This document shows, one piece after another, positions 1 through 64,000 of a DNA stretch of 64,000 nt. The stretch is from Halomonas sp. THAF5a (GTDB lineage: Bacteria; Pseudomonadota; Gammaproteobacteria; Pseudomonadales; Halomonadaceae): positions 2,914,001 through 2,978,000 of the forward strand of contig NZ_CP045417.1 of NCBI RefSeq assembly GCF_009363755.1, read 5' to 3'. The notes beneath the pieces were generated by a model. That model was not told where the DNA came from. It searched no databases and saw only the letters and a program-made list of their open reading frames with translations. Within the stretch, counting starts at the first letter, position 1; every line of letters starts with the position of its first letter. Both the position numbers and the translations under genes were made by a program.

Positions 1-394
1 GCAGGGTCGTCACGCCCTTGCTCACGGTCACCCGGTCGAAGCTCTGCAGCGGCGCATAGGCGGTGGGCGGATCCATGCGGTTGGGACAGGCGCCGAAGAC
101 ATAGCCGCCATCCACCAGGATGTTCAGCGCATTGCCCTGCTGGCCGCGAATCACCGGGTCGAGCCCATGACCGCCCATGCGGATCGCCTCCACCCCGTTG
201 ATGCGCCGCAGCCACTCCCCGGCATCGGCCGCCGGTGCCGACGACTGTTGGGGCGTGATCGTCGACTCGCCGGGCACGGCGGCTCGCCCTACGATGATCA
301 GGGGTTCAAGGTCGTGGGTCTCAGCGTGGGCGGCACCGGCCAAGGCGGCGATGCAGGCCGCAAGCGGCAGGCGGCGAAGGAGTGGCGTGGTCAT
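1..394 (-). CDS. TonB-dependent copper receptor, N-terminal part
   Basis: The gene runs off the left edge, so only the first 131 codons are present. They show a Sec signal peptide of about 24 residues ending in AHA, then a TonB plug domain with VIRGQQGNALNILVDG and the string CPNRMDPPTAY. That cysteine-containing plug string is typical of the NosA/OprC-type copper receptors, which import copper across the outer membrane with TonB energy. The start is the ATG at 394-392, directly before the signal peptide. The substrate is inferred from family resemblance; the barrel is outside the window. A copper chaperone gene lies at 44248-44766. Confidence 0.75.
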   Translation of the reverse strand, partial: MTTPLLRRLPLAACIAALAGAAHAETHDLEPLIIVGRAAVPGESTITPQQSSAPAADAGEWLRRINGVEAIRMGGHGLDPVIRGQQGNALNILVDGGYVFGACPNRMDPPTAYAPLQSFDRVTVSKGVTTL

Positions 395-410
395 GTTCCC
401 GTGCTCTCTG

Positions 411-448
411 GAATAATATTATAAGGCACGAGAATATTAAATCGGGGT
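411..448 (-). promoter_or_regulatory. AT-rich segment upstream of copper receptor
   Basis: An AT-rich stretch about 20-55 bases upstream of the receptor ATG contains AATATT twice (413-424 region and 433-438). It is the only AT-rich DNA nearby and probably holds the receptor promoter and perhaps a metal-responsive operator. No clear -35/-10 pair or known operator is recognisable. Confidence 0.3.
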
Positions 449-530
449 GAAATGAGCGGGAATGGGTCAGGTTGCCGCATCCGTGCCCGGCCTGCCGGCG
501 TCACCCGAACCAGGGCATCGGCGTGAAGGA

Positions 531-618
531 GACCGCCCCGGGCGAGAGAACATCGCGATGGGCTGTAAGGCAGCCCGCCCGGGAGACACGAAAGAAGCAG
601 GACCCGCTCACGGGTCCC
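531..618 (+). promoter_or_regulatory. Structured 5' leader of the small coiled-coil protein gene
   Basis: Four inverted repeats sit within 90 bases. CCCGGGCG (537-544) pairs with CGCCCGGG (576-583). Inside it are the self-complementary CATCGCGATG (551-560) and GGGCTG/CAGCCC (560-565 with 571-576). A further hairpin, GGACCCG/CGGGTCC, lies at 600-606/611-617. No T-run follows, so it is not an obvious terminator. It ends 30 bases before the ATG at 648. It could be a cis-regulatory RNA or a small RNA; I could not match it to a named riboswitch class. Confidence 0.45.
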
Positions 619-647
619 GTTCGACTCCCTTACACCCGAGGTGCCCC

Positions 648-866
648 ATGAAGATCAAGACACTGACCGCCGCCTGCCTGACCCTGCTGCTGATGGGCGG
701 CGCCGCCCACGCCATGGACTCCGTCGCCATCGAAGAGCACATGGCCAAGATCAACGAGCAATACGTCCAGACGGCCGAGGAGCAGGGCGAGGTCGAGGCG
801 CTCGAGGAGAAGGTCGAGGCGCTGGAGGAGATGATCCAGATGCTGCTGGAAGACCAGGATTCGTAA
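648..866 (+). CDS. Small periplasmic coiled-coil protein
   Basis: A 72-residue product with a clear Sec signal peptide (residues 1-22, ending AHA) and a very acidic mature part of about 50 residues. Heptad-like repeats such as VEALEEKVEALEEM predict a coiled coil. There is no lipobox cysteine, so it is probably soluble in the periplasm. The ATG at 648 is preceded by CGAGG at suitable spacing and is the only start that gives a signal peptide. It resembles small Lpp-like or SlyX-like coiled-coil proteins only in general character, and I do not recognise the family. A strong terminator follows. Confidence 0.7.
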   Translation: MKIKTLTAACLTLLLMGGAAHAMDSVAIEEHMAKINEQYVQTAEEQGEVEALEEKVEALEEMIQMLLEDQDS

Positions 867-887
867 CCCCTCCCCGCGTCATCAGCG

Positions 888-925
888 AAAGGCCCCGACG
901 ACCTGAACGGAACGCCGGGGCCTTT
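888..925. terminator. Rho-independent terminator
   Basis: A perfect 10-bp stem pairs AAAGGCCCCG (888-897) with CGGGGCCTTT (916-925), with an 18-base loop. A-rich and T-rich ends make it usable in both directions. It separates the coiled-coil gene from the convergent gene at 961. Confidence 0.8.
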
Positions 926-960
926 ATCTCGCCGGGAATCATCGCCTCGACGCTTGAGCG

Positions 961-1995
961 TTAGCGCTTCTGCACCTTGAGCTCGTAGTTGTTGACGCCC
1001 GTCATGGACGAGCCGAACTTCTGGCCCTGCACGCGGATGCGGTAGCGGCCCGGAGCGAGCTCGGTCTGCATGTCCACGTCGCCATCGAAGCCCTCGCCGG
1101 CCCCCTCGGCGACCACGCGGCCGTTGGCGTCCAGCACCTCCAGCTCGAGGCGGTAGGTATCCTCGTAGCCGGTCGGATAGGTCGAGGTGGTGATGGCCAC
1201 GGCGCCGCGCTCGGCCATGTCGAAGGTCAGCACCTCGCCCCGGGCGCGGATCTTCACGTCGGTGACGATGGTCCGCACGCCGTTCGCCGGCTGGGCCTCC
1301 GGCTGGGGCCGGGCTTCCTCGGCGGAGGATGCCTGGGCCTCGGCCTGCGAGGCGGCAGCGGCCGCTGCGCCAGCGGATGCCTCGGCGGCCGCATCGGCAC
1401 TCGCCTCAGGCGTTGGGGCGGCGATGGTCGCCACGTCGTCCCGGCCGCGCACGAAGACGCTGCGGTTGCCCTCGCGGGCGCTGCCGCTGAACACCAGACC
1501 GCTACCGTCGCTGACGGCCTCCTCGAGGCGGCGCCCGTTATCGTCCAGGCCGGCCACGGTGATATAGAAGCTCTGGCCCGCCGTGCCGCGGGTGCCGAAC
1601 TTCTGGCCCTCGACGCGCAGCACGTAGTCGCCCGGCGCCAGGCGCTGGCGCATGGCGAGCCCGCCGTTCTGGCCCAGCGCCTCGCCCCGGGCGATCACCT
1701 GCCCCTGGTCGTCCAGCAGCGCCGCGGCCACCCGGTAGTCCTCGGATTCCCCGCCCGGCACCGAGCTCTCGAAGAGGTACTGCCCCTCCGTCTTGACGGT
1801 GAAGTCGTGCTCCTGGGGGCTGCCATAGAGGAAGCTGCGGCTGCGGGCGTCGTTGTCGGCCTGGAAGAAGCCGGTCAGGTCGAGCTGCTTGCCCTGCTCC
1901 CGGAAGCGCTCTTCCCTTTCGCTGGAGAGCGCCGGAGTGCTGACCAGCGCTAGGCCGAGCGCGATTAGACCGGCGGTGATGATCGGCTGTTTCAT
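961..1995 (-). CDS. Secreted protein with two repeated beta-domains
   Basis: A 344-residue exported protein with a signal peptide of about 25 residues. It contains two related domains, each ending in LAPG-Y--RV-GQKFG, at roughly residues 45-150 and 245-344. They are joined by a low-complexity Ala/Glu/Pro/Gln linker around residues 195-245. The repeats resemble bacterial pre-peptidase C-terminal-like beta-sandwiches, but no enzyme motif is visible, so the function is unknown. The ATG at 1995 has GAGG five bases upstream; an in-frame start at 2025 is less likely because it would precede the signal peptide. The gene lies just downstream of the porin terminator. Confidence 0.7.
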   Translation of the reverse strand: MKQPIITAGLIALGLALVSTPALSSEREERFREQGKQLDLTGFFQADNDARSRSFLYGSPQEHDFTVKTEGQYLFESSVPGGESEDYRVAAALLDDQGQVIARGEALGQNGGLAMRQRLAPGDYVLRVEGQKFGTRGTAGQSFYITVAGLDDNGRRLEEAVSDGSGLVFSGSAREGNRSVFVRGRDDVATIAAPTPEASADAAAEASAGAAAAAASQAEAQASSAEEARPQPEAQPANGVRTIVTDVKIRARGEVLTFDMAERGAVAITTSTYPTGYEDTYRLELEVLDANGRVVAEGAGEGFDGDVDMQTELAPGRYRIRVQGQKFGSSMTGVNNYELKVQKR

Positions 1996-2027
1996 GAAAC
2001 CTCGCTTGCGTTCGTTGGTACCCAATG

Positions 2028-2056
2028 AAAAAAGCCGATCCCGGGGGATCGGCTTT
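2028..2056 (-). terminator. Rho-independent terminator of the porin gene
   Basis: AAAGCCGATCCC (2031-2042) pairs with GGGATCGGCTTT (2045-2056). Six A residues precede it on the plus strand, giving a U-run on the minus-strand transcript, so it ends porin transcription. Confidence 0.85.
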
Positions 2057-2097
2057 CGGTGTTCTACCCTAGTCGCAGGTTACACCCGCAGTCAGGT

Positions 2098-3252
2098 TTA
2101 AAACAGGTAGGTAGCACCCACGGCAACGCCGTCATCAACATCGCCTTCGCGATCGTACCAGGCAGCCTCGCTCCAGACGTACATGGCATCGGAGACGTTA
2201 TAGCTAGCACCGATCATCATCTCGTTGTAGCTTTCGTCTTCGCGCTCGTTCGGCCAGTCGCCGCTGGTCAGAGCGTCGTCGGCAGTATCGATGAAATCGC
2301 CACCACCCACGTCGACGTACTGGTAGGCCGCATAGATGTCGCCGTTACCGTAGCCGTAGCGAGCGCCCAGGCCGTAGAAGTTGGTGTCGGCAACGAAGTC
2401 GTTGTCGGACTCAAAGCGCTCAAGCTTGGCTGAGACGCGCAGGGTGTCAACGGTGTACTGGGCAGTGATGCCGTACTGGTCGCCAGCGTCGTAGTCGCCG
2501 CTGATGGCGTTGCCGTCACCGTCGGTACCGGTGTACTCGCCGTCGTTGTTGCCCAGGTTATCGTAGACCGCAGCGATGGAGAAGGCGCCAGCAGTGTACT
2601 TCACGCCACCGAAGAAGGAAGCCTCGCTGTCGTCCTGCTCCATGACAGTCAGGCTGGCACCGCCAGTGCCATCTACGGACTCAGAGCTGCCGTCAAATTC
2701 AGCATCACCTTCGTACTGAGTACCCAGGGCGAACTGGAAACCGCTGAAGGACGGCGACATGTACTGAAGCTTGTTGCCTTCGCGAGAATCTTCGATACCA
2801 ATGATACGGCTGTTGGAGTCGGAGACGTCGAAGTATTCGTTGTTGGTGATCGGATCCTGGATCCAGTCGTCGATCAGCGGATCCCAAGAGCCGAGACGCG
2901 CATCACCGAAGTTGCCCTTCAGGCCGAAGTAGGCCTGGTCACCTTCATCGAGGCCGCCGGCACCCTTGATCTCGTCGGCTTCGGCTTCGAACTCGTACTT
3001 GAAGTAGCCGGTCAGGCCATCATAGATCACGTGCTCGCCGGCAACGCCCAGGGTAGAGCCGTTATCGAAAATATCGTCACGGGCTTCTACGTCACCGGTA
3101 TCTTCATCAGCCTTTTCGATGGAGCGGTAGGCGATCTGAAGGTTGCCGTACAGGTCCAGCTTGGTGCCGTCCTGGTTGTAGACGGTCGCGGCCTGGGCGC
3201 CGGAAGCGGCCAGAGCACCGGCGATAGCAGTCGCTAACAGTGTCTTTTTCAT
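2098..3252 (-). CDS. Gram-negative general porin
   Basis: A 384-residue outer-membrane porin of the OmpC/OmpF-like superfamily (gram-negative porin family). It has a 21-residue signal peptide (ending AQA), the typical N-terminal strand KLDLYGNLQIAY, many alternating aromatic beta-strands and the C-terminal ATYLF, whose last residue is the Phe needed for barrel assembly. The protein is very acidic (many D/E in loops), as expected in a halophile. The ATG at 3252 has AAGGAAT upstream. It is monocistronic, with its own terminator at 2028-2056 and a long upstream region. The solute preference cannot be read from the sequence. Confidence 0.93.
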   Translation of the reverse strand: MKKTLLATAIAGALAASGAQAATVYNQDGTKLDLYGNLQIAYRSIEKADEDTGDVEARDDIFDNGSTLGVAGEHVIYDGLTGYFKYEFEAEADEIKGAGGLDEGDQAYFGLKGNFGDARLGSWDPLIDDWIQDPITNNEYFDVSDSNSRIIGIEDSREGNKLQYMSPSFSGFQFALGTQYEGDAEFDGSSESVDGTGGASLTVMEQDDSEASFFGGVKYTAGAFSIAAVYDNLGNNDGEYTGTDGDGNAISGDYDAGDQYGITAQYTVDTLRVSAKLERFESDNDFVADTNFYGLGARYGYGNGDIYAAYQYVDVGGGDFIDTADDALTSGDWPNEREDESYNEMMIGASYNVSDAMYVWSEAAWYDREGDVDDGVAVGATYLF

Positions 3253-3651
3253 TGCGATAATTCCTTATTGACTAGCTTGCTGTTTCGATCGTGGCTGCCC
3301 GATCTTGGTGAGCGGGTCAGCGGGCTTGGCCGGTCTTGGTGCCGGTTCTCGTGACTGTAGCTCCCTCCCGGGAGGACAGATCGCGAGCCAGACCGCGGCG
3401 AAGCCTTAGTTATAGTCCAATGCTCGCAAGAGGAACTCTATACCGGGTTCTGGGGGAACGCAACAAGAAAAAAACACTGTTTTCATTCGTCGCGAACACC
3501 GTTCGTCCGTACATCCTCCTGCCTGGCAAAGCGGGCGCCGTCCCGGCGTGCCCAGGGCTCACACGGCGTGACGGCCGCCGAATCGTGCACCTGGCGCGAT
3601 GAGCGGATTCATCATGCCCTGCGAATATGACGAAGACAAGTCAGGGGGCGA
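3253..3651. other. Intergenic region upstream of the porin
   Basis: About 400 bases without a credible gene. Short open frames here lack homology-like features. The minus strand carries TATAAC (plus positions 3409-3414), a possible porin -10 element about 150 bases upstream of the ATG. A convincing -35 box is not visible. Such a long leader is common for regulated porins. Confidence 0.4.
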
Positions 3652-4734
3652 TCAACGCTGGTTATGCTTGGCCAGCAGCGCGGAGAGCTTCTCGTCGAGG
3701 GTCGCGGCGGGGGCGCCTTCTTTGGCACCACCGCCCGGCCGGTTGGCTGCGGGCGTCGCCTGGGCGGTGGGGGCCTCGCCTCGCCGCGCCTTGGCGCCGG
3801 CATCGCCGTGGCGCCTGGCACCACCCTGCCCCCGGCCGCGCGCGGGGCGCCCGCGTTGGCGACGGTCGGCCTGCAGCCGCTCGAGCTTCTTGTGGGCGTG
3901 CTCGGCGGCGGCGGCATCCACCTGCCCCGCCGGCTCGCCGGCGAGATCGAGGCGCCCGGCGCCCTCGCGCACCGACTTCAGGTAGCGCGGCAGGTTGACG
4001 TAGCAGGCCAGCGCACGTCGCACGAGCTTCTCGGGCCAGGGCTCCCGCGCGGTCAGCTCCTCGTGGATGCCGACCTTGAGCGGCCGGGTGTGGCCCTTGA
4101 AGAAGGTGGAGGGGTAGCGACGATACCACTGGTCTAGCAGCGCCTGGGGAGACGGCGCCTCGTCGCCGGCGGGTGGCGTCGCCTCGACCGTTGACGGGGT
4201 GTCGTCGGTGGGGGCCATGTCGGTGGACTCGGGAGCCGCGGCCTCGAGTGCCTCGCCTTGCTCAGGCGACGGGGCGGCGGCCTCGTCGGCCGGCTGGCGA
4301 CGCGCGCGGTCGCCGATCAGCGCGGAGAGCCCCTGGGCCCGGCGCGCCTGGCGATGGAAGAGCACGCTTCCTGCCTCGGCCTCGGCGGGGGCCTCGGCCA
4401 GCAGGCGGCGGTTGTGGGCCTCGAGCTCGCGGTTCTGCTCGTCGAGCTCGCGGTTCTCCTCGGCGAGTTCCTGGCGGGTGGCCTCCAGGTCCTTGAGGCG
4501 CGCCTCGAGCTCGCCGCAGCGCTCCGCCAGGGCCTGGCGGGCGGCCTGCTCCTCGCGGACCTCGGCGGCCCGCTCGGCCTGGCTCGCCTCGAGTTCGACG
4601 CGCCGACGCTCCAGCTCGTCGAGCCGCGACTGCAGGGCATCCTGCTGCACCCGCGACGCCCTGAGCTGCGCGAGCAGTGCCGAAGCGCGCTGCTCCAGCC
4701 GTTCCAGCAGGCGGGTTGAGCCTTCCTCGATCAC
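3652..4734 (-). CDS. ProQ/FinO-domain RNA-binding protein with N-terminal coiled coil
   Basis: A 360-residue protein. Residues 5-115 form a long charged coiled coil, 116-195 are low-complexity acidic, 199-285 match the ProQ/FinO RNA chaperone domain (YPSTFFKG, PLKVGIHEEL, ALACYVNLPRYL, GAGRLDLAGEPAG), and about 290-345 is a basic Arg/Gly-rich tail. ProQ domains bind structured 3' ends of mRNAs and small RNAs. E. coli ProQ carries the domain at the N-terminus, so this arrangement differs and suggests oligomerisation or scaffolding through the coiled coil. The start is the GTG at 4734, with GGAGG about eight bases upstream. Confidence 0.85.
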   Translation of the reverse strand: MIEEGSTRLLERLEQRASALLAQLRASRVQQDALQSRLDELERRRVELEASQAERAAEVREEQAARQALAERCGELEARLKDLEATRQELAEENRELDEQNRELEAHNRRLLAEAPAEAEAGSVLFHRQARRAQGLSALIGDRARRQPADEAAAPSPEQGEALEAAAPESTDMAPTDDTPSTVEATPPAGDEAPSPQALLDQWYRRYPSTFFKGHTRPLKVGIHEELTAREPWPEKLVRRALACYVNLPRYLKSVREGAGRLDLAGEPAGQVDAAAAEHAHKKLERLQADRRQRGRPARGRGQGGARRHGDAGAKARRGEAPTAQATPAANRPGGGAKEGAPAATLDEKLSALLAKHNQR

Positions 4735-4884
4735 GTCCTGTCCTCCGGTGCGCCTTGCCCTGACTCGTCCAGACGTCGCCGGCCCTGGCCGTGTCGACCT
4801 AGCCGGCGATGCCCCTTGCTGCCCAGTCTGTGCCAGCCATGGCGCAGTGACAAATGTCGCCGACGAGCGACGCCATCAACGCCG

Positions 4885-5427
4885 TTATCCCTGGCGTCGC
4901 TGGTACTGCACGAACTGGTAGTCCGGCTGGCCCTCGGCGGGCGTGCCGGCCACGCGCTGCACCGGCTCCCACTCGGCCGGATCGATCGCCGGGAAGCGGG
5001 CGTCGCCCTCGACCTCGATCTCCACCTCGGTCAGGTAGAGCCGGCTGGCGAAGGGCAGCGCCTGAGCGTAGATCTCGGCCCCGCCCATCACCATGATCTC
5101 CTCGACGCCGTCGATGGTGGCCTGCTGGTCGGCAAGCCGCAGGGCGGCGGCGAGGTCGTGGCAGACCCGCACGCCCTCCGCCTGGAAGTCGGGATCGCGG
5201 GTGACCACGATATTGAGGCGGCCCGGCAGCGGCCGGCCGATGGACTGGTAGGTCTTGCGTCCCATCACCAGCGGCTTGGCCTGGGTCATCCGCTTGAAGA
5301 ACTTGAGGTCCTCGGGCAGGTACCAGGGCAGCTGGTTGTCGACGCCGATCACGCGGTTTCGGTCCATGGCGGCGATCATCGCGATGGGGATCAGGGTCTC
5401 GTCGATCATGCTGGAGGCCTCGCTCAT
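4885..5427 (-). CDS. folA: Dihydrofolate reductase
   Basis: A 180-residue DHFR that reduces dihydrofolate to tetrahydrofolate with NADPH. The hallmarks are visible: [18 protein letters not shown], the acidic active-site residue in [22 protein letters not shown] and the NADPH-binding MVMGGAEIY. The ATG at 5427 overlaps the TGA of thyA in an ATGA, so the two genes are translationally coupled. This is the classical pairing, since ThyA produces the dihydrofolate that FolA recycles. The N-terminus is about 12 residues longer than in E. coli. Confidence 0.96.
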
Positions 5428-6245
5428 ACGGCCACCTGGGCCTTGATATGCGGATGGGGGGCGTAGTCTTCGATGGCGATGTGCTCGAAGCGGAACGCGA
5501 AGAGGTCATCCACCGCGGGGTCGAGCACCAGGCGCGGGGCCGCGCGGGGCGTGCGCGAGAGCTGCTCCTCGGCCTGCTCGAGATGGTTCAGGTAGAGGTG
5601 CGCATCGCCGAGGGTATGCACGAAGTCGCCGGGCTCGAGCCCCGCGACCTGGGCGATCATCCGGGTCAGCAGCGCATAGCTGGCGATGTTGAACGGCACG
5701 CCGAGGAAGATATCGGCGCTGCGCTGATAGAGCTGGCAGGAGAGCCGTCCGTCGGCCACGTAGAACTGGAAGAGGCAGTGACACGGCGGCAGCGCCATCT
5801 CGTCGACCAGCGCCGGGTTCCAGGCCGAGACGATCAACCGTCGCGAGCGCGGGTTGGTGCGAATCTGCTCGAGCAGGGTCGCGATCTGGTCGACGTGCCC
5901 GCCTCGCGGGTCGGGCCAGCTGCGCCACTGGTAGCCGTAGACCGGCCCCAGGTCGCCGTGCTCGTCGGCCCACTCGTCCCAGATGCGCACCCCGTTCTCC
6001 TTGAGGTAGGCGATGTTGGTATCGCCGGCCAGGAACCACAGCAGCTCGTGGATGATCGAGCGCAGGTGCAGCTTCTTGGTGGTCACCAGCGGGAAGCCGC
6101 GGGAGAGATCGAAGCGCATCTGGTGGCCGAACACCGAGCGGGTGCCGACGCCGGTGCGATCGTCACGCTGCGTGCCGTGATCGAGCACCAGGCGCATCAG
6201 GTCGAGATAGGGCTGTTCGAGGGCGGGAGGAGCGTTCGCGGTCAC
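5424..6245 (-). CDS. thyA: Thymidylate synthase
   Basis: A 273-residue ThyA that methylates dUMP to dTMP using methylene-tetrahydrofolate. It has [18 protein letters not shown], the catalytic cysteine in [12 protein letters not shown], and the folate/dUMP-binding [19 protein letters not shown]. It ends in an acidic/hydrophobic tail and overlaps folA by four bases. The only start that retains the conserved beginning is the GTG at 6245, which has a poor ribosome-binding site, so initiation may be weak. An intergenic repeat lies upstream at 6330-6491. Confidence 0.96.
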
Positions 6246-6329
6246 AGGCAGGATCGACGGCTGGGAAATGGACCCAATATTCTACATGGCCGGGCCGAAG
6301 GCGCCCATCCCGGGCGAACGCCCCATGAC

Positions 6330-6491
6330 TGTCGCAGTTACCGGAGACAAGGGGCGCTGGAGACAAGCTGGAGAGGAGGTCCTAAGCCAGGGATGGCGTC
6401 GGTAGCGCCCAGGGAGGGGTTCAAAGCGCCTCCTCGCAGGCGAGTCTCCAGGTCAGCCCCGACCAACTGAGTGGTCGGACTAGCTGCGACA
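6330..6491. repeat. Intergenic inverted-repeat element, copy A
   Basis: About 162 bases bounded by short inverted ends, TGTCGCAG (6330-6337) and CTGCGACA (6484-6491). It contains the core shared with three other sites: GAGGAGGTCCT, then CCAGGGATGGCG, GGTAGCGCCCAGGG and GCGCCTCCTC. It is non-coding and lies between thyA and lgt. It resembles a miniature inverted-repeat element rather than an insertion sequence because no transposase is encoded. Confidence 0.75.
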
Positions 6492-6513
6492 ACCCTGGCT
6501 ATCCCCTCTTAAC

Positions 6514-7302
6514 TCAGGCCTTCGCATCCACCGGCTGGCGGCGCGACCAGGCGATCAGCGCGAGCCCCGCGGCGATCATCGGCAGGGTCAGCAGCATGCC
6601 CATGGTCACCCATCCCAGGGCGATGAAGCCGATGTGCGGGTCCGGCAGGCGCACGAACTCCACCAGGAAGCGGAACACCCCGTAGAGCAGCAGGAAGAGG
6701 CCGGAGACCAGCCCGCGGCGACGCGGCACCGCCGAGACCCACCACAGCACCGAGAACAGCACCGCCCCCTCGAGCAGCGCCTCGTAGAGCGACGAGGGAT
6801 GGCGCGGCGCGGGCCCCATGCCGGGGAAGGGCATGCCCCAGGGCAGCTCGGTGAGACGCCCGGGCAGCTCCCGATTGATGAAGTTGCCGATGCGCCCTGC
6901 GCCCAGGCCGATGGGCACCAGGGGCGCCACGAAGTCGGTCAGGGTGAAGAAGGCCAGGCCCTTCTTGCGAGCGAACCAGAGCGCGGCGAGGAGCACGCCG
7001 ATCAGGCCGCCATGGAAGCTCATGCCGCCGTCCCAGACGCGGAAGATCCACAGCGGGTCCTCGAGCCACTGCTCCATGCCGTAGAAGAGCGCGTAGCCCA
7101 GGCGCCCGCCCGCCACCACCCCGATGGCGGCGTAGAACAGCAAGTCGCCGACGTCGTCCCGGGTCAGGCCGATGCGCTCGGCCCGGCGACGCCCGAGGAA
7201 CCAGGCGGCCACGAAGCCAATCACGTACATCAGGCCGTACCAGTGGACCTGGAAGGGGCCGAGGGCGATGGCCACGGGGTCGATATCAGGGTAAGGCAGC
7301 AT
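6514..7302 (-). CDS. lgt: Prolipoprotein diacylglyceryl transferase
   Basis: A 262-residue inner-membrane enzyme with about seven hydrophobic segments. It transfers diacylglycerol from phosphatidylglycerol to the lipobox cysteine of prolipoproteins. The Lgt signature is present as [16 protein letters not shown], together with [12 protein letters not shown] near the N-terminus and [11 protein letters not shown]. The ATG at 7302 has GAGGA five bases upstream and gives the usual MLPYPDIDP start; an upstream ATG at 7335 would add an 11-residue leader and is less likely. Heptameric direct repeats lie just upstream. Confidence 0.95.
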
Positions 7303-7323
7303 AAAATCCTCGGAGAAATGGAA

Positions 7324-7351
7324 GCCGTAAGCCATAAGCCATAAGCCAGAA
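7324..7351. repeat. Heptameric tandem repeat upstream of lgt
   Basis: Four 7-bp units follow one another: GCCGTAA, GCCATAA, GCCATAA, GCCAGAA. On the minus strand these read as GGCTTAN-type heptamers. The same 7-bp periodicity appears at 7384-7404 and 14042-14069. Confidence 0.55.
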
Positions 7352-7397
7352 AGCCTGGGACCATCGCCAGCGCCATGGGGTTTCTTACCGCTTATCG

Positions 7398-8192
7398 CTA
7401 TAACAGGAACTTGAGTCCCACCGCCGCCAGCAGCGCGGCGAAGGAGAGGCGCAGCAGCCGGGCCGGCAGCCGGTGGGCCAGCCAGACCCCGAGGCGCGCG
7501 AAGGGCACGCTGGCCAGCACGATGCCGAAGAGCGCGGGCAGCATCACGAAGCCGACGGCCCCCGCCGGGAGCAGCGGGTTGCCCCAGCCCACCACCACGA
7601 AGGTGCCCGCGCCGAACAGCGCGATGGGCAGGCCGCAGGCGGCCGACGTGCCCGCGGCCTGGGTCATGGTGGCACCGCAGCGCGACAGCCAGGGCACGCT
7701 GAGGGTGCCGCCGCCGATGCCGAACAGCGCCGAGACGCCACCGATCACCGCGCCCGCGAGCCCCATGACGAGGCGACCGGGCTGGGCGCCGCCCGCGGTC
7801 GGGCCGCGTCCCAGCGCCATCTTCAGGGCGACCAGGATGACAAAGAGCCCGAACAGGGTCCCCAACCGGCCGCCGGAGAGGCTGCCGGCGACGAAGACCC
7901 CGGCGACGGCACCGAGGATGAGTCCCGGCAGCAGTGCCAGGAACCAGTCGCGACGGATGCTGCCGCGCCGGTGATGCCCCCAGGCCGAGGAGGCCCCGGT
8001 CACCACGATGGTGGCCAGCGACGTGCCCACCGCCAGGTGCATGGCCACCTCGGGGGCCACGCCCTGCAGCCCGAAGGCCACGATCAGGGCCGGCACGATG
8101 ATCAGGCCGCCGCCCACGCCGTAGAGGCCGGCCAGGGTGCCGGCGGCGGCGCCCAGCGCCAGGTAGGCCAGGAGGGTCGCGATCAGGCTCAT
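7398..8192 (-). CDS. TauE/SafE-family sulfite exporter-like permease
   Basis: A 264-residue polytopic membrane protein with about eight hydrophobic helices in two homologous halves. Each half carries the glycine-rich signature ([13 protein letters not shown] and [13 protein letters not shown]) of the TauE/SafE family, which exports sulfite, sulfoacetate or related organosulfur anions. The ATG at 8192 overlaps the stop of the upstream receiver-protein gene (ATGA), which supports this start over the one at 8222. The substrate is unknown. A role in sulfite efflux would suit the sulfur genes further along, but this locus is not adjacent to them. Confidence 0.85.
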
Positions 8193-9304
8193 GTGTGGTC
8201 GGGCTCCGGCAGGACCAGCCACTGGCGGACCATGTCGACCAGTGCCTGGGGGCGATAGGGCTTGGCCAGGAAGTCGTCCATCCCGGCCTCGCGAAAACGG
8301 TGACGATCCTCGTCGCTGGCGTTGGCGGTCAGCGCCACCAGCACGCTGCGCCGACGGGCGGCCAGCCCGCCCTCGCGCTCGCGCCAGCGGCGGCTCGCCT
8401 CCACGCCGTCCATGCCGGGCATGAAGATATCCATCAGCACCAGGTCGAAGGCGGCCTCCTCGAGCCGCGCCAGGGCCTCCTCGCCACTGGTGGCCGTGGC
8501 GACCTCGAGCCCCTGGCGCTCCAGCACCTGGCGCGCCAGGGTGAGGTTCACCGGGCCGTCGTCGACGATCAGCACCCGGCCGCTGGCCGCGGCCCCGGGC
8601 AGCGCGGGCGCCTCGGCGGGCTCGTCGAGGTTCTCGAGCAGCAGCATGGCATCGGCGAGCCGCTCGCGCAGCGCCAGCAGGGCGCCACGGTCATGCTCGC
8701 CGCTATCCGGTCGCAGGGAGTCGCTCTCCAGCACCTCGGTCAGCGAGGTCATCAGCGGGCCGAGCGACTGGCGCAGGTGGCCGAGGTAGCCGGACTTCAG
8801 CCGCGACTCCTCCCGGGCGCGGACGCGACCGGCCTCCAGGCGCTCGACGCGATCCCGGCTGGCCTCGAGGTCCTGGGCCAGGCGCCGCTCGGCGGCATGG
8901 CGCTGGTCGAGGTCGTGGCGCCAGCCCTCCATCAGCGCCTCGCAGGCGCTCGCCACGCCCATGAGACGCTGCGAGAGCGGCAGGTCCCGGCGCTGCGGGC
9001 GATCATGGCGCGCCAGGTAGTCCTCGACGCCGGCCAGGGCCTCGTCCACGTCGCGCTGGACCCCGCGCAGCCGCTGGCGCAGCAGCGTCAGGAAGACCGC
9101 GACGTTGAGGCAGCTACCCAGCAGCAGCGCCACCGGCAGCCAGAAGGTGGTGCCCCAGGAGGCGTGGGCCGGCATGGTGCCCCACAGCAGCAGGCCGACC
9201 AGCAGGCAGAGCACCACCAGGGCCAGCTGGGCCAGCAGCAGCGGCCAGAGGATCGGCCACACCAGACGCGACCAGAAGCGGTCCAAGGGGATATCGTCCT
9301 GCAT
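8189..9304 (-). CDS. Membrane receiver-domain protein, degenerate hybrid kinase
   Basis: A 371-residue protein with two transmembrane helices (about 15-41 and 53-75), a coiled coil (about 80-165), a short segment resembling a histidine-kinase dimerisation helix (about 168-225) and a complete receiver domain (242-365). The receiver has acidic residues DD at 248-249, phosphoacceptor Asp292 in [11 protein letters not shown], and the KP lysine in FLAKPY. The kinase H-box is degenerate, with Gln179 where the phosphorylated His is expected, and there is no ATP-binding domain. It may accept phosphate from another kinase at the membrane. It is translationally coupled to the TauE-like gene. Confidence 0.8.
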
Positions 9305-9409
9305 TCTCGTCCTTGTGCACGCACGATGAGCGAAAGAGTGTACGCGGCCGAGTCCGGGCTGTCATGGCAACGCCTTCCCCCGGCGCCGGCGGGCGGCTAA
9401 GCTGGCCCG

Positions 9410-10186
9410 ATGTGCCTGATCGCCTTCGACCACCGTCCCGGCAGCGACTGTCCGCTGCGCCTGATCGCCAACCGCGACGAGTTTCATGCCCGCCCGACCG
9501 CCCCGCTGGGTGCCTGGACGGAGCAGCCCGCCATCATCGGCGGCCGCGACCTGGAGGCCGGCGGCAGCTGGCTGGCCGTGCACCGCCGCGGCCGCTTCGC
9601 CGCCGTGACCAATGTGCGCGACCCGCGCCTCACGGTGCCGGCGGGCTCGCCGAGCCGCGGCGCGCTGGTGCGCGAGGCCCTGGAGCGCGACGACCCGGCG
9701 ACCTGGCTCGAGCGGCTGGCGGACGGAGCCGCCCTCGACTACGCCGGCTTCAACCTGCTGGTGGGCGACGGCGAGACGCTCTGGCACCTGCACCGCGGGC
9801 TCGACGACCTGCGCCTCCGGCGGGTGCCGCCGGGCCTGCACGGCCTCTCCAATGCCAGCCTCGACACGCCCTGGCCCAAGCTGATCGCAGCCCGCCAGGG
9901 CCTCGGCCGCGGCCTGCGCCACGGCCGCTTTCCCGAGGACGCCCTGCCGGTGCTCGGCGACGCCCGGCCCGCGGATGACGATGCCCTGCCGGAGACCGGC
10001 GTGGGGCTCGAGCGCGAGCGCCAGCTGTCGTCATGCTTCATCGTCGGCCGCGACTACGGCACCCGCGCCACCACCTGGCTGAGCTGGTTCGCCAGCGGAT
10101 GCATCGAGATCGGTGAGCGGCGCTTCGGGCCGGAGGGCGTCCCGCGGGGGGAGCGCGTGGAGCGGCTTACGCTGACCCCGCCGTAG
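9410..10186 (+). CDS. NRDE (TANGO2-like) family protein
   Basis: A 258-residue member of the NRDE family, named after the conserved N-terminal string seen here as LIANRDEF after MCLIAF. Other conserved parts are GGRDLEAGGSWLAV, the FAAVTNVRDP turn and FNLLVGDG. The eukaryotic relative TANGO2 is linked to mitochondrial and lipid metabolism or haem handling; the bacterial function is unclear. The start is the ATG at 9410, which exposes Cys2, a possible N-terminal nucleophile. The ribosome-binding site is weak. The gene is one of few on the plus strand and stands alone between two minus-strand genes. Confidence 0.85.
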   Translation: MCLIAFDHRPGSDCPLRLIANRDEFHARPTAPLGAWTEQPAIIGGRDLEAGGSWLAVHRRGRFAAVTNVRDPRLTVPAGSPSRGALVREALERDDPATWLERLADGAALDYAGFNLLVGDGETLWHLHRGLDDLRLRRVPPGLHGLSNASLDTPWPKLIAARQGLGRGLRHGRFPEDALPVLGDARPADDDALPETGVGLERERQLSSCFIVGRDYGTRATTWLSWFASGCIEIGERRFGPEGVPRGERVERLTLTPP

Positions 10187-10268
10187 CCGCCGCCCTTCCC
10201 TTTCCGGCGCCGCCGGTGTCACGCCGGGTTCCGCCACCGGAGCGTCGATGCCGAGCGCCCGGCCGGGT

Positions 10269-12548
10269 TCAATCCTTGGGGGGCAGCAGGTGCGCCAGCT
10301 GCCACTCGCCGAGGCGAGCTTCCAGGTGCCGGCGCACGGCGTGGGGCGAGTCGAGGCGCAGGGTCTCCTCGACCAGTTCCCGGGCGCTCGCGAGGCTCAC
10401 CCGGCGAATCGCCGCCCGCACCCGAGGCAGGCTCGGCGCGTTCATCGACAGCGTCGTGAAGCCCATCCCCATCAGCAGCAGCGCCCCGGCGGGGTCCCCG
10501 GCCATCTCGCCGCACACCGAGGTGGGCATGGCCAGGCGCCGCGACTCCTCGCCCAGCCGCGCCATGGCCGCCAGCACGGCGGGGTGGTTGGCATCGTAGA
10601 GCTCGGCGACCCGCGGGTTGTTGCGGTCCACGGCCAGCAGGTACTGGGTCAGGTCGTTGCTGCCCACCGAGAAGAAGTCGGCGCGACCGGCCAGGGCATC
10701 GAGCTGGTAGAGGGTCGCCGGCACCTCCAGCATCACCCCCACCCTGGGCCGCTTGACCACCACGCCCTCCTCGCCGAGCTCGAGGATGGCGCGGTCGAGC
10801 AGGCGCAGCGCGTCGTCGACCTCGTCGACGTTGGTGACCATGGGCAGCAGCACCTGCAGGTTGTCGAGCCCCTGGGAGGCGCGCAGCATGGCCCGCAGCT
10901 GCACCATCAGCACCTCGGGATGGTCGAGGGTGACGCGGATGCCGCGCCAGCCGAGGAAGGGGTTGGCCTCCTCGATGGGGAAGTACGGCAGGTCCTTGTC
11001 GCCGCCGATGTCGAGGGTGCGCATCACCACCGGCAGCGGCGCGAAGCTCTCGAGCTGGTCGCGATAGAGGCGGGCCTGCTCCTGCTCGCCGGGGAAGCGC
11101 TCGGTGATCATGAAGGGCACTTCGGTGCGATAGAGCCCGACGCCGCCGATTCGCGACTTGAGCGACGCCACGGTGTCCACCGCCAGGCCGGTGTTGACCA
11201 TCAGCGGCATGTCGTGGCCGTCGGGGGTGCGGCTGGGCAGGTCCTGCTCGTGCTCCAGCACCGCCATCAGCGCCCGCTCCTCCTCGATCAGGCTCTGGTA
11301 GTGGCTCTCGAGCTCCGGCGAGGGGCGCACGAAGAGGCGGCCGCGATGGCCGTCCAGCACCACCCGGTTGCCCCCGAGGCGCGGCAGCGGCAGGTCGACC
11401 ATGCCGAGCACCGTGGGGATCCCCATGGCCCGGGCGACGATGGCCACGTGGGAGGTGCTCGACCCGCGCACCGAGATCAGCCCGGCGAGCTTGTCCCGGG
11501 GCACCTCGCCGAGCATCGCCACGCTGATCTCGTCGCCCACCAGGATGGTGTTCTCGGGGTAGACGTCCGGGGTCTGGGGCGTCTCCTCCTGCAGGTGGGC
11601 CAGCACGCGACGCCCCAGGTCGCGGACGTCCGCCGCCCGCTCGCGCAGATAGTTGTCGTCGACCCGCTCCAGATACTGGACGTGCCGGCGCACCACGTCG
11701 GCCAGCGCCCCGGGGGCCCACTGCCCCTCGCGGATGCGCTTCTCGACCTCCTGGGAGAGCGCCGCCTCGCTGAGCATCTGCTGGTAGACGTCGAACAGCG
11801 CGAGCTCCTGGGCGGAGATACGGCTCGCCAGGCGCTCGCCGGCGGCGCGAATCTCGTCGCGGACCCGTCCGATGGCCTCCTTGAGGCGGGCGATCTCGTA
11901 GTCGACGTCGGTGGGAATCAGGTCCGCCACGCTGTCGAGGTCGGCCGGCGCGGCGATCACCACGGCCTCGCCGATGGCGATGCCGGGCGAGGCGGCCACG
12001 CCGGTGAAGCGTGCCTGGCCGCCGGGGATGCTCGGGCGATTGAGCCCGCCGGTCGCCAGGGCATGGGCCAGGACGCCGGCCAGCTGGGCGGCCATGGTGA
12101 CCAGGAAGGCCTCGTCCTCCTCATCGAAGCGCCGCTTCTCGGACTGCTGCACCACCAGCACGCCGAGCATGCGGCGCTGGTGGATGATCGGGACGCCGAG
12201 AAAGCTCGAGTAGCGCTCCTCGCCGGTGGCCTCGAAGTAGCGGAACTGCGGGTGGGCCTGGGCATCCTCCAGGTTGAGCGGCTCCTCGCGCTTGGCCACC
12301 AGGCCCACCAGCCCCTCCCCCACCTCGAGGCTCACGCGTCCCACCGCCTGGGCGCGCAGGCCGATGGTTTCCATCAGCACCAGGCGATCGATGGCGTGAT
12401 CGAAGAGGTAGAAGGAACAGACATCGGTGCGCATCGCCTTGCGGATGCGCCGCACCATGGTGGCGAGCGCTGCGTCCAGGTTGCGCGCCCCGTTGACTTC
12501 CTGAATGATGCGTCGCAATACCTCGAGCATTGGCGTCTTTTTTTCCAT
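10269..12548 (-). CDS. ptsP: PTS enzyme I Ntr (phosphoenolpyruvate-protein phosphotransferase)
   Basis: A 759-residue PtsP that starts the nitrogen phosphotransferase relay by passing phosphate from PEP to NPr. Domains in order: GAF (about 5-160), the HPr-binding/phosphohistidine domain with active His in GSSTSHVAIVARAMG, and the PEP-binding barrel with SVGSNDLTQYLLAVDR and the catalytic Cys in SVCGEMAGD. The ATG at 12548 (MEKKTP) or 12530 (MLEVLRR) is plausible; the second matches E. coli PtsP better, while the first is kept here as the longer choice. The gene lies 48 bases downstream of rppH, as in many gammaproteobacteria, so they are probably co-transcribed. Confidence 0.95.
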   Translation of the reverse strand: MEKKTPMLEVLRRIIQEVNGARNLDAALATMVRRIRKAMRTDVCSFYLFDHAIDRLVLMETIGLRAQAVGRVSLEVGEGLVGLVAKREEPLNLEDAQAHPQFRYFEATGEERYSSFLGVPIIHQRRMLGVLVVQQSEKRRFDEEDEAFLVTMAAQLAGVLAHALATGGLNRPSIPGGQARFTGVAASPGIAIGEAVVIAAPADLDSVADLIPTDVDYEIARLKEAIGRVRDEIRAAGERLASRISAQELALFDVYQQMLSEAALSQEVEKRIREGQWAPGALADVVRRHVQYLERVDDNYLRERAADVRDLGRRVLAHLQEETPQTPDVYPENTILVGDEISVAMLGEVPRDKLAGLISVRGSSTSHVAIVARAMGIPTVLGMVDLPLPRLGGNRVVLDGHRGRLFVRPSPELESHYQSLIEEERALMAVLEHEQDLPSRTPDGHDMPLMVNTGLAVDTVASLKSRIGGVGLYRTEVPFMITERFPGEQEQARLYRDQLESFAPLPVVMRTLDIGGDKDLPYFPIEEANPFLGWRGIRVTLDHPEVLMVQLRAMLRASQGLDNLQVLLPMVTNVDEVDDALRLLDRAILELGEEGVVVKRPRVGVMLEVPATLYQLDALAGRADFFSVGSNDLTQYLLAVDRNNPRVAELYDANHPAVLAAMARLGEESRRLAMPTSVCGEMAGDPAGALLLMGMGFTTLSMNAPSLPRVRAAIRRVSLASARELVEETLRLDSPHAVRRHLEARLGEWQLAHLLPPKD

Positions 12549-12596
12549 TGTGGTTGTCTCTCGCCTCGCTGAGGGGCTGGCCATCAGGCCATCGTC

Positions 12597-13088
12597 TCAT
12601 CCATGACCGAGGGCCAGCCGCTGCGCCCGGGGGGACAGCTCGCGCAAGGCGCGGCGGTACACCTCGCGCTTGAACGGCACCACCTGTCCCAGGGGGTACC
12701 AGTAGCTGACCCAGCGCCAGCCATCGAACTCCGGCTTGCCGGACAGGTCCATGCAGATCCGGCTCTCCTGACAGCGAATCCGAAGCAGAAACCACTTCTG
12801 CTTCTGGCCGATACACACCGGCCGGGAGTGGGTACGCACCATGCGTCGCGGCAGGCGGTAGCGCAGCCAGCCCCGGGTGCAGGCAAGGATCTCGACGTCC
12901 TCGGCGGTGAGGCCGATCTCCTCGTGGAGCTCACGAAAAAGTGCCTGTTGCGGAGTCTCGTTAGCCTTGATGCCTCCCTGGGGAAACTGCCACGCGTTTT
13001 GCCCTACCCGACGCGCCCAAAGCAGCTGCCCCATCTCGTTGGCGATGATGATGCCAACATTGGGGCGAAAGCCGTCTGCGTCGATCAC
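12597..13088 (-). CDS. rppH: RNA pyrophosphohydrolase
   Basis: A 163-residue Nudix hydrolase that removes pyrophosphate from mRNA 5' ends and so triggers RNase E decay. The Nudix box is [23 protein letters not shown]. It begins [19 protein letters not shown], closely matching the E. coli RppH start. I chose the GTG at 13088 because AAGG lies eight bases upstream and the protein start then aligns with E. coli; the open frame extends to another GTG at 13097, which lacks a well-spaced site. Confidence 0.95.
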
Positions 13089-13292
13089 GGACTTCACCTT
13101 ATGGTTTCAGTATTGGGACCATTCTTCCACAAGGCCACAAAGCGCATCAATACAAGGCGTCGGCCGGCGACCAACGTGGGACGCGCCTGGCCGGGCGCTC
13201 GAAGCGCGTCATCGCTTCTGCCATAATCGATGGCCTTGCCGAGAGCGCCGTGGGCGCGTCCATCCAGATCCACACCACCCGAGGGGAACGCA

Positions 13293-13949
13293 GTGAGCCT
13301 TGCCATCTTCGACCTGGACAACACCCTGCTGTCGATCGACAGCGACCACGCCTGGGGCGAGTTCCTGCTGGAACAGGGTGCCGTCGACCCGGTCGCCTAC
13401 CGTGAGGCCAACGACCGCTTCATGGCCGACTACGAGGCGGGCACCCTGGACATGCAGGCCTTCCTCGAGGTGGCCCTGCAGCCGCTCGCGGCGCATACGC
13501 CCGAGCAGCTCGCCGCCTGGCACCAGCAGTTCATGGTCAGCAAGATCGAGCCGCATATCCTCGCCCGGGGGGAGGAGCTGGTGGCCCGCCACCGGTCGCG
13601 CGGCGACACCCTGATGATCATCACCGCCACCAACCGCTTCATCACCGGTCCCATCGCCGAGCGCCTGGGCATCGACGAGCTGATCGCCGTGGAGCCCGAG
13701 ATGGTCGACGGCCGCTACACCGGTCGCGCGCTGGGCATCCCGAGCTACCGGGAGGGCAAGGTGAAGCGCCTCGAGGCATGGCTCGCCGACCGCGACCTGA
13801 CCCTGGACGGCAGCTGGTTCTACAGCGACTCCCACAACGACCTGCCGCTGCTCGAGGAGGTCGAGCATCCGGTGGCGGTGGACCCCGACCCGAGCCTGCA
13901 TGAGGTCGCCAAGGCCCGCGGCTGGCGCATCATCAGCCTGCGGGACTAA
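13293..13949 (+). CDS. HAD-superfamily phosphatase (subfamily IB)
   Basis: A 218-residue HAD hydrolase of the SerB-like IB group. Motif I is AIFDLDNTLLSIDS with the nucleophile and acid Asp pair, motif II is the Thr in IITATN, and motif III/IV is YSDSHNDLPLL. A helical cap lies between motifs I and II. Relatives hydrolyse small phosphate esters such as phosphoserine, histidinol phosphate or lysophosphatidate; the substrate is not evident. The start is the GTG at 13293 with GAGGGG seven bases upstream. It diverges from rppH and is followed by a terminator. Confidence 0.88.
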   Translation: MSLAIFDLDNTLLSIDSDHAWGEFLLEQGAVDPVAYREANDRFMADYEAGTLDMQAFLEVALQPLAAHTPEQLAAWHQQFMVSKIEPHILARGEELVARHRSRGDTLMIITATNRFITGPIAERLGIDELIAVEPEMVDGRYTGRALGIPSYREGKVKRLEAWLADRDLTLDGSWFYSDSHNDLPLLEEVEHPVAVDPDPSLHEVAKARGWRIISLRD

Positions 13950-14005
13950 CTTCCCCTAAGGGTCCGTTGTTGGACCGCGCTGTCGATTGCCGCAAAAAAC
14001 GGAAA

Positions 14006-14033
14006 ACCCCGCTCAGGTTTATCCTGGCGGGGT
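14006..14033. terminator. Rho-independent terminator
   Basis: ACCCCGC (14006-14012) and CAGG (14014-14017) pair with CCTG (14023-14026) and GCGGGGT (14027-14033) around a TTTAT loop. A-runs upstream and TATT downstream suit use by both the HAD gene and the convergent mdh gene. Confidence 0.8.
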
Positions 14034-14041
14034 ATTCTTGC

Positions 14042-14069
14042 AGCTTAAAGCTTATGGCTTACAGCTGGG
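14042..14069. repeat. Heptameric tandem repeat after mdh
   Basis: Four 7-bp units, AGCTTAA, AGCTTAT, GGCTTAC and AGCTGGG, lie immediately before the mdh stop codon. They match the heptamers near lgt. Confidence 0.5.
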
Positions 14070-14071
14070 GT

Positions 14072-15046
14072 TCAGCCCAGCAGGTGCTCGACGGCGGCGC
14101 GCTCCTCGCGCAGCTCGTTCTCGGTCGCCTGCATGCGGCCGCGGCTGAACTCATCGATCTCCAGGCCCTGAACGATCTCGTACTGGCCGTTCTTGCAGAC
14201 CACCGGGTAGGAGTACATGATGCCCGGCTCGACGCCGTAGCTGCCGTCGGCGGGGATGCCCATGCTCACCACCTCGTCGGTGCCCAGCGCCCAGTCACGC
14301 ATGTGATCGATGGCGGCGGAGGCGGCAGACGCCGCGGAGGAGGCCCCGCGCGCCTTGATGATGGCGGCGCCGCGCTGCTGCACGGTGGGGATGAAGTCGT
14401 TCTCGTACCAGTCGCGCTCGACCAGCTCCAGGGCCGGGGTGCCGGCGACCTTGCAGTGGGCCAGGTCCGGGTACTGGGTCGCGCTGTGGTTGCCCCACAC
14501 CACCATGGACTCGACGTCGGTGACGTGCTTGCCGGCCTTCTGGGCCAGCTGGGTCTTCGCGCGGTTGTGGTCCAGGCGCATCATCGCGGTGAACTGGCCG
14601 GCATCCAGGTCGGGCGCGTTGCAGGAGGCGATCAGGGCGTTGGTGTTGGCCGGGTTGCCGACCACCAGCACGCGCACGTCGCGGCTGGCGTGGTCGTTCA
14701 GCGCCTTGCCCTGCACGGAGAAGATGGCGGCGTTGGCCTCGAGCAGGTCCTTGCGCTCCATGCCCGGGCCGCGCGGACGCGCGCCGACCAGCAGGGCGAA
14801 GTCGGCATCCTTGAAGGCGACATTGGCGTCGTCGGTGGCCACGATGTCATGCACCAGCGGGAAGGCACAGTCGTTGAGCTCCATCACCACGCCGTTGAGG
14901 GCGTCCATGGCCGGGGTGATCTCCAGCAGCTGCAGGATGACCGGCTGGTCCTTGCCGAGCATGTCGCCGGAGGCGATGCGGAAGGCAAGCGAATAGCTGA
15001 TCTGGCCGGCAGCACCGGTGATGGCAATACGGACGGGGTCTTTCAT
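14072..15046 (-). CDS. mdh: Malate dehydrogenase
   Basis: A 324-residue NAD-dependent malate dehydrogenase of the TCA cycle (the longer bacterial type found in beta- and some gammaproteobacteria, distinct from the 312-residue E. coli enzyme). Visible features are the Rossmann loop [12 protein letters not shown], the substrate Arg residues in [23 protein letters not shown], the catalytic Asp in [13 protein letters not shown] and the catalytic His in [11 protein letters not shown]. The ATG at 15046 has AAGGAG seven bases upstream; the longer open frame to 15169 adds no conserved sequence. Confidence 0.96.
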
Positions 15047-15140
15047 GGTGGCTCCTTGGGTTGTCAACGCATGGGTTGTCGCCGTGAGGATAAGCCCGGT
15101 GGACCGTCTGCCCACCCTGGCCGGGATGCGAACCGACAAG

Positions 15141-15169
15141 ATGTTATGCCTGCACTGCACAAAACTCAA
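15141..15169 (-). promoter_or_regulatory. Candidate sigma-70 promoter of mdh
   Basis: Reading the minus strand, TTGAGT (15169-15164) is followed after exactly 17 bases by TAACAT (15146-15141). Transcription would start near 15134, giving a leader of about 90 bases before the mdh ATG. Confidence 0.4.
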
Positions 15170-15218
15170 TTCGACCTGCGGCTAGGCCCGCCGCCACCCT
15201 TCCCCACCGCCCCACGAC

Positions 15219-15253
15219 AAGACCCCGCGGGACCAGGGGTCTCGCGGGGTCTT
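15219..15253. terminator. Rho-independent terminator of the rsd-like gene
   Basis: AAGACCCCGCGGGACC (15219-15234) pairs almost perfectly with GGTCTCGCGGGGTCTT (15238-15253). It lies just downstream of the Rsd/AlgQ gene and upstream of mdh on the minus strand. The U-run is short. Confidence 0.7.
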
Positions 15254-15270
15254 GGGTCGCCGCCGTGGGC

Positions 15271-15771
15271 TCAGGCCCGGGAGTCGGCCTCGGCGCGGGT
15301 GGCATCCGGCGAATGGGCGGCGTGCAGCCGGGCGATCAGCCGGTCCTCGAGCTCGAACCGCTCGCCTAGCCCCTTGGTGAGGCGATCGATCCAGGCCGGC
15401 AGCCGGGCGAGGTGCTGCTCGCAGCGGGTCGAGGAGGCGAAGTCCTCGTCGAAGGCGAGCACCAGCTCGGTGGACATCTCGAGCCGCTCCATCAGCTGGT
15501 CGGCAAGCGCCAGGGCGGGCTCGTCGTCGAAGGCACGGGCCTCCTCGCGCAGCTGCGGATAGATCTCGAAGTGGCCGGCACTGATGTAGTCCATCAGCAG
15601 CTCGCTGAAAGCATCGATATGGGCCTTGGAGACAGCCTCCAGCTCGGCATCGCAGGACGCCTTGAGGTCGACGAGGTGGACCAGCAGCACCCGGCGCGCC
15701 TCGAGCCAACGATCGATCAGCTGGTGGACACCCCCCCAGCGCTCCTGGGCATTCGTGCAATCTTCCAGCAT
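15271..15771 (-). CDS. rsd: Rsd/AlgQ family sigma-70 regulator
   Basis: A 166-residue all-helical protein. The start MLEDCTNAQERWGGVHQLIDRWLEAR matches the Rsd/AlgQ family, which binds region 4 of RpoD and shifts RNA polymerase toward alternative sigma factors in stationary phase; in Pseudomonas AlgQ also affects alginate genes. The ATG at 15771 has GGAGG five bases upstream and gives the family-typical MLE start, so the GTG six bases earlier is not used. It has its own terminator at 15219-15253. Confidence 0.88.
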   Translation of the reverse strand: MLEDCTNAQERWGGVHQLIDRWLEARRVLLVHLVDLKASCDAELEAVSKAHIDAFSELLMDYISAGHFEIYPQLREEARAFDDEPALALADQLMERLEMSTELVLAFDEDFASSTRCEQHLARLPAWIDRLTKGLGERFELEDRLIARLHAAHSPDATRAEADSRA

Positions 15772-15899
15772 GGACACCTCCCTTGCTCTGCGGCCGACTC
15801 GAGCCGCGAGCTCACAGACTCGCGCTTGCCGATGACGGTGTCAATCCTGCCACGCCCCGAACACGACAGAATCGCCCGGCGACGCCGCCCGCGCGGCGC

Positions 15900-16436
15900 C
15901 TAGCCCGGCCAGTGATAGCCGCGACGCGGCCGGTTGGCCGCCAGCAGCAGGCCCAGCGGGGCCAGGGCGAGGATCAGGAAGCCGACCAGGGTCCAGCCGG
16001 GCAGCGAGACGCCGAGCAGGCGAAAGCTGATCTCGGCGCACTCACCGGAGCCGGAAAGCACCTGGGAGAGCACCTGCTGCCAGGGCAGGATCTCCATCAT
16101 GTAGTCGAGCCCCGGGCCGCAGCTCGGCACCTGGTCCGCCGGCAGCGACTGCAGCCAGAGGTGGCGCCATGCCACGGCGATGCCGCCGCCCACGGCGGCG
16201 AGCGACAGCAGGCCGTAGAGCACCGCGCCCAGGCGCCCCTCGGGGTTGTGGAGGGCGGCCACCAGGAAGACCGCCGCCGCGGCCAGCACCGCCACCCGCT
16301 GGAAGATGCAGAGCGGACAGGGCTCGAGCCCGACGACATGCTCGAGCACGAGGGCCACGCCCATCATCAGCACACAGAAGGCGAGCCCGACGAGGCTCCA
16401 GGCACGCAGGTCCAGGCGACGCAGTTCATCGATCAT
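15900..16436 (-). CDS. dsbB: Disulfide bond formation protein B
   Basis: A 178-residue inner-membrane quinone reductase with four hydrophobic helices that reoxidises DsbA. The first redox pair is in [12 protein letters not shown], and the second pair comes from PSCGPGLD and [10 protein letters not shown] in the second periplasmic loop. The ATG at 16436 overlaps the gshA stop (ATGA), so the two are translationally coupled. The long open frame extending to 16979 belongs to another reading frame of gshA. Coupling glutathione synthesis with periplasmic disulfide formation is a plausible shared thiol-redox role. Confidence 0.95.
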
Positions 16437-18067
16437 GAGCGGTCTCCCGTCGCCAGCGGGGTGACGCTGCGTACCTCGCGGGCACGCTCGAAGTAACGGG
16501 CCAGGAAGGTGTCGAAGTCCGCCTCGTCGCCGGCCTCGATGTCCGCCTGCTGGTCGCGGGAGCTGGCCACCAGGTCGTCGAAAAGGGCCTCCCGGGCGGG
16601 GTCCATGGGCGTGTCGCGAAAGCCCTCCGCCTGCTCCCGGGCGAGGCCGAGCATCGCCTCGAGGAAGGATTCGCCCCTCGACTCCAGTCGAGCCAGCAGC
16701 TGCCCGGAGGGGGTCAGGGACGGATCGTGGAGGCGCGGTTCCAGCGCGGCCAGGGCCTCGCCGTGGGGCGCGCCCTCCTCCAGCCGGTCGAGCAGGTCCG
16801 CCACCGGGCCCATCTCGGCGAGTATCTCGCCGCCCCAGTCGGCGATGGAGCGGTGGCGGCCGTCCTGCAGCAGGCGCAGCGCCGGGTCCCGCCCGCGCTC
16901 GACCACCAGGCGACGGTTGTCGTCCAGGCGGTCGCACTCGTCGTCGGGGATCCACGGGCTCTCGGTGAGCAGGCACCACATCAGGAAGGTGTCGAGGAAG
17001 CGGATCTGGGTCTCGTCCACGCCCAGCGGCAGGAAGGGGTTGAGGTCCAGGCAGCGCACCTCGATGTACTCGACGCCGCGGGCCTCCAGCGCCTGGCTGG
17101 GGGTCTCGTCGTGACGCGCCACCCGCTTGGGCCGGATATCGCTGTAGTACTCGTTCTCGATCTGCAGGATGTTGGCATTGAGCTGGCGCCAGTCGCCGCC
17201 CTCGTTCACGCCGCGACGCCGGTAGTCCTCCCAGGGGGTGGCGATGGCGTGACGCAGGGTGTTGACGTAGTTGGAGAGCGAGTTGAAGCAGATCTTGAGC
17301 TGCTCCTGGACCTTGTTCTGATAGCCCAGGTCGGACATGCGCAGGCTGGTGGCGTGGCGCGACACCAGGGTGGCGTCGCCGTGGGGCTCGAGCTTCGCGG
17401 GCACCCGGCCGTCGGGCAGGAAGCTGCGATCGAGCGCCGGCGAGGCGCCGAACAGGTAGAGCAGCAGCCAGCTGTGGCGGCGGAAGTTGCGAATCAGGCC
17501 GAAGTAGCGCGTCGAGCGGTAGTCGCCGAGGGGCGTCTCGGTGTCGCCGTCGAGTTCGCGCAGCGCCTGCCAGAGGTCGTCGGGCAGCGAGACGTTGTAG
17601 TGGACGCCGGCGATGGCCTGCATGATGCGCCCGTAGCGCAGGTCGAGGCCCTTGCGGTAGACGTGCTTCATCACCCCGACGTTGGAGTCACCGTAGTCGG
17701 CGATCGGGACGCTGTCGTTGCCGTCGAGGCGTGCCGGCATGCTCGCCGGCCAGATCAGCTCGCCGCCCAGGTGGCGATAGCTGAAGCGGTGCAGGTCGCC
17801 GAGGAAGGCCAGGGCATCGCCCGGCCGGCAGTAGACCGGGGTGATGTACTCCAGCAGCGCCTCGGAGTAGTCGGTGGTGATGTGCGGGTGGGTCAGCTTG
17901 GACCCCAGGGCGGCCGGATGCGGCGTGGCGGCGATGCGGCCCTCGCCGTCGACGCGCAGCCCCTCCTTCTCGATGCCGCGGCGCAGTCGGCCGACGCGCC
18001 CCTGGTCGGCCAGCCCCTTGAGTCGATCGACGCGGGCGTTAAGCGATTCGGACAAGTTGGTCACCAT
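16433..18067 (-). CDS. gshA: Glutamate-cysteine ligase
   Basis: A 544-residue type 1 (E. coli-like) enzyme for the first step of glutathione synthesis, ATP-dependent joining of glutamate and cysteine. Conserved parts include [18 protein letters not shown], the [14 protein letters not shown] motif, GVHYNVSLP and [27 protein letters not shown]. Glutathione is a co-substrate for the persulfide chemistry encoded at 49790-58868. The start is uncertain: the ATG at 18067 (MVTNLSE) is preferred although its ribosome-binding site is poor; a TTG at 18100 is possible. Confidence 0.95.
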
Positions 18068-18079
18068 ATGGGAAAGGGC

Positions 18080-18130
18080 GGGCGCCTGGGCGCCCGACAA
18101 GCATCAGGTTAGGGCGCCGCCGGGCGGCGC
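18080..18130 (-). terminator. Two GC-rich hairpins between tex and gshA
   Basis: GGGCGCC/GGCGCCC (18080-18086 with 18089-18095) and GCGCCGCC/GGCGGCGC (18114-18121 with 18123-18130) form two tight hairpins. No good U-run follows, so termination or pausing is only possible. Confidence 0.3.
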
Positions 18131-18177
18131 TTCAAGGAGAGCGGCGCCTCGGGCCCGGCGGCGCGTCACGCTCACGT

Positions 18178-20544
<2,367 letters not shown>

Positions 20545-20600
20545 GAAATCCTTGGCAATCAAACGTCCAGACGATCGCGACAAGGTACCACACTCGGGGT

Positions 20601-21098
20601 TCAGGCGGGGACGAATCGCAGCGCCAGCCCGTTGTTGCACCAGCGCAGGCCGGTGGGCTCGGGGCCGTCCTCGAAGACATGGCCATGGTGGCCGCCGCAG
20701 CGGGCGCAGTGGTATTCGGTGCGCGGGAAGACCAGATAGTAGTCGACGCTGGTCAGCAGGTGCCCCTGGACGTGCTCGAAGAAGCTCGGCCAGCCGGTGC
20801 CGGAGTCGTACTTCATGTCGCTTTCGAAGAGCAGCAGGTCGCAGCCGGCGCAGCGGTATTCGCCGGGGCGCGTCTCCTTGTCCAGCGGGCTCGAGAAGGC
20901 CGGCTCGGTGCCCGCCTCGCGCAGGATCTCGAACTGGGCACCGCTGAGGCGCTCGCGCCACTCGGCCTCGGAGAGCTCCAGCACCTCGATGTCGTCGGCA
21001 CGACGGAGGTCGAGCTTGGGCCGCGCCAGGGCCAGTCCCGGCACCAGGCCCGCGATACCGCCGGCACCAACCAGCCCGAGGAAATGACGTCGTTTCAT
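20601..21098 (-). CDS. msrB: Methionine-R-sulfoxide reductase B with Tat-like signal
   Basis: A 165-residue MsrB that reduces methionine-R-sulfoxide. It has two zinc-binding pairs (CAGC and CARC), GTGWPSFF and [13 protein letters not shown], and the catalytic cysteine in LRWCNN; the usual following Ser is Gly here. Unlike cytosolic MsrB, it begins [18 protein letters not shown], a twin-arginine-type signal, so it probably works in the periplasm after folding. The start ATG is at 21098. It is upstream of tex on the same strand, 56 bases apart. Confidence 0.9.
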
Positions 21099-21160
21099 GG
21101 TGGCTCTCTCATAACGGGGTGTGATCTGGGTCGTGCTCTCCCCCCTTTCCTTACATCAAC

Positions 21161-21190
21161 AAAGAGGGGGAAGCCTCGGCTTCCCCCTCT
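21161..21190 (-). terminator. Rho-independent terminator of pckA
   Basis: A perfect 13-bp stem, AGAGGGGGAAGCC (21163-21175) with GGCTTCCCCCTCT (21178-21190), lies just past the pckA stop. On the minus strand it is followed by TTTGTTG. Confidence 0.85.
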
Positions 21191-21229
21191 CGGACAGGGC
21201 TAGAGCGATCGGGTTCTCCCCGACCCGCC

Positions 21230-22798
21230 TCAGATCAGGCTGGGACCGGCCTTGACGATGGCCTCGTTGACACCCTCGAACTTCTTGAAGTTGTCGACGA
21301 ACTTGGCGACCAGCTCGCCCAGGTGGCGGTCGTAGGCGGCCTTGTCTTCCCAGGTCTCCCGCGGGTCGAGCAGGCTGGAGTCCACGCCCGGCACCGCGGT
21401 GGGCACGGCGAGGTTCAGGCCCTCGACCATGCGCGTCTCGACATCGCGCAGCACGCCGGACTGGATGGCGCTGATGATGGCGCGGGTGGTCGGGATGGAG
21501 AAGCGCGCGCCGCCCTCGCCGTAGGCGCCGCCGGTCCAGCCGGTGTTGACCAGGTAGACCTGGGCGTCCTTCTCGGCCACGCGCTTGATCAGCAGGTCGG
21601 CGTACTCGCGGGCCGGACGCGGGAAGAAGGGCGCGCCGAAGCAGGTGGAGAAGGTCGCCTCGAGGCCGGCGGAGGAGCCCATCTCGGTGGAGCCGACCTT
21701 GGCGGTGTAGCCGGAGAGGAAGTGGTAGGCCGCGGCTTCCTTGGAGAGCACGGAGACCGGCGGCAGCACGCCGCTCATGTCGCAGGTCAGGAAGACGATG
21801 GCGTTGGGCTCGTCGGCCCGGTTCTCCGCCACGCGCTTCTCGACGTGCTCCAGCGGGTAGGCGGCACGGGAGTTCTGGGTCAGGCTGTCGTCGGCGAAGT
21901 CCGGCTCGCGACGGTCGTCGAGCACGACGTTCTCCAGCACGGTGCCGAACTTGATGGCGTTCCAGATGATCGGCTCGTTCTTCTCGGAGAGGTCGATGCA
22001 CTTGGCGTAGCAGCCACCCTCGAAGTTGAAGACGGTGCCCGGGCCCCAGCCGTGCTCGTCATCGCCGATCAGGAAGCGCGCCGGGTCGGCGGACAGGGTG
22101 GTCTTGCCGGTGCCGGAGAGACCGAAGAACAGGGTGGTGTTGCCGTCCTCGCCCACGTTGGCGGAGCAGTGCATCGGCAGCACGTCGGCGGCCGGCAGCA
22201 GGAAGTTCAGCACCGAGAACATCGCCTTCTTCATCTCGCCGGCGTAGCGCATGCCGGCGATCAGCACCTTCTTCTGGGCGAAGTTGAGGATCACGCAGCC
22301 TTCGGAGTTGGTGCCGTCGCGAGCCGGGTCGCAGGCGAAGAAGGGCGCGTTGAGGATGGTCCACTCGTCCTTGGATGACGGGTTGAAGACCTCGGGACGC
22401 ACGAACATGGTGCGGCCGAACAGGTTGTGCCAGGCGGTCTCGGTGGTGACGCGCAGCGGCAGGTGATGGACCGGGTCGCTGCCCACGTGCAGCTCGGAGA
22501 CGTAGGACTCGCCGCTGGCCAGGTAGGCCTCGACGCGGGTCCAGAGGGCGTCGAAGCGATCCGCCGGGAAGGGGCGGTTGACGCTGCCCCAGTCGATCTG
22601 ATCGCTGGTGCTCGGCTCGTCGACGATGAAGCGGTCCTTGGGGGAGCGGCCGGTGCGCGCACCGGTATTCACCACCAGGGCGCCGCTGGCGGCCAGGCGA
22701 CCTTCCCCGTTGGCCACCGCCCGCTCGATCAGCTCGGCGCTGCTGAGGTTGACGTGGGACGTGATGGCTTGCTGGGGGGCGGCTTGAGTCGTGGTCAT
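21230..22798 (-). CDS. pckA: Phosphoenolpyruvate carboxykinase (ATP)
   Basis: A 522-residue ATP-dependent PEPCK that converts oxaloacetate to PEP at the entry to gluconeogenesis. It has the kinase-1a P-loop [11 protein letters not shown], the metal-binding [32 protein letters not shown] at the substrate site and the C-terminal [16 protein letters not shown]. The ATG at 22798 is preceded by GGAAACGAC. It is monocistronic with its own terminator, and it sits beside hslO as in enterics. Confidence 0.97.
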
Positions 22799-22935
22799 GT
22801 CGTTTCCTGGGCCTTGCGGCCGCTTCTCTCTCGTGTGCCGGGCGTCGGTGACGCAACGTGGTGGGTCTTGCCGGATCGCCGCGAGCGGGGTGCTCCCGTT
22901 CTGTGCGCTTGGCGATCGAACCGAAAATCGGCGCC

Positions 22936-22941
22936 ATTATG
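22936..22941 (-). promoter_or_regulatory. Candidate -10 element of pckA
   Basis: CATAAT on the minus strand lies about 140 bases upstream of the pckA ATG. The sequence 17 bases further upstream (TTTCCC) is a weak -35, so an activator may be needed. Confidence 0.3.
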
Positions 22942-23079
22942 GCAAAAAGCCGGCCGCCGGGAAACGTCGTTCTTGGGCGAAGTTCTTGTAGTTTTACTAC
23001 TACATCGGCGCCGTTCACGCCCGCTCGCCACCGCCAACTTGTTGCCCTGCAACACCGCGGCCGCCGTCCACGGCCCCGC

Positions 23080-23955
23080 TCAGTGCAGCGTGGGCACCGG
23101 TCCGTCGGGGTCCTCCAGCATCGCCTCGACCTCCACGACGCTGAACGCGTAGCGGGTGTGGCAGAAGTGGCACTGGGTCTCGATGCCGCCCTGCTCGGCC
23201 AGCACGTCGCGCAGCTCCTGCGCGCCGAGCCCCAGCAGGGCGTCGGCGATGCGCTCGCGGGAGCAGGTGCAGCCGAAGTGGAGCGCCTTGGGATCGAAGA
23301 CCCGCACCTCCTCCTCGTGATAGAGCCGACGCAGCACTTCCAGCGGCTCGAGGCTCAGGAGCTCCTCGTCCTTGAGTGTCTCGGCGAGGTGCACGGCACG
23401 CTCCCAGGCGTCGTCGTCCTGGTTGAGCGACTCGTCGGGCAGGCGCTGCAGCAGCAGCCCGCCGGCACGCTGGCCGTCGGCGGCGAGCCACAGCCGGGTG
23501 GGCAGCTGCTCGGACTGGGCGAAGTAGGCGGCGAGACAGCCCGCCAGGCTGTCGTGCTCGAGGGCCACGATGCCCTGGTAGCGATGGCCGTCGGTCGGGT
23601 CCAGGGTGATCACGATCTGCCCCTCGCCCACCAGCTCGCGGAAACCGGCGCCGTCGCCGGGAATCGCGGCTTCCTCGTCGAGGCGGGCGATGGCGCGCAG
23701 CTCGCCGCCGGGGTTGGACTCGGCCATCAGCAGCGAGAGCGCGCCCTGGCCGCGCACCTCGATGCTCAGGGTGCCGTCGAGCTTGACGGTGTCGGTGAGC
23801 AACGCCACCGCGCAGAGCAGCTCGCCCAGCAGGTGGTTCACCGCCGCCGGGTATTCATGACGGTCGAGCACTTCGGCATAGGCGCGCTCGAGGCTGACGA
23901 TCTCGCCGCGCACATTGGTGCGCTCGAAGAGAAACCGCTGGATCTGGTCGTTCAT
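23080..23955 (-). CDS. hslO: Hsp33 redox-regulated holdase
   Basis: A 291-residue Hsp33. The C-terminal redox switch is visible as CTC and, about 30 residues on, CHFC; these cysteines bind zinc when reduced and form disulfides under oxidative heat stress, which activates the chaperone. The N-terminal start [11 protein letters not shown] is family-typical. The ATG at 23955 is selected on that basis; its ribosome-binding site is weak. It is in the conserved yrfG-hslR-hslO order, 73 bases downstream of hslR. Confidence 0.95.
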
Positions 23956-24028
23956 GTCGTCGGAAACCTGAAAGGTGAATAGCAAGGACGAAGGGGGCAA
24001 GACCGGGCACGTCGGGTCGGGCGCGGAC

Positions 24029-24415
24029 TCACTCGCCGCCACGCTCCTGGAAGCGCTTGATCTCGCGGCGCTGCTTCTTGTCGGGGCGCTTGAGGGGGTG
24101 CTGCATCGCCTGGTTGGTCAGCCGGCGAGCCTCCGCCTCGCGCTCGCGGCGGGCGGCACTATCGTCGGTCTCGCGGTAGAGGGCCCGGGCCTCGGGGGCG
24201 CCGCGGCGCTGCTCGGAGAGGCCCACCACCTCGACCTCCAGGGTGTCCCAGCCCTGGGGGACGCGGATCAGGGCGCCGACCTCGACGCCCTTGCTGGTCT
24301 TGGCCCGGCCGCCGTTGTAGTGGACCTTGCCGCCCTCGATGGCCTTCTTGGCGAGCGCCCGGGTCTTGAAGAAGCGCGCCGCCCAGAGCCACTTGTCGAG
24401 GCGCACGCTACTCAT
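24029..24415 (-). CDS. hslR: Hsp15 ribosome-associated S4-domain protein
   Basis: A 128-residue protein with an S4 RNA-binding fold at residues 4-55 ([35 protein letters not shown]) and a basic C-terminal helix. Hsp15 binds 50S subunits carrying a stalled nascent chain and helps recycling after heat shock. Its ATG overlaps the yrfG stop (ATGA), so the two genes are coupled. Confidence 0.95.
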
Positions 24416-25107
24416 TCCCGGCCTCCCTCGGCGAGGACATCGTGGCGCGGCGGGTACGCCTCGGGCAGCAGGCGGGCGAAGCGGTCCAGGGCGATGAACT
24501 CCTCGAGCTCCTTCTCGGGGCGGCCGCTGTCGGGCTGCTTGATGCCCAGCAGGTGGCGGATGCCGAATTCCCGGGCGCTCTCGAGCACGGCGGCGTTATC
24601 GTCGATGAAGAGGGTCCGCGCGGGATCGAAGGGCTCGACCTCCTGCAGCGCGAACCAGAACCCCTGCTCCTCCTTGGGCACGCCCAGGTCCGCCGAGGAG
24701 ACGATGGCATCGAGATACTCCTCGAGGCCGGTCAACGGCAGCTTGAGCGCCAGGCTCTCGCGGTCGGCGTTGGTGGCCAGCACCACCCGGGGATGCGCCG
24801 CCTTCAGCCACCGCAGGAAGTCCAGGGCGTCGCCGCGCAGGCCGATCAGGTGCTGCACCTCGCGCTTGAGGGCGACCACGTCGACGCCCAGCTCCCGGCT
24901 CCAGTAGGCCAGGCTGTACCAGTTGAGGGTGCCCTGCTCGCGGATGATCCGCGCGCGGATCTCGTCCTGGGTCGAATCGTCCAGGCGATGCAGCTCGACG
25001 TAGCGCCGCGGCAGGTGCTCGAGCCAGAAGTGGCTGTCGAAGTGCAGGTCCAGCAGGGTGCCGTCCATGTCCAGCAGGACGGTATCGATGGCGCGCCAGT
25101 CGATCAT
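24412..25107 (-). CDS. yrfG: GMP/IMP nucleotidase (HAD family)
   Basis: A 231-residue HAD phosphatase with motif I VLLDMDGTLLDLHFDSHFW, motif II ATNA, a lysine in GVPKEEQGFW and motif IV LFIDDNAAVLESA. The extended motif I and gene order match E. coli YrfG, which hydrolyses purine nucleotide monophosphates. The ATG at 25107 gives MIDWRAIDTVLLD; upstream in-frame residues to 25275 carry no conserved sequence. It diverges from nudE. Confidence 0.9.
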   Translation of the reverse strand: MIDWRAIDTVLLDMDGTLLDLHFDSHFWLEHLPRRYVELHRLDDSTQDEIRARIIREQGTLNWYSLAYWSRELGVDVVALKREVQHLIGLRGDALDFLRWLKAAHPRVVLATNADRESLALKLPLTGLEEYLDAIVSSADLGVPKEEQGFWFALQEVEPFDPARTLFIDDNAAVLESAREFGIRHLLGIKQPDSGRPEKELEEFIALDRFARLLPEAYPPRHDVLAEGGRE

Positions 25108-25235
25108 CGCTACTCCGGGAATGAGTCGGGCGGTGGAAACGTAGTATTGTATCGAATCGCCCGGCGTGACGCATATCGCCCCCTTCCCTGGCCTGGATCG
25201 CGCGCCGCCATCCGTTCGCCACACGGAGTTCCGCC

Positions 25236-25841
25236 ATGTCCGACCCGCACGACAGCGGCCACCACTGGCCCACACGACCGCACATCCTCGACCGGCGCAG
25301 CGTGGCGCGCAGCCGCCTGTTCCACGTGGAGGAGCTCGACCTGCGCTTCGCCAACGGCGCCGAGCGCACCTTCGAACGGCTCACCGGCAGCGGCCAGGGG
25401 GTCGGCGCGGTGATGATCGTGGCCATGCCGGACCCGGAGCACGTGCTGCTGATCCGGGAGTACGCCGCCGGCTTCGAGGAGTACGTGCTGACGCTGCCCA
25501 AGGGGCTCGTGGACCCCGGCGAGGACCTGGTCACCGCGGCCAACCGCGAGCTGATGGAGGAGTGCGGCTTCGGGGCGCATCGCATCGAGCCGCTGGTGGA
25601 GCTGTCGCTGGCCCCCAACTACATGCGCCATCGCATGCAGGTGCTGCTGGCCACCGACCTCTACCCGAAGCGCCTGCCCGGCGACGAGCCGGAGCCGCTG
25701 ATCGTCGAGACCCACGCCATCGACGAGCTCTCGGGACTGCTGGCCCGGGAGGACTTCCACGAGGCACGCGCCATCGCGGCGCTCTTTATCGCCCGGGACA
25801 AGCTGCGCAGCGAGGCCCCCGACGACACCGGGCTCTGGTAA
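25236..25841 (+). CDS. nudE: ADP-compounds hydrolase NudE
   Basis: A 201-residue Nudix hydrolase with the box GLVDPGEDLVTAANRELMEECGF. NudE cleaves ADP-ribose, Ap3A and NADH. The adjacent divergent yrfG repeats the E. coli neighbourhood (nudE-igaA-yrfG) with igaA absent. The ATG at 25236 has GGAG seven bases upstream. Confidence 0.92.
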   Translation: MSDPHDSGHHWPTRPHILDRRSVARSRLFHVEELDLRFANGAERTFERLTGSGQGVGAVMIVAMPDPEHVLLIREYAAGFEEYVLTLPKGLVDPGEDLVTAANRELMEECGFGAHRIEPLVELSLAPNYMRHRMQVLLATDLYPKRLPGDEPEPLIVETHAIDELSGLLAREDFHEARAIAALFIARDKLRSEAPDDTGLW

Positions 25842-25849
25842 GCCCGACG

Positions 25850-25872
25850 GGATCGCCCGGACCGGGCGATCC
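25850..25872. terminator. Hairpin between convergent genes
   Basis: GGATCGCCCGG (25850-25860) pairs with CCGGGCGATCC (25862-25872). There is no T-run, so it may be a weak bidirectional terminator. Confidence 0.5.
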
Positions 25873-25887
25873 AGACCGCTGGGCCGA

Positions 25888-26982
25888 CTACCGGCTGTGC
25901 AACCGGCGGCGCTTGCTGCCGCCCTCCTTGAGCTTCACCCAGCGCCCCTGGCGATAGCTGTCGAGCCCGGTCTCGAGCAGCGTCATCACCTCCAGGGCCG
26001 ACTCGCCGGTCACCGGCGGCGGCGTGCCCCTGAGCAGCGTCTCGGCGATGCCGTCGTAGTAGGCGGTGTAGTCCCCCGGCACGACCGGCGCCTCGCGGCT
26101 GACCAGGGCCGCGGCCTCCTGCCCCCCCTCTCCCTCGTCGAGGGTCAGGGTGCCGGGCGAGGCGTCCAGGCCCCAGCCGGGCGTCGGCCGCTGGCCCGCC
26201 TTGAGCCAGCCTTCCTGGGGGTCCCGGCCGTACTTGACGAAGCTACCGCGGGTCCCGTGGACGCGGAAGCGCGGGGTCGGCTCGGCCACCAGCGAGCTCG
26301 CCTGAAGGGTCACCCGCAGGCGGTCATACTCCAGCAGCGCCAGGAAGTCGTCGTCCACCTCGGCCCCCTCGCGGGCGGTGGCGAGTTCCAGCAGGATCGC
26401 CCGGGGCATGCCGAAGAGCTCCCGGGCCTGATCGAGCAGGTGCGGCCCGAGGTCGTACCAGATGCCTGCGCCCGGCTGGTGGCGATCCCGCCAGCGGTCG
26501 GTGACGTGGGGGCGGAAGCGGTCGAAGCGCGACTCCAGGGACACGACCCGCCCCAGGGCGCCGTCGTCGATCAGCGACCGGAGGGTCAGGAAATCGCTGT
26601 CCCAGCGGCGGTTGTGGAAGACGCTGAGGAGGCGATCCGCCCGGTCGGCCTGAGCCTTGAGCAGGCGCGCCTCGGAGGCGGTGACGCTGAACGGCTTGTC
26701 GATCACCACGTGCTTGCCGGCGTTGAGGGCCGCCTTCGCCAGGGGAAAGTGCGTCTCGTTGGGGGTGGCGATCACCACCAGGTCGATATCGCGCCGGGCG
26801 AAGAGCGCCGCCGCCTTGGGCAGGACCTCCACCGCCGGCAGGTCGGCCCCGACCCGCTCGGCATCGCGACTGACCACGGCGTTGAGCTCCAGGCTCGGCG
26901 AGGCCTGGATCAGCGGCGCGTGGAAGGTACGCCCCGCCAGGCCGAACCCCACCAGGCCCACGCCGATCGTCTGTGTCTTCAT
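25888..26982 (-). CDS. Gfo/Idh/MocA-family oxidoreductase
   Basis: A 364-residue NAD(P)-dependent sugar or polyol oxidoreductase. The Rossmann motif is VGLVGFGLAGRTFHAPLI, the dehydrogenase lysine is in VIDKPFSVTASEA, and the catalytic His lies in YDLGPHLLDQA. It most resembles the YdgJ/YvaA-type subgroup, where scyllo-inositol is a substrate for some members; the substrate here is unknown. The C-terminal tail is basic (KRRRLHSR). The start is the ATG at 26982. It is 73 bases downstream of ilvD, and no functional link is evident. Confidence 0.88.
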   Translation of the reverse strand: MKTQTIGVGLVGFGLAGRTFHAPLIQASPSLELNAVVSRDAERVGADLPAVEVLPKAAALFARRDIDLVVIATPNETHFPLAKAALNAGKHVVIDKPFSVTASEARLLKAQADRADRLLSVFHNRRWDSDFLTLRSLIDDGALGRVVSLESRFDRFRPHVTDRWRDRHQPGAGIWYDLGPHLLDQARELFGMPRAILLELATAREGAEVDDDFLALLEYDRLRVTLQASSLVAEPTPRFRVHGTRGSFVKYGRDPQEGWLKAGQRPTPGWGLDASPGTLTLDEGEGGQEAAALVSREAPVVPGDYTAYYDGIAETLLRGTPPPVTGESALEVMTLLETGLDSYRQGRWVKLKEGGSKRRRLHSR

Positions 26983-27055
26983 CGTGCTGGCTTCCCTGCA
27001 GGTATCACGGGCCCGGCACTCGCCGGGCTGGTCTCGCCGCTGGTGGCCTGCCGGC

Positions 27056-28900
27056 CTAGTCCAGCTTCGTCAGGTCGCGCACCGCACCCTTGTCGGCGGA
27101 GGTGGCCAGCAGCGCATAGGCCTTGAGCGCCGCCGATACCTTGCGCACTCGCTGGATGCTCGGCTTCCAGGCGTCGCGGCCACGCGCCTCCTGAGCCTCG
27201 CGACGCTCGGCGAGGGCCTCGTCGGAGAGCAGCACGTCGATGGTGCGGTTGGGGATGTCGATACGAATGCGATCGCCGTTCTCGACCAGGCCGATGGCGC
27301 CGCCCGCCGCCGCCTCCGGCGAGACGTGGCCGATGGAGAGCCCCGAGGTGCCGCCGGAGAAGCGCCCATCGGTGAGCAGCGCGCACGCCTTGCCGAGCCC
27401 CTTGGATTTCAGGTAGCTGGTCGGATAGAGCATCTCCTGCATGCCCGGCCCGCCCTTGGGGCCCTCGTAGCGGATCACCACCACGTCGCCCTCGCTGACC
27501 CGGTCGGCGAGGATGTCCGCCACCGCCTGGTCCTGGGACTCGACCACGTGGGCGCGGCCCTCGAACACCAGGATCGACTCGTCGACGCCGGCGGTCTTCA
27601 CCACGCAGCCATCCACGGCGATGTTGCCCTTGAGCACGGCGAGGCCGCCCTCCCGGGAGAAGGCATGCTCCAGGTCGCGGATGCAGCCGGTGGCGCGGTC
27701 GCCGTCGAGGCTCGGCCAGCGCGCGCTCTGGGAGAAGGCGGTCTGGGTGGGGATGCCGCCCGGGCCGGCCTTGTAGAACTCGACCGTCTCGGCGCTCGGC
27801 GAGCGCATGATGTCCCACGCCTCCAGCGCCTCGGCGAGGCTGTCGCCGTAGACGGTGGGCACCCGGGCATCGAGCACCCCGGCGCGGTCGAGCTCGCCGA
27901 GGATCGCCATGATGCCGCCGGCGCGATGGACGTCCTCGATGTGGTACTTCTGGGTGTTGGGGGCCACCTTGCACAGCTGCGGCACCTCGCGGGAGAGGCG
28001 GTCGATGTCGACCATGTCGAAGTCGACCTCGGCCTCCTGGGCGGCGGCCAGCAGGTGCAGGATGGTATTGGTGGAGCCGCCCATGGCGATGTCCAGGGTC
28101 ATGGCGTTCCTGAAGGCCGCCTTGGAACCGATGGCGCGGGGCAGCAGGTGCGCCTCGTCGTTCTCGTAGTAGCGCTTGGCCAGCTCGACGATGCGGTGCC
28201 CCGCGGTCTCGAACAGCCGGCGGCGATCGGCGTGGGTGGCCACCACGGTGCCGTTGCCCGGCAGCGCCAGCCCCAGCGCCTCCATCAGGCAGTTCATGGA
28301 GTTGGCGGTGAACATCCCGGAGCAGCTGCCGCAGGTCGGACAGGCGCTGCGCTCCACCTCGGCCAGGGTCTCGTCATCGACGCTGTCGTCGGCGGCCATG
28401 ACCATGGCGTCGACCAGGTCGAGGCCGTGGTCCAGGAGCTTGGTCTTGCCCGCCTCCATGGGCCCGCCGGAGACGAAGATCACCGGCACGTTGAGGCGCA
28501 TGGCGGCCATCAGCATCCCGGGGGTGATCTTGTCGCAGTTGGAGATGCACACCAGGGCGTCGGCACAGTGGGCGTTGACCATGTACTCGACGCTGTCGGC
28601 GATCAGGTCGCGGCTCGGCAGCGAGTAGAGCATGCCGTCGTGGCCCATGGCGATGCCGTCATCCACGGCGATGGTGTTGAACTCCTTGGCCACCCCGCCG
28701 GCCTTCTCGATCTCCCGAGCCACCAGCTGGCCCATGTCCTTCAGATGCACGTGGCCGGGCACGAACTGGGTGAAGGAGTTGGCCACGGCGATGATCGGCT
28801 TGTGGAAGTCGTCGTCCTTCATGCCGGTGGCACGCCACAGGGCGCGGGCGCCGGCCATGTTGCGACCGGCGGTGGTGGTGCGGGAGCGGTACTCGGGCAT
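27056..28900 (-). CDS. ilvD: Dihydroxy-acid dehydratase
   Basis: A 614-residue iron-sulfur dehydratase for valine, leucine and isoleucine synthesis. Cluster cysteines are in [12 protein letters not shown] and [19 protein letters not shown]; the Mg/substrate region [23 protein letters not shown] and the C-terminal [11 protein letters not shown] are also present. The ATG at 28900 has AGAGGACACC upstream. A repeat copy lies between ilvD and thiQ relative to transcription. Confidence 0.97.
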
Positions 28901-29040
28901 GGTGTCCTCTTCTTCTCTCGTGCATGCCGCCCTCGCCTCCTCGCCGTGGGAGGAGCCCGGGGCGGTTCTCGTGTGTCCAGGAGGAGGATTCTGTCACGCG
29001 CCCGGCGCGCAGGCCAGCGCTCCGGGCCCGCCCGTCAGCA

Positions 29041-29204
29041 GGGCGATCGCTGCAGGACCTGAGGAGGAGCGCCGGGGACAGGTCGAAGAGGGGGTCCTGC
29101 GCCATGGATGGCGTCGGTAGCGCCCAGGGAAGGGTTTACAGCGCCCCCTCCTAGACCTGTCGCCGGATCAGCCCCAAGCAATAACGCTGACTGCGATAGC
29201 CCCG
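29041..29204. repeat. Intergenic inverted-repeat element, copy B
   Basis: About 163 bases with inverted ends GGGCGATCGC (29041-29050) and, reversed, GCGATAGCCC (29194-29203). It shares the core GTCCTGCGCCATGGATGGCG, GGTAGCGCCCAGGG and GCGCCCCCTC with copies A, C and D. Inner arms GGACAGGTC and GACCTGTCG are also inverted, so the whole can fold on itself. It fills most of the 310-base gap between thiQ and ilvD, where I see no gene. Confidence 0.8.
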
Positions 29205-29210
29205 GGCCCG

Positions 29211-29864
29211 TCAGGCGCCGCCCACGAGCCGGCCGCCCTCGAGCCGGGCGCATCGGTCGGCCAGCGCCTCGAGGTCGTCGCGGTCGTGGCTGACCAGCAG
29301 CACCGCGGCGCCCGCGGCCTTCTGGCGGCGCACCAGGTCCCAGAGCCCCGCGCGGGTCGCCTCGTCGAGGCCCGTGAAGGGCTCGTCGAGCAGCAGGATC
29401 TGTGATCCGCGCAGCAGGGCGCGCAGCAGCGCCACCCGCTGGCGCTGGCCGCCGGAGAGCTCCGCGGGCAGCCGGTCATGGAGTCCCGCGAGCCCCACCT
29501 CGGCGAGCCCCTCCCGGACCCGGGCCTGCTGGGCCGGGGTGAGGCGCATGTCCGGCGCCAGGCCCAGCCCCACGTTGAGCCACACCGGCAGCTGGTCGAA
29601 GAGGTTGTGCTCCTGGAAGACGGTGGTGATGCCGCGCTCCCAGGGCGGCCGCGCTAGCAGGTCCTCGTCCTGCCAGGCGAGGGCCCCGCCGGCCGGCTCG
29701 AGAAACCCCGCCAGCAGCCCGAGCAGGGTGCTCTTGCCGGCGCCGGAGGGCCCCGCCACCGACAGGCACTCCCCGGGGGCGAGCCGGAAGTCGAAGCGGA
29801 AGTCCGGCATCTCGCCGGGCTCGCTGTGGTCGTAGTGGAAGCTCAGGTCACGGCACTCGAGCAT
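29211..29864 (-). CDS. thiQ: Thiamine ABC transporter, ATP-binding protein
   Basis: A 217-residue ABC ATPase: Walker A GPSGAGKST, signature LSGGQRQR, Walker B QILLLDEPFTGLD, switch His in LLVSHDRDD. It powers uptake of thiamine or its phosphates with ThiP and ThiB, whose genes precede it. The ATG at 29864 lies 17 bases inside the end of thiP, and GAGGAG is well placed, so translation is coupled. Confidence 0.93.
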   Translation of the reverse strand: MLECRDLSFHYDHSEPGEMPDFRFDFRLAPGECLSVAGPSGAGKSTLLGLLAGFLEPAGGALAWQDEDLLARPPWERGITTVFQEHNLFDQLPVWLNVGLGLAPDMRLTPAQQARVREGLAEVGLAGLHDRLPAELSGGQRQRVALLRALLRGSQILLLDEPFTGLDEATRAGLWDLVRRQKAAGAAVLLVSHDRDDLEALADRCARLEGGRLVGGA

Positions 29865-31530
29865 GGCGCTCCTCGCGGGCGAAACGGGTCCAGGGATAGC
29901 GGGGCGGGCGCCGGGTGGCGAGGCCCAGCAACACGAAGACCAGCACCACCAGCGACAGCAGCAGCAGCGCGGTGGCGGCGGCGCCCTGCCAGCGGTAGCC
30001 GCCGAGCTGCTGGAAGAGCAGCATCGGCAGGGTCGGCGCCGAGGGGCTGCCGAACAGCGCGATCACGCTGAAGTCGCCCAGCGACAGGGTCATGGCGTAG
30101 GCCAGCGCGAGGGCCAGGGGACGGCGCAGGCGCGGCCAGACCAGCCAGCGCAGCCGCACCCGCCCGCGGATGCCGAACTGGTCGGCCAGGCGCACCTCGG
30201 GCGCCGAGAGCCCGGGCAGCGCGCCGCGGATCACCTGCATGGCGAAGGGCAGCGCCATGAAGGCATTGACCAGCACCACCAGGCCGTAGCCCTGCCAGCC
30301 GCTGCCGAGCGTCGGGCGCAGCAGCAGGAAGAGCCCGGTGCCGAGCACCAGGGCGGGAATCACCAGGATCAGCTGGCCGCCACCCTCCATCAAGAGCGCC
30401 GCCGCGGCGTGGCGCCGGGCCTTGAGCCAGCGGCTGCCGACGAGCAGCGCGAGGGCCAGCGCCAGCGCCCCGGCCGCCGCGCCGAGGGCCATCACCAGGC
30501 TGCGCGCCGCGGCGGCCCACAGGCTCGCCTGGCGGGGCAGCTCCGGCAGCCCGGCCAGGCCCGCCAGCACCACGGCGGCCAGCGGCGGCAGCAGCAGCGC
30601 CGCCAGCGCGGTGAGCCAGGCGGCATCGGTGAGGCGCGAGAGGCCCAGGGCATCGCGGCGACGCCAGCGCCCGCCGGAAGGCAGCGCGACCTGGCCCACC
30701 ACCAGCGAGGGCGTGCCGCCCCGGGAGAGCGCGAGCAGCCACAGCGAGAGGCAGATGATCAGCTGGGTCAGCGCCAGCAGGGCCGCCAGGGCCAGGTCGT
30801 GATCGAACTTCAGCGCCTGGTAGAGCGCCACCTCCAGGGTCGAGGAACGCGGCCCGCCGCCCAGCGTCATGACGATGGCGAAGCTGGTGAAACAGAGCGT
30901 GAACACCAGCGCCGCGAGCCTCGGCAGCAGGGGTTTCAGCCGCGGCCACTCGAGGGTGCGCCACAGCGCCCCCCGGGTCAGGCCGAGCTGGGAGGCGAGG
31001 CGCCAGTGGGCCGCGGGCGCCGTCTCCAGCGCCTGCAGCATCAGCCGGGCGGCGAGCGGCAGGTTGTAGAAGACATGGGCCAGCACGATGCCCGAGAGGC
31101 CGTAGAGGTAGCCCGACTCCGTCCCGACGAGCCCCTCCCAGAGCGGCGCCGCCCAGCCGCGCCGGCCGTGCACGGCCACCAGGCCGAACAGGCCGATCAG
31201 CGTGGGCAGCACCAGCGAGAGCTCCATGGCCCGCAGCAAGAGGCCGCGCCCCGGGAAGCGCGGGCGCCGCGCCAGGGCCAGCGCCACCGGCACGGCGAGC
31301 CCCACGGCGAGCAGGGTCGAGAGGGTCGCCTGTAAGAGGGTGAAGCGCAGCACCGCGGCGAGCCACGGCTCCTGCCAGAGCGCCGCCGGCTGCACGCCCC
31401 GGGCCTGCCACAGCAGCGCCCCGAGGCTGCCGAGCCCGAGCCCCGCCACCGCCGCGAGGGCGGCGAGGCCGAGCCCCGGCGCCCAGCGCGAGCGGCGCTC
31501 CCAGCGCAGGGTCGTCGTCGCGCCGCTCAC
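29848..31530 (-). CDS. thiP: Thiamine ABC transporter, permease
   Basis: A 560-residue fused permease with about twelve transmembrane helices in two halves, each with a permease EAA-like loop (such as RGALWRTLEWPRLKP and RGRVRLRWLVWPRLRRP). The two-domain arrangement is typical of ThiP/iron-type transporters. The start is the GTG at 31530, which overlaps the thiB stop as GTGA; the open frame upstream of this runs antisense to thiB's own frame and is not used. Confidence 0.92.
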   Translation of the reverse strand: MSGATTTLRWERRSRWAPGLGLAALAAVAGLGLGSLGALLWQARGVQPAALWQEPWLAAVLRFTLLQATLSTLLAVGLAVPVALALARRPRFPGRGLLLRAMELSLVLPTLIGLFGLVAVHGRRGWAAPLWEGLVGTESGYLYGLSGIVLAHVFYNLPLAARLMLQALETAPAAHWRLASQLGLTRGALWRTLEWPRLKPLLPRLAALVFTLCFTSFAIVMTLGGGPRSSTLEVALYQALKFDHDLALAALLALTQLIICLSLWLLALSRGGTPSLVVGQVALPSGGRWRRRDALGLSRLTDAAWLTALAALLLPPLAAVVLAGLAGLPELPRQASLWAAAARSLVMALGAAAGALALALALLVGSRWLKARRHAAAALLMEGGGQLILVIPALVLGTGLFLLLRPTLGSGWQGYGLVVLVNAFMALPFAMQVIRGALPGLSAPEVRLADQFGIRGRVRLRWLVWPRLRRPLALALAYAMTLSLGDFSVIALFGSPSAPTLPMLLFQQLGGYRWQGAAATALLLLSLVVLVFVLLGLATRRPPRYPWTRFAREERHARVP

Positions 31531-32534
31531 CGGACGCTGGCGTTGAGCCACTCGCGGATCCACTCCCGGCGGTTTGCGCGGACCTCTTCGGGCGTGAAGG
31601 TGAGGCTCTCGGGCTCGATCAGCCGGTCGAAGACCTCGGGCAGCTCGTCGCCCAGGTCGATGGCCGGGTTCATGACGTTGCCCAGCGGGATATGGCGCTG
31701 GAAGGCCGGCGTCAGCATGAAGGCGAGGAAGTCGCGGGCCAGCTCGGGCCGCTCGGTGGTGCGCAGCATCGCCGCGGTCTCGACCTGCAGGTAGTGGCCC
31801 TCCTCGAACTCGGCGGCCTGGTAGCGGTCGGTCTCCTCCACCGCCATGTGGTAGGCCGGCGAGGTGGCATACGACAGCACCATGGGCGCCTCGCCGTTCA
31901 TGAACAGCGAGAAGTAGGCCTGGCTCCAGCCGTTGGTAACGGCGAGCGTGCGCTCGTTGAGTCGCGCCCAGACCTCGGGGGCCCGGTCGCCGTAGAGCTT
32001 TCGGATCCACAGCATCAGCCCCTGGCCGGTGACGCTTGTGCGCGGGTCCTGGAGGATCACCTGGACGTCCTCGGGGGCCGCGAGCAGTGCCTCGAAGCTG
32101 CCGGGCGGCGTCTCGAGCTGCTCGGTGTCGTAGACGAAGGCGAAATGGCCCCAGTCGTAGGGCAGGAAGGTGTCGTCCTCCCACTCGATGGGCAGGTCGA
32201 GGGCGTCGGCGTCGACGCCGTGGGGGGCCAGCAGGTCGAGCGCCCGCGCCTCGGCCATCAGGTTCATGTCCAGGCCCAGCACCAGGTCCGCCCGGCTGCC
32301 CTCCCCCTCCAGGCGCAGGCGCTGGAGGATATCGACGCCGCCGGGCAGGGCCACGAACTCCAGATCGCAGTCACCGCAGCGCGCCTCGAAGGCCTCCTCG
32401 ATGCCGGGACCGGGGCCCCACTCGGAGACGAAGGAGTCATAGGTGTAGACGGTCAGGGTCGGGGCGGCCTGGAGCGAGCCGGCGGCCGCGAGCGCCGCGA
32501 GCGACGCGCCGGCGGCATGAACCTTGGAGGGCAT
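31527..32534 (-). CDS. thiB: Thiamine-binding periplasmic protein
   Basis: A 335-residue solute-binding protein with a signal peptide (MPSKVHAAGASLAAL to QAAP). It has LTVYTYDSFVSEWGPGPGI at the start of the mature protein, a TbpA-type feature, and NGWSQAYFSLF with aromatic residues that usually stack on thiamine. The ATG at 32534 has AAGGA six bases upstream. It heads thiB-thiP-thiQ. A hairpin with a U-run lies in its 5' region. Confidence 0.93.
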   Translation of the reverse strand: MPSKVHAAGASLAALAAAGSLQAAPTLTVYTYDSFVSEWGPGPGIEEAFEARCGDCDLEFVALPGGVDILQRLRLEGEGSRADLVLGLDMNLMAEARALDLLAPHGVDADALDLPIEWEDDTFLPYDWGHFAFVYDTEQLETPPGSFEALLAAPEDVQVILQDPRTSVTGQGLMLWIRKLYGDRAPEVWARLNERTLAVTNGWSQAYFSLFMNGEAPMVLSYATSPAYHMAVEETDRYQAAEFEEGHYLQVETAAMLRTTERPELARDFLAFMLTPAFQRHIPLGNVMNPAIDLGDELPEVFDRLIEPESLTFTPEEVRANRREWIREWLNASVR

Positions 32535-32554
32535 GGGCGTTCCTTGTTGTTCAT

Positions 32555-32595
32555 GGAAAAACGACGCACCCGCCATTATGCCATGGCGGGTGCGT
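32555..32595 (-). terminator. Strong terminator-like hairpin ahead of thiB
   Basis: ACGCACCCGCCAT (32564-32576) pairs perfectly with ATGGCGGGTGCGT (32583-32595), with a 6-base loop, and the minus-strand transcript then has a U-run (32555-32559). It ends only 20 bases before the thiB ATG. It probably terminates the upstream Lon transcript, or it may attenuate thiB. No TPP riboswitch motif is visible above it. Confidence 0.8.
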
Positions 32596-32624
32596 GCGGG
32601 AGACTCTAGCCGGGTCAAGGGCAT

Positions 32625-32785
32625 GGCAATCGCAGCTGGATCCGACGAGGGGCGCCGGGGACAGGTCGAAGAGGGGGTCCTACGCCAGGGATGGCGTAGG
32701 TAGCGCCCAGGGAGGGGTTCACAGCGCCCCCTCAAAGACCTGTCGACGGATCAGCCCCAAGCGATAACGCTGACTGCAATTGCCC
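32625..32785. repeat. Intergenic inverted-repeat element, copy C
   Basis: About 161 bases with inverted ends GGCAATCGCAG (32625-32635) and CTGCAATTGCC (32774-32784). It is very similar to copy B along its length (GGGGACAGGTCGAAGAGGGG, AGACCTGTCG, GATCAGCCCCAAGC). It lies between the Lon paralogue and thiB. Confidence 0.8.
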
Positions 32786-32797
32786 TGAAGTCGAGGG

Positions 32798-35230
<2,433 letters not shown>

Positions 35231-35306
35231 GCGGTCCTCGTCCTGACTCGTCGGGAAGATCCCGGGGCTGCCTTGAGGGATGCGGGCAGCGGGGCGCGAC
35301 TTCAAG

Positions 35307-36557
35307 TCACTGACGCCGTTCGAGGATCGGCGGCAGCGGCCGGCCGTTGATCCTGACTCGTCCGCGCACCAGGTCGATCGCCAGGTCCTCGGTGCCCAGC
35401 GGCAGGCCGAGCCACAGCGCCACCACCGGGGGCACCTGGTCCCAGGTCACGTCGCCGTAGAGACGCTCGCGCCAGCGGGCCTGCTCCTCGGGGTCGTCCA
35501 GCGCGGCCAGGTCCAGCGCCTCGAGGTCGTCGGCATCGAAGAACAGGGCGCCGTCGCCCCGAGCATCCAGCCCCAGCATCGGGCTGTCGAGGTCGACCGT
35601 GTGGAGATCCAGCCGCGGGGCGTCCGCGAGCAGGCCGAGCAGGTCGGGTTCCAGGCGCGCCAGCAGCGCGCCCGACTCGCGATCGGTCTCGCCGCGGGCC
35701 GCCTCGTCGCGCAGCACGGCGAGCACCCGGCGCAGCGCATCGGCGTTGATCCGCGAGAGCTCCGCGGCGAGGCGGCCGGTGAGCAGCACCTCGTCGGCGG
35801 CCATCAACCGGTCGAGGGTCAGCTCGCTCTGGATGCGCAGCTCCGCCTCGTCGAGGGTGGTGCGGCTGTGCAGCACCAGGCCGCTGGCGTCCAGCGCGAG
35901 GTCGGGCTGGCGCCAGGCGAGCCCCTGCACCTTGAGCAGGTCCTGCTGGGTAAAGTGGTAGGCGCCCTCGGTATAGGCGTAGCGACTCTCCAGGGTGATG
36001 GGGCCGGCCTCGAGGGTGGTCTCGCCATCGCTGAGCCGCCAGGGCGCGAGGTCGGCCTGGAGCCGCCAGTCGCCGTAGACGCCCCGGAAGGTGACATCGC
36101 CGCCGCGAAACGCCAGCGCGCGCTCCTCCTGGCTGACGATGAAGGGCGAGAGCGAGAGACGCCCCCGCAGGGTCGCGCCGAGGGTATGGTAGCGGGCCTG
36201 CCAGCGCGGCGGGCGGGAGGGCAGCAGGTCGCCGAACAGCCGGCGGTCGCTGCGCCCGACATAGGGCTTGAGGGTGCCGTCGATGCGCGTATTGATCACC
36301 CCGTGGCGCGCCTCGTAGGGCAGCGCCAGGTGCCAGGCGCGGCCGAAGCGGGGCGTCAGGTGGAGGGTGCCGCTGGATTCGAGCCAGCCGCGCTCGACGT
36401 CGGTCCGCTCGACCAGCAGGTCGCCCCGGGCGCCGAGATCCTCGAGGGCCCGGGCCAGCTCACGCTCGAAGAGCAGGCTGGCGATGGCCTGGGCCGCGGC
36501 CCAGAGCAGCGCCAGCCCCACCACCACCGGGACGATCAGTCGTTCCTTGCGCATCAT
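35307..36557 (-). CDS. DUF945 family protein (YdgA-like)
   Basis: A 416-residue protein with one N-terminal signal anchor (IVPVVVGLALLWAAAQAI) and a long beta-rich region typical of the DUF945/YdgA family. No enzyme motif is visible. YdgA homologues are envelope proteins of unknown exact role. AAGGAAGG sits just before two tandem ATG codons at 36557 and 36554; either could start it. It lies 57 bases downstream of pgpA and 76 bases upstream of the Lon paralogue, so it may belong to the same transcript. Confidence 0.8.
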   Translation of the reverse strand: MMRKERLIVPVVVGLALLWAAAQAIASLLFERELARALEDLGARGDLLVERTDVERGWLESSGTLHLTPRFGRAWHLALPYEARHGVINTRIDGTLKPYVGRSDRRLFGDLLPSRPPRWQARYHTLGATLRGRLSLSPFIVSQEERALAFRGGDVTFRGVYGDWRLQADLAPWRLSDGETTLEAGPITLESRYAYTEGAYHFTQQDLLKVQGLAWRQPDLALDASGLVLHSRTTLDEAELRIQSELTLDRLMAADEVLLTGRLAAELSRINADALRRVLAVLRDEAARGETDRESGALLARLEPDLLGLLADAPRLDLHTVDLDSPMLGLDARGDGALFFDADDLEALDLAALDDPEEQARWRERLYGDVTWDQVPPVVALWLGLPLGTEDLAIDLVRGRVRINGRPLPPILERRQ

Positions 36558-36614
36558 GACCTTCCTTGTCCGCGCCCGGCGCACCGCAGGGCAGCGCGCC
36601 CGCGGCGCGGCGAC

Positions 36615-37088
36615 TCAGTGGAGCCAGAACCACAGGTGCATGGTACTCCATGCGTAGGCCGCGGCGAGGACATCGTCGATCATGATGCCGAAGCCGCCGG
36701 CGACCCGGCGATCCGCCCAGCGGATCGGCCAGGGCTTGAAGACGTCGAAGATGCGGAACACCGCGAACCCCCACAGCGCCGCCTCCCAGGAGAAGGGCAC
36801 GGCGGCCATGGTCAGCCAGTAGCCGACAAACTCGTCCCAGACGATGCCGGAGTGGTCGTGGACGCCCAGGTCGTGGGAGGTCTTGTCGCAGAGCCAGATG
36901 CCCCACAGGAAGGTGACCGCCACCAGGCCCAGGTACCAGCCCAGCGGCAGCTCGGACATCAGCCAGTAGAAGGGAATGGCGGCCAGGGTGCCGAAGGTGC
37001 CGGGGGCGAAGGGCACGGTCCCGCTGCCGAGACCGAAGGCCAGGAAGTGCACGGGACGACGCCAGACGCTGGCGGGGGCCTTGTTCAT
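36615..37088 (-). CDS. pgpA: Phosphatidylglycerophosphatase A
   Basis: A 157-residue membrane phosphatase that makes phosphatidylglycerol. It has GLGSGTVPFAPGTFGTLAA, the metal-binding DEFVGYW and the C-terminal RIFDVFKPWPI with GFGIMIDDVLAA. The ATG overlaps the thiL stop (ATGA). The order thiL-pgpA is conserved in gammaproteobacteria. Confidence 0.94.
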   Translation of the reverse strand: MNKAPASVWRRPVHFLAFGLGSGTVPFAPGTFGTLAAIPFYWLMSELPLGWYLGLVAVTFLWGIWLCDKTSHDLGVHDHSGIVWDEFVGYWLTMAAVPFSWEAALWGFAVFRIFDVFKPWPIRWADRRVAGGFGIMIDDVLAAAYAWSTMHLWFWLH

Positions 37089-38083
37089 GAGACACCGCCT
37101 GGGGCGCCGCCCGACGGAGCGCCGCCCGACGGAAAGCCGTCCGACAGGAAGTGCTGCCAGCCACGTTCGCCGCCGGGTGCCACCCCGTGCAGGCCGGGCG
37201 CCTCCGTCAGTCGGCCGATCTCGGTCAGCGCCAGGCCCTGCTCCGCCAGGCGGTCGCGCGCCGTGGCGAGGCGCTCAGGCGGCAGCGCCACCAGCAGCTC
37301 GTAGTCGTCGCCGCCGTGCAGCGCCGCTTCCCGGGCGCCTGCCTCCCCGAGCGCCTCGAGGAGCCCCTCGGCCAGCGGCAACGCCTCGGGCACCAGCTCG
37401 GCCCCGACGCCGGAGCCCTCGAGCACATGGCCGAGATCGGCCAGCAGCCCATCGGAGACGTCGATGGCCGCGCTCACCAGGCCGCGCAGGGCGAGCCCCG
37501 CGGCCAGGCGCGGCCGCGGATGCAGGTAGCGCCCGAGCAGCGGGTGGGCGATGTCGCGCTCGCCGCGCTGCCACAGGGCCAGCCCCCCGGCACCGCCGCC
37601 GAGCGCCCCGGTCACCGCCAGCACGTCGCCCGGCCGCGCGCCGTGGCGGGTCAGCGCCTGGTCCGGGGGCACCTCCCCCATCACCGTGACGCCTATGGCG
37701 AGCTCGCCGCGGGTGACGTCGCCGCCCGCCAGGGCGGTGCCGGTGGCGTCGCAGAGCGCATGGAAGCCGCGGGCGAAATCGGCGAGCCAGGCGTCATCCG
37801 CCGCCGGCAAGGTCAGCGACATCAGGCACCAGCGGGCCCGGGCGCCCATGGCGGCGAGATCGCTCAGGCTGACCGCCAGCGCGCGGTGGCCGATCGCCGC
37901 GGCCGGCGCCGCCTCGGGGAAGTGGACCCCGGCGACCGAGGTGTCGACGCTGACCGCCAACCGCTGGCCCGGGGCCGGCGCCAGCAGGGTGCAGTCATCG
38001 CCCACCCCGAGGGCGACGCCTGAGTCTGGGCCGGGCGGCTCGGGCGTCAGGTAGCGGCGGATGAGTTCGAATTCGCTGTGCAT
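37085..38083 (-). CDS. thiL: Thiamine-monophosphate kinase
   Basis: A 332-residue ThiL that phosphorylates thiamine monophosphate to the coenzyme TPP. The ATP/Mg motifs are GVGDDCTLL, VSVDTSVAGVHF, ALAGGDVTRG and IDVSDGLLADLGH, with HGGDDYELL near the C-terminus. The last 20 residues carry a 5-residue repeat (SDGFP, SGGAP, SGGAP) encoded by three 15-bp units at 37103-37147, not a family feature. It is coupled to pgpA by ATGA and follows nusB by 12 bases. Confidence 0.95.
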   Translation of the reverse strand: MHSEFELIRRYLTPEPPGPDSGVALGVGDDCTLLAPAPGQRLAVSVDTSVAGVHFPEAAPAAAIGHRALAVSLSDLAAMGARARWCLMSLTLPAADDAWLADFARGFHALCDATGTALAGGDVTRGELAIGVTVMGEVPPDQALTRHGARPGDVLAVTGALGGGAGGLALWQRGERDIAHPLLGRYLHPRPRLAAGLALRGLVSAAIDVSDGLLADLGHVLEGSGVGAELVPEALPLAEGLLEALGEAGAREAALHGGDDYELLVALPPERLATARDRLAEQGLALTEIGRLTEAPGLHGVAPGGERGWQHFLSDGFPSGGAPSGGAPGGVS

Positions 38084-38095
38084 CGGGGCGGGCCT

Positions 38096-38599
38096 TCAGC
38101 GGCGACGGGCGGTGACCTCGGCGGACCGCAGCCGCCCGGCAAGCTTGTCGAGGATGCCATTGACGTACTTGTGTCCGTCCGTGGCGCCAAAGGACTTGGC
38201 GAGCTCGACCCCCTCGCTGATCACCGCGCGATACGGCACCTCGAGGCGCTTGGAGAGCTCGTAGGCGCCCAGGCGCAGGATCGCCAGCTCGATGGGATCC
38301 AGATCCTCGAGGCGACGGTCGAGCAGCGGCGCGATGGCCGCGTCCAGTGACTGGCGCTCCCGGGCCACGTTGTGCAGCAGCTCATGGAAGAGCGCCAGGT
38401 CGGCGATCTCCATGACCTTGTGCCAGTTCTCGTGATCCTCGAGGTCGTCGTCGGCCACCTGGCTGCGGAACTCCGCCTCCACGGCGGTGATCGACTTGCC
38501 GGTCATCTGCCACTGGTAGAGGCCCTGGACGGCCAGCTCGCGGGCCGCATGGCGCGACTGCTGCGCCTTGGAGGGCGCCCGGCTGCGCTCGCCGCTCAT
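38096..38599 (-). CDS. nusB: Transcription antitermination factor NusB
   Basis: A 167-residue all-helical NusB that, with NusE, binds boxA in rRNA leaders. Conserved parts are [25 protein letters not shown] and [31 protein letters not shown]. Its ATG overlaps the ribH stop. It is about 25 residues longer than E. coli NusB, mostly at the N-terminus, where basic residues precede the fold. Confidence 0.96.
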
Positions 38600-39090
38600 G
38601 CCTCACCCCCGTCGGCGTCGCCGAAGCAGCGCAGCAGCGAGACCATCTCCATGGCCGCCATGGCCGCCTCGGCGCCCTTGTTGCCGGCCTTGGTGCCGGC
38701 TCGCTCGATGGCCTGCTCGATGGACTCGACGGTCAGCACGCCGTTGGCCACCGGGGTGTCGAACTCGAGCTGCAGGTTGCCCATGGCCGCGTTGCAGCCG
38801 CCGGCCACGTACTCGAAGTGCGGGGTGCCGCCGCGGATCACCGCGCCCAGGGCGAGCACGGCGTCGGGACGCGCCACCTTCAGCACGCGCTTGATCGCCA
38901 GCGGCAGCTCCCAGGCGCCGGGCACGTGGACGATGTCGATGTTCTCGGCGTCCACGCCGTGGCGGGTCAGGCTGTCCACGGCGCCCTCGACCAGGCTATC
39001 CACCACGTGGTGGTTGAAGCGGCCGACCACGATCACGTAGCGGCCATCGACGTCGACGAAGCTGCCTTCGACTTGGGAAATCGGTTGCAT
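38596..39090 (-). CDS. ribH: 6,7-dimethyl-8-ribityllumazine synthase
   Basis: A 164-residue lumazine synthase for the penultimate riboflavin step. It has [46 protein letters not shown] and [10 protein letters not shown] with the catalytic His in the third string. The ATG at 39090 is preferred; AGGA lies nine bases upstream. It is coupled to nusB. Confidence 0.96.
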
Positions 39091-39175
39091 GGTTCTATGT
39101 CCTGAAAGATCCGGTACGGAAGGGTCCGGGGGCATGGCCGGAGGCCATGCCGTCATGATGAAGACGGGCGCGGCG

Positions 39176-40339
39176 TCAGTCGTCGCGCGCCTCGCCAGGC
39201 GCGGGCTCGCCGGGTTCCAGGCGCTCCACCACCTCGAGGTCGAAGCCGGAGAGGGCGGAGAACTTCCAGGGCGAGCTCAGAAGGCGCATCTTGCCGACGC
39301 CCAGGTGGCGCAGGATCTGCGAGCCGGTGCCGATGGTCAGGTAGTTGCCGGCGCCGTCGGAGTCACTGGTGCGCGGCGGGCGACGCCGCTCGAGGAACAC
39401 CTCGAGCAGGTCGTGCAGGTCCTGGTGCGGGCGGCCGTCGTCGAGCAGCACGAAGACGCCGTGTTCGGCGCCGGCCACCTCGGCCAGGGCCTGGTGAGCG
39501 GTCCAGCTCGCCCGCTCGCCCTTCTGCAGGGCGAGCAGGTCGCGCATCACGTTGGCCAGGTGCACGCGCACCGTGGTCGGGGCCTCGGGATGCGGATGTC
39601 CCTTGACCAGCGCCAGGTGATGGGCGCCCTGGATGCTGTCGCGGAAGACGTGCAGGGTGAGCTCGCCGAAGGCGGTCTCGACCGGGCTCGACTCCACCGG
39701 CTGCACGGTCTGCTCATTGTGGATGCGGTAGTGGATCAGGTCGGCGATGGTGCCCATCTTCAGGCCATGCTCGACGGCGAAGCGCTCGAGCTCGGCGCGG
39801 CGCGCCATGCTGCCGTCCTCGTTCATCACCTCGCAGATCACGCCGCTGGGGTCGAGGCCGGCCAGGGCCGCGAGGTCGCAGGCCGCCTCGGTGTGGCCGG
39901 CGCGGCGCAGCACGCCGCCGGGCTCGGCCATCAGCGGGAAGATGTGGCCGGGCTGGACGATGTCCTCCGCCCGGGCGTCGCGGGCCACGGCGGCCTGGAC
40001 GGTACGCGCCCGGTCGGCGGCGGAGATCCCGGTGGTGACGCCCTCGGCGGCCTCGATGGAGAGCGTGAACTTGGTGCCGAAGCCGGAGCCGTTGTCGCGC
40101 ACCATCAGCGGCAGCTGGAGACGCTCGCAGCGCTCGCGGGTCATCGGCAGGCAGATCAGCCCCCTGGCGTGGCGCGCCATGAAGTTGATGTGCTCGGCCT
40201 CGACCTTCTCGGCGGCCATGATGATGTCGCCTTCGTTCTCGCGATCCTCGTCATCCATCAGGATCACCATCTTGCCCTGACGAATGTCCTCGACCAGGTC
40301 TGCGATAGGGGCCAGGCCCCCGGATGAGGAGTGCACCAT
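39176..40339 (-). CDS. ribBA: 3,4-dihydroxy-2-butanone-4-phosphate synthase with degenerate GTP cyclohydrolase II domain (RibBX type)
   Basis: A 387-residue protein. The N-terminal RibB half (about 5-205) is intact: [16 protein letters not shown] and [13 protein letters not shown] are the metal/active-site motifs for making dihydroxybutanone phosphate from ribulose-5-phosphate. The C-terminal half has the RibA fold but the zinc-site Cys residues of GTP cyclohydrolase II (the C..C.C region) are absent; the matching place reads [13 protein letters not shown]. Proteobacterial proteins of this kind have been described as RibBX. A separate ribA is therefore expected elsewhere. The start is the ATG at 40339. 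Confidence 0.93.
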
Positions 40340-40431
40340 GGAGTCTCCATTGATTCAGCGTGGTGGCCGTCGCGGTCCCGCGACGATCGGGTCGCCCTCC
40401 GGCGTCGCCACCTCGAAACCGCGTCAGGGTA

Positions 40432-40533
40432 CCGTGGCGCGTCGGTGGGCGCCAGTGGATAGCCGCCGTGGCGAGTTGGTGAGCGCCCACGGAGGACAGC
40501 CGTGGCGCATTGACGAGCGCCGTCAGGCCATTA
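40432..40533. repeat. Three imperfect 34-bp tandem repeats
   Basis: CCGTGGCG recurs at 40432, 40466 and 40500, exactly 34 bases apart; each unit continues with a GTTGG/GTCGG/ATTGA variant and a GAGCGCC-like block. It is in the gap between ribBX and ribD. No coding sense is visible. Confidence 0.6.
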
Positions 40534-40578
40534 ACGCCGCGCCTCATGGAATCCCAACTCATGCGTCTCGGAGCACCG

Positions 40579-40668
40579 CCAGCAGGCCATCGAGGAGGCG
40601 CTGTAAACCCATCCCTGGGCGCTACCGGCGCCATCCCTGGCGCAGGACCTCCTCTCAGGCCTGCTGCG
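40579..40668. repeat. Intergenic inverted-repeat element, short copy D (reverse orientation)
   Basis: About 90 bases holding the core in opposite orientation (GAGGAGGCGC, CCATCCCTGGGCGCTACC, GCGCCATCCCTGGCGCAGG, CCTCCTC). The outer arms differ from copies A-C and form a different inverted repeat, CAGCAGGCC (40580-40588) with GGCCTGCTG (40658-40666). It lies just downstream of ribD, in the position where ribE is often found. Confidence 0.75.
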
Positions 40669-40685
40669 GCGCTCCCTTCATGCGG

Positions 40686-41834
40686 TCACGAGATATCGGA
40701 ACGGCCCCTGGGCCTGGCGGTGATGCGCCAGTCCTGGCCCACGGCGCGGATATCGAGGATCTCGAGCCCCTTCTGCTGGGCCATCAGCGAGAGGCCGGGC
40801 AGCGCGAAGAGCGGGCGCGCCTCGCCGCCAAGCAGGGTCGGCGCCACGAACAGCTGCATCTCGTCGATCAGGTTCGCCTCGAGCATGGCACCGGCGAGCG
40901 TCGCCCCGGTCTCGAGCAGCACCTCGTTGGCCTGCTCCGCCTCGGCCAGGTGGTGCAGCAGGGCGTCGAGGTCGACCCGGCCGTCGGCGCCCGCCGGCAT
41001 CACCACCACCTCGGCGCCGGCCTCCTCGAGCCGTACGCGCCGCTCGGGCTCATGATCGGCGAGGGTCGCCACCAGGGTACGACCCGGCTCGCGCAGGCAG
41101 GCCGCCGCCAGAGGCAGGCGCAGGCGGGAATCGACCACCACGCGCAGCGGCTGGCGGGCGGCGATCGCCTCCCCCTCGGGCAGCGCCAGCTGTTCGGCGC
41201 GCACGGTGAGCCGGGCGTTGTCGAAGATGATCGACTCCACCCCGGTGAGGATGGCGCTGGATCGGGCGCGCAGGCGCTGCACCTCGCGGCGCGCCTGGGG
41301 CCCGGTGATCCACTGGGACTCGCCGGAGCGCATGGCGGTGCGGCCATCGAGGCTCATGGCCATCTTCAGGCGCACGAAGGGCCGGCCGTGGGACATGCGC
41401 ATCACGAAGCCGGGATTGAGCGCCAGCGCTTCGTCCTCCAGCACGCCCACCGTCACCGCGATGCCGGCCTCGCGCAGCAGGGCGATGCCCCGGCCGGCCA
41501 CCTGGGGGTTGGGGTCCTGCATGGCGACGACGACACCGGCCACCCCGGCCTCCACCAGCGCCCGGGCGCAGGGGCCGGTGCGGCCCTGGTGGGAGCAGGG
41601 TTCCAGGGTCACGTAGGCGGTGGCGCCGCGCGCGGCTTCTCCCGCCGCGCGCAGGGCGTGGACCTCGGCATGGGGCTCGCCGGCCCGCTCGTGCCACCCC
41701 TCGCCGACGACCCGCTCGTCCTTGACCAGCACGCAGCCCACCCGGGGGTTGGGATCGGTGGTATAGCGGCCGCGCTCGGCGAGCTTCAGGGCGCGGGCCA
41801 TCCAGGTCTCGGGCAGGGTCGGGGCGCTCATCAT
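40686..41834 (-). CDS. ribD: Bifunctional riboflavin deaminase/reductase RibD
   Basis: A 382-residue two-domain enzyme. The N-terminal deaminase (about 8-145) has the zinc motifs PHAEVHAL and [12 protein letters not shown]; the C-terminal reductase has [23 protein letters not shown]. It deaminates then reduces the pyrimidine intermediate. The first ATG of ATGATG at 41834 overlaps the nrdR stop. There is no ribE directly after it; the 346-base gap has repeats. Confidence 0.95.
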
Positions 41835-42316
41835 CGCCCTCCGGCGGGGTCGTCGGGGAAGCCGGGCTCCTGGGCCAGGCGGTCGATCTCGGCGCGGAAC
41901 TCGTCGATATCCTGGAAGCGGCGGTAGACCGAGGCGAAGCGGATGTAGGCGACCTGGTCGAGGCGCTTGAGGGCCTGCATGACCTCCTCGCCGATGTCCC
42001 GGGCATGGATCTCACGCTCACCGCGGGCCCGCAGGTGCTGGCGGATGCGCTCCACCGCCGCCTCGATCGACTCGGCGCTGACGGGGCGCTTCTCCAGGGC
42101 GCGCAGCATGCCGGCGCGCAGCTTGGCCTCGTCGAAGACCTCCCGGGTGCCGTCGGACTTGATCACCCGGGGCATCACCAGCTCGGCGGTCTCGTAGGTG
42201 GTAAAGCGCTCGCCGCAGGCCGCGCACTGCCGACGCCGCCTCACCTGATCCCCCTCCACCACCAGGCGGGAATCGGTCACGCGCGTGTCGTTGGCGCCAC
42301 AGAAGGGGCAATGCAT
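41831..42316 (-). CDS. nrdR: Transcriptional repressor NrdR
   Basis: A 161-residue regulator with a zinc ribbon ([11 protein letters not shown] ... [12 protein letters not shown], two CxxC pairs) and an ATP-cone (about 49-139). It represses ribonucleotide reductase genes when dATP is bound. The ATG at 42316 gives the family start MHCPFCG. It heads the riboflavin/thiamine gene string. Confidence 0.96.
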
Positions 42317-42442
42317 AGGGGGTAACCCGACGTCGTAGGAAACTGTCGCGGCATTGTAACGGTTCAGGGGCAGAGCGCCCAGCAACCGTGGCTGGCACGA
42401 GTCCTGCAAGCTCCCGGTATCCCCAGGCCGATGGAGGTCGCC

Positions 42443-44221
42443 ATGCCTACGCCCCGCTCGCTCGCCCGCCCCCTGGACACGACGGACTTCACGGCTCGCG
42501 CCCGCGAGCACCTTGGCGTCCTCTACGGGCCGCGCCGTGAGGAGGTACTGCGCCGCCTGCTGACGCGGCTCTCGCACCATCGCGGTGCCCTCCCCCCGCC
42601 CGGGGCGGAGGCCACCGCCCCCTTATGGAGCGAGCGCGACCAGTGGCTGATCGCCTACGGCGACAGCCTGCTCGACGGCGACACCCCGCCCCTGGCGGTG
42701 CTCGAGGCCTTCCTCGAGGCGCGCCTGCCTGAGACCTTCAGCGGCGTGCACGTGCTGCCCTTCTTTCCCTGGAGCAGCGACGATGGCTTCTCGGTGATCC
42801 ACTACCGCGAGGTCGACCCGGGGCTCGGCGACTGGTCCGACATCCGCCGCCTCGCCGCGCGGGGCGACCTCGTCGTCGACCTGGTGCTCAACCACGTCTC
42901 CCGGGAGTCGCTGTGGTTCGTCGACTACCTGAGCGGCAGCCTGCCGGGGCGCGACTACTTCATCGAGATGGACCCGGCGACCGACCTCTCGGCCGTGGTC
43001 CGACCGCGCAGCAGCCCGCTGCTGGTGCCGGTGCCCACCCGCCGGGGCACCCGCCACCTCTGGGCGACCTTCTCCGAGGACCAGATCGACCTCAACTTCG
43101 CCAACCCCGACGTGCTGCTGGAGTTCGTCGGCATCCTGCTCTTCTACCTGGAGCAGGGCGCGCGGGTCATCCGCCTGGACGCCATCGCCTTCCTCTGGAA
43201 GCGGCCGGGCACCGCCTGTATCCACCTGCCCGAGACCCACGAGGTGGTGCGGCTGCTGCGTGCCGTGGTCGACCACCTGGCGCCGGGCACGCTGCTGCTC
43301 ACCGAGACCAACGTGCCCCATCGGGAGAACCTCAGCTACTTTGGCCTCGATCGCCTGTCGGACGGGGGGCCGGCGATGCCGGACGAGGCGCACCTGGTCT
43401 ACCAGTTCCCGCTGCCGCCGCTGCTGCTGCATACCCTGACCAGCGGCGAGGCGGCCACCCTGGCGAGCTGGCTCGAAAGCCTGCCCGCGCTGCCGCCGGG
43501 CTGCAGCTACGTCAACTTCACCGCCAGCCACGACGGCATCGGGGTGCGGCCGCTGGAGGGCTGGCTGCCACCCCATGAGGTCGAGGCCCTGCTCGAGCTG
43601 ATGCATCGCTTCGGGGGGTTCGTCAGCATGCGCAGCGACGCCCAGGGGCGCGACGTCCCTTACGAGATCAATATCACCTGGTTCGAGGCGATGCGGGGGA
43701 CGCGCCGCGGCGCCGATCCCTGGCAGGTGGAGCGCTTCCTGTGCAGCCAGCACCTGATGCTGGCCCTGCAGGGCATTCCCGCCCTCTATCTCCACTCCTT
43801 GACGGCCACCCTCAACGACCTGGAGGGGGTCGAGCGCACCGGCCGCCTGCGCGCGATCAACCGTCACCGCTGGCAGCGGCCGGCGCTCGAGGAGCTGCTG
43901 GAGAGCCGCAACACTCCGACCCGCGAGGTGTTCCTGGCCCTGAAACGGCGCCTGGCGGTGCGTCGCCGGGAGCCCTGCTTCCACCCGGATGCGCCACAGC
44001 GCGTGCTCCCCACCCCGCCGGCGCTGCTGGTGCTGGAGCGTGGCCCGCTCGACGACGGTCGCCGCCTGCTGGCGATCCACAACGTCACCGACCAGCGCCA
44101 GCCGCTCGCCCTCGAGGCCCTGGCCGCCCCCGACTGGCACGACCTGCTGGCGGATGCGCCCTGGTCGGGCGACACGAGCCTCGCGCCCTATCGCAGCCTG
44201 TGGCTGGTGCAGCCCGGATGA
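42443..44221 (+). CDS. GH13_18 glycoside phosphorylase (sucrose/glucosylglycerate phosphorylase-like)
   Basis: A 592-residue enzyme of the sucrose-phosphorylase branch of family GH13. The barrel motifs are LVLNHVS, the nucleophile Asp in RLDAIAFLW, the acid/base Glu in LTETNVPH and ASHDGIG with the stabilising Asp. Members phosphorolyse sucrose, glucosylglycerate or glucosylglycerol. In this window glucosylglycerate genes occur at 60547-62690, so this could recycle that solute; the substrate is an inference. GGAGG sits five bases before the ATG at 42443, so that start is better than the ATG at 42431. Confidence 0.88.
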
Positions 44222-44247
44222 TCGACGGGAATGGCCAACGGGCGTGA

Positions 44248-44766
44248 TCAGTGCGCCGAATGCTTGCCCATCTCACCATGGGCCATGTCGTCGTGACCCG
44301 TGCCGGCCTGGTCCGACATCTCCATCGGCTGCACCCGCTGGACCGGCGCCTCGAGGGTCATCGTCTCACCGTTGTCGAGGGTCAGGGTCAGCTCGACGCG
44401 CTCGCCCTCGACCGGGGTGGCGGCCAGCTCGAACATCATCAGGTGCCAGCCGCCCGGCACCAGTCGCACGCTTTCGCCGGCCGGCAGCGGGATCGCCTCG
44501 ACCCGGCGCATCTGCATCACGCCGTCGACCATCACGTGGTTGTGCAGCTCCAGGTGGCCGGCCAGCGGCGAGGCGCCGCCAACCAGCGCCCGGTCCGTCT
44601 CGCCTGGATTGGTCAGCGTCATGAAGGCGGCGGTAGTGGCCGACCCGGGGGGCACGGCGCGCACGTGTGCGCCCTCGACGGTGAGGGCGTCAGCCTGGGC
44701 GGCGACACCAAGCAGCGGCAGGGAGAGCAGAGAGAGCAGGAATAGCGGGCGGGCAGCGAGGCGCAT
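44248..44766 (-). CDS. Periplasmic copper chaperone PCu(A)C family
   Basis: A 172-residue exported protein with a signal peptide of about 25 residues (ending QADA). The copper site H-x-M ... M ... H-x-M is seen as ELHNHVMVDGVMQMRRV and PGGWHLMMFEL. An extra His/Met-rich tail (HDDMAHGEMGKHSAH) could add copper ligands. PCu(A)C proteins deliver Cu(I) to the CuA or CuB site of cytochrome oxidase. The ATG at 44766 is chosen; GGAG lies nine bases upstream. The gene is convergent with the phosphorylase gene. Confidence 0.88.
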   Translation of the reverse strand: MRLAARPLFLLSLLSLPLLGVAAQADALTVEGAHVRAVPPGSATTAAFMTLTNPGETDRALVGGASPLAGHLELHNHVMVDGVMQMRRVEAIPLPAGESVRLVPGGWHLMMFELAATPVEGERVELTLTLDNGETMTLEAPVQRVQPMEMSDQAGTGHDDMAHGEMGKHSAH

Positions 44767-45015
44767 GTCGGTCGACTCCATGGGCTCAAGGGGAAAGCTC
44801 GAGCTTACCCTGCCCGGCCGTTGACGGGGAGCGGGCTGCGACATTGCGTCCCGCACGCGGCGGCAGGGATTAATCCACGGCTAATGCCGGCGTGTCAGGA
44901 TGGGAACTTCGGAGCACGGCGCGGGGTCCCCTCGTCACCCGTGACGCCGTCTCACGCCCCTTCGCCGGGACATGACGACGCGCGTCACCACCGCGCCTCA
45001 CACAAGGAGATCACG

Positions 45016-45774
45016 ATGCGTCCCCTCTCCCTGACGGCCGGCCTGCTCTCGCTGGCCGCCGCCCTCCCCCTCTCCGCCGACACCGCCTGGCCGGCGCCGA
45101 TCCAGGCGCTGGTAGCGGAGGGGCTCGAGGTGCACGCCCGCTTCGAGGCGCCCGGCGGGCTCGAAGGCTTCGCCGCCAGCCATCGCGGCCGCGAGATGGC
45201 CGTCTACCTCACCCCGGATGGCGAGCATGCGGTGGTCGGCACCCTGATCGACGCCGAGGGCAACGACCTCTCCGCCGCGCCCCTGGACGAGCACGTGCGC
45301 CGCGCCCAGGAGACCGAGGTGTGGCAGACGCTGGAAGAGAGCCACTGGATCCGCGACGGCGACCCGGGCGCCGAGCGCATCCTCTACACCTTCACCGACC
45401 CCAACTGCCCCTACTGCGCGCGCTTCCACGAGCAGAGCCGCCCCTGGGTCGAGGCGGGCCGGGTCCAGCTGCGCCATGTCATGGTCGGCATCCTGGAGCA
45501 CGACAGCCCCGCCAAGGCCGCCGCCCTGCTCGGCGCCGAGGATCCCGCCCGGGCGCTTAAGGCGCACCGGCGAAGCGACGACGGCATCGCGGCCTCGGCC
45601 CAGCCCCGGGAGATCGAGGAGCAGGTGCGGGCCAACAACCAGCGCTTCGAGAGCCTCGGCCTGATGGCCACGCCCACCACCTACTATCGCGGCGACGACG
45701 GCCGCCTGGAGCGGGTCCAGGGCGCCCCCCAGGAGGCGCGCCTGATCGAGATAATGGGCTCACCGCGTCCCTGA
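45016..45774 (+). CDS. dsbG: DsbC/DsbG-like periplasmic disulfide isomerase
   Basis: A 252-residue exported thioredoxin-fold protein. Signal peptide about 21 residues, an N-terminal dimerisation domain (about 22-90), the CPYC redox site in DPNCPYCARFHEQ and the cis-proline in ATPTTYYRG. DsbG-type proteins rescue or isomerise oxidised cysteines. The ATG at 45016 has AAGGAG eight bases upstream. It sits alone on the plus strand, and a hairpin follows. Confidence 0.88.
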   Translation: MRPLSLTAGLLSLAAALPLSADTAWPAPIQALVAEGLEVHARFEAPGGLEGFAASHRGREMAVYLTPDGEHAVVGTLIDAEGNDLSAAPLDEHVRRAQETEVWQTLEESHWIRDGDPGAERILYTFTDPNCPYCARFHEQSRPWVEAGRVQLRHVMVGILEHDSPAKAAALLGAEDPARALKAHRRSDDGIAASAQPREIEEQVRANNQRFESLGLMATPTTYYRGDDGRLERVQGAPQEARLIEIMGSPRP

Positions 45775-45813
45775 CGCCGCGGAAGGGAGCAACCGATCCT
45801 GCTCCTATCTCAC

Positions 45814-45845
45814 GACGCGGGCCCCGCTTTCGCGAGGCCCGCGTC
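45814..45845. terminator. Hairpin between convergent dsbG and tsdA
   Basis: GACGCGGGCC (45814-45823) pairs with GGCCCGCGTC (45836-45845). It lies between two convergent genes. No U-run is present, so it is a weak bidirectional terminator at best. Confidence 0.5.
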
Positions 45846-45866
45846 ATCGAGAGCATGCGGTGGAGA

Positions 45867-46883
45867 TCAGTCGTCGAGATCTTCGAAGCGCGGCTGGCCG
45901 ACGTTCCAGGGCTTGACCGTCTCGCCCTTTTCGCCCCAGTTGGCGTGGTCGGCCAGTCGGTGACCGTCGCTATCGCGCACCAGACCGTAGCTGGAGTGCT
46001 TGTGGAAGGTGGGCCCGAACATCTCGCGCGTCTCCTCCACATCGCCGGTATAGCGAGGATCCTGGGGCCGCTCCTGGCGGGTCATGAAGTAGGCGACGTC
46101 CCAGGCCTCCTGGTCGCTGAGCGACAGCGGCTGGCCGAGCGGCATGTTGTTCTTGATGAATCCCGCCGCGGTATGGGTACGCACGATCCCGGCGCCCCAG
46201 TTGTTGGAGCCATCCCCCCAGGTCGCCGGGAAGACATACTCACCCTCCTGGTAGAGACCCGAGCCATCATCACCGTGGCAGATGGCACACTGCTCGGCGA
46301 AGATTGCCTCGCCACGCGCGTAGCTGAGTTCCTCGGGGCGCTCCGGTGCCGGGAAGCCACGACCGTAAATCGGCTGATCGGGATAGACGGGAGCGCCCGT
46401 CGCGAGCCAGCGATGGTAGGCGGAGAGCGCCAGCATGTCATCGCTGCCGTATGCCGGCGGCGTGCCGTTCATGGAGTAGGCGAAGCAGCCGGCAATACGC
46501 TCCTCGAGGCTGTTGACGTGCTGGTTCTTGCCCCGAAAGTTCGGCAGGGTCACGGCGGCCGGCCAGATTGGCGCGCTGAAGGGCTGACGTCCCTCGCCGA
46601 GGTGACAGCTGGAGCAGTTCATGTCGTTGAAGACATTCTCGCCGCGCAGCTGCTGGGTATTGGTGAAGAGGTCATACCCCCGGCGGATGACCTTCTTCAG
46701 CTCGGGATTCAGATCGGCCGCCTCGAGGTCCGCCATGGTCGGCGGCACATGGACCAGCTCGCCCTCCTCGGGCGCGGGATAGCCCATCTCGACGAGCTGC
46801 TCGTAGTCTGCCCAGGCGGCCATGCTGATGCCGGCCGCCAGTGTCGCGCTGGCCAGGGCCAGGGTTGTCCTGAGATATGTCAT
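45867..46883 (-). CDS. tsdA: Thiosulfate dehydrogenase (tetrathionate-forming)
   Basis: A 338-residue periplasmic dihaem cytochrome. Signal peptide (1-25), haem 1 at CSSCH (90-94), Cys133 in GCFAYSMNG, which fits the unusual Cys haem ligand of TsdA, and haem 2 at CAICH (199-203). Conserved strings GYDLFTNTQQLRG, NWGAGIVRTHTA, NMPLGQPLSLSDQEAWDVA and ERPQDPR match TsdA, which oxidises thiosulfate to tetrathionate (or the reverse). It ends an operon of response regulator, kinase and c4-type cytochrome, each overlapping or close. The ATG at 46883 has GGGGGAG upstream. Confidence 0.92.
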   Translation of the reverse strand: MTYLRTTLALASATLAAGISMAAWADYEQLVEMGYPAPEEGELVHVPPTMADLEAADLNPELKKVIRRGYDLFTNTQQLRGENVFNDMNCSSCHLGEGRQPFSAPIWPAAVTLPNFRGKNQHVNSLEERIAGCFAYSMNGTPPAYGSDDMLALSAYHRWLATGAPVYPDQPIYGRGFPAPERPEELSYARGEAIFAEQCAICHGDDGSGLYQEGEYVFPATWGDGSNNWGAGIVRTHTAAGFIKNNMPLGQPLSLSDQEAWDVAYFMTRQERPQDPRYTGDVEETREMFGPTFHKHSSYGLVRDSDGHRLADHANWGEKGETVKPWNVGQPRFEDLDD

Positions 46884-46896
46884 GCTCTGCTCCCCC

Positions 46897-47574
46897 TTAT
46901 TCGGACGCCACGGACTGATTGGCCAGCCAGGCCGAGACGGCGCGGATGTCCACGTCGCCCATCCGCTCGGCAATGGCGCCCATCAGGTGCTGCGGATCAT
47001 TGCTGCGCTCACCGGCCTGCCAGGCCCTGAGCTGTGCCTCGATGTAGCCCGCATGCTGGCTGGCGATGCCGGGGAAGGTCCCGCCCACGCCCTGGTTGTT
47101 CGGGCCGTGACAGCTTGAGCAGGACACGATGTACTGGTCCCAATCACCGCGCAGGGCGAGCTGTTCGCCACGCGCCAGCAGCGCCGCGTCGGCGCCCTCG
47201 CCGCCCTGGGCATCGGTCACCGGCATCTGGCTGAAGTAGACCGCCACATCGGCGATCTGCTGGTCGTCGAGCATGGTGGCAAAGGGCATCATGGTGGTGT
47301 TCTGGCGACGGCCCGCCTTGAAGTCGTGCAGCTGCTTGGCGATATAGGCCGCCGGCAGCCCGGCCAGGCGCGGCCAGGACTCGCCCCCCGGGATATTCAT
47401 GCCGCTGCCGTCGGCCTGATGGCAGGCCACGCAGGTCGCGGCCGCCTGCTGGCCGCGCTCGGCGTCGCCCTCCAAGGCCTGCCCGGCCGCCTGCGCCGAT
47501 AGCGGCGCCGACGCCTGAGCTGCCGCCAACCCCAGCAACAGCCCGAGGCCAGTCGTGATCCTCATGATCGTCAT
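46897..47574 (-). CDS. tsdB: Dihaem cytochrome c4-type protein (TsdB-like)
   Basis: A 225-residue exported dihaem cytochrome with CVACH (48-52) and CSSCH (152-156), each followed by a c4-type half. It probably accepts electrons from TsdA, as TsdB does in several bacteria, and passes them to the oxidase. The ATG at 47574 overlaps the kinase stop (ATGA); an ATG at 47565 is the alternative and would also leave a signal peptide. It is 13 bases upstream of tsdA. Confidence 0.9.
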   Translation of the reverse strand: MTIMRITTGLGLLLGLAAAQASAPLSAQAAGQALEGDAERGQQAAATCVACHQADGSGMNIPGGESWPRLAGLPAAYIAKQLHDFKAGRRQNTTMMPFATMLDDQQIADVAVYFSQMPVTDAQGGEGADAALLARGEQLALRGDWDQYIVSCSSCHGPNNQGVGGTFPGIASQHAGYIEAQLRAWQAGERSNDPQHLMGAIAERMGDVDIRAVSAWLANQSVASE

Positions 47575-48956
47575 CTGGCTTTCCCCTCGTCATTGTCGTT
47601 GATCCCGTGCCGGGATTCCGGTCGGACCGGCGAGGCCGGTCCCGTCATCAGCGGCAGCGTCAGCCGCGCCTCCAGCCCGCCCCCTGCGGGGCGGCGAAAT
47701 GCCAGTTGGCCGCCGAAGCGCTCGGCGATGGCGGCCACGATGGCGAGCCCCAGGCCGCTGCCCTGCCGGCGGCTGGCCCGCCAGAAGCGCCGAGCCAGCT
47801 GGTCGAGCTCGGCCTCCGCGACCCCGGGGCCGTGATCCCTGACGCCGAAGGTCAGCGTCCCGTCCGAGGCATCTTGTCGGACGGAGATCGCCACCGGGCT
47901 CCCCTCGGGCCCGTGGCGCAGTGCGTTGTCGACCAGGTTGCGCAGCGCCGTGATGGCGAGCTCCCGGGGCACTGCGAGCTCCCCCGCAGGCCAGGAGCCG
48001 GGCTGCGTGACCCGGGCCCGCTCGCTCGCCGCGGCGTCGCGCAGGGCGAGCGTCGCGACGTCGGCGGCGCGGCTGGCCTCGCCGTCCTCGAAGTGCACCC
48101 GCCCCTCGACCCGGGCCAGCATCAGCAGCTGGTCCAGGGTGCGGGAGAGCCGGGCCACGCCCTCCTCGGCGTGGTTCAGCGCCCGGCGCGCCGCCTCGCC
48201 CTCGACCCGCCGCGCCACCTGCAGGTGGGTCTTGATGGCCGTGAGCGGCGTGCGCAGCTCGTGGGCCGCATCGTTGGTGAAGCGCTGCTCGCGGACGATG
48301 GCCTGCTGGATCCGCGCCAGCAGGCCGTTGAGCGCATCCACCAGCGGGCGGATCTCGCGGGGCACGCCGTGGGTCGCCACCGGGGCCAGGGCGTCCGGGT
48401 GGCGCCGCGCCAGGGCGTCGCGCAGCCGCTCGAGCGGCGCGAGCCCTCGCACCACGCCGAGCCACAGCGCCAGCAGGCTGCCGGACAGCGCCACCACGAA
48501 GGGCACCACCGCCACCTCCAGCACGTTGCGCATCAGCAGGTCGCGCTCGTCCATGCGATCGGCGGTGGTGATGGTCAGGCCGTTGCGCTGGTAGGTGAAC
48601 ACCCGCCAGGTGATGTCGCCCTCCTCGCGATAGGCGTGCCCGGGCTCGCCGGCCTCGAGGACCTCCTGCATGTCGCTGTGGGTGCGCGCCAGGATCTCGC
48701 CCCGAGGGGAGTGCACCTGGCAGGCCAGCCCCTCGATGGGCGGGATGGAGAGCGCCCGCCGGTCGGCCCGCTCCCACACCGCCACCGGCAGCTGCGCCAT
48801 CAGTCCCGAGACCATGCGCGCCGACTGGGCGAGGCGCTGATCGAGGGTCGCCTCGACCTGCTGATAGAGATCGCGCATCAGCCAGGCGGCGGCGAGCCCC
48901 CAGAGCAGCAGCAGCGTGACCCCGAGGGTCAGCACCAGTCGCGTGCGCAGGCTCAT
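47571..48956 (-). CDS. Two-component sensor histidine kinase (QseC-like)
   Basis: A 461-residue inner-membrane kinase: transmembrane helices near 8-28 and 152-175 with a periplasmic sensor between, HAMP, dimerisation domain with phospho-His in NDAAHELRTPLTAI, and ATPase with NLVDNALRHG, DHGPGV and GSGLGLAIV. It is coupled by overlaps both to the regulator gene before it and to the cytochrome gene after it. It probably senses a sulfur or redox signal and controls the tsd genes, but the signal is not known. Confidence 0.92.
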   Translation of the reverse strand: MSLRTRLVLTLGVTLLLLWGLAAAWLMRDLYQQVEATLDQRLAQSARMVSGLMAQLPVAVWERADRRALSIPPIEGLACQVHSPRGEILARTHSDMQEVLEAGEPGHAYREEGDITWRVFTYQRNGLTITTADRMDERDLLMRNVLEVAVVPFVVALSGSLLALWLGVVRGLAPLERLRDALARRHPDALAPVATHGVPREIRPLVDALNGLLARIQQAIVREQRFTNDAAHELRTPLTAIKTHLQVARRVEGEAARRALNHAEEGVARLSRTLDQLLMLARVEGRVHFEDGEASRAADVATLALRDAAASERARVTQPGSWPAGELAVPRELAITALRNLVDNALRHGPEGSPVAISVRQDASDGTLTFGVRDHGPGVAEAELDQLARRFWRASRRQGSGLGLAIVAAIAERFGGQLAFRRPAGGGLEARLTLPLMTGPASPVRPESRHGINDNDEGKAR

Positions 48957-49654
48957 GGTCGACCCGCCCCGGGGCGAGCCGGCGCCTCGACCGCCTCGGG
49001 CGGACCGAGCCGGTACCCGAGCCCGCGCACCGTCTCGATCACCCGCCCGCCGAGCTTGCGACGCAGGTGGTGGATGTGAACGTTGAGGGCATTGCTCTCC
49101 ACCTCCCCGTTCATGCCGTAGAGGCTGTCCTTGAGCTGCTCGGCGCTGAGCACGCTGCGCGGCGCCTGGAGGAAGGCCTCCAGCAGCACCAGCTCGCGGC
49201 GCGACAGCGCCACCGGCCGCCCCGCCACCGTCACCTCCCGGGAGACGGGGTCGAGACGGAGCGCGCCGTGCTCGACCAGCGCCTGGGCGCGCCCGGCGGC
49301 CCGGCGCAGCAGGGCCAGCAGCCGCGCCACCAGCTCGTCGAGGTCGAAGGGCTTGACCAGGTAGTCGTCGGCGCCGACGTGCAGCCCCTCGATGCGATCG
49401 CTCACCGCGTCGCGGGCGGTGAGGATCAGCACCGGGAGGTCGATGCCAGCCGCCCGCCACTCCTCGAGCAGCGTCATGCCGTCGCCGTCGGGCAGGCCGC
49501 GGTCGAGGATCACCACGTCGCTCGCCACCGTCTCCATGGCCGCGCGCGCCTCCGCCAGGGTGCCCACGGTGTCCACGACGAAGTCGTAGACGCCGAGCCC
49601 GGCCTGGATGCCCGACGCCACCAGGGCGTCATCCTCGATGAGCAGTACGTGCAT
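48953..49654 (-). CDS. OmpR-family response regulator (QseB-like)
   Basis: A 233-residue regulator with a receiver domain (Asp in VVILDRGLPDG, Lys in DDYLVKPFDLDEL) and a winged-helix DNA-binding domain (LSRRELVLLEAFL, NALNVHIHHLRRKL, VRGLGYRL). It starts the kinase-tsdB-tsdA transcript and its stop overlaps the kinase ATG. The start is the ATG at 49654. Confidence 0.93.
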   Translation of the reverse strand: MHVLLIEDDALVASGIQAGLGVYDFVVDTVGTLAEARAAMETVASDVVILDRGLPDGDGMTLLEEWRAAGIDLPVLILTARDAVSDRIEGLHVGADDYLVKPFDLDELVARLLALLRRAAGRAQALVEHGALRLDPVSREVTVAGRPVALSRRELVLLEAFLQAPRSVLSAEQLKDSLYGMNGEVESNALNVHIHHLRRKLGGRVIETVRGLGYRLGPPEAVEAPARPGAGRP

Positions 49655-49789
49655 GACAGGAGATCCTCGTGAACGGCGTCATCTTGTCAGCGGGCCATTA
49701 AGCGGGCGTTAAGTCGCGCCGTCCGGCGGGCCGTCCTTTGGTCGAACGCGGCCTCCCTGCGGGAGGGGAGGTCCGGGCGGGAGGGACGA

Positions 49790-50218
49790 TCAGCCCCGGG
49801 CGGGGAGCGCCCGGGCCGCGAACCAGCCGAGCACCATCGCCACCAGCATGGCGGCCAGCGGCGCGGAGAGCCCGGCGAGGGAGGCGAAGGCCGGCCCCGG
49901 GCAGTAGCCGGAGAGCCCCCAGCCGATGCCGAACAGGGCGGCGCCGCCGATCAGCCGGCCGTCGAGGTCGGTGCGGGTGGGCAGCTGGAAGCGCTCGCCG
50001 ACGAGCGGATGGGGGCGGCGCAGCACCCATCGATAGCCGAGGAAGTTGGTGATCACCGCCCCGCCGAGCACGAACATCAGGGTCGGGTCCCAGGCGCCGG
50101 CGAGATCGAGGAAGTCCAGCACCCGGGCCGGGTCGGTCATGCCGGAGACGGCGAGGCCGAGGCCGAAGAGCAGCCCGGCGACGTAGCCCATCAGGGTCTT
50201 TACGGTCTCGCGCCTCAT
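49790..50218 (-). CDS. YeeE/YedE-family membrane protein, second half (DUF6691-like)
   Basis: A 142-residue protein with about four hydrophobic helices. It has GLGLAVSGMTDPARVLDFLD, typical of the second half of split YeeE/YedE transporters, and WGLSGYCPGPAFASL with a conserved Cys. YeeE-family proteins import thiosulfate in E. coli. The ATG at 50218 overlaps the stop of the first-half gene. Confidence 0.88.
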   Translation of the reverse strand: MRRETVKTLMGYVAGLLFGLGLAVSGMTDPARVLDFLDLAGAWDPTLMFVLGGAVITNFLGYRWVLRRPHPLVGERFQLPTRTDLDGRLIGGAALFGIGWGLSGYCPGPAFASLAGLSAPLAAMLVAMVLGWFAARALPARG

Positions 50219-50676
50219 GCTCCCCCACCGATGACGTGGCGCACGACGAAGACGGTGACGATCGCCGCCGCCAGGAAGGTCAGGGTGGCGACCAGCGAGC
50301 GGGGCGAGAGCCGCGCCAGGCCGCAGACGCCGTGGCCGCTGGTGCAGCCGCTGCCGAGCCCGGTGCCGAGCCCCACCAGCAGGCCGGCGGCGAGCATCAG
50401 CGGCACGCCCCCGGCGGGGGCGCCGATCACCTCGCCCGGCGCGCCCGCCACGTTGCCGGCCCCGCCGCCGGCGAGCAGCAACGCGACCGGCCCGCTGACC
50501 AGGCCCAGCAGGAAGGCCAGCCGCCAGGCGCTGTCGCCCCGGGGGCGCTGGGTGATCAGGGTGCCGAGGATGCCGCTGATGCCGGCGATGCGGCCCAGGG
50601 TCGCCATCAGCCAGGTGGCCGAGAGGCCGATCAGGACGCCCCCGATCAGCCCCTGCAGGCTTGCCGTCCAATCCAC
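50215..50676 (-). CDS. YeeE/YedE-family membrane protein, first half
   Basis: A 153-residue membrane protein with about four or five helices and the family string GLGSGCTSGHGVCGLARLSPRS, whose cysteines are the thiosulfate relay in studied members. With the coupled gene at 49790 it would form one split transporter. The start is the GTG at 50676, with AGGAGG nine bases upstream. Confidence 0.88.
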   Translation of the reverse strand: MDWTASLQGLIGGVLIGLSATWLMATLGRIAGISGILGTLITQRPRGDSAWRLAFLLGLVSGPVALLLAGGGAGNVAGAPGEVIGAPAGGVPLMLAAGLLVGLGTGLGSGCTSGHGVCGLARLSPRSLVATLTFLAAAIVTVFVVRHVIGGGA

Positions 50677-50709
50677 GTGAAGGGTCCTCCTGAAAGAATC
50701 AGTGGTCGC

Positions 50710-50901
50710 TTACTTCTGCCGCCGACAGGTGCTGATGCCGAGCAGGCGATAGGCGGGACAGGTGCCGAGCAGGCCGGTAACCAGCGGCACCAGGCCGATG
50801 AAGCCCCAGGCGCCGACCTGGCCGGTGATGGCCAGGCCGATCAGCACGGCGCCGATGACGATGCGGGCGAGCTTGTCGATGCCGCCGACGTTGCGGGTCA
50901 T
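50710..50901 (-). CDS. DUF2892 inner-membrane protein (copy 1)
   Basis: A 63-residue protein of the DUF2892 family with two hydrophobic segments, starting MTRNVGGIDKLARI and with CPAYRLLGISTC near its end. Such proteins are often fused or adjacent to rhodaneses and sulfide oxidation genes. It overlaps the SulP gene end by four bases. AAGGAG precedes its ATG. Copy 2 is at 57520-57711. Confidence 0.88.
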   Translation of the reverse strand: MTRNVGGIDKLARIVIGAVLIGLAITGQVGAWGFIGLVPLVTGLLGTCPAYRLLGISTCRRQK

Positions 50902-52754
50902 GGTGTGTCTCCTTGCGGTGCGCGAACACGCCCGGCCAGGGGGACGTGTCCGGTGACGGGGTCGGGCCCCGGATCGGATGAGCGTGACGCCTCGGCGCCG
51001 GCGAGGCCGGCCCCGCCGCAGGCCGCCGAGGAGGTCTCGGCGGCGCGCTCGTCGTGGAGCGCCCGCCAGGCATCGAAGGTACTCAGGTAGACGCGACCGG
51101 TCAGCGCCCGACAGAAGTCGGTGTGCACCAGGCGATCCATCACCGGCCCCTTGACCTCGGCCAGGTGCAGGGCGATGGCGGCGTCCCTAAGGCGGGCGTT
51201 GATCGCCTCGAGGCTCTCCAGCGCCGAGGCGTCGATGACGTTGACCGCCTGGCAGGCCAGCACCACGTGGCGCAGCCCGGGCTGGCGGACGGCCAGCGCC
51301 ATCACGGTGTCCTCGAGGTAGCGGGCGTTGGCGAAGTAGAGGCTCTCGTCGATGCGCAGGATCGCCAGGCGCTCGTCGGTCTCGACCGCGTGGCGCTGGA
51401 CATTGCGAAAGTGCTCGCTGCCCGGCACGCGCCCCACCACGGCGCTGTGGGGGCGGCTGGTGCGATAGAGATGCAGGCCCAGCGACAGCCCGACGCCGGC
51501 CAGGATGCCGCTCTCCACGCCGTGGAGCAGGGTCAGTGCCAGGGTCGCCAGCATCGCCGCGCCGTCGGCCCGGGAGTAGTCCCAGGTGCGCTTGATCGCC
51601 GGCAGGTCGATCAGGGTGCCCACGGCGACGATGATGGTGGCGGCGAGCGTCGCCTTGGGCAGGAAGGCCAGCGGCGCGGTCAGGGTGAGGGTCGCCACGG
51701 CGATCCCCAGGGCCGTGAAGGCGCCGGCGAGCGGCGTGGCGGCGCCGGCCTCGAAGTTGACCACCGAGCGCGAGAAGCCGCCGGAGACCGGCGAGCCGCC
51801 GCTGCCACCGGCGCCGAGGTTGGCCAGCCCCAGGGCGATCAGCTCCCGGTTGGGGTCGATGCGCTGGCGACGCTTGGCGGCCAGGGTCTGGGCGACCGAG
51901 ACCGACTCCACGAAGCCCACCAGGCTGATCAGTACCGCCGCCGGCAAGAGGCTCGACCACAGCGCGGGATCGAGGCTCGGCAGCGCCAGCGTCGGCAGGC
52001 CGCTCGGCACCTCGCCGACCAGGGCCACGCCCCGCTCGCCGAGCCCCAGTCCCCAGGCCAGCAGAGTGGTGACGATCACCGCCGAGACCGGCGCGGCCTT
52101 GGCCACCAGATCCGCCGCGGTCGTCGACAGCCCCAGGCGGGTGAGCCCGCCCTTGAGATAGCGCCGGCAGATCAGCAGGAAGGCCCAGACGCCCAGGCCG
52201 ATCGCCAGGGTCATGGCGTGGGTGTCGCCCAGCGCGGCGATCAGCGCCGAGCCAAGCGCCACGAGGTTATGGCCGGACGCTTCCACGCCCAGGATGTGAC
52301 GCAGCTGGCTGGCGGCGATCAGGATGCCCGAGGCGGTGACGAAGCCCGAGATCACCGGGTGGCTCAGGAAGTTGGCCAGAAACCCCAGGCGCAAGAGGCC
52401 CATGGCCACCAGCACCAGCCCGGAGAGCGCGGCCAGCACCAGGGCGGCGGCGACGTACTCGGCGCTGCCCGGCGCCGCGATCCCGGCGAGCGCCGAGGCG
52501 GTCATCAGCGAGGCCACCGCCACCGGTCCCACCGCCAGGGTGGCGCTGGTGCCGAAGAGCGCATAGAGGACCAGCGGCAGCATGCTGGCGTAGAGCCCCA
52601 CCTCCGGGGGAAGCCCCGCCAGCAGGGCGTAGGCCAGCGCCTGGGGCACCAGCATCAGCGTCACGATCACCGCCGCCAGCAGGTCGCTCGCGAGCGCATC
52701 GCGCCGATAGCCGTGCAGCCAGCCGATCAGGGGAATCCAGCGGGAAAGGTTCAT
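50898..52754 (-). CDS. SulP-family anion transporter
   Basis: A 618-residue transporter with about eleven to fourteen transmembrane helices (residues 1-440) and a cytoplasmic STAS domain (about 460-590). The conserved VPQALAYALLAGLPPEVGLYASMLPLVLYA starts the core domain. SulP proteins carry sulfate, bicarbonate or other anions. Its place between sulfide:quinone oxidoreductase and DUF2892 genes suggests moving sulfate or sulfite, but direction is unknown. Confidence 0.9.
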   Translation of the reverse strand: MNLSRWIPLIGWLHGYRRDALASDLLAAVIVTLMLVPQALAYALLAGLPPEVGLYASMLPLVLYALFGTSATLAVGPVAVASLMTASALAGIAAPGSAEYVAAALVLAALSGLVLVAMGLLRLGFLANFLSHPVISGFVTASGILIAASQLRHILGVEASGHNLVALGSALIAALGDTHAMTLAIGLGVWAFLLICRRYLKGGLTRLGLSTTAADLVAKAAPVSAVIVTTLLAWGLGLGERGVALVGEVPSGLPTLALPSLDPALWSSLLPAAVLISLVGFVESVSVAQTLAAKRRQRIDPNRELIALGLANLGAGGSGGSPVSGGFSRSVVNFEAGAATPLAGAFTALGIAVATLTLTAPLAFLPKATLAATIIVAVGTLIDLPAIKRTWDYSRADGAAMLATLALTLLHGVESGILAGVGLSLGLHLYRTSRPHSAVVGRVPGSEHFRNVQRHAVETDERLAILRIDESLYFANARYLEDTVMALAVRQPGLRHVVLACQAVNVIDASALESLEAINARLRDAAIALHLAEVKGPVMDRLVHTDFCRALTGRVYLSTFDAWRALHDERAAETSSAACGGAGLAGAEASRSSDPGPDPVTGHVPLAGRVRAPQGDTP

Positions 52755-52784
52755 GGGCGTCTCATCATCAATGGTGTACCTGGC

Positions 52785-54038
52785 TCAGTCGCGGCGAGCG
52801 GGACGCGCCAGCCACTCGTGCCCCTTGAGCATGCCGTTCCAGTAGAGCCAGGGCAGCTGCTTGGCCTTGAGCCACCAGGCCCGGCGGGTCGCCCGGGTGC
52901 CCTCGTTGACCCAGCGGGGAAAGCTCGGCTGCAGCGCGCCGCCGTAGCCGAACTCGGCGAGCACGATGCGCCCGCGCTCCACGGTCAGCGGGCAGGAGCC
53001 GTAGCCCAGATAGGCGGCCGGCAGCGGCGCCCCGTCCAGGGAGGCCAGCAGGTTCTCCGCCACCACGGGCGCCTGTTTGCGCACCGCCGCCGCGGTCTTG
53101 GCATTGGACGTGCCGCTGGCATCGCCCAGCCCGAACACCGCCGGGTAGCGAGCGTGCTGGAGGGTCTCGGGATCCAGGTCCAGCCAGCCGGCCTCGTTGG
53201 CGAGCGGCGACGTCGCGATGAAGGCCGGCGCCTTCTGCGGGGGCACCACGTGCAGCATGTCGAAGGGCCGCTCCTCCTCCCGCTCGCCGTCCTCGCCGCT
53301 CACCGCGAAACGCGCCGTGCGCGAGGGACCATCGACGGCCACCAGGCGATGCCCGAAGGCCGTCTCGATGCCGTAGCGCTCGATATAGCGCTCCAGGGCC
53401 GGCACGTAGTCCGGCACCCCGAACAGCACCTGCCCGGCATTGCAGAAGCTCACGTCGATGTCACCCAGGCGACCCTGGCGACGCCAGTGGTCACAGGAGA
53501 GGTACATGGCCTTCTGCGGGGCCCCGGCACACTTGATCGGCATCGGCGGCTGGGTGAACAGCGCCCTGCCCCGCTCCAGCGACTGCACCAGCGACCAGGT
53601 GTAGGGCGCGAGGTCGAAACGGTAGTTGGAGGTCACGCCGTGCTGGCCCAGCGCCTGCTCCAGTCCCTCGATGGCGCCCCAGTCGATCACCAGCCCCGGT
53701 GCCACCACGAGCCGGGTGTAGCCGAGGCGGCGGCCGTCGCCCAGCACCACCTCGCCGGCGGCGGGGTCGATGCGATCGGCGTCGACCGCGTACCAGCTGG
53801 CCCTGTCGGGAATCACGTCGGCCATGGGGCGTCGGGTGATGGCGGCCGGGAAGACGCCGCCACCGACCAGGGTCCAGCCGGGCTGATAGCTGTGCGTCTC
53901 GGCCGGATCGACGATGGCGATGTCCAGGTCGCCGCGGCGCTTCAGGAGGCTCGCCGTCACGGCGATGCCCGCGGCCCCGGCGCCGATGACGACGACATCG
54001 TGGTGACGGGCAGACTGTTCGGGGGTCGAAGGGTGCAT
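52785..54038 (-). CDS. sqr: Sulfide:quinone oxidoreductase
   Basis: A 417-residue FAD-dependent enzyme: VVVIGAGAAGIAVTASLL binds FAD, FGLGDASG is the second FAD motif. Cys170 in IKCAGAPQK and Cys349 in LGYGSCPL are positioned like the redox pair of type II SQR, which oxidises sulfide to persulfide and reduces quinone. A C-terminal hydrophobic/amphipathic part could bind the membrane. It is 55 bases from the DUF442 gene and 30 from SulP, so a common transcript is likely. Confidence 0.88.
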   Translation of the reverse strand: MHPSTPEQSARHHDVVVIGAGAAGIAVTASLLKRRGDLDIAIVDPAETHSYQPGWTLVGGGVFPAAITRRPMADVIPDRASWYAVDADRIDPAAGEVVLGDGRRLGYTRLVVAPGLVIDWGAIEGLEQALGQHGVTSNYRFDLAPYTWSLVQSLERGRALFTQPPMPIKCAGAPQKAMYLSCDHWRRQGRLGDIDVSFCNAGQVLFGVPDYVPALERYIERYGIETAFGHRLVAVDGPSRTARFAVSGEDGEREEERPFDMLHVVPPQKAPAFIATSPLANEAGWLDLDPETLQHARYPAVFGLGDASGTSNAKTAAAVRKQAPVVAENLLASLDGAPLPAAYLGYGSCPLTVERGRIVLAEFGYGGALQPSFPRWVNEGTRATRRAWWLKAKQLPWLYWNGMLKGHEWLARPARRD

Positions 54039-54093
54039 GGCGTGGCTCCGGGAGCGTGGTCGTTATCGTTGTCGTTGACGTAAGAGGGGCCTG

Positions 54094-54513
54094 TCAGGCC
54101 TTGAGCAGCTCGCGGATCGGCTGCGGGTCGTGACCGGCGGCATGTGCCGCGTCCAGCAGCGCCGGGATGTCACAGCCGGCTTCACGGCTGCGGGCCTGGG
54201 CCCAGAGATGCACGGCGCGCTTGCCGGTCCGGCAGAAGGCCAGGATCGGGGTGGGCAGCGTGTCCAGGGCCTGGCCGAAGGCCGCGATGTCGGCGTCGCC
54301 GTAGTCGCCCGGCGTCACGGGGATGCAGCGCCACTCAAGGCCGAGACGGGAGGCCCGCTCGCGCAGGGGGCTGTCGTCGGGATGGTCCTCCGCCTCGCCG
54401 GGACGGCGATTGCAGATCACCGAACGGAAGCCGCGACGGGCGATCTCGTCGAGATCGTCGGGGGTCACGGCGTCGGCGATGGCGAAGCCGCTTTCGAGCT
54501 GTCGAATCTGCAT
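54094..54513 (-). CDS. DUF442/TIGR01244-family sulfur transferase-like protein
   Basis: A 139-residue protein with a phosphatase-like loop: FCRTGKRAVHLWAQAR, of the kind found in the N-terminal domain of Blh (beta-lactamase-like hydrolase) fusions. Here it is a separate gene beside the metallo-hydrolase gene. It may act on persulfide. The ATG at 54513 has AGGAG five bases upstream; the GTG at 54519 is not needed. Confidence 0.85.
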   Translation of the reverse strand: MQIRQLESGFAIADAVTPDDLDEIARRGFRSVICNRRPGEAEDHPDDSPLRERASRLGLEWRCIPVTPGDYGDADIAAFGQALDTLPTPILAFCRTGKRAVHLWAQARSREAGCDIPALLDAAHAAGHDPQPIRELLKA

Positions 54514-54570
54514 GAACACTCCTGAAAAGGATGATGGTGCATGGGACCTCGGGCGCGGGACGCCCTGGCC

Positions 54571-55440
54571 TCAGAACTTGTCGATCGGCACCTTGAGGTA
54601 GACCTGACCGTTCTCCTCGGCCGGCGGCATCTGACCGGCGCGCATGTTGACCTGCACGGAGGGCAGGATCAGGCGCGGCATGCCGAGGGTGGCGTCGCGC
54701 TCGGTGCGCATCCGGACGAACTCGTCCTCGCTGACCCCTTCGTGGACATGCACGTTGTGGGCACGCTGTTCCGCCACGCTGGTCTCGTGCTGGTACTCCT
54801 CGCGATTCGGCGCCTTGTAGTCGTGGCACAGGAACAGCCGGGTCTCGGCCGGCAGGGCCAGCACCTTCTGGATGGAGCGGTAGAGGGCGCGGGCATCCCC
54901 GCCCGGGAAGTCACAGCGGGCAGTGCCGTAGTCCGGCATGAAGAGGGTGTCGCCGACGAAGGCGGCATCGCCGATCACGTAGGTCAGGCAGGCCGGGGTA
55001 TGGCCCGGGGTATGCATCACCCGCCCTTCCAGGTGGCCGATGGCGAAGGTGTCGCCCTCCTCGAAGAGGCGATCGAACTGGCTGCCGTCGCGGGCGAACT
55101 CGGTGCCGGCATTGAAGGCCTTGCCGAAGACCTCCTGGACCACGGTGATATTGGCGCCGATGCCGGTCTTGCCCCCCAGCGCCCCGTGCAGGTAGGGGGC
55201 GGCGGAGAGATGATCGGCATGGACGTGGGTCTCAAGGATCCACTCGACCTCGAGCCCGTGGTCTCTCACGAAGTCGATGATCTCGTCGGCGGAGCGCACG
55301 TCGGTGCGACCGGCGGCGTAGTCGAAGTCGAGGACCGAATCGAGGATCGCGCAGGCCTGGCTGTCAGGATCCTGCACCACGTAGCTGAAGGTGTTGGTCG
55401 GTTCGTCGAAGAAGTGAGTGACCACTGGCTGCGGGGACAT
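54571..55440 (-). CDS. ETHE1/Blh-like persulfide dioxygenase (copy 1)
   Basis: A 289-residue metallo-beta-lactamase-fold protein with HVHADH (72-77), HTPGHTPACLTYVIGD, GDTLFMPDYGTARCDFPGG and CHDYKAP as metal-binding motifs. This fits the persulfide dioxygenase group that oxidises glutathione persulfide to sulfite. It begins the operon to sqr and SulP. The ATG at 55440 has CGGAGG upstream. Confidence 0.87.
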   Translation of the reverse strand: MSPQPVVTHFFDEPTNTFSYVVQDPDSQACAILDSVLDFDYAAGRTDVRSADEIIDFVRDHGLEVEWILETHVHADHLSAAPYLHGALGGKTGIGANITVVQEVFGKAFNAGTEFARDGSQFDRLFEEGDTFAIGHLEGRVMHTPGHTPACLTYVIGDAAFVGDTLFMPDYGTARCDFPGGDARALYRSIQKVLALPAETRLFLCHDYKAPNREEYQHETSVAEQRAHNVHVHEGVSEDEFVRMRTERDATLGMPRLILPSVQVNMRAGQMPPAEENGQVYLKVPIDKF

Positions 55441-55483
55441 GGGAAGAACCTCCGTCGAATGTCGCTGTACGGTCGCAGGATTC

Positions 55484-55505
55484 AGAATACCTCATTATAC
55501 ATTCT
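55484..55505 (-). promoter_or_regulatory. TATAAT promoter element inside an inverted repeat
   Basis: TATAAT (minus strand, plus positions 55494-55499) lies between AGAAT (55484-55488) and ATTCT (55501-55505). The inverted arms flank the -10 box, as expected for a repressor operator at the promoter of the persulfide dioxygenase operon. The -35 is weak. Such sites are used by sulfide-sensing ArsR-type repressors, but no such gene is in this window. Confidence 0.5.
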
Positions 55506-55613
55506 AAGGTTAGATCTTTTAGAGATATAGGGGCCGACCTACATACCCCCTGGGCGTCGACGGCCCACCGACCGTGCGATGGGCCTCGCCCCCCTTCTCG
55601 CCTCATGCCGGCG

Positions 55614-56525
55614 TCACTCCCAGGCGGCTCCCTCCAGGGCGTCCAGCGGAATCTTCAGATAGCGCTTGCCGTTCGCCTCGGGCGCCGGCAGACGACCACC
55701 CCGGGTATTCACCTGCAGGGCGTGCAGGATCAGCTTGGGCATCGGCAGTTCGCTGTCTCGCCGGTCGCGCATGGCGGCGTAGTCGTCTTCGGTGACGCGG
55801 CCGGCCAGGTGCTTGTTGCGTTCGCACTGCTCGCGCACCGTGCTCTCCCACTCTGGCTCGCGGCCATTCGGCATGTAGTCATGACCGGTGAACAGACGCG
55901 TCTCGTCGGGCAGGGCCAGGATCGCCTGGATGGAGCGCCACAGCTGATGGGCATCGCCGCCGGGGAAGTCGGCCCGGGCGGTGCCGAAGTCCGGCTGGAA
56001 GAGCGTGTCATGAACGAAGGCGGCATCGCCGATCACGTAGGTGATCGAGGCCAGGGTGTGCCCCGGCGAGAACATCACCCGGGCCTCGAGCTCACCGATG
56101 CGGAAGGTGTCACCCTCGGCGAACAGGCGATCCCACTGGGAGCCGTCCGCGGGAAAGTCCGGCCAGTGGTAGATCTCCTTCCAGAGCGCCTGGACCTCGA
56201 CCACCTTCTCGCCGATGGCGGTGGGCGCGCCGGTCTTCTCCTTCAGGTACTGCGCGGCCGAGAAGTGGTCGGCATGGGGGTGGGTGTCCAGCACCCACAC
56301 CACCTCGAGCCCGTGCTCCTGCACATAGGCGAGCAGCTCGTCGGCGTGGTGAGTGGCGGTGGCACCCGACTTCTCGTCGAAGTCATGAACCGGGTCGATG
56401 ATCGCGCACTTTCGCGTGGCCGGGTCGCTGACCACGTACTGCACCGAGAAGGTGCGCGGATCGAAGAAACCGGCGACATCCGGCTGGCCGGCACCGCTGG
56501 CGGGAGAGAGTTCAAAGGTCTTCAT
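55614..56525 (-). CDS. ETHE1/Blh-like metallo-hydrolase, second copy
   Basis: A 303-residue paralogue of the gene at 54571. It has HPHADH (82-87), MFSPGHTLASITYVIGD, HDTLFQPDFGTARADFPGG and GHDYMPN. The overall match to copy 1 is good but not close. It is 73 bases downstream of the peroxiredoxin gene, on the same strand. The ATG at 56525 has AGGAGG eight bases upstream. It may act on another persulfide or polysulfide. Confidence 0.86.
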   Translation of the reverse strand: MKTFELSPASGAGQPDVAGFFDPRTFSVQYVVSDPATRKCAIIDPVHDFDEKSGATATHHADELLAYVQEHGLEVVWVLDTHPHADHFSAAQYLKEKTGAPTAIGEKVVEVQALWKEIYHWPDFPADGSQWDRLFAEGDTFRIGELEARVMFSPGHTLASITYVIGDAAFVHDTLFQPDFGTARADFPGGDAHQLWRSIQAILALPDETRLFTGHDYMPNGREPEWESTVREQCERNKHLAGRVTEDDYAAMRDRRDSELPMPKLILHALQVNTRGGRLPAPEANGKRYLKIPLDALEGAAWE

Positions 56526-56598
56526 GTGGCCTCCTGACGTCAAGCAACGTGATCGTGGCCAGGGGCCCCGGCGGCTGCCGGGGCCTGGAGTGTCGGAC

Positions 56599-57246
56599 TT
56601 ACAGGTCCTTCTTGCAGAAGTACCAGTCGACGTAGTCATAGCCCTGGTCCTTGCGCGCCTCGGCTTCGGCATCGGTGGCGGGCGGCGGCACGATGACCTG
56701 GTCACCCGGCTGCCAGTTCTCGGGCGTGGCGACGCCGTTGGCATCGCTGGTCTGCAGGGCCTTGACCAGGCGAAGGATCTCGTCGACGGAGCGGCCGTTG
56801 GACATCGGGTAGTAGACCATGGCGCGCAGGATGCCTTCCGGGTCGATCACGAAGGTGGCGCGAACGGCGGCGGTGTCGCTGGCACCCGGCTGGATCATGC
56901 CGTAGGCATTGGCCACCTGCATGCTCAGGTCGGCGATGATCGGGAAGGGAATCTCGATGCCGAAATTCTCCTTGATGCTGCGCGTCCAGGCGATGTGGGC
57001 ATGCACGCTATCGATGGACAGACCCAGCAGCTCGGTATCGAGCGCCTTGAACTGGTCGGCACGGGTGGCGAAGGCGGAAAACTCGGTGGTGCAGACCGGC
57101 GTGAAGTCGGCCGGATGAGCGAAGAGCACCAGCCACTTGCCCTTGTAGTCGCCCAGCGACTTCTCGCCGTGGGTGGTCTTGGCGGTGAAATCCGGTGCCG
57201 GACGGTTCAGCTGGGGCATGGCAGGTTGTTGCACTTGCGTTTCCAT
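56599..57246 (-). CDS. Peroxiredoxin (Prx6/1-Cys type)
   Basis: A 215-residue Prx with the peroxidatic Cys52 in HPADFTPVCTTEFSAF. It is of the longer, Prx6-like class (about 215 residues, with VIDPEGILRAMVYYP and a long C-terminus) and ends with WYFCKKDL. It reduces peroxides and may handle persulfide side reactions. The ATG at 57246 has GAGGAG seven bases upstream; the earlier ATG at 57252 is too close. Confidence 0.9.
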   Translation of the reverse strand: METQVQQPAMPQLNRPAPDFTAKTTHGEKSLGDYKGKWLVLFAHPADFTPVCTTEFSAFATRADQFKALDTELLGLSIDSVHAHIAWTRSIKENFGIEIPFPIIADLSMQVANAYGMIQPGASDTAAVRATFVIDPEGILRAMVYYPMSNGRSVDEILRLVKALQTSDANGVATPENWQPGDQVIVPPPATDAEAEARKDQGYDYVDWYFCKKDL

Positions 57247-57270
57247 GATCATTCTCCTCTGAGGGGTGGA

Positions 57271-57305
57271 GGTGAGAGAACCTCACCGCGACAACAGTTA
57301 TAACT
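57271..57305 (-). promoter_or_regulatory. Palindromic operator-like site and leader hairpin of peroxiredoxin gene
   Basis: The perfect palindrome AGTTATAACT (57296-57305) contains TATAAC, a possible minus-strand -10 element. Downstream, GGTGAG (57271-57276) and CTCACC (57282-57287) can form a leader hairpin just ahead of the ribosome-binding site. Confidence 0.4.
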
Positions 57306-57451
57306 TTATTCACTTTTCACATATACGGCCAATTGAGCCATTCGATAGGCCCGATAGCGCCGGCTGTGCCAGGGACTCGTCCGCCCTGACGCTCGACGCC
57401 CCATCCCGGGGCCTCCATGTCGACCTGTCGCCGCGCTGTGCTGCGATACGC

Positions 57452-57487
57452 AAAAAGCGCCCGGTCCATCAGATGAGCCGGGCGCTT
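57452..57487 (-). terminator. Rho-independent terminator of the rhodanese-DsrE-DUF2892 genes
   Basis: AAGCGCCCGG (57455-57464) pairs with CCGGGCGCTT (57478-57487), followed on the minus strand by a U-run (57452-57456). Confidence 0.85.
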
Positions 57488-57519
57488 GGGATAACACCGA
57501 GGGTTCGATGCGTTGCGGA

Positions 57520-57711
57520 CTACTTCTTCGGCTTGCAGGTATTGATGCCGAACAGGCTGTAGGCCGGGCAGAAGTTGAACAGGCCGGTGGCCAGCGGTAC
57601 CACGCCGATCCAGCCCCAGGCACCGATGGTGCCGGTCAGGGCCAGCAGGATCAGCAGGGCGCCGACCACGATCCGGGCTATCTTGTCGATGCCACCCACG
57701 TTGCTCTTCAT
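57520..57711 (-). CDS. DUF2892 inner-membrane protein (copy 2)
   Basis: A 63-residue protein closely related to that at 50710: same length, the shared NVGGIDK start and the C-terminal CPAY..FGINTC pattern. Two membrane segments. GGAGTCTGTC precedes the ATG. It follows the DsrE-like gene by 29 bases and ends with the terminator at 57452-57487. Confidence 0.88.
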   Translation of the reverse strand: MKSNVGGIDKIARIVVGALLILLALTGTIGAWGWIGVVPLATGLFNFCPAYSLFGINTCKPKK

Positions 57712-57740
57712 GACAGACTCCTTCGGTTCGCTTCGGACGC

Positions 57741-58214
57741 TCAGAAGCTGTACACGGGGATGGCCGGATCACGCATCATCTCGGCCATCGGCCCCGGGGC
57801 CGCCACGCCGACGCCCTCGCGAAGCTCCGCTTCGCCGTGATCGCTGTTGGGCAGATAGATGGCGCAGACATCCACGCTCGCGCCCTTGTCCATCAGCATG
57901 CCCAGGATGCCCTCCGGCGTGACCTGGCCCGCCGGGTTGGCAGGGGGCGTCTTGATCGCCTCGGCACTGGCGTAGCCCTGGACGGCCAGGTCCCCGGCCG
58001 CGTCGCAGAGCAGGATGTGCAGGTCGGTGCCCTGCTGCTGCATGGCATTGGCGAGGATCATCGCCATGCCCTGGGTCTGCAGCGAGTCGCTGGTGAGAAT
58101 CACCAGGGCCCGGTCCTGCGGCGTCTCGCCGCCGTGGCTGTCGGCCGCAGCCATGCCGGCGAACCCGATCGTGGCCGCCGCGGCGGCCAGGGTCAGTCGC
58201 TTCTTGATCGTCAT
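57741..58214 (-). CDS. Periplasmic DsrE-like sulfur protein
   Basis: A 157-residue protein with a signal peptide of about 24 residues (ending MAAA) and a DsrE/TusD-like alpha/beta fold: ALVILTSDSLQTQGMAMILANAM and LHILLCDAAGDLAV. The conserved Cys positions in LLCDA and DVCAIYL could carry sulfur. DsrE proteins pass sulfane sulfur between partners; a secreted one would act beside the periplasmic rhodanese. The start is the ATG at 58214 with GAGGTGAG upstream. Confidence 0.8.
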   Translation of the reverse strand: MTIKKRLTLAAAAATIGFAGMAAADSHGGETPQDRALVILTSDSLQTQGMAMILANAMQQQGTDLHILLCDAAGDLAVQGYASAEAIKTPPANPAGQVTPEGILGMLMDKGASVDVCAIYLPNSDHGEAELREGVGVAAPGPMAEMMRDPAIPVYSF

Positions 58215-58283
58215 CTGCTCACCTCACTGGATCATTCATGATGGCCGGTCCTCCCTCATCGACGGAGGACCTACCGAGGACAT

Positions 58284-58868
58284 TCACTCGGCCGGACGCC
58301 AGGCGACGTCGGGATCGATTTCATAGCTCCAGGGCAGCCCGGAGTTGCGCCAGCCGTTCACCGCGCGGACGCCCTCGGACACCCCCTCCTTGAGCTTGCT
58401 GCCCTCGAAGCCATCCGTGACCGAATAGACCTGGCGGAAGCCCATCTCGGCAATCACGTCGGCGCCGGGGGCGCTGCGGGTGGAGCCGGAGCGGCACATG
58501 ACGATGATCGGATCGTCCTCGGCCACGCCCAGGGCCTCCAGTTCGGCGCGAACCTGGGCCTCGAAGTCGGCATTCTTGACCATCGGCCAGGTCTTGGCCT
58601 CTGCGTTGAAGTGGTCGCGATCGGCCAGCACCCAGGGCACGTGGATGTCGGTGGGCTCGGCGAAGCCGGTGAACTTGATCTCCACGGGATCGCGCACGTC
58701 GATCAGGATGGCTCGCTCGTTGTCCTGCATCAGCGCATAGGCCTCGCTGGCGGTGACGTAGAGGCCCAGCTGCGTTTCCCGGTAGGCCGCGGCCTCCTCG
58801 GCCAGGGACGGACCGGCGACCAGTACTGCGGCGAGCAGGCAGCCCGCGACACCATGCCGTATTTTCAT
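58284..58868 (-). CDS. Periplasmic rhodanese-like sulfurtransferase
   Basis: A 194-residue single-domain rhodanese with a signal peptide (ending SLA), an ILIDVRDPVEIKF entry and the active-site loop CRSGSTRS. It can take sulfane sulfur from thiosulfate or a persulfide. It heads a likely operon with the DsrE-like and DUF2892 genes (gaps 69 and 29 bases). The ATG at 58868 has AGAGG upstream. Confidence 0.88.
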   Translation of the reverse strand: MKIRHGVAGCLLAAVLVAGPSLAEEAAAYRETQLGLYVTASEAYALMQDNERAILIDVRDPVEIKFTGFAEPTDIHVPWVLADRDHFNAEAKTWPMVKNADFEAQVRAELEALGVAEDDPIIVMCRSGSTRSAPGADVIAEMGFRQVYSVTDGFEGSKLKEGVSEGVRAVNGWRNSGLPWSYEIDPDVAWRPAE

Positions 58869-59048
58869 AACAAAAACCTCTAAGCAAATAACCTAACTCG
58901 CGGACCAATCTAGACCATGATCGCCGCCGCCGCATGAGGCATGACGCCGCACCTGGCGCGTACTCCGATCGTTGCCCACCCCGCTTGCGCCACTCGGCGC
59001 GCCGGCCGGGTGGCGAGAGGTCCTGCGATGTCGAGGCGGGAGCGAGCC

Positions 59049-60458
59049 CTACAGCTCGAGGCGATCGCCGTAGCCGGGAATCTCGGCCTCGATGCCGTCT
59101 TCCCGGAGGAGCGCCTGCAGCGCCTGCTGGGCGCCGGGCTCACCGTGCACCAGGCAGACCCGGGGGCGATGGCGGAAGGCGCCGACCCAGCCCAGCAGCT
59201 GGGTCTGTCCGGCGTGGGCCGAGAAGCCGCCGATGGTGTGCACCCGGGCCTTGACCGCCAGGTCCTGGCCCATCACACGGACCCGCTGGGCGCCGTCGAC
59301 GATCTGGCGCCCCAGGGTGCCGCCGGCCTGGAAGCCGACGATCACCAGTCGGGTACTGGGCTTCTCGAGGTTGTAGCGGAAGTGGTGGAGGATGCGCCCA
59401 CCGTTGCACATGCCGGCGCCGGCGATGATGATCGCCCCGCCCTGGATGCGGTTGATGGCCATCGACTCCTCCACCGTGCGCGTCATGCGCAGGATCGGCA
59501 GGTAGCGGTGGGTATCGCCGCTGGCGGCCACGTTGAGCACCTTGAGGTCCTCGGGGTCCAGGGACTTGCGGGCGCGGTGATAGAGCTCGGTGACCTTGAT
59601 CGCCATGGGGCTGTCGAGGAACACCAGCTGCTGGCGCAGCCGACCCTCGTGGTAGAGCACGCTCAGGTGATAGAGGATCTCCTGGGTGCGCCCCACGGCG
59701 AAGGCGGGAATCAGCACGTTGCCGCCCGCCTCATGGGTCTCCTCCAGCACGCGGGCGAACTCCTCGAGGGTCTCCTCCAGAGGCCGATGGTCGCGGTCGC
59801 CATAGGTGCTCTCCATCAGCACCAGGTCGGCCTCATGGAGCTTCACGGGATCCTTCATCAGCACCGAGCTGGGGTTGCCGAGATCCCCCGAGAAGACCAG
59901 TCGCCGCGTCTGCCCGCCCGAGGGCACGGCCAGCTCGACGATGGCCGAGCCGAGGATGTGCCCCGCATCGTGAAACACCAGGGTGACCCCGCCCGGAAGC
60001 GACACGGGCTGGCCATAGCCATGAGAGGTGCAGAGCTCGAGGGTGCGCTCCACGTCCGCGAGCTCGTAGAGCGGCTCGACCGGCGGCTTGCCGTGGCGGG
60101 TGCGCCACTTGTTCTCCCACTCGACGTCCTTGGCCATGATGAAGGCGGCGTCCTGGAGCATGATCTCGAGCAGGTCGCGGGTGCCGCGGGTGCAGTGGAT
60201 CGGCCCGTCGTAGCCCTCGCGGACGAGCTTCGGAAGCAGCCCCGAGTGGTCGAGGTGGCCGTGGGAGAGCACCACCGCCTCGAGCTCGCCGGGCAGGCGG
60301 CCGAAGCTGCGGGCGTTGGCCGCGTCGGCATCATTGCCGCCCTGGTGAAGGCCGCACTCCAGCAGCAGCCGGTGGGTGTGCTGATCGCCGTCTACCTCGA
60401 GGAGGTAGCGGGACCCGGTGACTTCCTTGACCGCACCCTGAAAGGTCAGTGTCGACAT
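59049..60458 (-). CDS. Metallo-beta-lactamase/beta-CASP protein (RNase-like)
   Basis: A 469-residue protein with SHGHLDHSGLLP (HxHxDH zinc site), MESTYGDRDH of beta-CASP motif A, PAFAVGRTQEILYHL and the C-terminal GGFSAHAGQTQLL and VHGEPGAQ. This matches the beta-CASP nuclease group that processes RNA in bacteria and archaea; the bacterial members of this subgroup are less studied. The start is the ATG at 60458. Confidence 0.88.
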   Translation of the reverse strand: MSTLTFQGAVKEVTGSRYLLEVDGDQHTHRLLLECGLHQGGNDADAANARSFGRLPGELEAVVLSHGHLDHSGLLPKLVREGYDGPIHCTRGTRDLLEIMLQDAAFIMAKDVEWENKWRTRHGKPPVEPLYELADVERTLELCTSHGYGQPVSLPGGVTLVFHDAGHILGSAIVELAVPSGGQTRRLVFSGDLGNPSSVLMKDPVKLHEADLVLMESTYGDRDHRPLEETLEEFARVLEETHEAGGNVLIPAFAVGRTQEILYHLSVLYHEGRLRQQLVFLDSPMAIKVTELYHRARKSLDPEDLKVLNVAASGDTHRYLPILRMTRTVEESMAINRIQGGAIIIAGAGMCNGGRILHHFRYNLEKPSTRLVIVGFQAGGTLGRQIVDGAQRVRVMGQDLAVKARVHTIGGFSAHAGQTQLLGWVGAFRHRPRVCLVHGEPGAQQALQALLREDGIEAEIPGYGDRLEL

Positions 60459-60546
60459 GGCTCGCTCCCGGTGGCTGGCGTGGAGGGGAGCGTCGCGCCC
60501 CCTCCTTCCAGCATAACGGATACGCGATACGCCGGAGCCGACGCGG

Positions 60547-61767
60547 CTAGACCTCGCCGGCGTGGTCGCGTTCCACCGCCCGGCAGAGCCGCTCCGGCAG
60601 GTCGGGAATGGCGGCCTTGACGCGGTTCCAGCTGGGAATGAAGGGGCGCTCGCGGGGATAGTCCAGGAAGTCGCGACCGGCCTCCAGCAGGTTGGCGGCG
60701 AAGAGCTCCACGGCCTGCTCCTCGGCATGGCGGTCCAGGCTCAGGCCGTTCATCACGGCGTCATGGTCGTAGGCCTCGATCAGGTCCAGCGCCAGGCGGT
60801 AGTAGGTCGCCTTGAGCGTGCGAAAGCCCTCGGCGCTGAAGGTCACGCCCTGGGTAGCCAGCTTGCGGTAGAGCGACTTGGCGATGTCGAGGCTCATGCG
60901 ATTGAGCCCGCCCGTGGCGTCCTCGGCACAGACCGGCTGGTGCTTGTGGTCGTAGGCGTCGGCCAGGTCGACCTGGCAGAGCCGCTTGGTGGAGTAGTTG
61001 CGGTGCACCTCGGAGAGCACGCCGATCTCCAGCCCCCAGTCGGCGGGGATGCGGATGCCGTCGAGCACCTCGGTGCGCATGGCGAACTCACCGGAGAGCG
61101 CGTAGCGGAAGCTGTCCAGGTACTCCAGGTAGGGCAAGGGACCGTGGATCGTCTTCAGCGCCCGTAGCAGCGGCGTGACCATCAGCCGCGAGACCCGGCC
61201 GTTGAGCCGACCCTCGGCGATGCGGGGGTAGTAGCCCTTGCAGAACTCGTAGTTGAAGCGCGGATGGACCACCGGATAGAAGAGCCGCGCCAGAAGCCCC
61301 CGGTCGTAGGTGAGGATGTCGCAGTCGTGCAGCGCCACCACCCGGCCGCGGTTCGAGGCCTGCACGTAGCCCCCGCAGTACCAGACGTTGCGCCCCTTGC
61401 CGGGCTGCTGGGGGGCCAGGCCCTGGGCCTCGAGCTCGGCATCCAGCGCCTGCAGCCGCGGGCCGTCGTGCCACAGGATACGGTGGTGCTGAGGGAGCCG
61501 GGCGAAGAACGCCCGGGCGCGCAGGAACTGCTCGCGATCGGCACGATCCAGGCCGATCACCACCTCCGCGAGGTAAGGCACCCGGGCGATCTCCTCGACG
61601 ATATGGTCGAGGGCCGGTCCCTCGAGCTCGGAAAACAGCGACGGCAGGATCAGGCTCATGGGCCGGCGCTCGGAGAAGGCGACCAGCTCCGCCTCCAGGG
61701 CGTCGACCGGCCGGCGGGTCAGGTTGTGAAAGTCGGTGATGATGCCGTTCTGGTGGAAGTCGCTCAT
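60547..61767 (-). CDS. gpgS: Glucosyl-3-phosphoglycerate synthase (GT81-like)
   Basis: A 406-residue glycosyltransferase. The N-terminal part has SLILPSLFSELEGPALDHIV, and the nucleotide-sugar/metal site is in VALHDCDILTYDRGLLARL; GEFAMRTEVLDGIRIPADWGLEIGVLSE is also family-typical. GpgS joins glucose from NDP-glucose to 3-phosphoglycerate. It is followed in order of transcription from the overlapping phosphatase gene, so the pair would make glucosylglycerate, a compatible solute. GGAG lies seven bases before the ATG at 61767. Confidence 0.85.
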   Translation of the reverse strand: MSDFHQNGIITDFHNLTRRPVDALEAELVAFSERRPMSLILPSLFSELEGPALDHIVEEIARVPYLAEVVIGLDRADREQFLRARAFFARLPQHHRILWHDGPRLQALDAELEAQGLAPQQPGKGRNVWYCGGYVQASNRGRVVALHDCDILTYDRGLLARLFYPVVHPRFNYEFCKGYYPRIAEGRLNGRVSRLMVTPLLRALKTIHGPLPYLEYLDSFRYALSGEFAMRTEVLDGIRIPADWGLEIGVLSEVHRNYSTKRLCQVDLADAYDHKHQPVCAEDATGGLNRMSLDIAKSLYRKLATQGVTFSAEGFRTLKATYYRLALDLIEAYDHDAVMNGLSLDRHAEEQAVELFAANLLEAGRDFLDYPRERPFIPSWNRVKAAIPDLPERLCRAVERDHAGEV

Positions 61768-62690
61768 GCCGTTGCTCCGTCTTCTTGGGATCCTCGCCTG
61801 GCCGCCGGCTCGCTCCCCGGCGACGCCTTCCCTCGGCACTCATCTCGCCCCCACCAGTGCGTCAGCCCCTCGGCCCAGCCGGTGGGCCCGGCGGCCCGGC
61901 TGCGATAGAGCGACGCCTGATCCGGCGACACCGCCAGGTCGTGGCAGCCGCGGATCACCACCGCCTGGTCGACGACCTCGAGCATGGCGATGTCGTTGGG
62001 GCCGTCGCCCAGCGCCAGGGTCCGAGGCCGCCGGCCCCGCAGCGCCGCGAAGCGCTCGGTCAGCCAGGCGACGGCGCGGCCCTTGTCGCAGTCGCCGGTG
62101 ACATGCCAGAAGCGCCCGCCCCGCACCAGGCGCAGGCCGTCGCCCTCGAGTCCCGCGCGCAGGGTCGCCAGGCGCTCATCCCCCTCCTCCCACACCAGCG
62201 GCTCGCTGCCCTCGCGCAGCCGCGCCAGGCGAGCCTCGGGCTCGGCGAGCCCGGTATAGGCGACCAGCTCCTCCAGGGGCATCTCGCTCATGGTGGTGAA
62301 GTCGAGCCCCAGCCGCTCCCGCCAGACCGCGAGGCGCTGGCGGATGAAGCCGATGTCGACGCCCAGGGTGCGGATCGCCACGCCATCGGCGCCGGGCCCC
62401 CGGTCCAGCCGGGCATGACACCAGGCGAGGGGCAGGCCGGCCAGGGCGCCGTTCTCGGCGATGAAGGGAGCGTCCTCGAGGCCAAGCTCGCGGCGTAGCG
62501 GCAACAGCTCGCTGCGGGTCTTGCTGGTCACCGGGATCACCGGTACGCCCTCGGCCTTCAGGCGGTCGAGCCAGGGGCGGGCCGGGGCCCAGTCGTAGCT
62601 GTGGTGGTCGAGCAGCGAGCCGTCCAGATCGGTGAAGACCAGGCGGGGGGACTGAGCGGGGTCATGGGGCAAGGCGGATATCGAGGGCAT
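61764..62690 (-). CDS. Glucosyl-/mannosyl-3-phosphoglycerate phosphatase (HAD)
   Basis: A 308-residue HAD phosphatase of the MPGP group: motif I VFTDLDGSLLDHHSYDW, motif II VTSKTRSEL, the FIAENGALAGLP cap and motif IV LALGDGPNDIAML. It would remove phosphate from glucosyl- (or mannosyl-) 3-phosphoglycerate. Its stop overlaps the gpgS ATG (ATGA), so the two are coupled. The C-terminal 40 residues are extra and low in conservation. Confidence 0.85.
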   Translation of the reverse strand: MPSISALPHDPAQSPRLVFTDLDGSLLDHHSYDWAPARPWLDRLKAEGVPVIPVTSKTRSELLPLRRELGLEDAPFIAENGALAGLPLAWCHARLDRGPGADGVAIRTLGVDIGFIRQRLAVWRERLGLDFTTMSEMPLEELVAYTGLAEPEARLARLREGSEPLVWEEGDERLATLRAGLEGDGLRLVRGGRFWHVTGDCDKGRAVAWLTERFAALRGRRPRTLALGDGPNDIAMLEVVDQAVVIRGCHDLAVSPDQASLYRSRAAGPTGWAEGLTHWWGRDECRGKASPGSEPAARRGSQEDGATA

Positions 62691-63700
62691 GGTGGGTCCG
62701 GCTCCGGGATGGTGGACGCGTCATGCCTCTTGCAGAAAGCGTGCCAGATCAAGGAACAGATCCCGCCTGCGCGGAACGTGGCACGCCGACTGAGATCGCA
62801 CTGCACCAACCAGAAACACGGGAACGCCCCATCATGGTGCAAACCAGGACCGGTAGAAGACATGGTATCTGTTCAAACCCGGTTTTACAGATAACCCGCA
62901 ACGCATTGGACGGCACGATAGAGGCAGAAGGACCAGTGCCAAATGAAACGACTCACACTTCTTTCGCCACGAAATCCCAAAGACAGCGTCAAAGCAACAT
63001 CAGCATACGAGTTCCCATCGGTGTTTGGTGGCGCATCATTGATGGTGTCACGACCTACCAGGTCCACGCCTGGCCTCAATTTTCTAACACTCTATTGGTT
63101 AATATGACGTTGAGATTTTGATACGGAGAATTAGGCAGTTTAGTGTCGAGCAACTACAAGAACCCCGTCTAGCTTGTTACTGAATCGATCACCTTTTGTA
63201 ACAAGCACAACATTTTTGTAACTTTCTGAGCGTCACCCCCTAACGTGGAGCAATATGCCAACGGCTCACCCGGAGAATCATGATGTCACCGGCATCCCTC
63301 CGCGCGCAGACAAGAGGAAGCAAGCCTGGAGCGGCACGCCCCGCCCAGGGCAGCGAGTCCCGATAGCGCAGCGGTGAAAGGAGCATCTCACCAATCTGGC
63401 GAAATCTTGGTGAATCCGGCGAACGCGATGACACATGACACCCGGTCGAGCGTAAATACAACAACGATATTAATGCGTCAAAGACGAGAAACTTGAACAA
63501 CAAAATAGAGCATGACGCGACAATCGCTCACCACCAACTAGTCAACATAGAAAGGTTTCCCTTGCTGATCTTTATCATCATATTTTGATATTCAAGCATC
63601 GCGGTCTTTCACTGTCGGGCCTGTACCACAGAGGAATTGCATTTGTGCCCCTCCAGCAGACGAGGGTAGAGATGCATGGAAAAGTAGAAGGAGGTAGAGC
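62691..63700. other. Long AT-richer intergenic region
   Basis: A kilobase with no convincing gene, visibly lower in GC than the rest of the window from about 62840 to 63240 and again from about 63460 to 63620. Open frames at 62723-63121 (plus) and 63240-63503 (minus) have no signal peptide, ribosome-binding site or recognisable family. It separates the gpg genes from the large adhesin-like gene and probably contains that gene's regulation. Confidence 0.5.
63172..63222. promoter_or_regulatory. GTAAC-based repeats, possible operator
   Basis: GCTTGTTAC (63172-63180) and GTAACAAGC (63198-63206) form a perfect 9-bp inverted repeat with a 17-base spacer. A third half-site, TTTTTGTAAC, is at 63213-63222, with GTAAC starts at 63198 and 63218 (20 bases apart). 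The helical spacing suggests a DNA-binding protein. Confidence 0.4.
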
Positions 63701-64000
63701 GTGGCCGCTCCAATCGCTAATGACGACAGCATCATCACCGCCACGGACACCGCCGTGCAGATCGCCGTGCTCGCCAACGACAGCGACCCCGACGGCGATG
63801 CGCTGAGCCTCGGCGCCTTCACCCAGCCGACCAGCGGCAGCGTCACGGCCGACGCCGACGGCACGCTCACCTACACCCCCGACGCGGGCTTCACCGGCAC
63901 CGACAGCTTCACCTACCGCGCCTCGGACGGGGCGCTTCAGAGCGAGCCCGCCACGGTCACCGTGACCGTCGAGGCACCGCCCAGCACGACCGTCCAGTTC
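63701..64000 (+). CDS. Large repeat protein with Ig/cadherin-like domains, N-terminal part
   Basis: The first 100 codons of a gene cut by the right edge. The reading frame starts at the GTG at 63701 with AAGGAGG six bases upstream. It begins directly with a tandem Ig-like (VCBS/Big_9-type) domain: VLANDSDPDGDALSL, SGSVTADADGTLTYTPDAGFTGTDSFTY and ATVTVTV. The acidic DPDGD loops are calcium-binding type. There is no Sec signal peptide, so export by a type I system through a C-terminal signal is likely, as in giant RTX adhesins. The rest is beyond the window. Confidence 0.8.
   Translation, partial: MAAPIANDDSIITATDTAVQIAVLANDSDPDGDALSLGAFTQPTSGSVTADADGTLTYTPDAGFTGTDSFTYRASDGALQSEPATVTVTVEAPPSTTVQF

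Follow-up and report, generated by a model that had tools for sequence, protein, structure and literature searches.

DsbRS of Pseudomonas is a two-component system that activates dsbDEG, and Cys82 of the P. aeruginosa kinase DsbS is reportedly a copper site. BigR/PmpR operons, another point of comparison, contain Blh and YeeE/YedE. According to excerpts of the respective papers, P. aeruginosa DsbRS senses copper (PMC10141476, PMC9233671, PMC11195947), and Halomonas strains carrying tsdBA convert thiosulfate to tetrathionate (PMC9237845, PMC8014003). The tsdBA regions of Halomonas titanicae SOB56 and eight other Halomonas genomes are covered in PMC9237845, where a regulator named 'QseB' precedes tsdB-tsdA, a kinase is present in five genomes, dsbG follows, and thiosulfate induced tsdA 4.3-fold and tsdB 21.5-fold in SOB56. 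Genes called 'soxH homologue' near tsdB in some of those genomes are perhaps persulfide dioxygenases; the accessible main text does not use the words 'sqr', 'persulfide dioxygenase' or 'YeeE'. In PMC8014003, sqr lies next to pdo in Halomonas clade I. The components, the pathway and the tsdBA-'QseB'-DsbG neighborhood are, as these excerpts indicate, already published for Halomonas. New here is the DsbRS-like rather than QseBC identity of the two-component system in the tsd operon.

The window, a 64,000-nt stretch of the Halomonas sp. THAF5a genome, carries 16 minus-strand genes of sulfur-related families at 45867-58868. The first-pass annotation had the families, strand and coordinates right but counted 17 genes, and its own list sums to 16. 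Twelve of the 15 junctions have gaps of at most 75 bp, four of these being 4-bp overlaps, and the three larger gaps measure 135, 173 and 273 bp. As in the sqr-pdo pairs of PMC8014003, SQR lies near a persulfide dioxygenase and SoxB is missing; unlike those pairs as excerpted, both sit in a longer run that also holds DUF442, SulP, YeeE, tsd and dsb parts. The earlier statement that no sox genes were seen is borne out for SoxB, which has no match in this genome; matches occur in 56 of 151 family genomes, in none of them over the cut-off. We propose that accretion at a single site of a Halomonas chromosome probably built up this sulfur-oxidation locus, that it comprises two or more modules under separate control, and that tsdBA is under DsbRS-type control.

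The first module would consist of persulfide dioxygenase a, DUF442, SQR, SulP, a YgaP-like transmembrane (TM) protein and YeeE/YedE under its own dyad-type operator, and is predicted to convert sulfide to persulfide and sulfite, import sulfane-sulfur anions and move oxyanions. The gene for persulfide dioxygenase a (54571-55440) encodes a protein matching PDB 9g8t (E 9e-129) and ETHE1 (4chl, E 7e-22), and persulfide dioxygenase b (55614-56525) also matches 9g8t (E 1e-97). Both have the metallo-beta-lactamase (MBL) fold with an HxHADH motif and align to persulfide dioxygenase structures, as ETHE1-like proteins do; each matches the dioxygenase part of NF040641 (E 2e-119 for a, E 2e-169 for b), below the full-length cut-off of that model. 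DUF442 (54094-54513) exceeds the cut-off of the TIGR01244 sulfur transferase model. SQR (52785-54038), a type II-like sulfide:quinone oxidoreductase, matches human SQOR (6mp5, E 2e-84), and both cysteine stretches of the human protein align (KCAGAPQK and SCPL), as is typical of type II. We take the aligned cysteines to be the two redox cysteines of human SQOR. The nearest NCBIfam model to SQR is a type III selenoprotein model, at 168.8 of 525 bits. SulP (50898-52754) is a predicted anion transporter with a STAS domain (PF00916 and TIGR00815 over cut-offs), followed by a YgaP-like TM protein (DUF2892, 50710-50901; PF11127, E 2e-23). YeeE/YedE is split into an N-terminal half (50215-50676) and a C-terminal half (DUF6691, 49790-50218; PF20398, E 7e-43) whose genes overlap by 4 bp. 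The N-terminal half matches NCBIfam TsuA (E 8e-4) and Pfam Sulf_transp (E 0.042) weakly, both below cut-off, and a PDB search with the two halves returned nothing or chance matches. PDO, DUF442 and the YeeE/YedE halves occur together as in BigR/PmpR operons, but here DUF442 and the dioxygenase are separate genes. No ArsR-family repressor is found among the 16 genes; all three HTH_5 matches in the genome are elsewhere. A conserved dyad, TCTAACCTTAGAAT (55501-55514, minus strand), is located upstream of the gene for persulfide dioxygenase a. A genome-wide regulon of this dyad was rejected, since only one perfect site exists and matches with one mismatch are no more frequent than in the control.

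Beyond persulfide dioxygenase b, the run continues with a 1-Cys peroxiredoxin (56599-57246; 1-cysPrx_C and NF009668 over cut-off), a second YgaP-like TM protein (DUF2892, 57520-57711; PF11127, E 1e-25), a DsrE-like protein (57741-58214) and a rhodanese (58284-58868; PF00581 over cut-off). The last two have an N-terminus that looks signal-like by eye. The DsrE-like assignment is that of the first-pass annotation together with context, as the protein has no match in Pfam, NCBIfam or PHROG; PHROG also returned nothing for the N-terminal YeeE half.

The second module would be a DsbRS-type two-component operon with tsdB-tsdA after the kinase, beside dsbG. It comprises an OmpR-class response regulator (48953-49654; Response_reg, Trans_reg_C), a histidine kinase whose only Cys is residue 79 (47571-48956; HisKA, HATPase_c, 2CSK_N), TsdB (46897-47574), a dihaem cytochrome c4-like protein matching the TsdB half of 5lo9 (E 1e-34), and TsdA (45867-46883), a c-type dihaem protein over the cut-off of Pfam SoxA-TsdA_cyt-c. 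The dsbG gene (45010-45774, plus strand; NCBIfam PRK11657 over cut-off), encoding a thiol:disulfide interchange protein, is convergent with tsdA; its start codon is inferred in an open frame beginning at 44821. It is the most constant neighbor of the regulator, found in 44 of 50 tsd-bearing loci and 22 of 30 others.

A generic two-component system had already been noted in this block and is indeed present, but it is better read as DsbRS-like, judging from the kinase and its neighbors. The kinase is 48-51% identical to Pseudomonas homologs and a dsb gene adjoins, as in the Pseudomonas system. Its Cys sits at the place equivalent to Pseudomonas residue 81/82; among the matches listed, all nine Pseudomonas-named kinase homologs have Cys at residue 81 or 82. 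All 73 distinct orthologs of the family, the window's own included, have this Cys (78/78 rows). Eight of 64 kinases from outside the family have it, and dsbG and/or tsdA lies in the stretch of seven of these compared with none of the 56 Cys-less ones (Fisher p 1e-8, not corrected for kinship); the first 20 of the 64 were chosen, and the other 44 have neither the Cys (0/44) nor a dsbG/tsdA match (0/44). The remaining Cys-bearing kinase has no dsbG/tsdA match. At three loci dsbD is divergent from the regulator, and in two of them dsbD is followed by a redoxin gene and a dsbG-like gene; this arrangement is the published P. fluorescens dsbRS layout as excerpted (PMC13101516). Unlike the Pseudomonas system, the operon here includes tsdBA, dsbG is the sole adjacent dsb gene (dsbD and dsbE are not adjacent), and a copper response is putative. 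The thiosulfate-oxidizing part appears to be under the control of a sensor type known for copper and protein-disulfide stress. The partnership is optional, since four tsd loci lack the two-component system (a fifth retains a remnant) and five loci have dsbRS with dsbG but no other gene of the block. The tsdBA loci examined outside Halomonadaceae all lack a close match to the kinase-regulator pair, and at one of them a Cys-less QseC-like kinase lies beside tsdA. Among the matches listed for open-access PMC, no paper was found on a DsbRS-tsdBA link or on the promoter element described below.

Upstream of the regulator is a TTAA-N7-TTAA box with a -10-like element, TGACAAGAT (49681-49712, minus strand), conserved in relatives. 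A similar candidate site, with 7 of 8 TTAA letters and thus one mismatch, lies upstream of dsbG (44870-44901, plus strand). The pattern has 2 matches in the window against 0.01 expected, having been defined after both sites had been seen. Genome-wide, three sites have at most two mismatches, two of them at the tsd/dsbG module, and the control gave one match. Of 50 tsd-bearing loci, 45 have the box at a distance of 55-59 bp ahead of the regulator, Vreelandella titanicae BH1 having a perfect one, as against only 1 of 30 others; the 45 include six of the eight loci whose TsdA is divergent (45-50%). Tree-corrected support for this coupling is thin: tsd changes 4 times and the box 7 times, the sign test is not significant, and there are only 2 independent box-tsd pairs on starred branches and 4 on all branches. 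Furthermore, YeeE lies within 600 bp in 18 of the 30 tsd-lacking regulator loci, so that an absent box may only mean that a regulator within a YeeE operon has no promoter of its own. A perfect box was found within 200 bp of the regulator in 6 of 12 Cys-less out-of-family regulators examined; the box was therefore rejected as a DsbR-only signature, and this kind of box is a generic trait of the QseB/PmrA class. The dsbG site is not widespread: among 59 rows from relatives, 8 retain 7 of the 8 letters, none has a perfect copy, and only close kin show it clearly. DsbR-type control of the SQR/PDO genes was rejected, as the window has no further box match at up to three mismatches.

In the mechanism that we favor, the kinase would read periplasmic thiol chemistry, either copper or thiol modification, through Cys79, whose periplasmic location is suggested by a look at the sequence. 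The phosphorylated regulator would bind its own promoter at TTAA-N7-TTAA (11-bp direct repeats) and raise RR-HK-TsdB-TsdA expression, and may also bind the candidate site at dsbG, the one hint of direct activation of a dsb gene. Control of this kind would tie the oxidation of thiosulfate to the repair of periplasmic thiols. Heterotrophic tetrathionate formation is common in Halomonas; the DsbRS-like sensor with its conserved lone cysteine, the defined box and the measurable tsdBA and dsbG output make the control of this process directly testable. A more speculative extension, which we hold only tentatively, is that the kinase senses polythionate-type thiol damage: tetrathionate produced by TsdA, or thiosulfate-derived sulfane, would modify Cys79, tsdBA and dsbG would rise, and DsbG would strip the modification in a feedback loop. 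If so, the general role of DsbRS systems would be to sense modification of periplasmic cysteines, with copper as one trigger.

A possible though less favored reading is that the TsdBA part responds solely to copper or envelope thiol stress, with the oxidation of thiosulfate being incidental or a means of removing Cu(I)-binding thiosulfate. The copper sensing of P. aeruginosa DsbRS and the constancy of dsbG beside the regulator are consistent with this, but tsdBA of H. titanicae is raised by thiosulfate itself in the excerpted data (PMC9237845).

The first-pass annotation had proposed the whole block as one coordinated pathway unit running from sulfide through persulfide, sulfite and thiosulfate to tetrathionate, with a comparison of gene order across Halomonadaceae as a check. 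The sequence of steps fits the gene families, and the unbroken minus-strand run with mostly short gaps would suit a single unit, as would two named species that share the stretch from persulfide dioxygenase b to TsdA, with no match for the YgaP-like TM protein at 50710-50901. In the other relatives examined, however, SQR and the tsd module are separate: SQR is in none of 20 tsdA-selected family loci, tsdA is in none of 20 SQR-selected ones, and of 52 named loci retrieved with tsdA, just the two from these species contain both. Among 151 family genomes (SQR at 50% identity or more), five have both genes anywhere, which is rarer than chance (Fisher odds 0.29, p 0.013, not corrected for kinship), and only in Halomonas sp. 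THAF5a are tsdA and such an SQR less than 12 kb apart. A single conserved block was rejected on these counts. The conserved cis elements also differ, a dyad at the persulfide dioxygenase promoter as opposed to the TTAA-N7-TTAA box of the tsd operon, and the three larger gaps interrupt the run. One coordinated unit is thus unlikely, and the modular reading corrects that idea.

The direction of TsdA catalysis was also considered. TsdA matches TsdBA (5lo9, E 3e-62) and TsdA (4wqc, E 2e-41), and by family it is a thiosulfate dehydrogenase: both CXXCH haem sites, the Cys axial ligand of haem 1 and the Met of haem 2 align, and TsdB adjoins. Campylobacter TsdA is said to work as a tetrathionate reductase, and the haem-2 Lys position of A. 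vinosum TsdA is Asn here, which might point the same way in vivo. The same Asn occurs in the Halomonas TsdA set of PMC9237845, the source of the ligand identities as excerpted, and the tetrathionate formed from thiosulfate by tsdBA-bearing Halomonas makes a reductase role improbable. That the two-component system is instead QseBC, tying thiosulfate oxidation to quorum sensing as is guessed in the accessible text of PMC9237845 (which gives no binding site for the regulator), is very improbable and was rejected: the best NCBIfam matches are QseC for the kinase (203.8 of 475 bits) and PmrA (223.8 of 330) then QseB (217.8 of 345) for the regulator, but all are far below cut-off, and the 19 QseC-like paralogs in the family have neither the Cys (0/19) nor dsbG or tsdA matches in their stretches (0/19; at 7.5-8 kb, shorter than most others compared).

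An Rfam search of 44000-60000 gave no matches at gathering thresholds, and a promoter/terminator scan gave no signal over shuffled sequences. The GC content of the block (0.696) is close to that of the whole window (0.697), which gives no sign of recent import. Flanking genes encode a mannosyl/glucosyl-3-phosphoglycerate phosphatase-type HAD protein and a GpgS-like synthase.

The sulfur block comprised 16 minus-strand genes (45867-58868), one fewer than the seventeen counted in the first-pass annotation. In order these encoded TsdA, TsdB, a sensor kinase and its response regulator, two YeeE/YedE halves, a DUF2892 protein (YgaP-TM a), SulP, sulfide:quinone oxidoreductase (SQR), DUF442, persulfide dioxygenases a and b, a 1-Cys peroxiredoxin, a second DUF2892 protein (YgaP-TM b), a DsrE-like protein and a rhodanese. 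Searches against Pfam, NCBIfam and PDB confirmed this as a run of sulfur-related families, with two weak assignments (YeeE_N and the DsrE-like protein). Window TsdB and TsdA each matched one half of 5lo9, a natural TsdBA fusion, and the nearest named relatives of TsdA were from Halomonas species. The earlier statement that sox genes are lacking held for SoxB, which had no match anywhere in the genome (one contig, 3.8 Mb).

The best reading of these genes is a pathway from sulfide to tetrathionate, each step being an established function of the protein family concerned. SQR would oxidize sulfide to persulfide, the dioxygenases would yield sulfite, and sulfite and persulfide would combine to thiosulfate, while YeeE/YedE would import sulfane-sulfur anions and SulP would move oxyanions. 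Periplasmic thiosulfate would then be converted to tetrathionate by TsdBA, which would pass the electrons to a cytochrome. Two reports describe the underlying Halomonas physiology (PMC8014003, PMC9237845). The former places clade I sqr beside pdo in Halomonas, H. fontilapidosi being among the organisms covered, and the latter puts tsdB ahead of tsdA and lists a QseB regulator, DsbG and, in five genomes, a kinase as neighbors. We regard the locus as a variation on known kinds; the proposed DsbRS identity of its two-component system, the box before the regulator, the split control and the SQR-SulP pairing were not found among the open-access PMC papers listed by the searches.

A sucrose-phosphorylase-like gene (42431-44221, plus strand) lies on one flank, and GpgS-like and mannosyl/glucosyl-3-phosphoglycerate phosphatase-like genes (60547-61839 and 61764-62690, both minus) on the other, as if the block had been inserted into an osmolyte (glucosylglycerate-type) locus. 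Many relatives carry these flanking genes too. The adjoining beta-CASP metallo-beta-lactamase gene (59049-60458, minus) had type VII Cas14 as its best NCBIfam match (370.8 of 800 bits, below the cut-off) and is likely an ordinary RNase-like paralogue.

The block's 16 genes, plus five from its flanks, were mapped on 40 stretches from relatives (each at most 20 kb; 20 picked by tsdA and 20 by SQR) and on 52 of the 79 loci obtained by tsdA in a scan of named genomes; mapping of the remaining 27, which are all more distant, followed. The first-pass annotation had made the unity of the block depend on linkage in relatives, which held only in part. The tsd half (YeeE, regulator, kinase, tsdB, tsdA and convergent dsbG) and the persulfide dioxygenase genes recurred in Halomonas and Vreelandella, often flanked as in the window. 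SQR and tsd rarely occurred together: in none of the 20 tsdA-picked or 20 SQR-picked stretches, in 2 of the 52 loci (Halomonas rhizosphaerae, L101, and H. fontilapidosi, L102), and within 12 kb in 1 of 151 family genomes. In Halovibrio variabilis, the rhodanese-to-SulP part lies downstream of tsdA on the far side of dsbG. Four loci (L061, L064, L103, L116) have YeeE then tsdBA without a two-component system, and L067 has only a remnant.

In tsd-bearing loci the two-component system is mostly directly 5' of tsdB. The gene most consistently found beside it is dsbG: 44 of 50 tsd-bearing loci and 22 of 30 others have it in convergent orientation, some misses being contig ends; five loci (L192, L193, L194, L197, L198) have the system with dsbG and no other block gene. 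The window kinase has a single cysteine, residue 79, between two apparent membrane segments (judged by eye). All 73 distinct family orthologues (counting the window's own) kept this cysteine, as did the best 120 of 4614 database matches and all 68 further proteins among the best 120 matches to a Halofilum homologue. QseC-like family paralogues, chosen by regulators about 50% identical to the window's, had F, Y or M at this place (19/19), and no dsbG or tsdA match within their 7.5-8 kb stretches. A class-wide search outside the family gave 64 kinase places, all fetched (stretches of 3.5-16 kb). With kinship ignored, dsbG and/or tsdA lay in the stretch for seven of the eight kinases with the cysteine and none of the 56 without it. 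L281 and L285, which belong to these eight, share just 33% identity with the window kinase, as do many cysteine-less ones. Both have a DsrE-family gene between the DsbRS-like regulator and dsbG (8934-9521 and 5218-5706, respectively), a further sulfur-dsb link, and L285 also has a DsbD-like frame, seen by eye. In L271-L273, dsbD is divergent from the regulator, followed in L271 and L272 by a redoxin and a dsbG-like gene; the L271 locus runs on into tsdBA. Among the Pseudomonas-named homologues printed, the cysteine is residue 81 or 82 in 9/9, in agreement with Cys82 serving as copper site in P. aeruginosa DsbS. Reviews and papers, PMC10141476, PMC9233671 and PMC11195947 among them, describe DsbRS as activating dsb genes in response to copper. 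Given the cysteine distribution, its place in Pseudomonas, the dsbG and dsbD neighbors and this literature, the system is predicted to be DsbRS-like, and the QseBC identity was dropped. An unclassified proteobacterial MAG has a tsdBA locus beside a cysteine-less QseC-like kinase and regulator.

An 11-bp direct repeat, TTAAC-N6-TTAAT, lies 58 bases before the window regulator's start and is followed by a -10-like TGACAAGAT. Regulator loci, 80 after removal of duplicates, had a perfect TTAA-N7-TTAA at -50 to -65 in 45 of 50 cases where tsdA follows downstream vs 1 of 30 where it does not; the latter (L191) ends inside the kinase, so that tsd genes may lie beyond it. Among the five misses, the start in L118 falls at a contig edge, L119 deviates by a single base and L188 has its tsdA over 8 kb further along; the other two are L127 and L189. 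A divergent TsdA lineage had the box in 6 of 8 loci. Tracing both characters on the regulator tree gave 4 changes of tsd and 7 of the box, and since independent pairs number only 2 to 4, the raw significance may owe much to kinship. A perfect box was also present in 6 of the 12 cysteine-less regulators inspected outside the family, so it marks the regulator class as a whole and is no signature of DsbR alone. A similar candidate site precedes dsbG in the window; among relatives, 8 of 59 rows, chiefly close kin such as L062, L101, L104 and L106, had 7/8 letters, and none was perfect. L061 and L103 keep 6/8 letters there. Genome-wide, the extended pattern (at most 2 mismatches) had three matches (the regulator site, the dsbG site and one more) vs one for the reversed control.

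A separate dyad, TCTAWNNTTAGAAY (55501-55514), lies upstream of persulfide dioxygenase a and in relatives' dioxygenase promoters. Of 53 promoters, that of the window among them, 31 matched it at 11 or 12 of the 12 positions, where shuffled letters give an expectation of 0.05 at 11, the pattern being drawn from the same, non-independent relatives. The dyad, which occurs whether or not SQR, tsd or DsbRS is present, differs from the regulator box; no ArsR-type gene is among the 16. With distinct conserved elements at the two promoters, at least two control circuits therefore seem to meet at the block.

Linkage, the cysteine and the boxes suggest DsbRS-like control of tsdBA and dsbG. In H. titanicae SOB56, thiosulfate raised tsdA 4.3-fold and tsdB 21.5-fold, which PMC9237845 attributes to possible quorum sensing. 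DsbRS-like control, if true, would account for this rise. Tetrathionate is a classical thiol reagent, so in the boldest reading Cys79 could sense this product and be repaired by DsbG.

In a SulP tree of 51 rows, the label "SQR within 6 kb" changed 3 times, a value that low being reached in 0 of 500 shuffles, and SQR-linked SulPs formed two groups (11 of 12 and 10 of 11 rows) separate from 28 unlinked SulPs. Because of these few changes and this grouping, SQR and SulP look like a traveling pair. A second SQR-like gene, 42% identical, is present elsewhere on the window's own contig (G000:C1:3180592-3181788).
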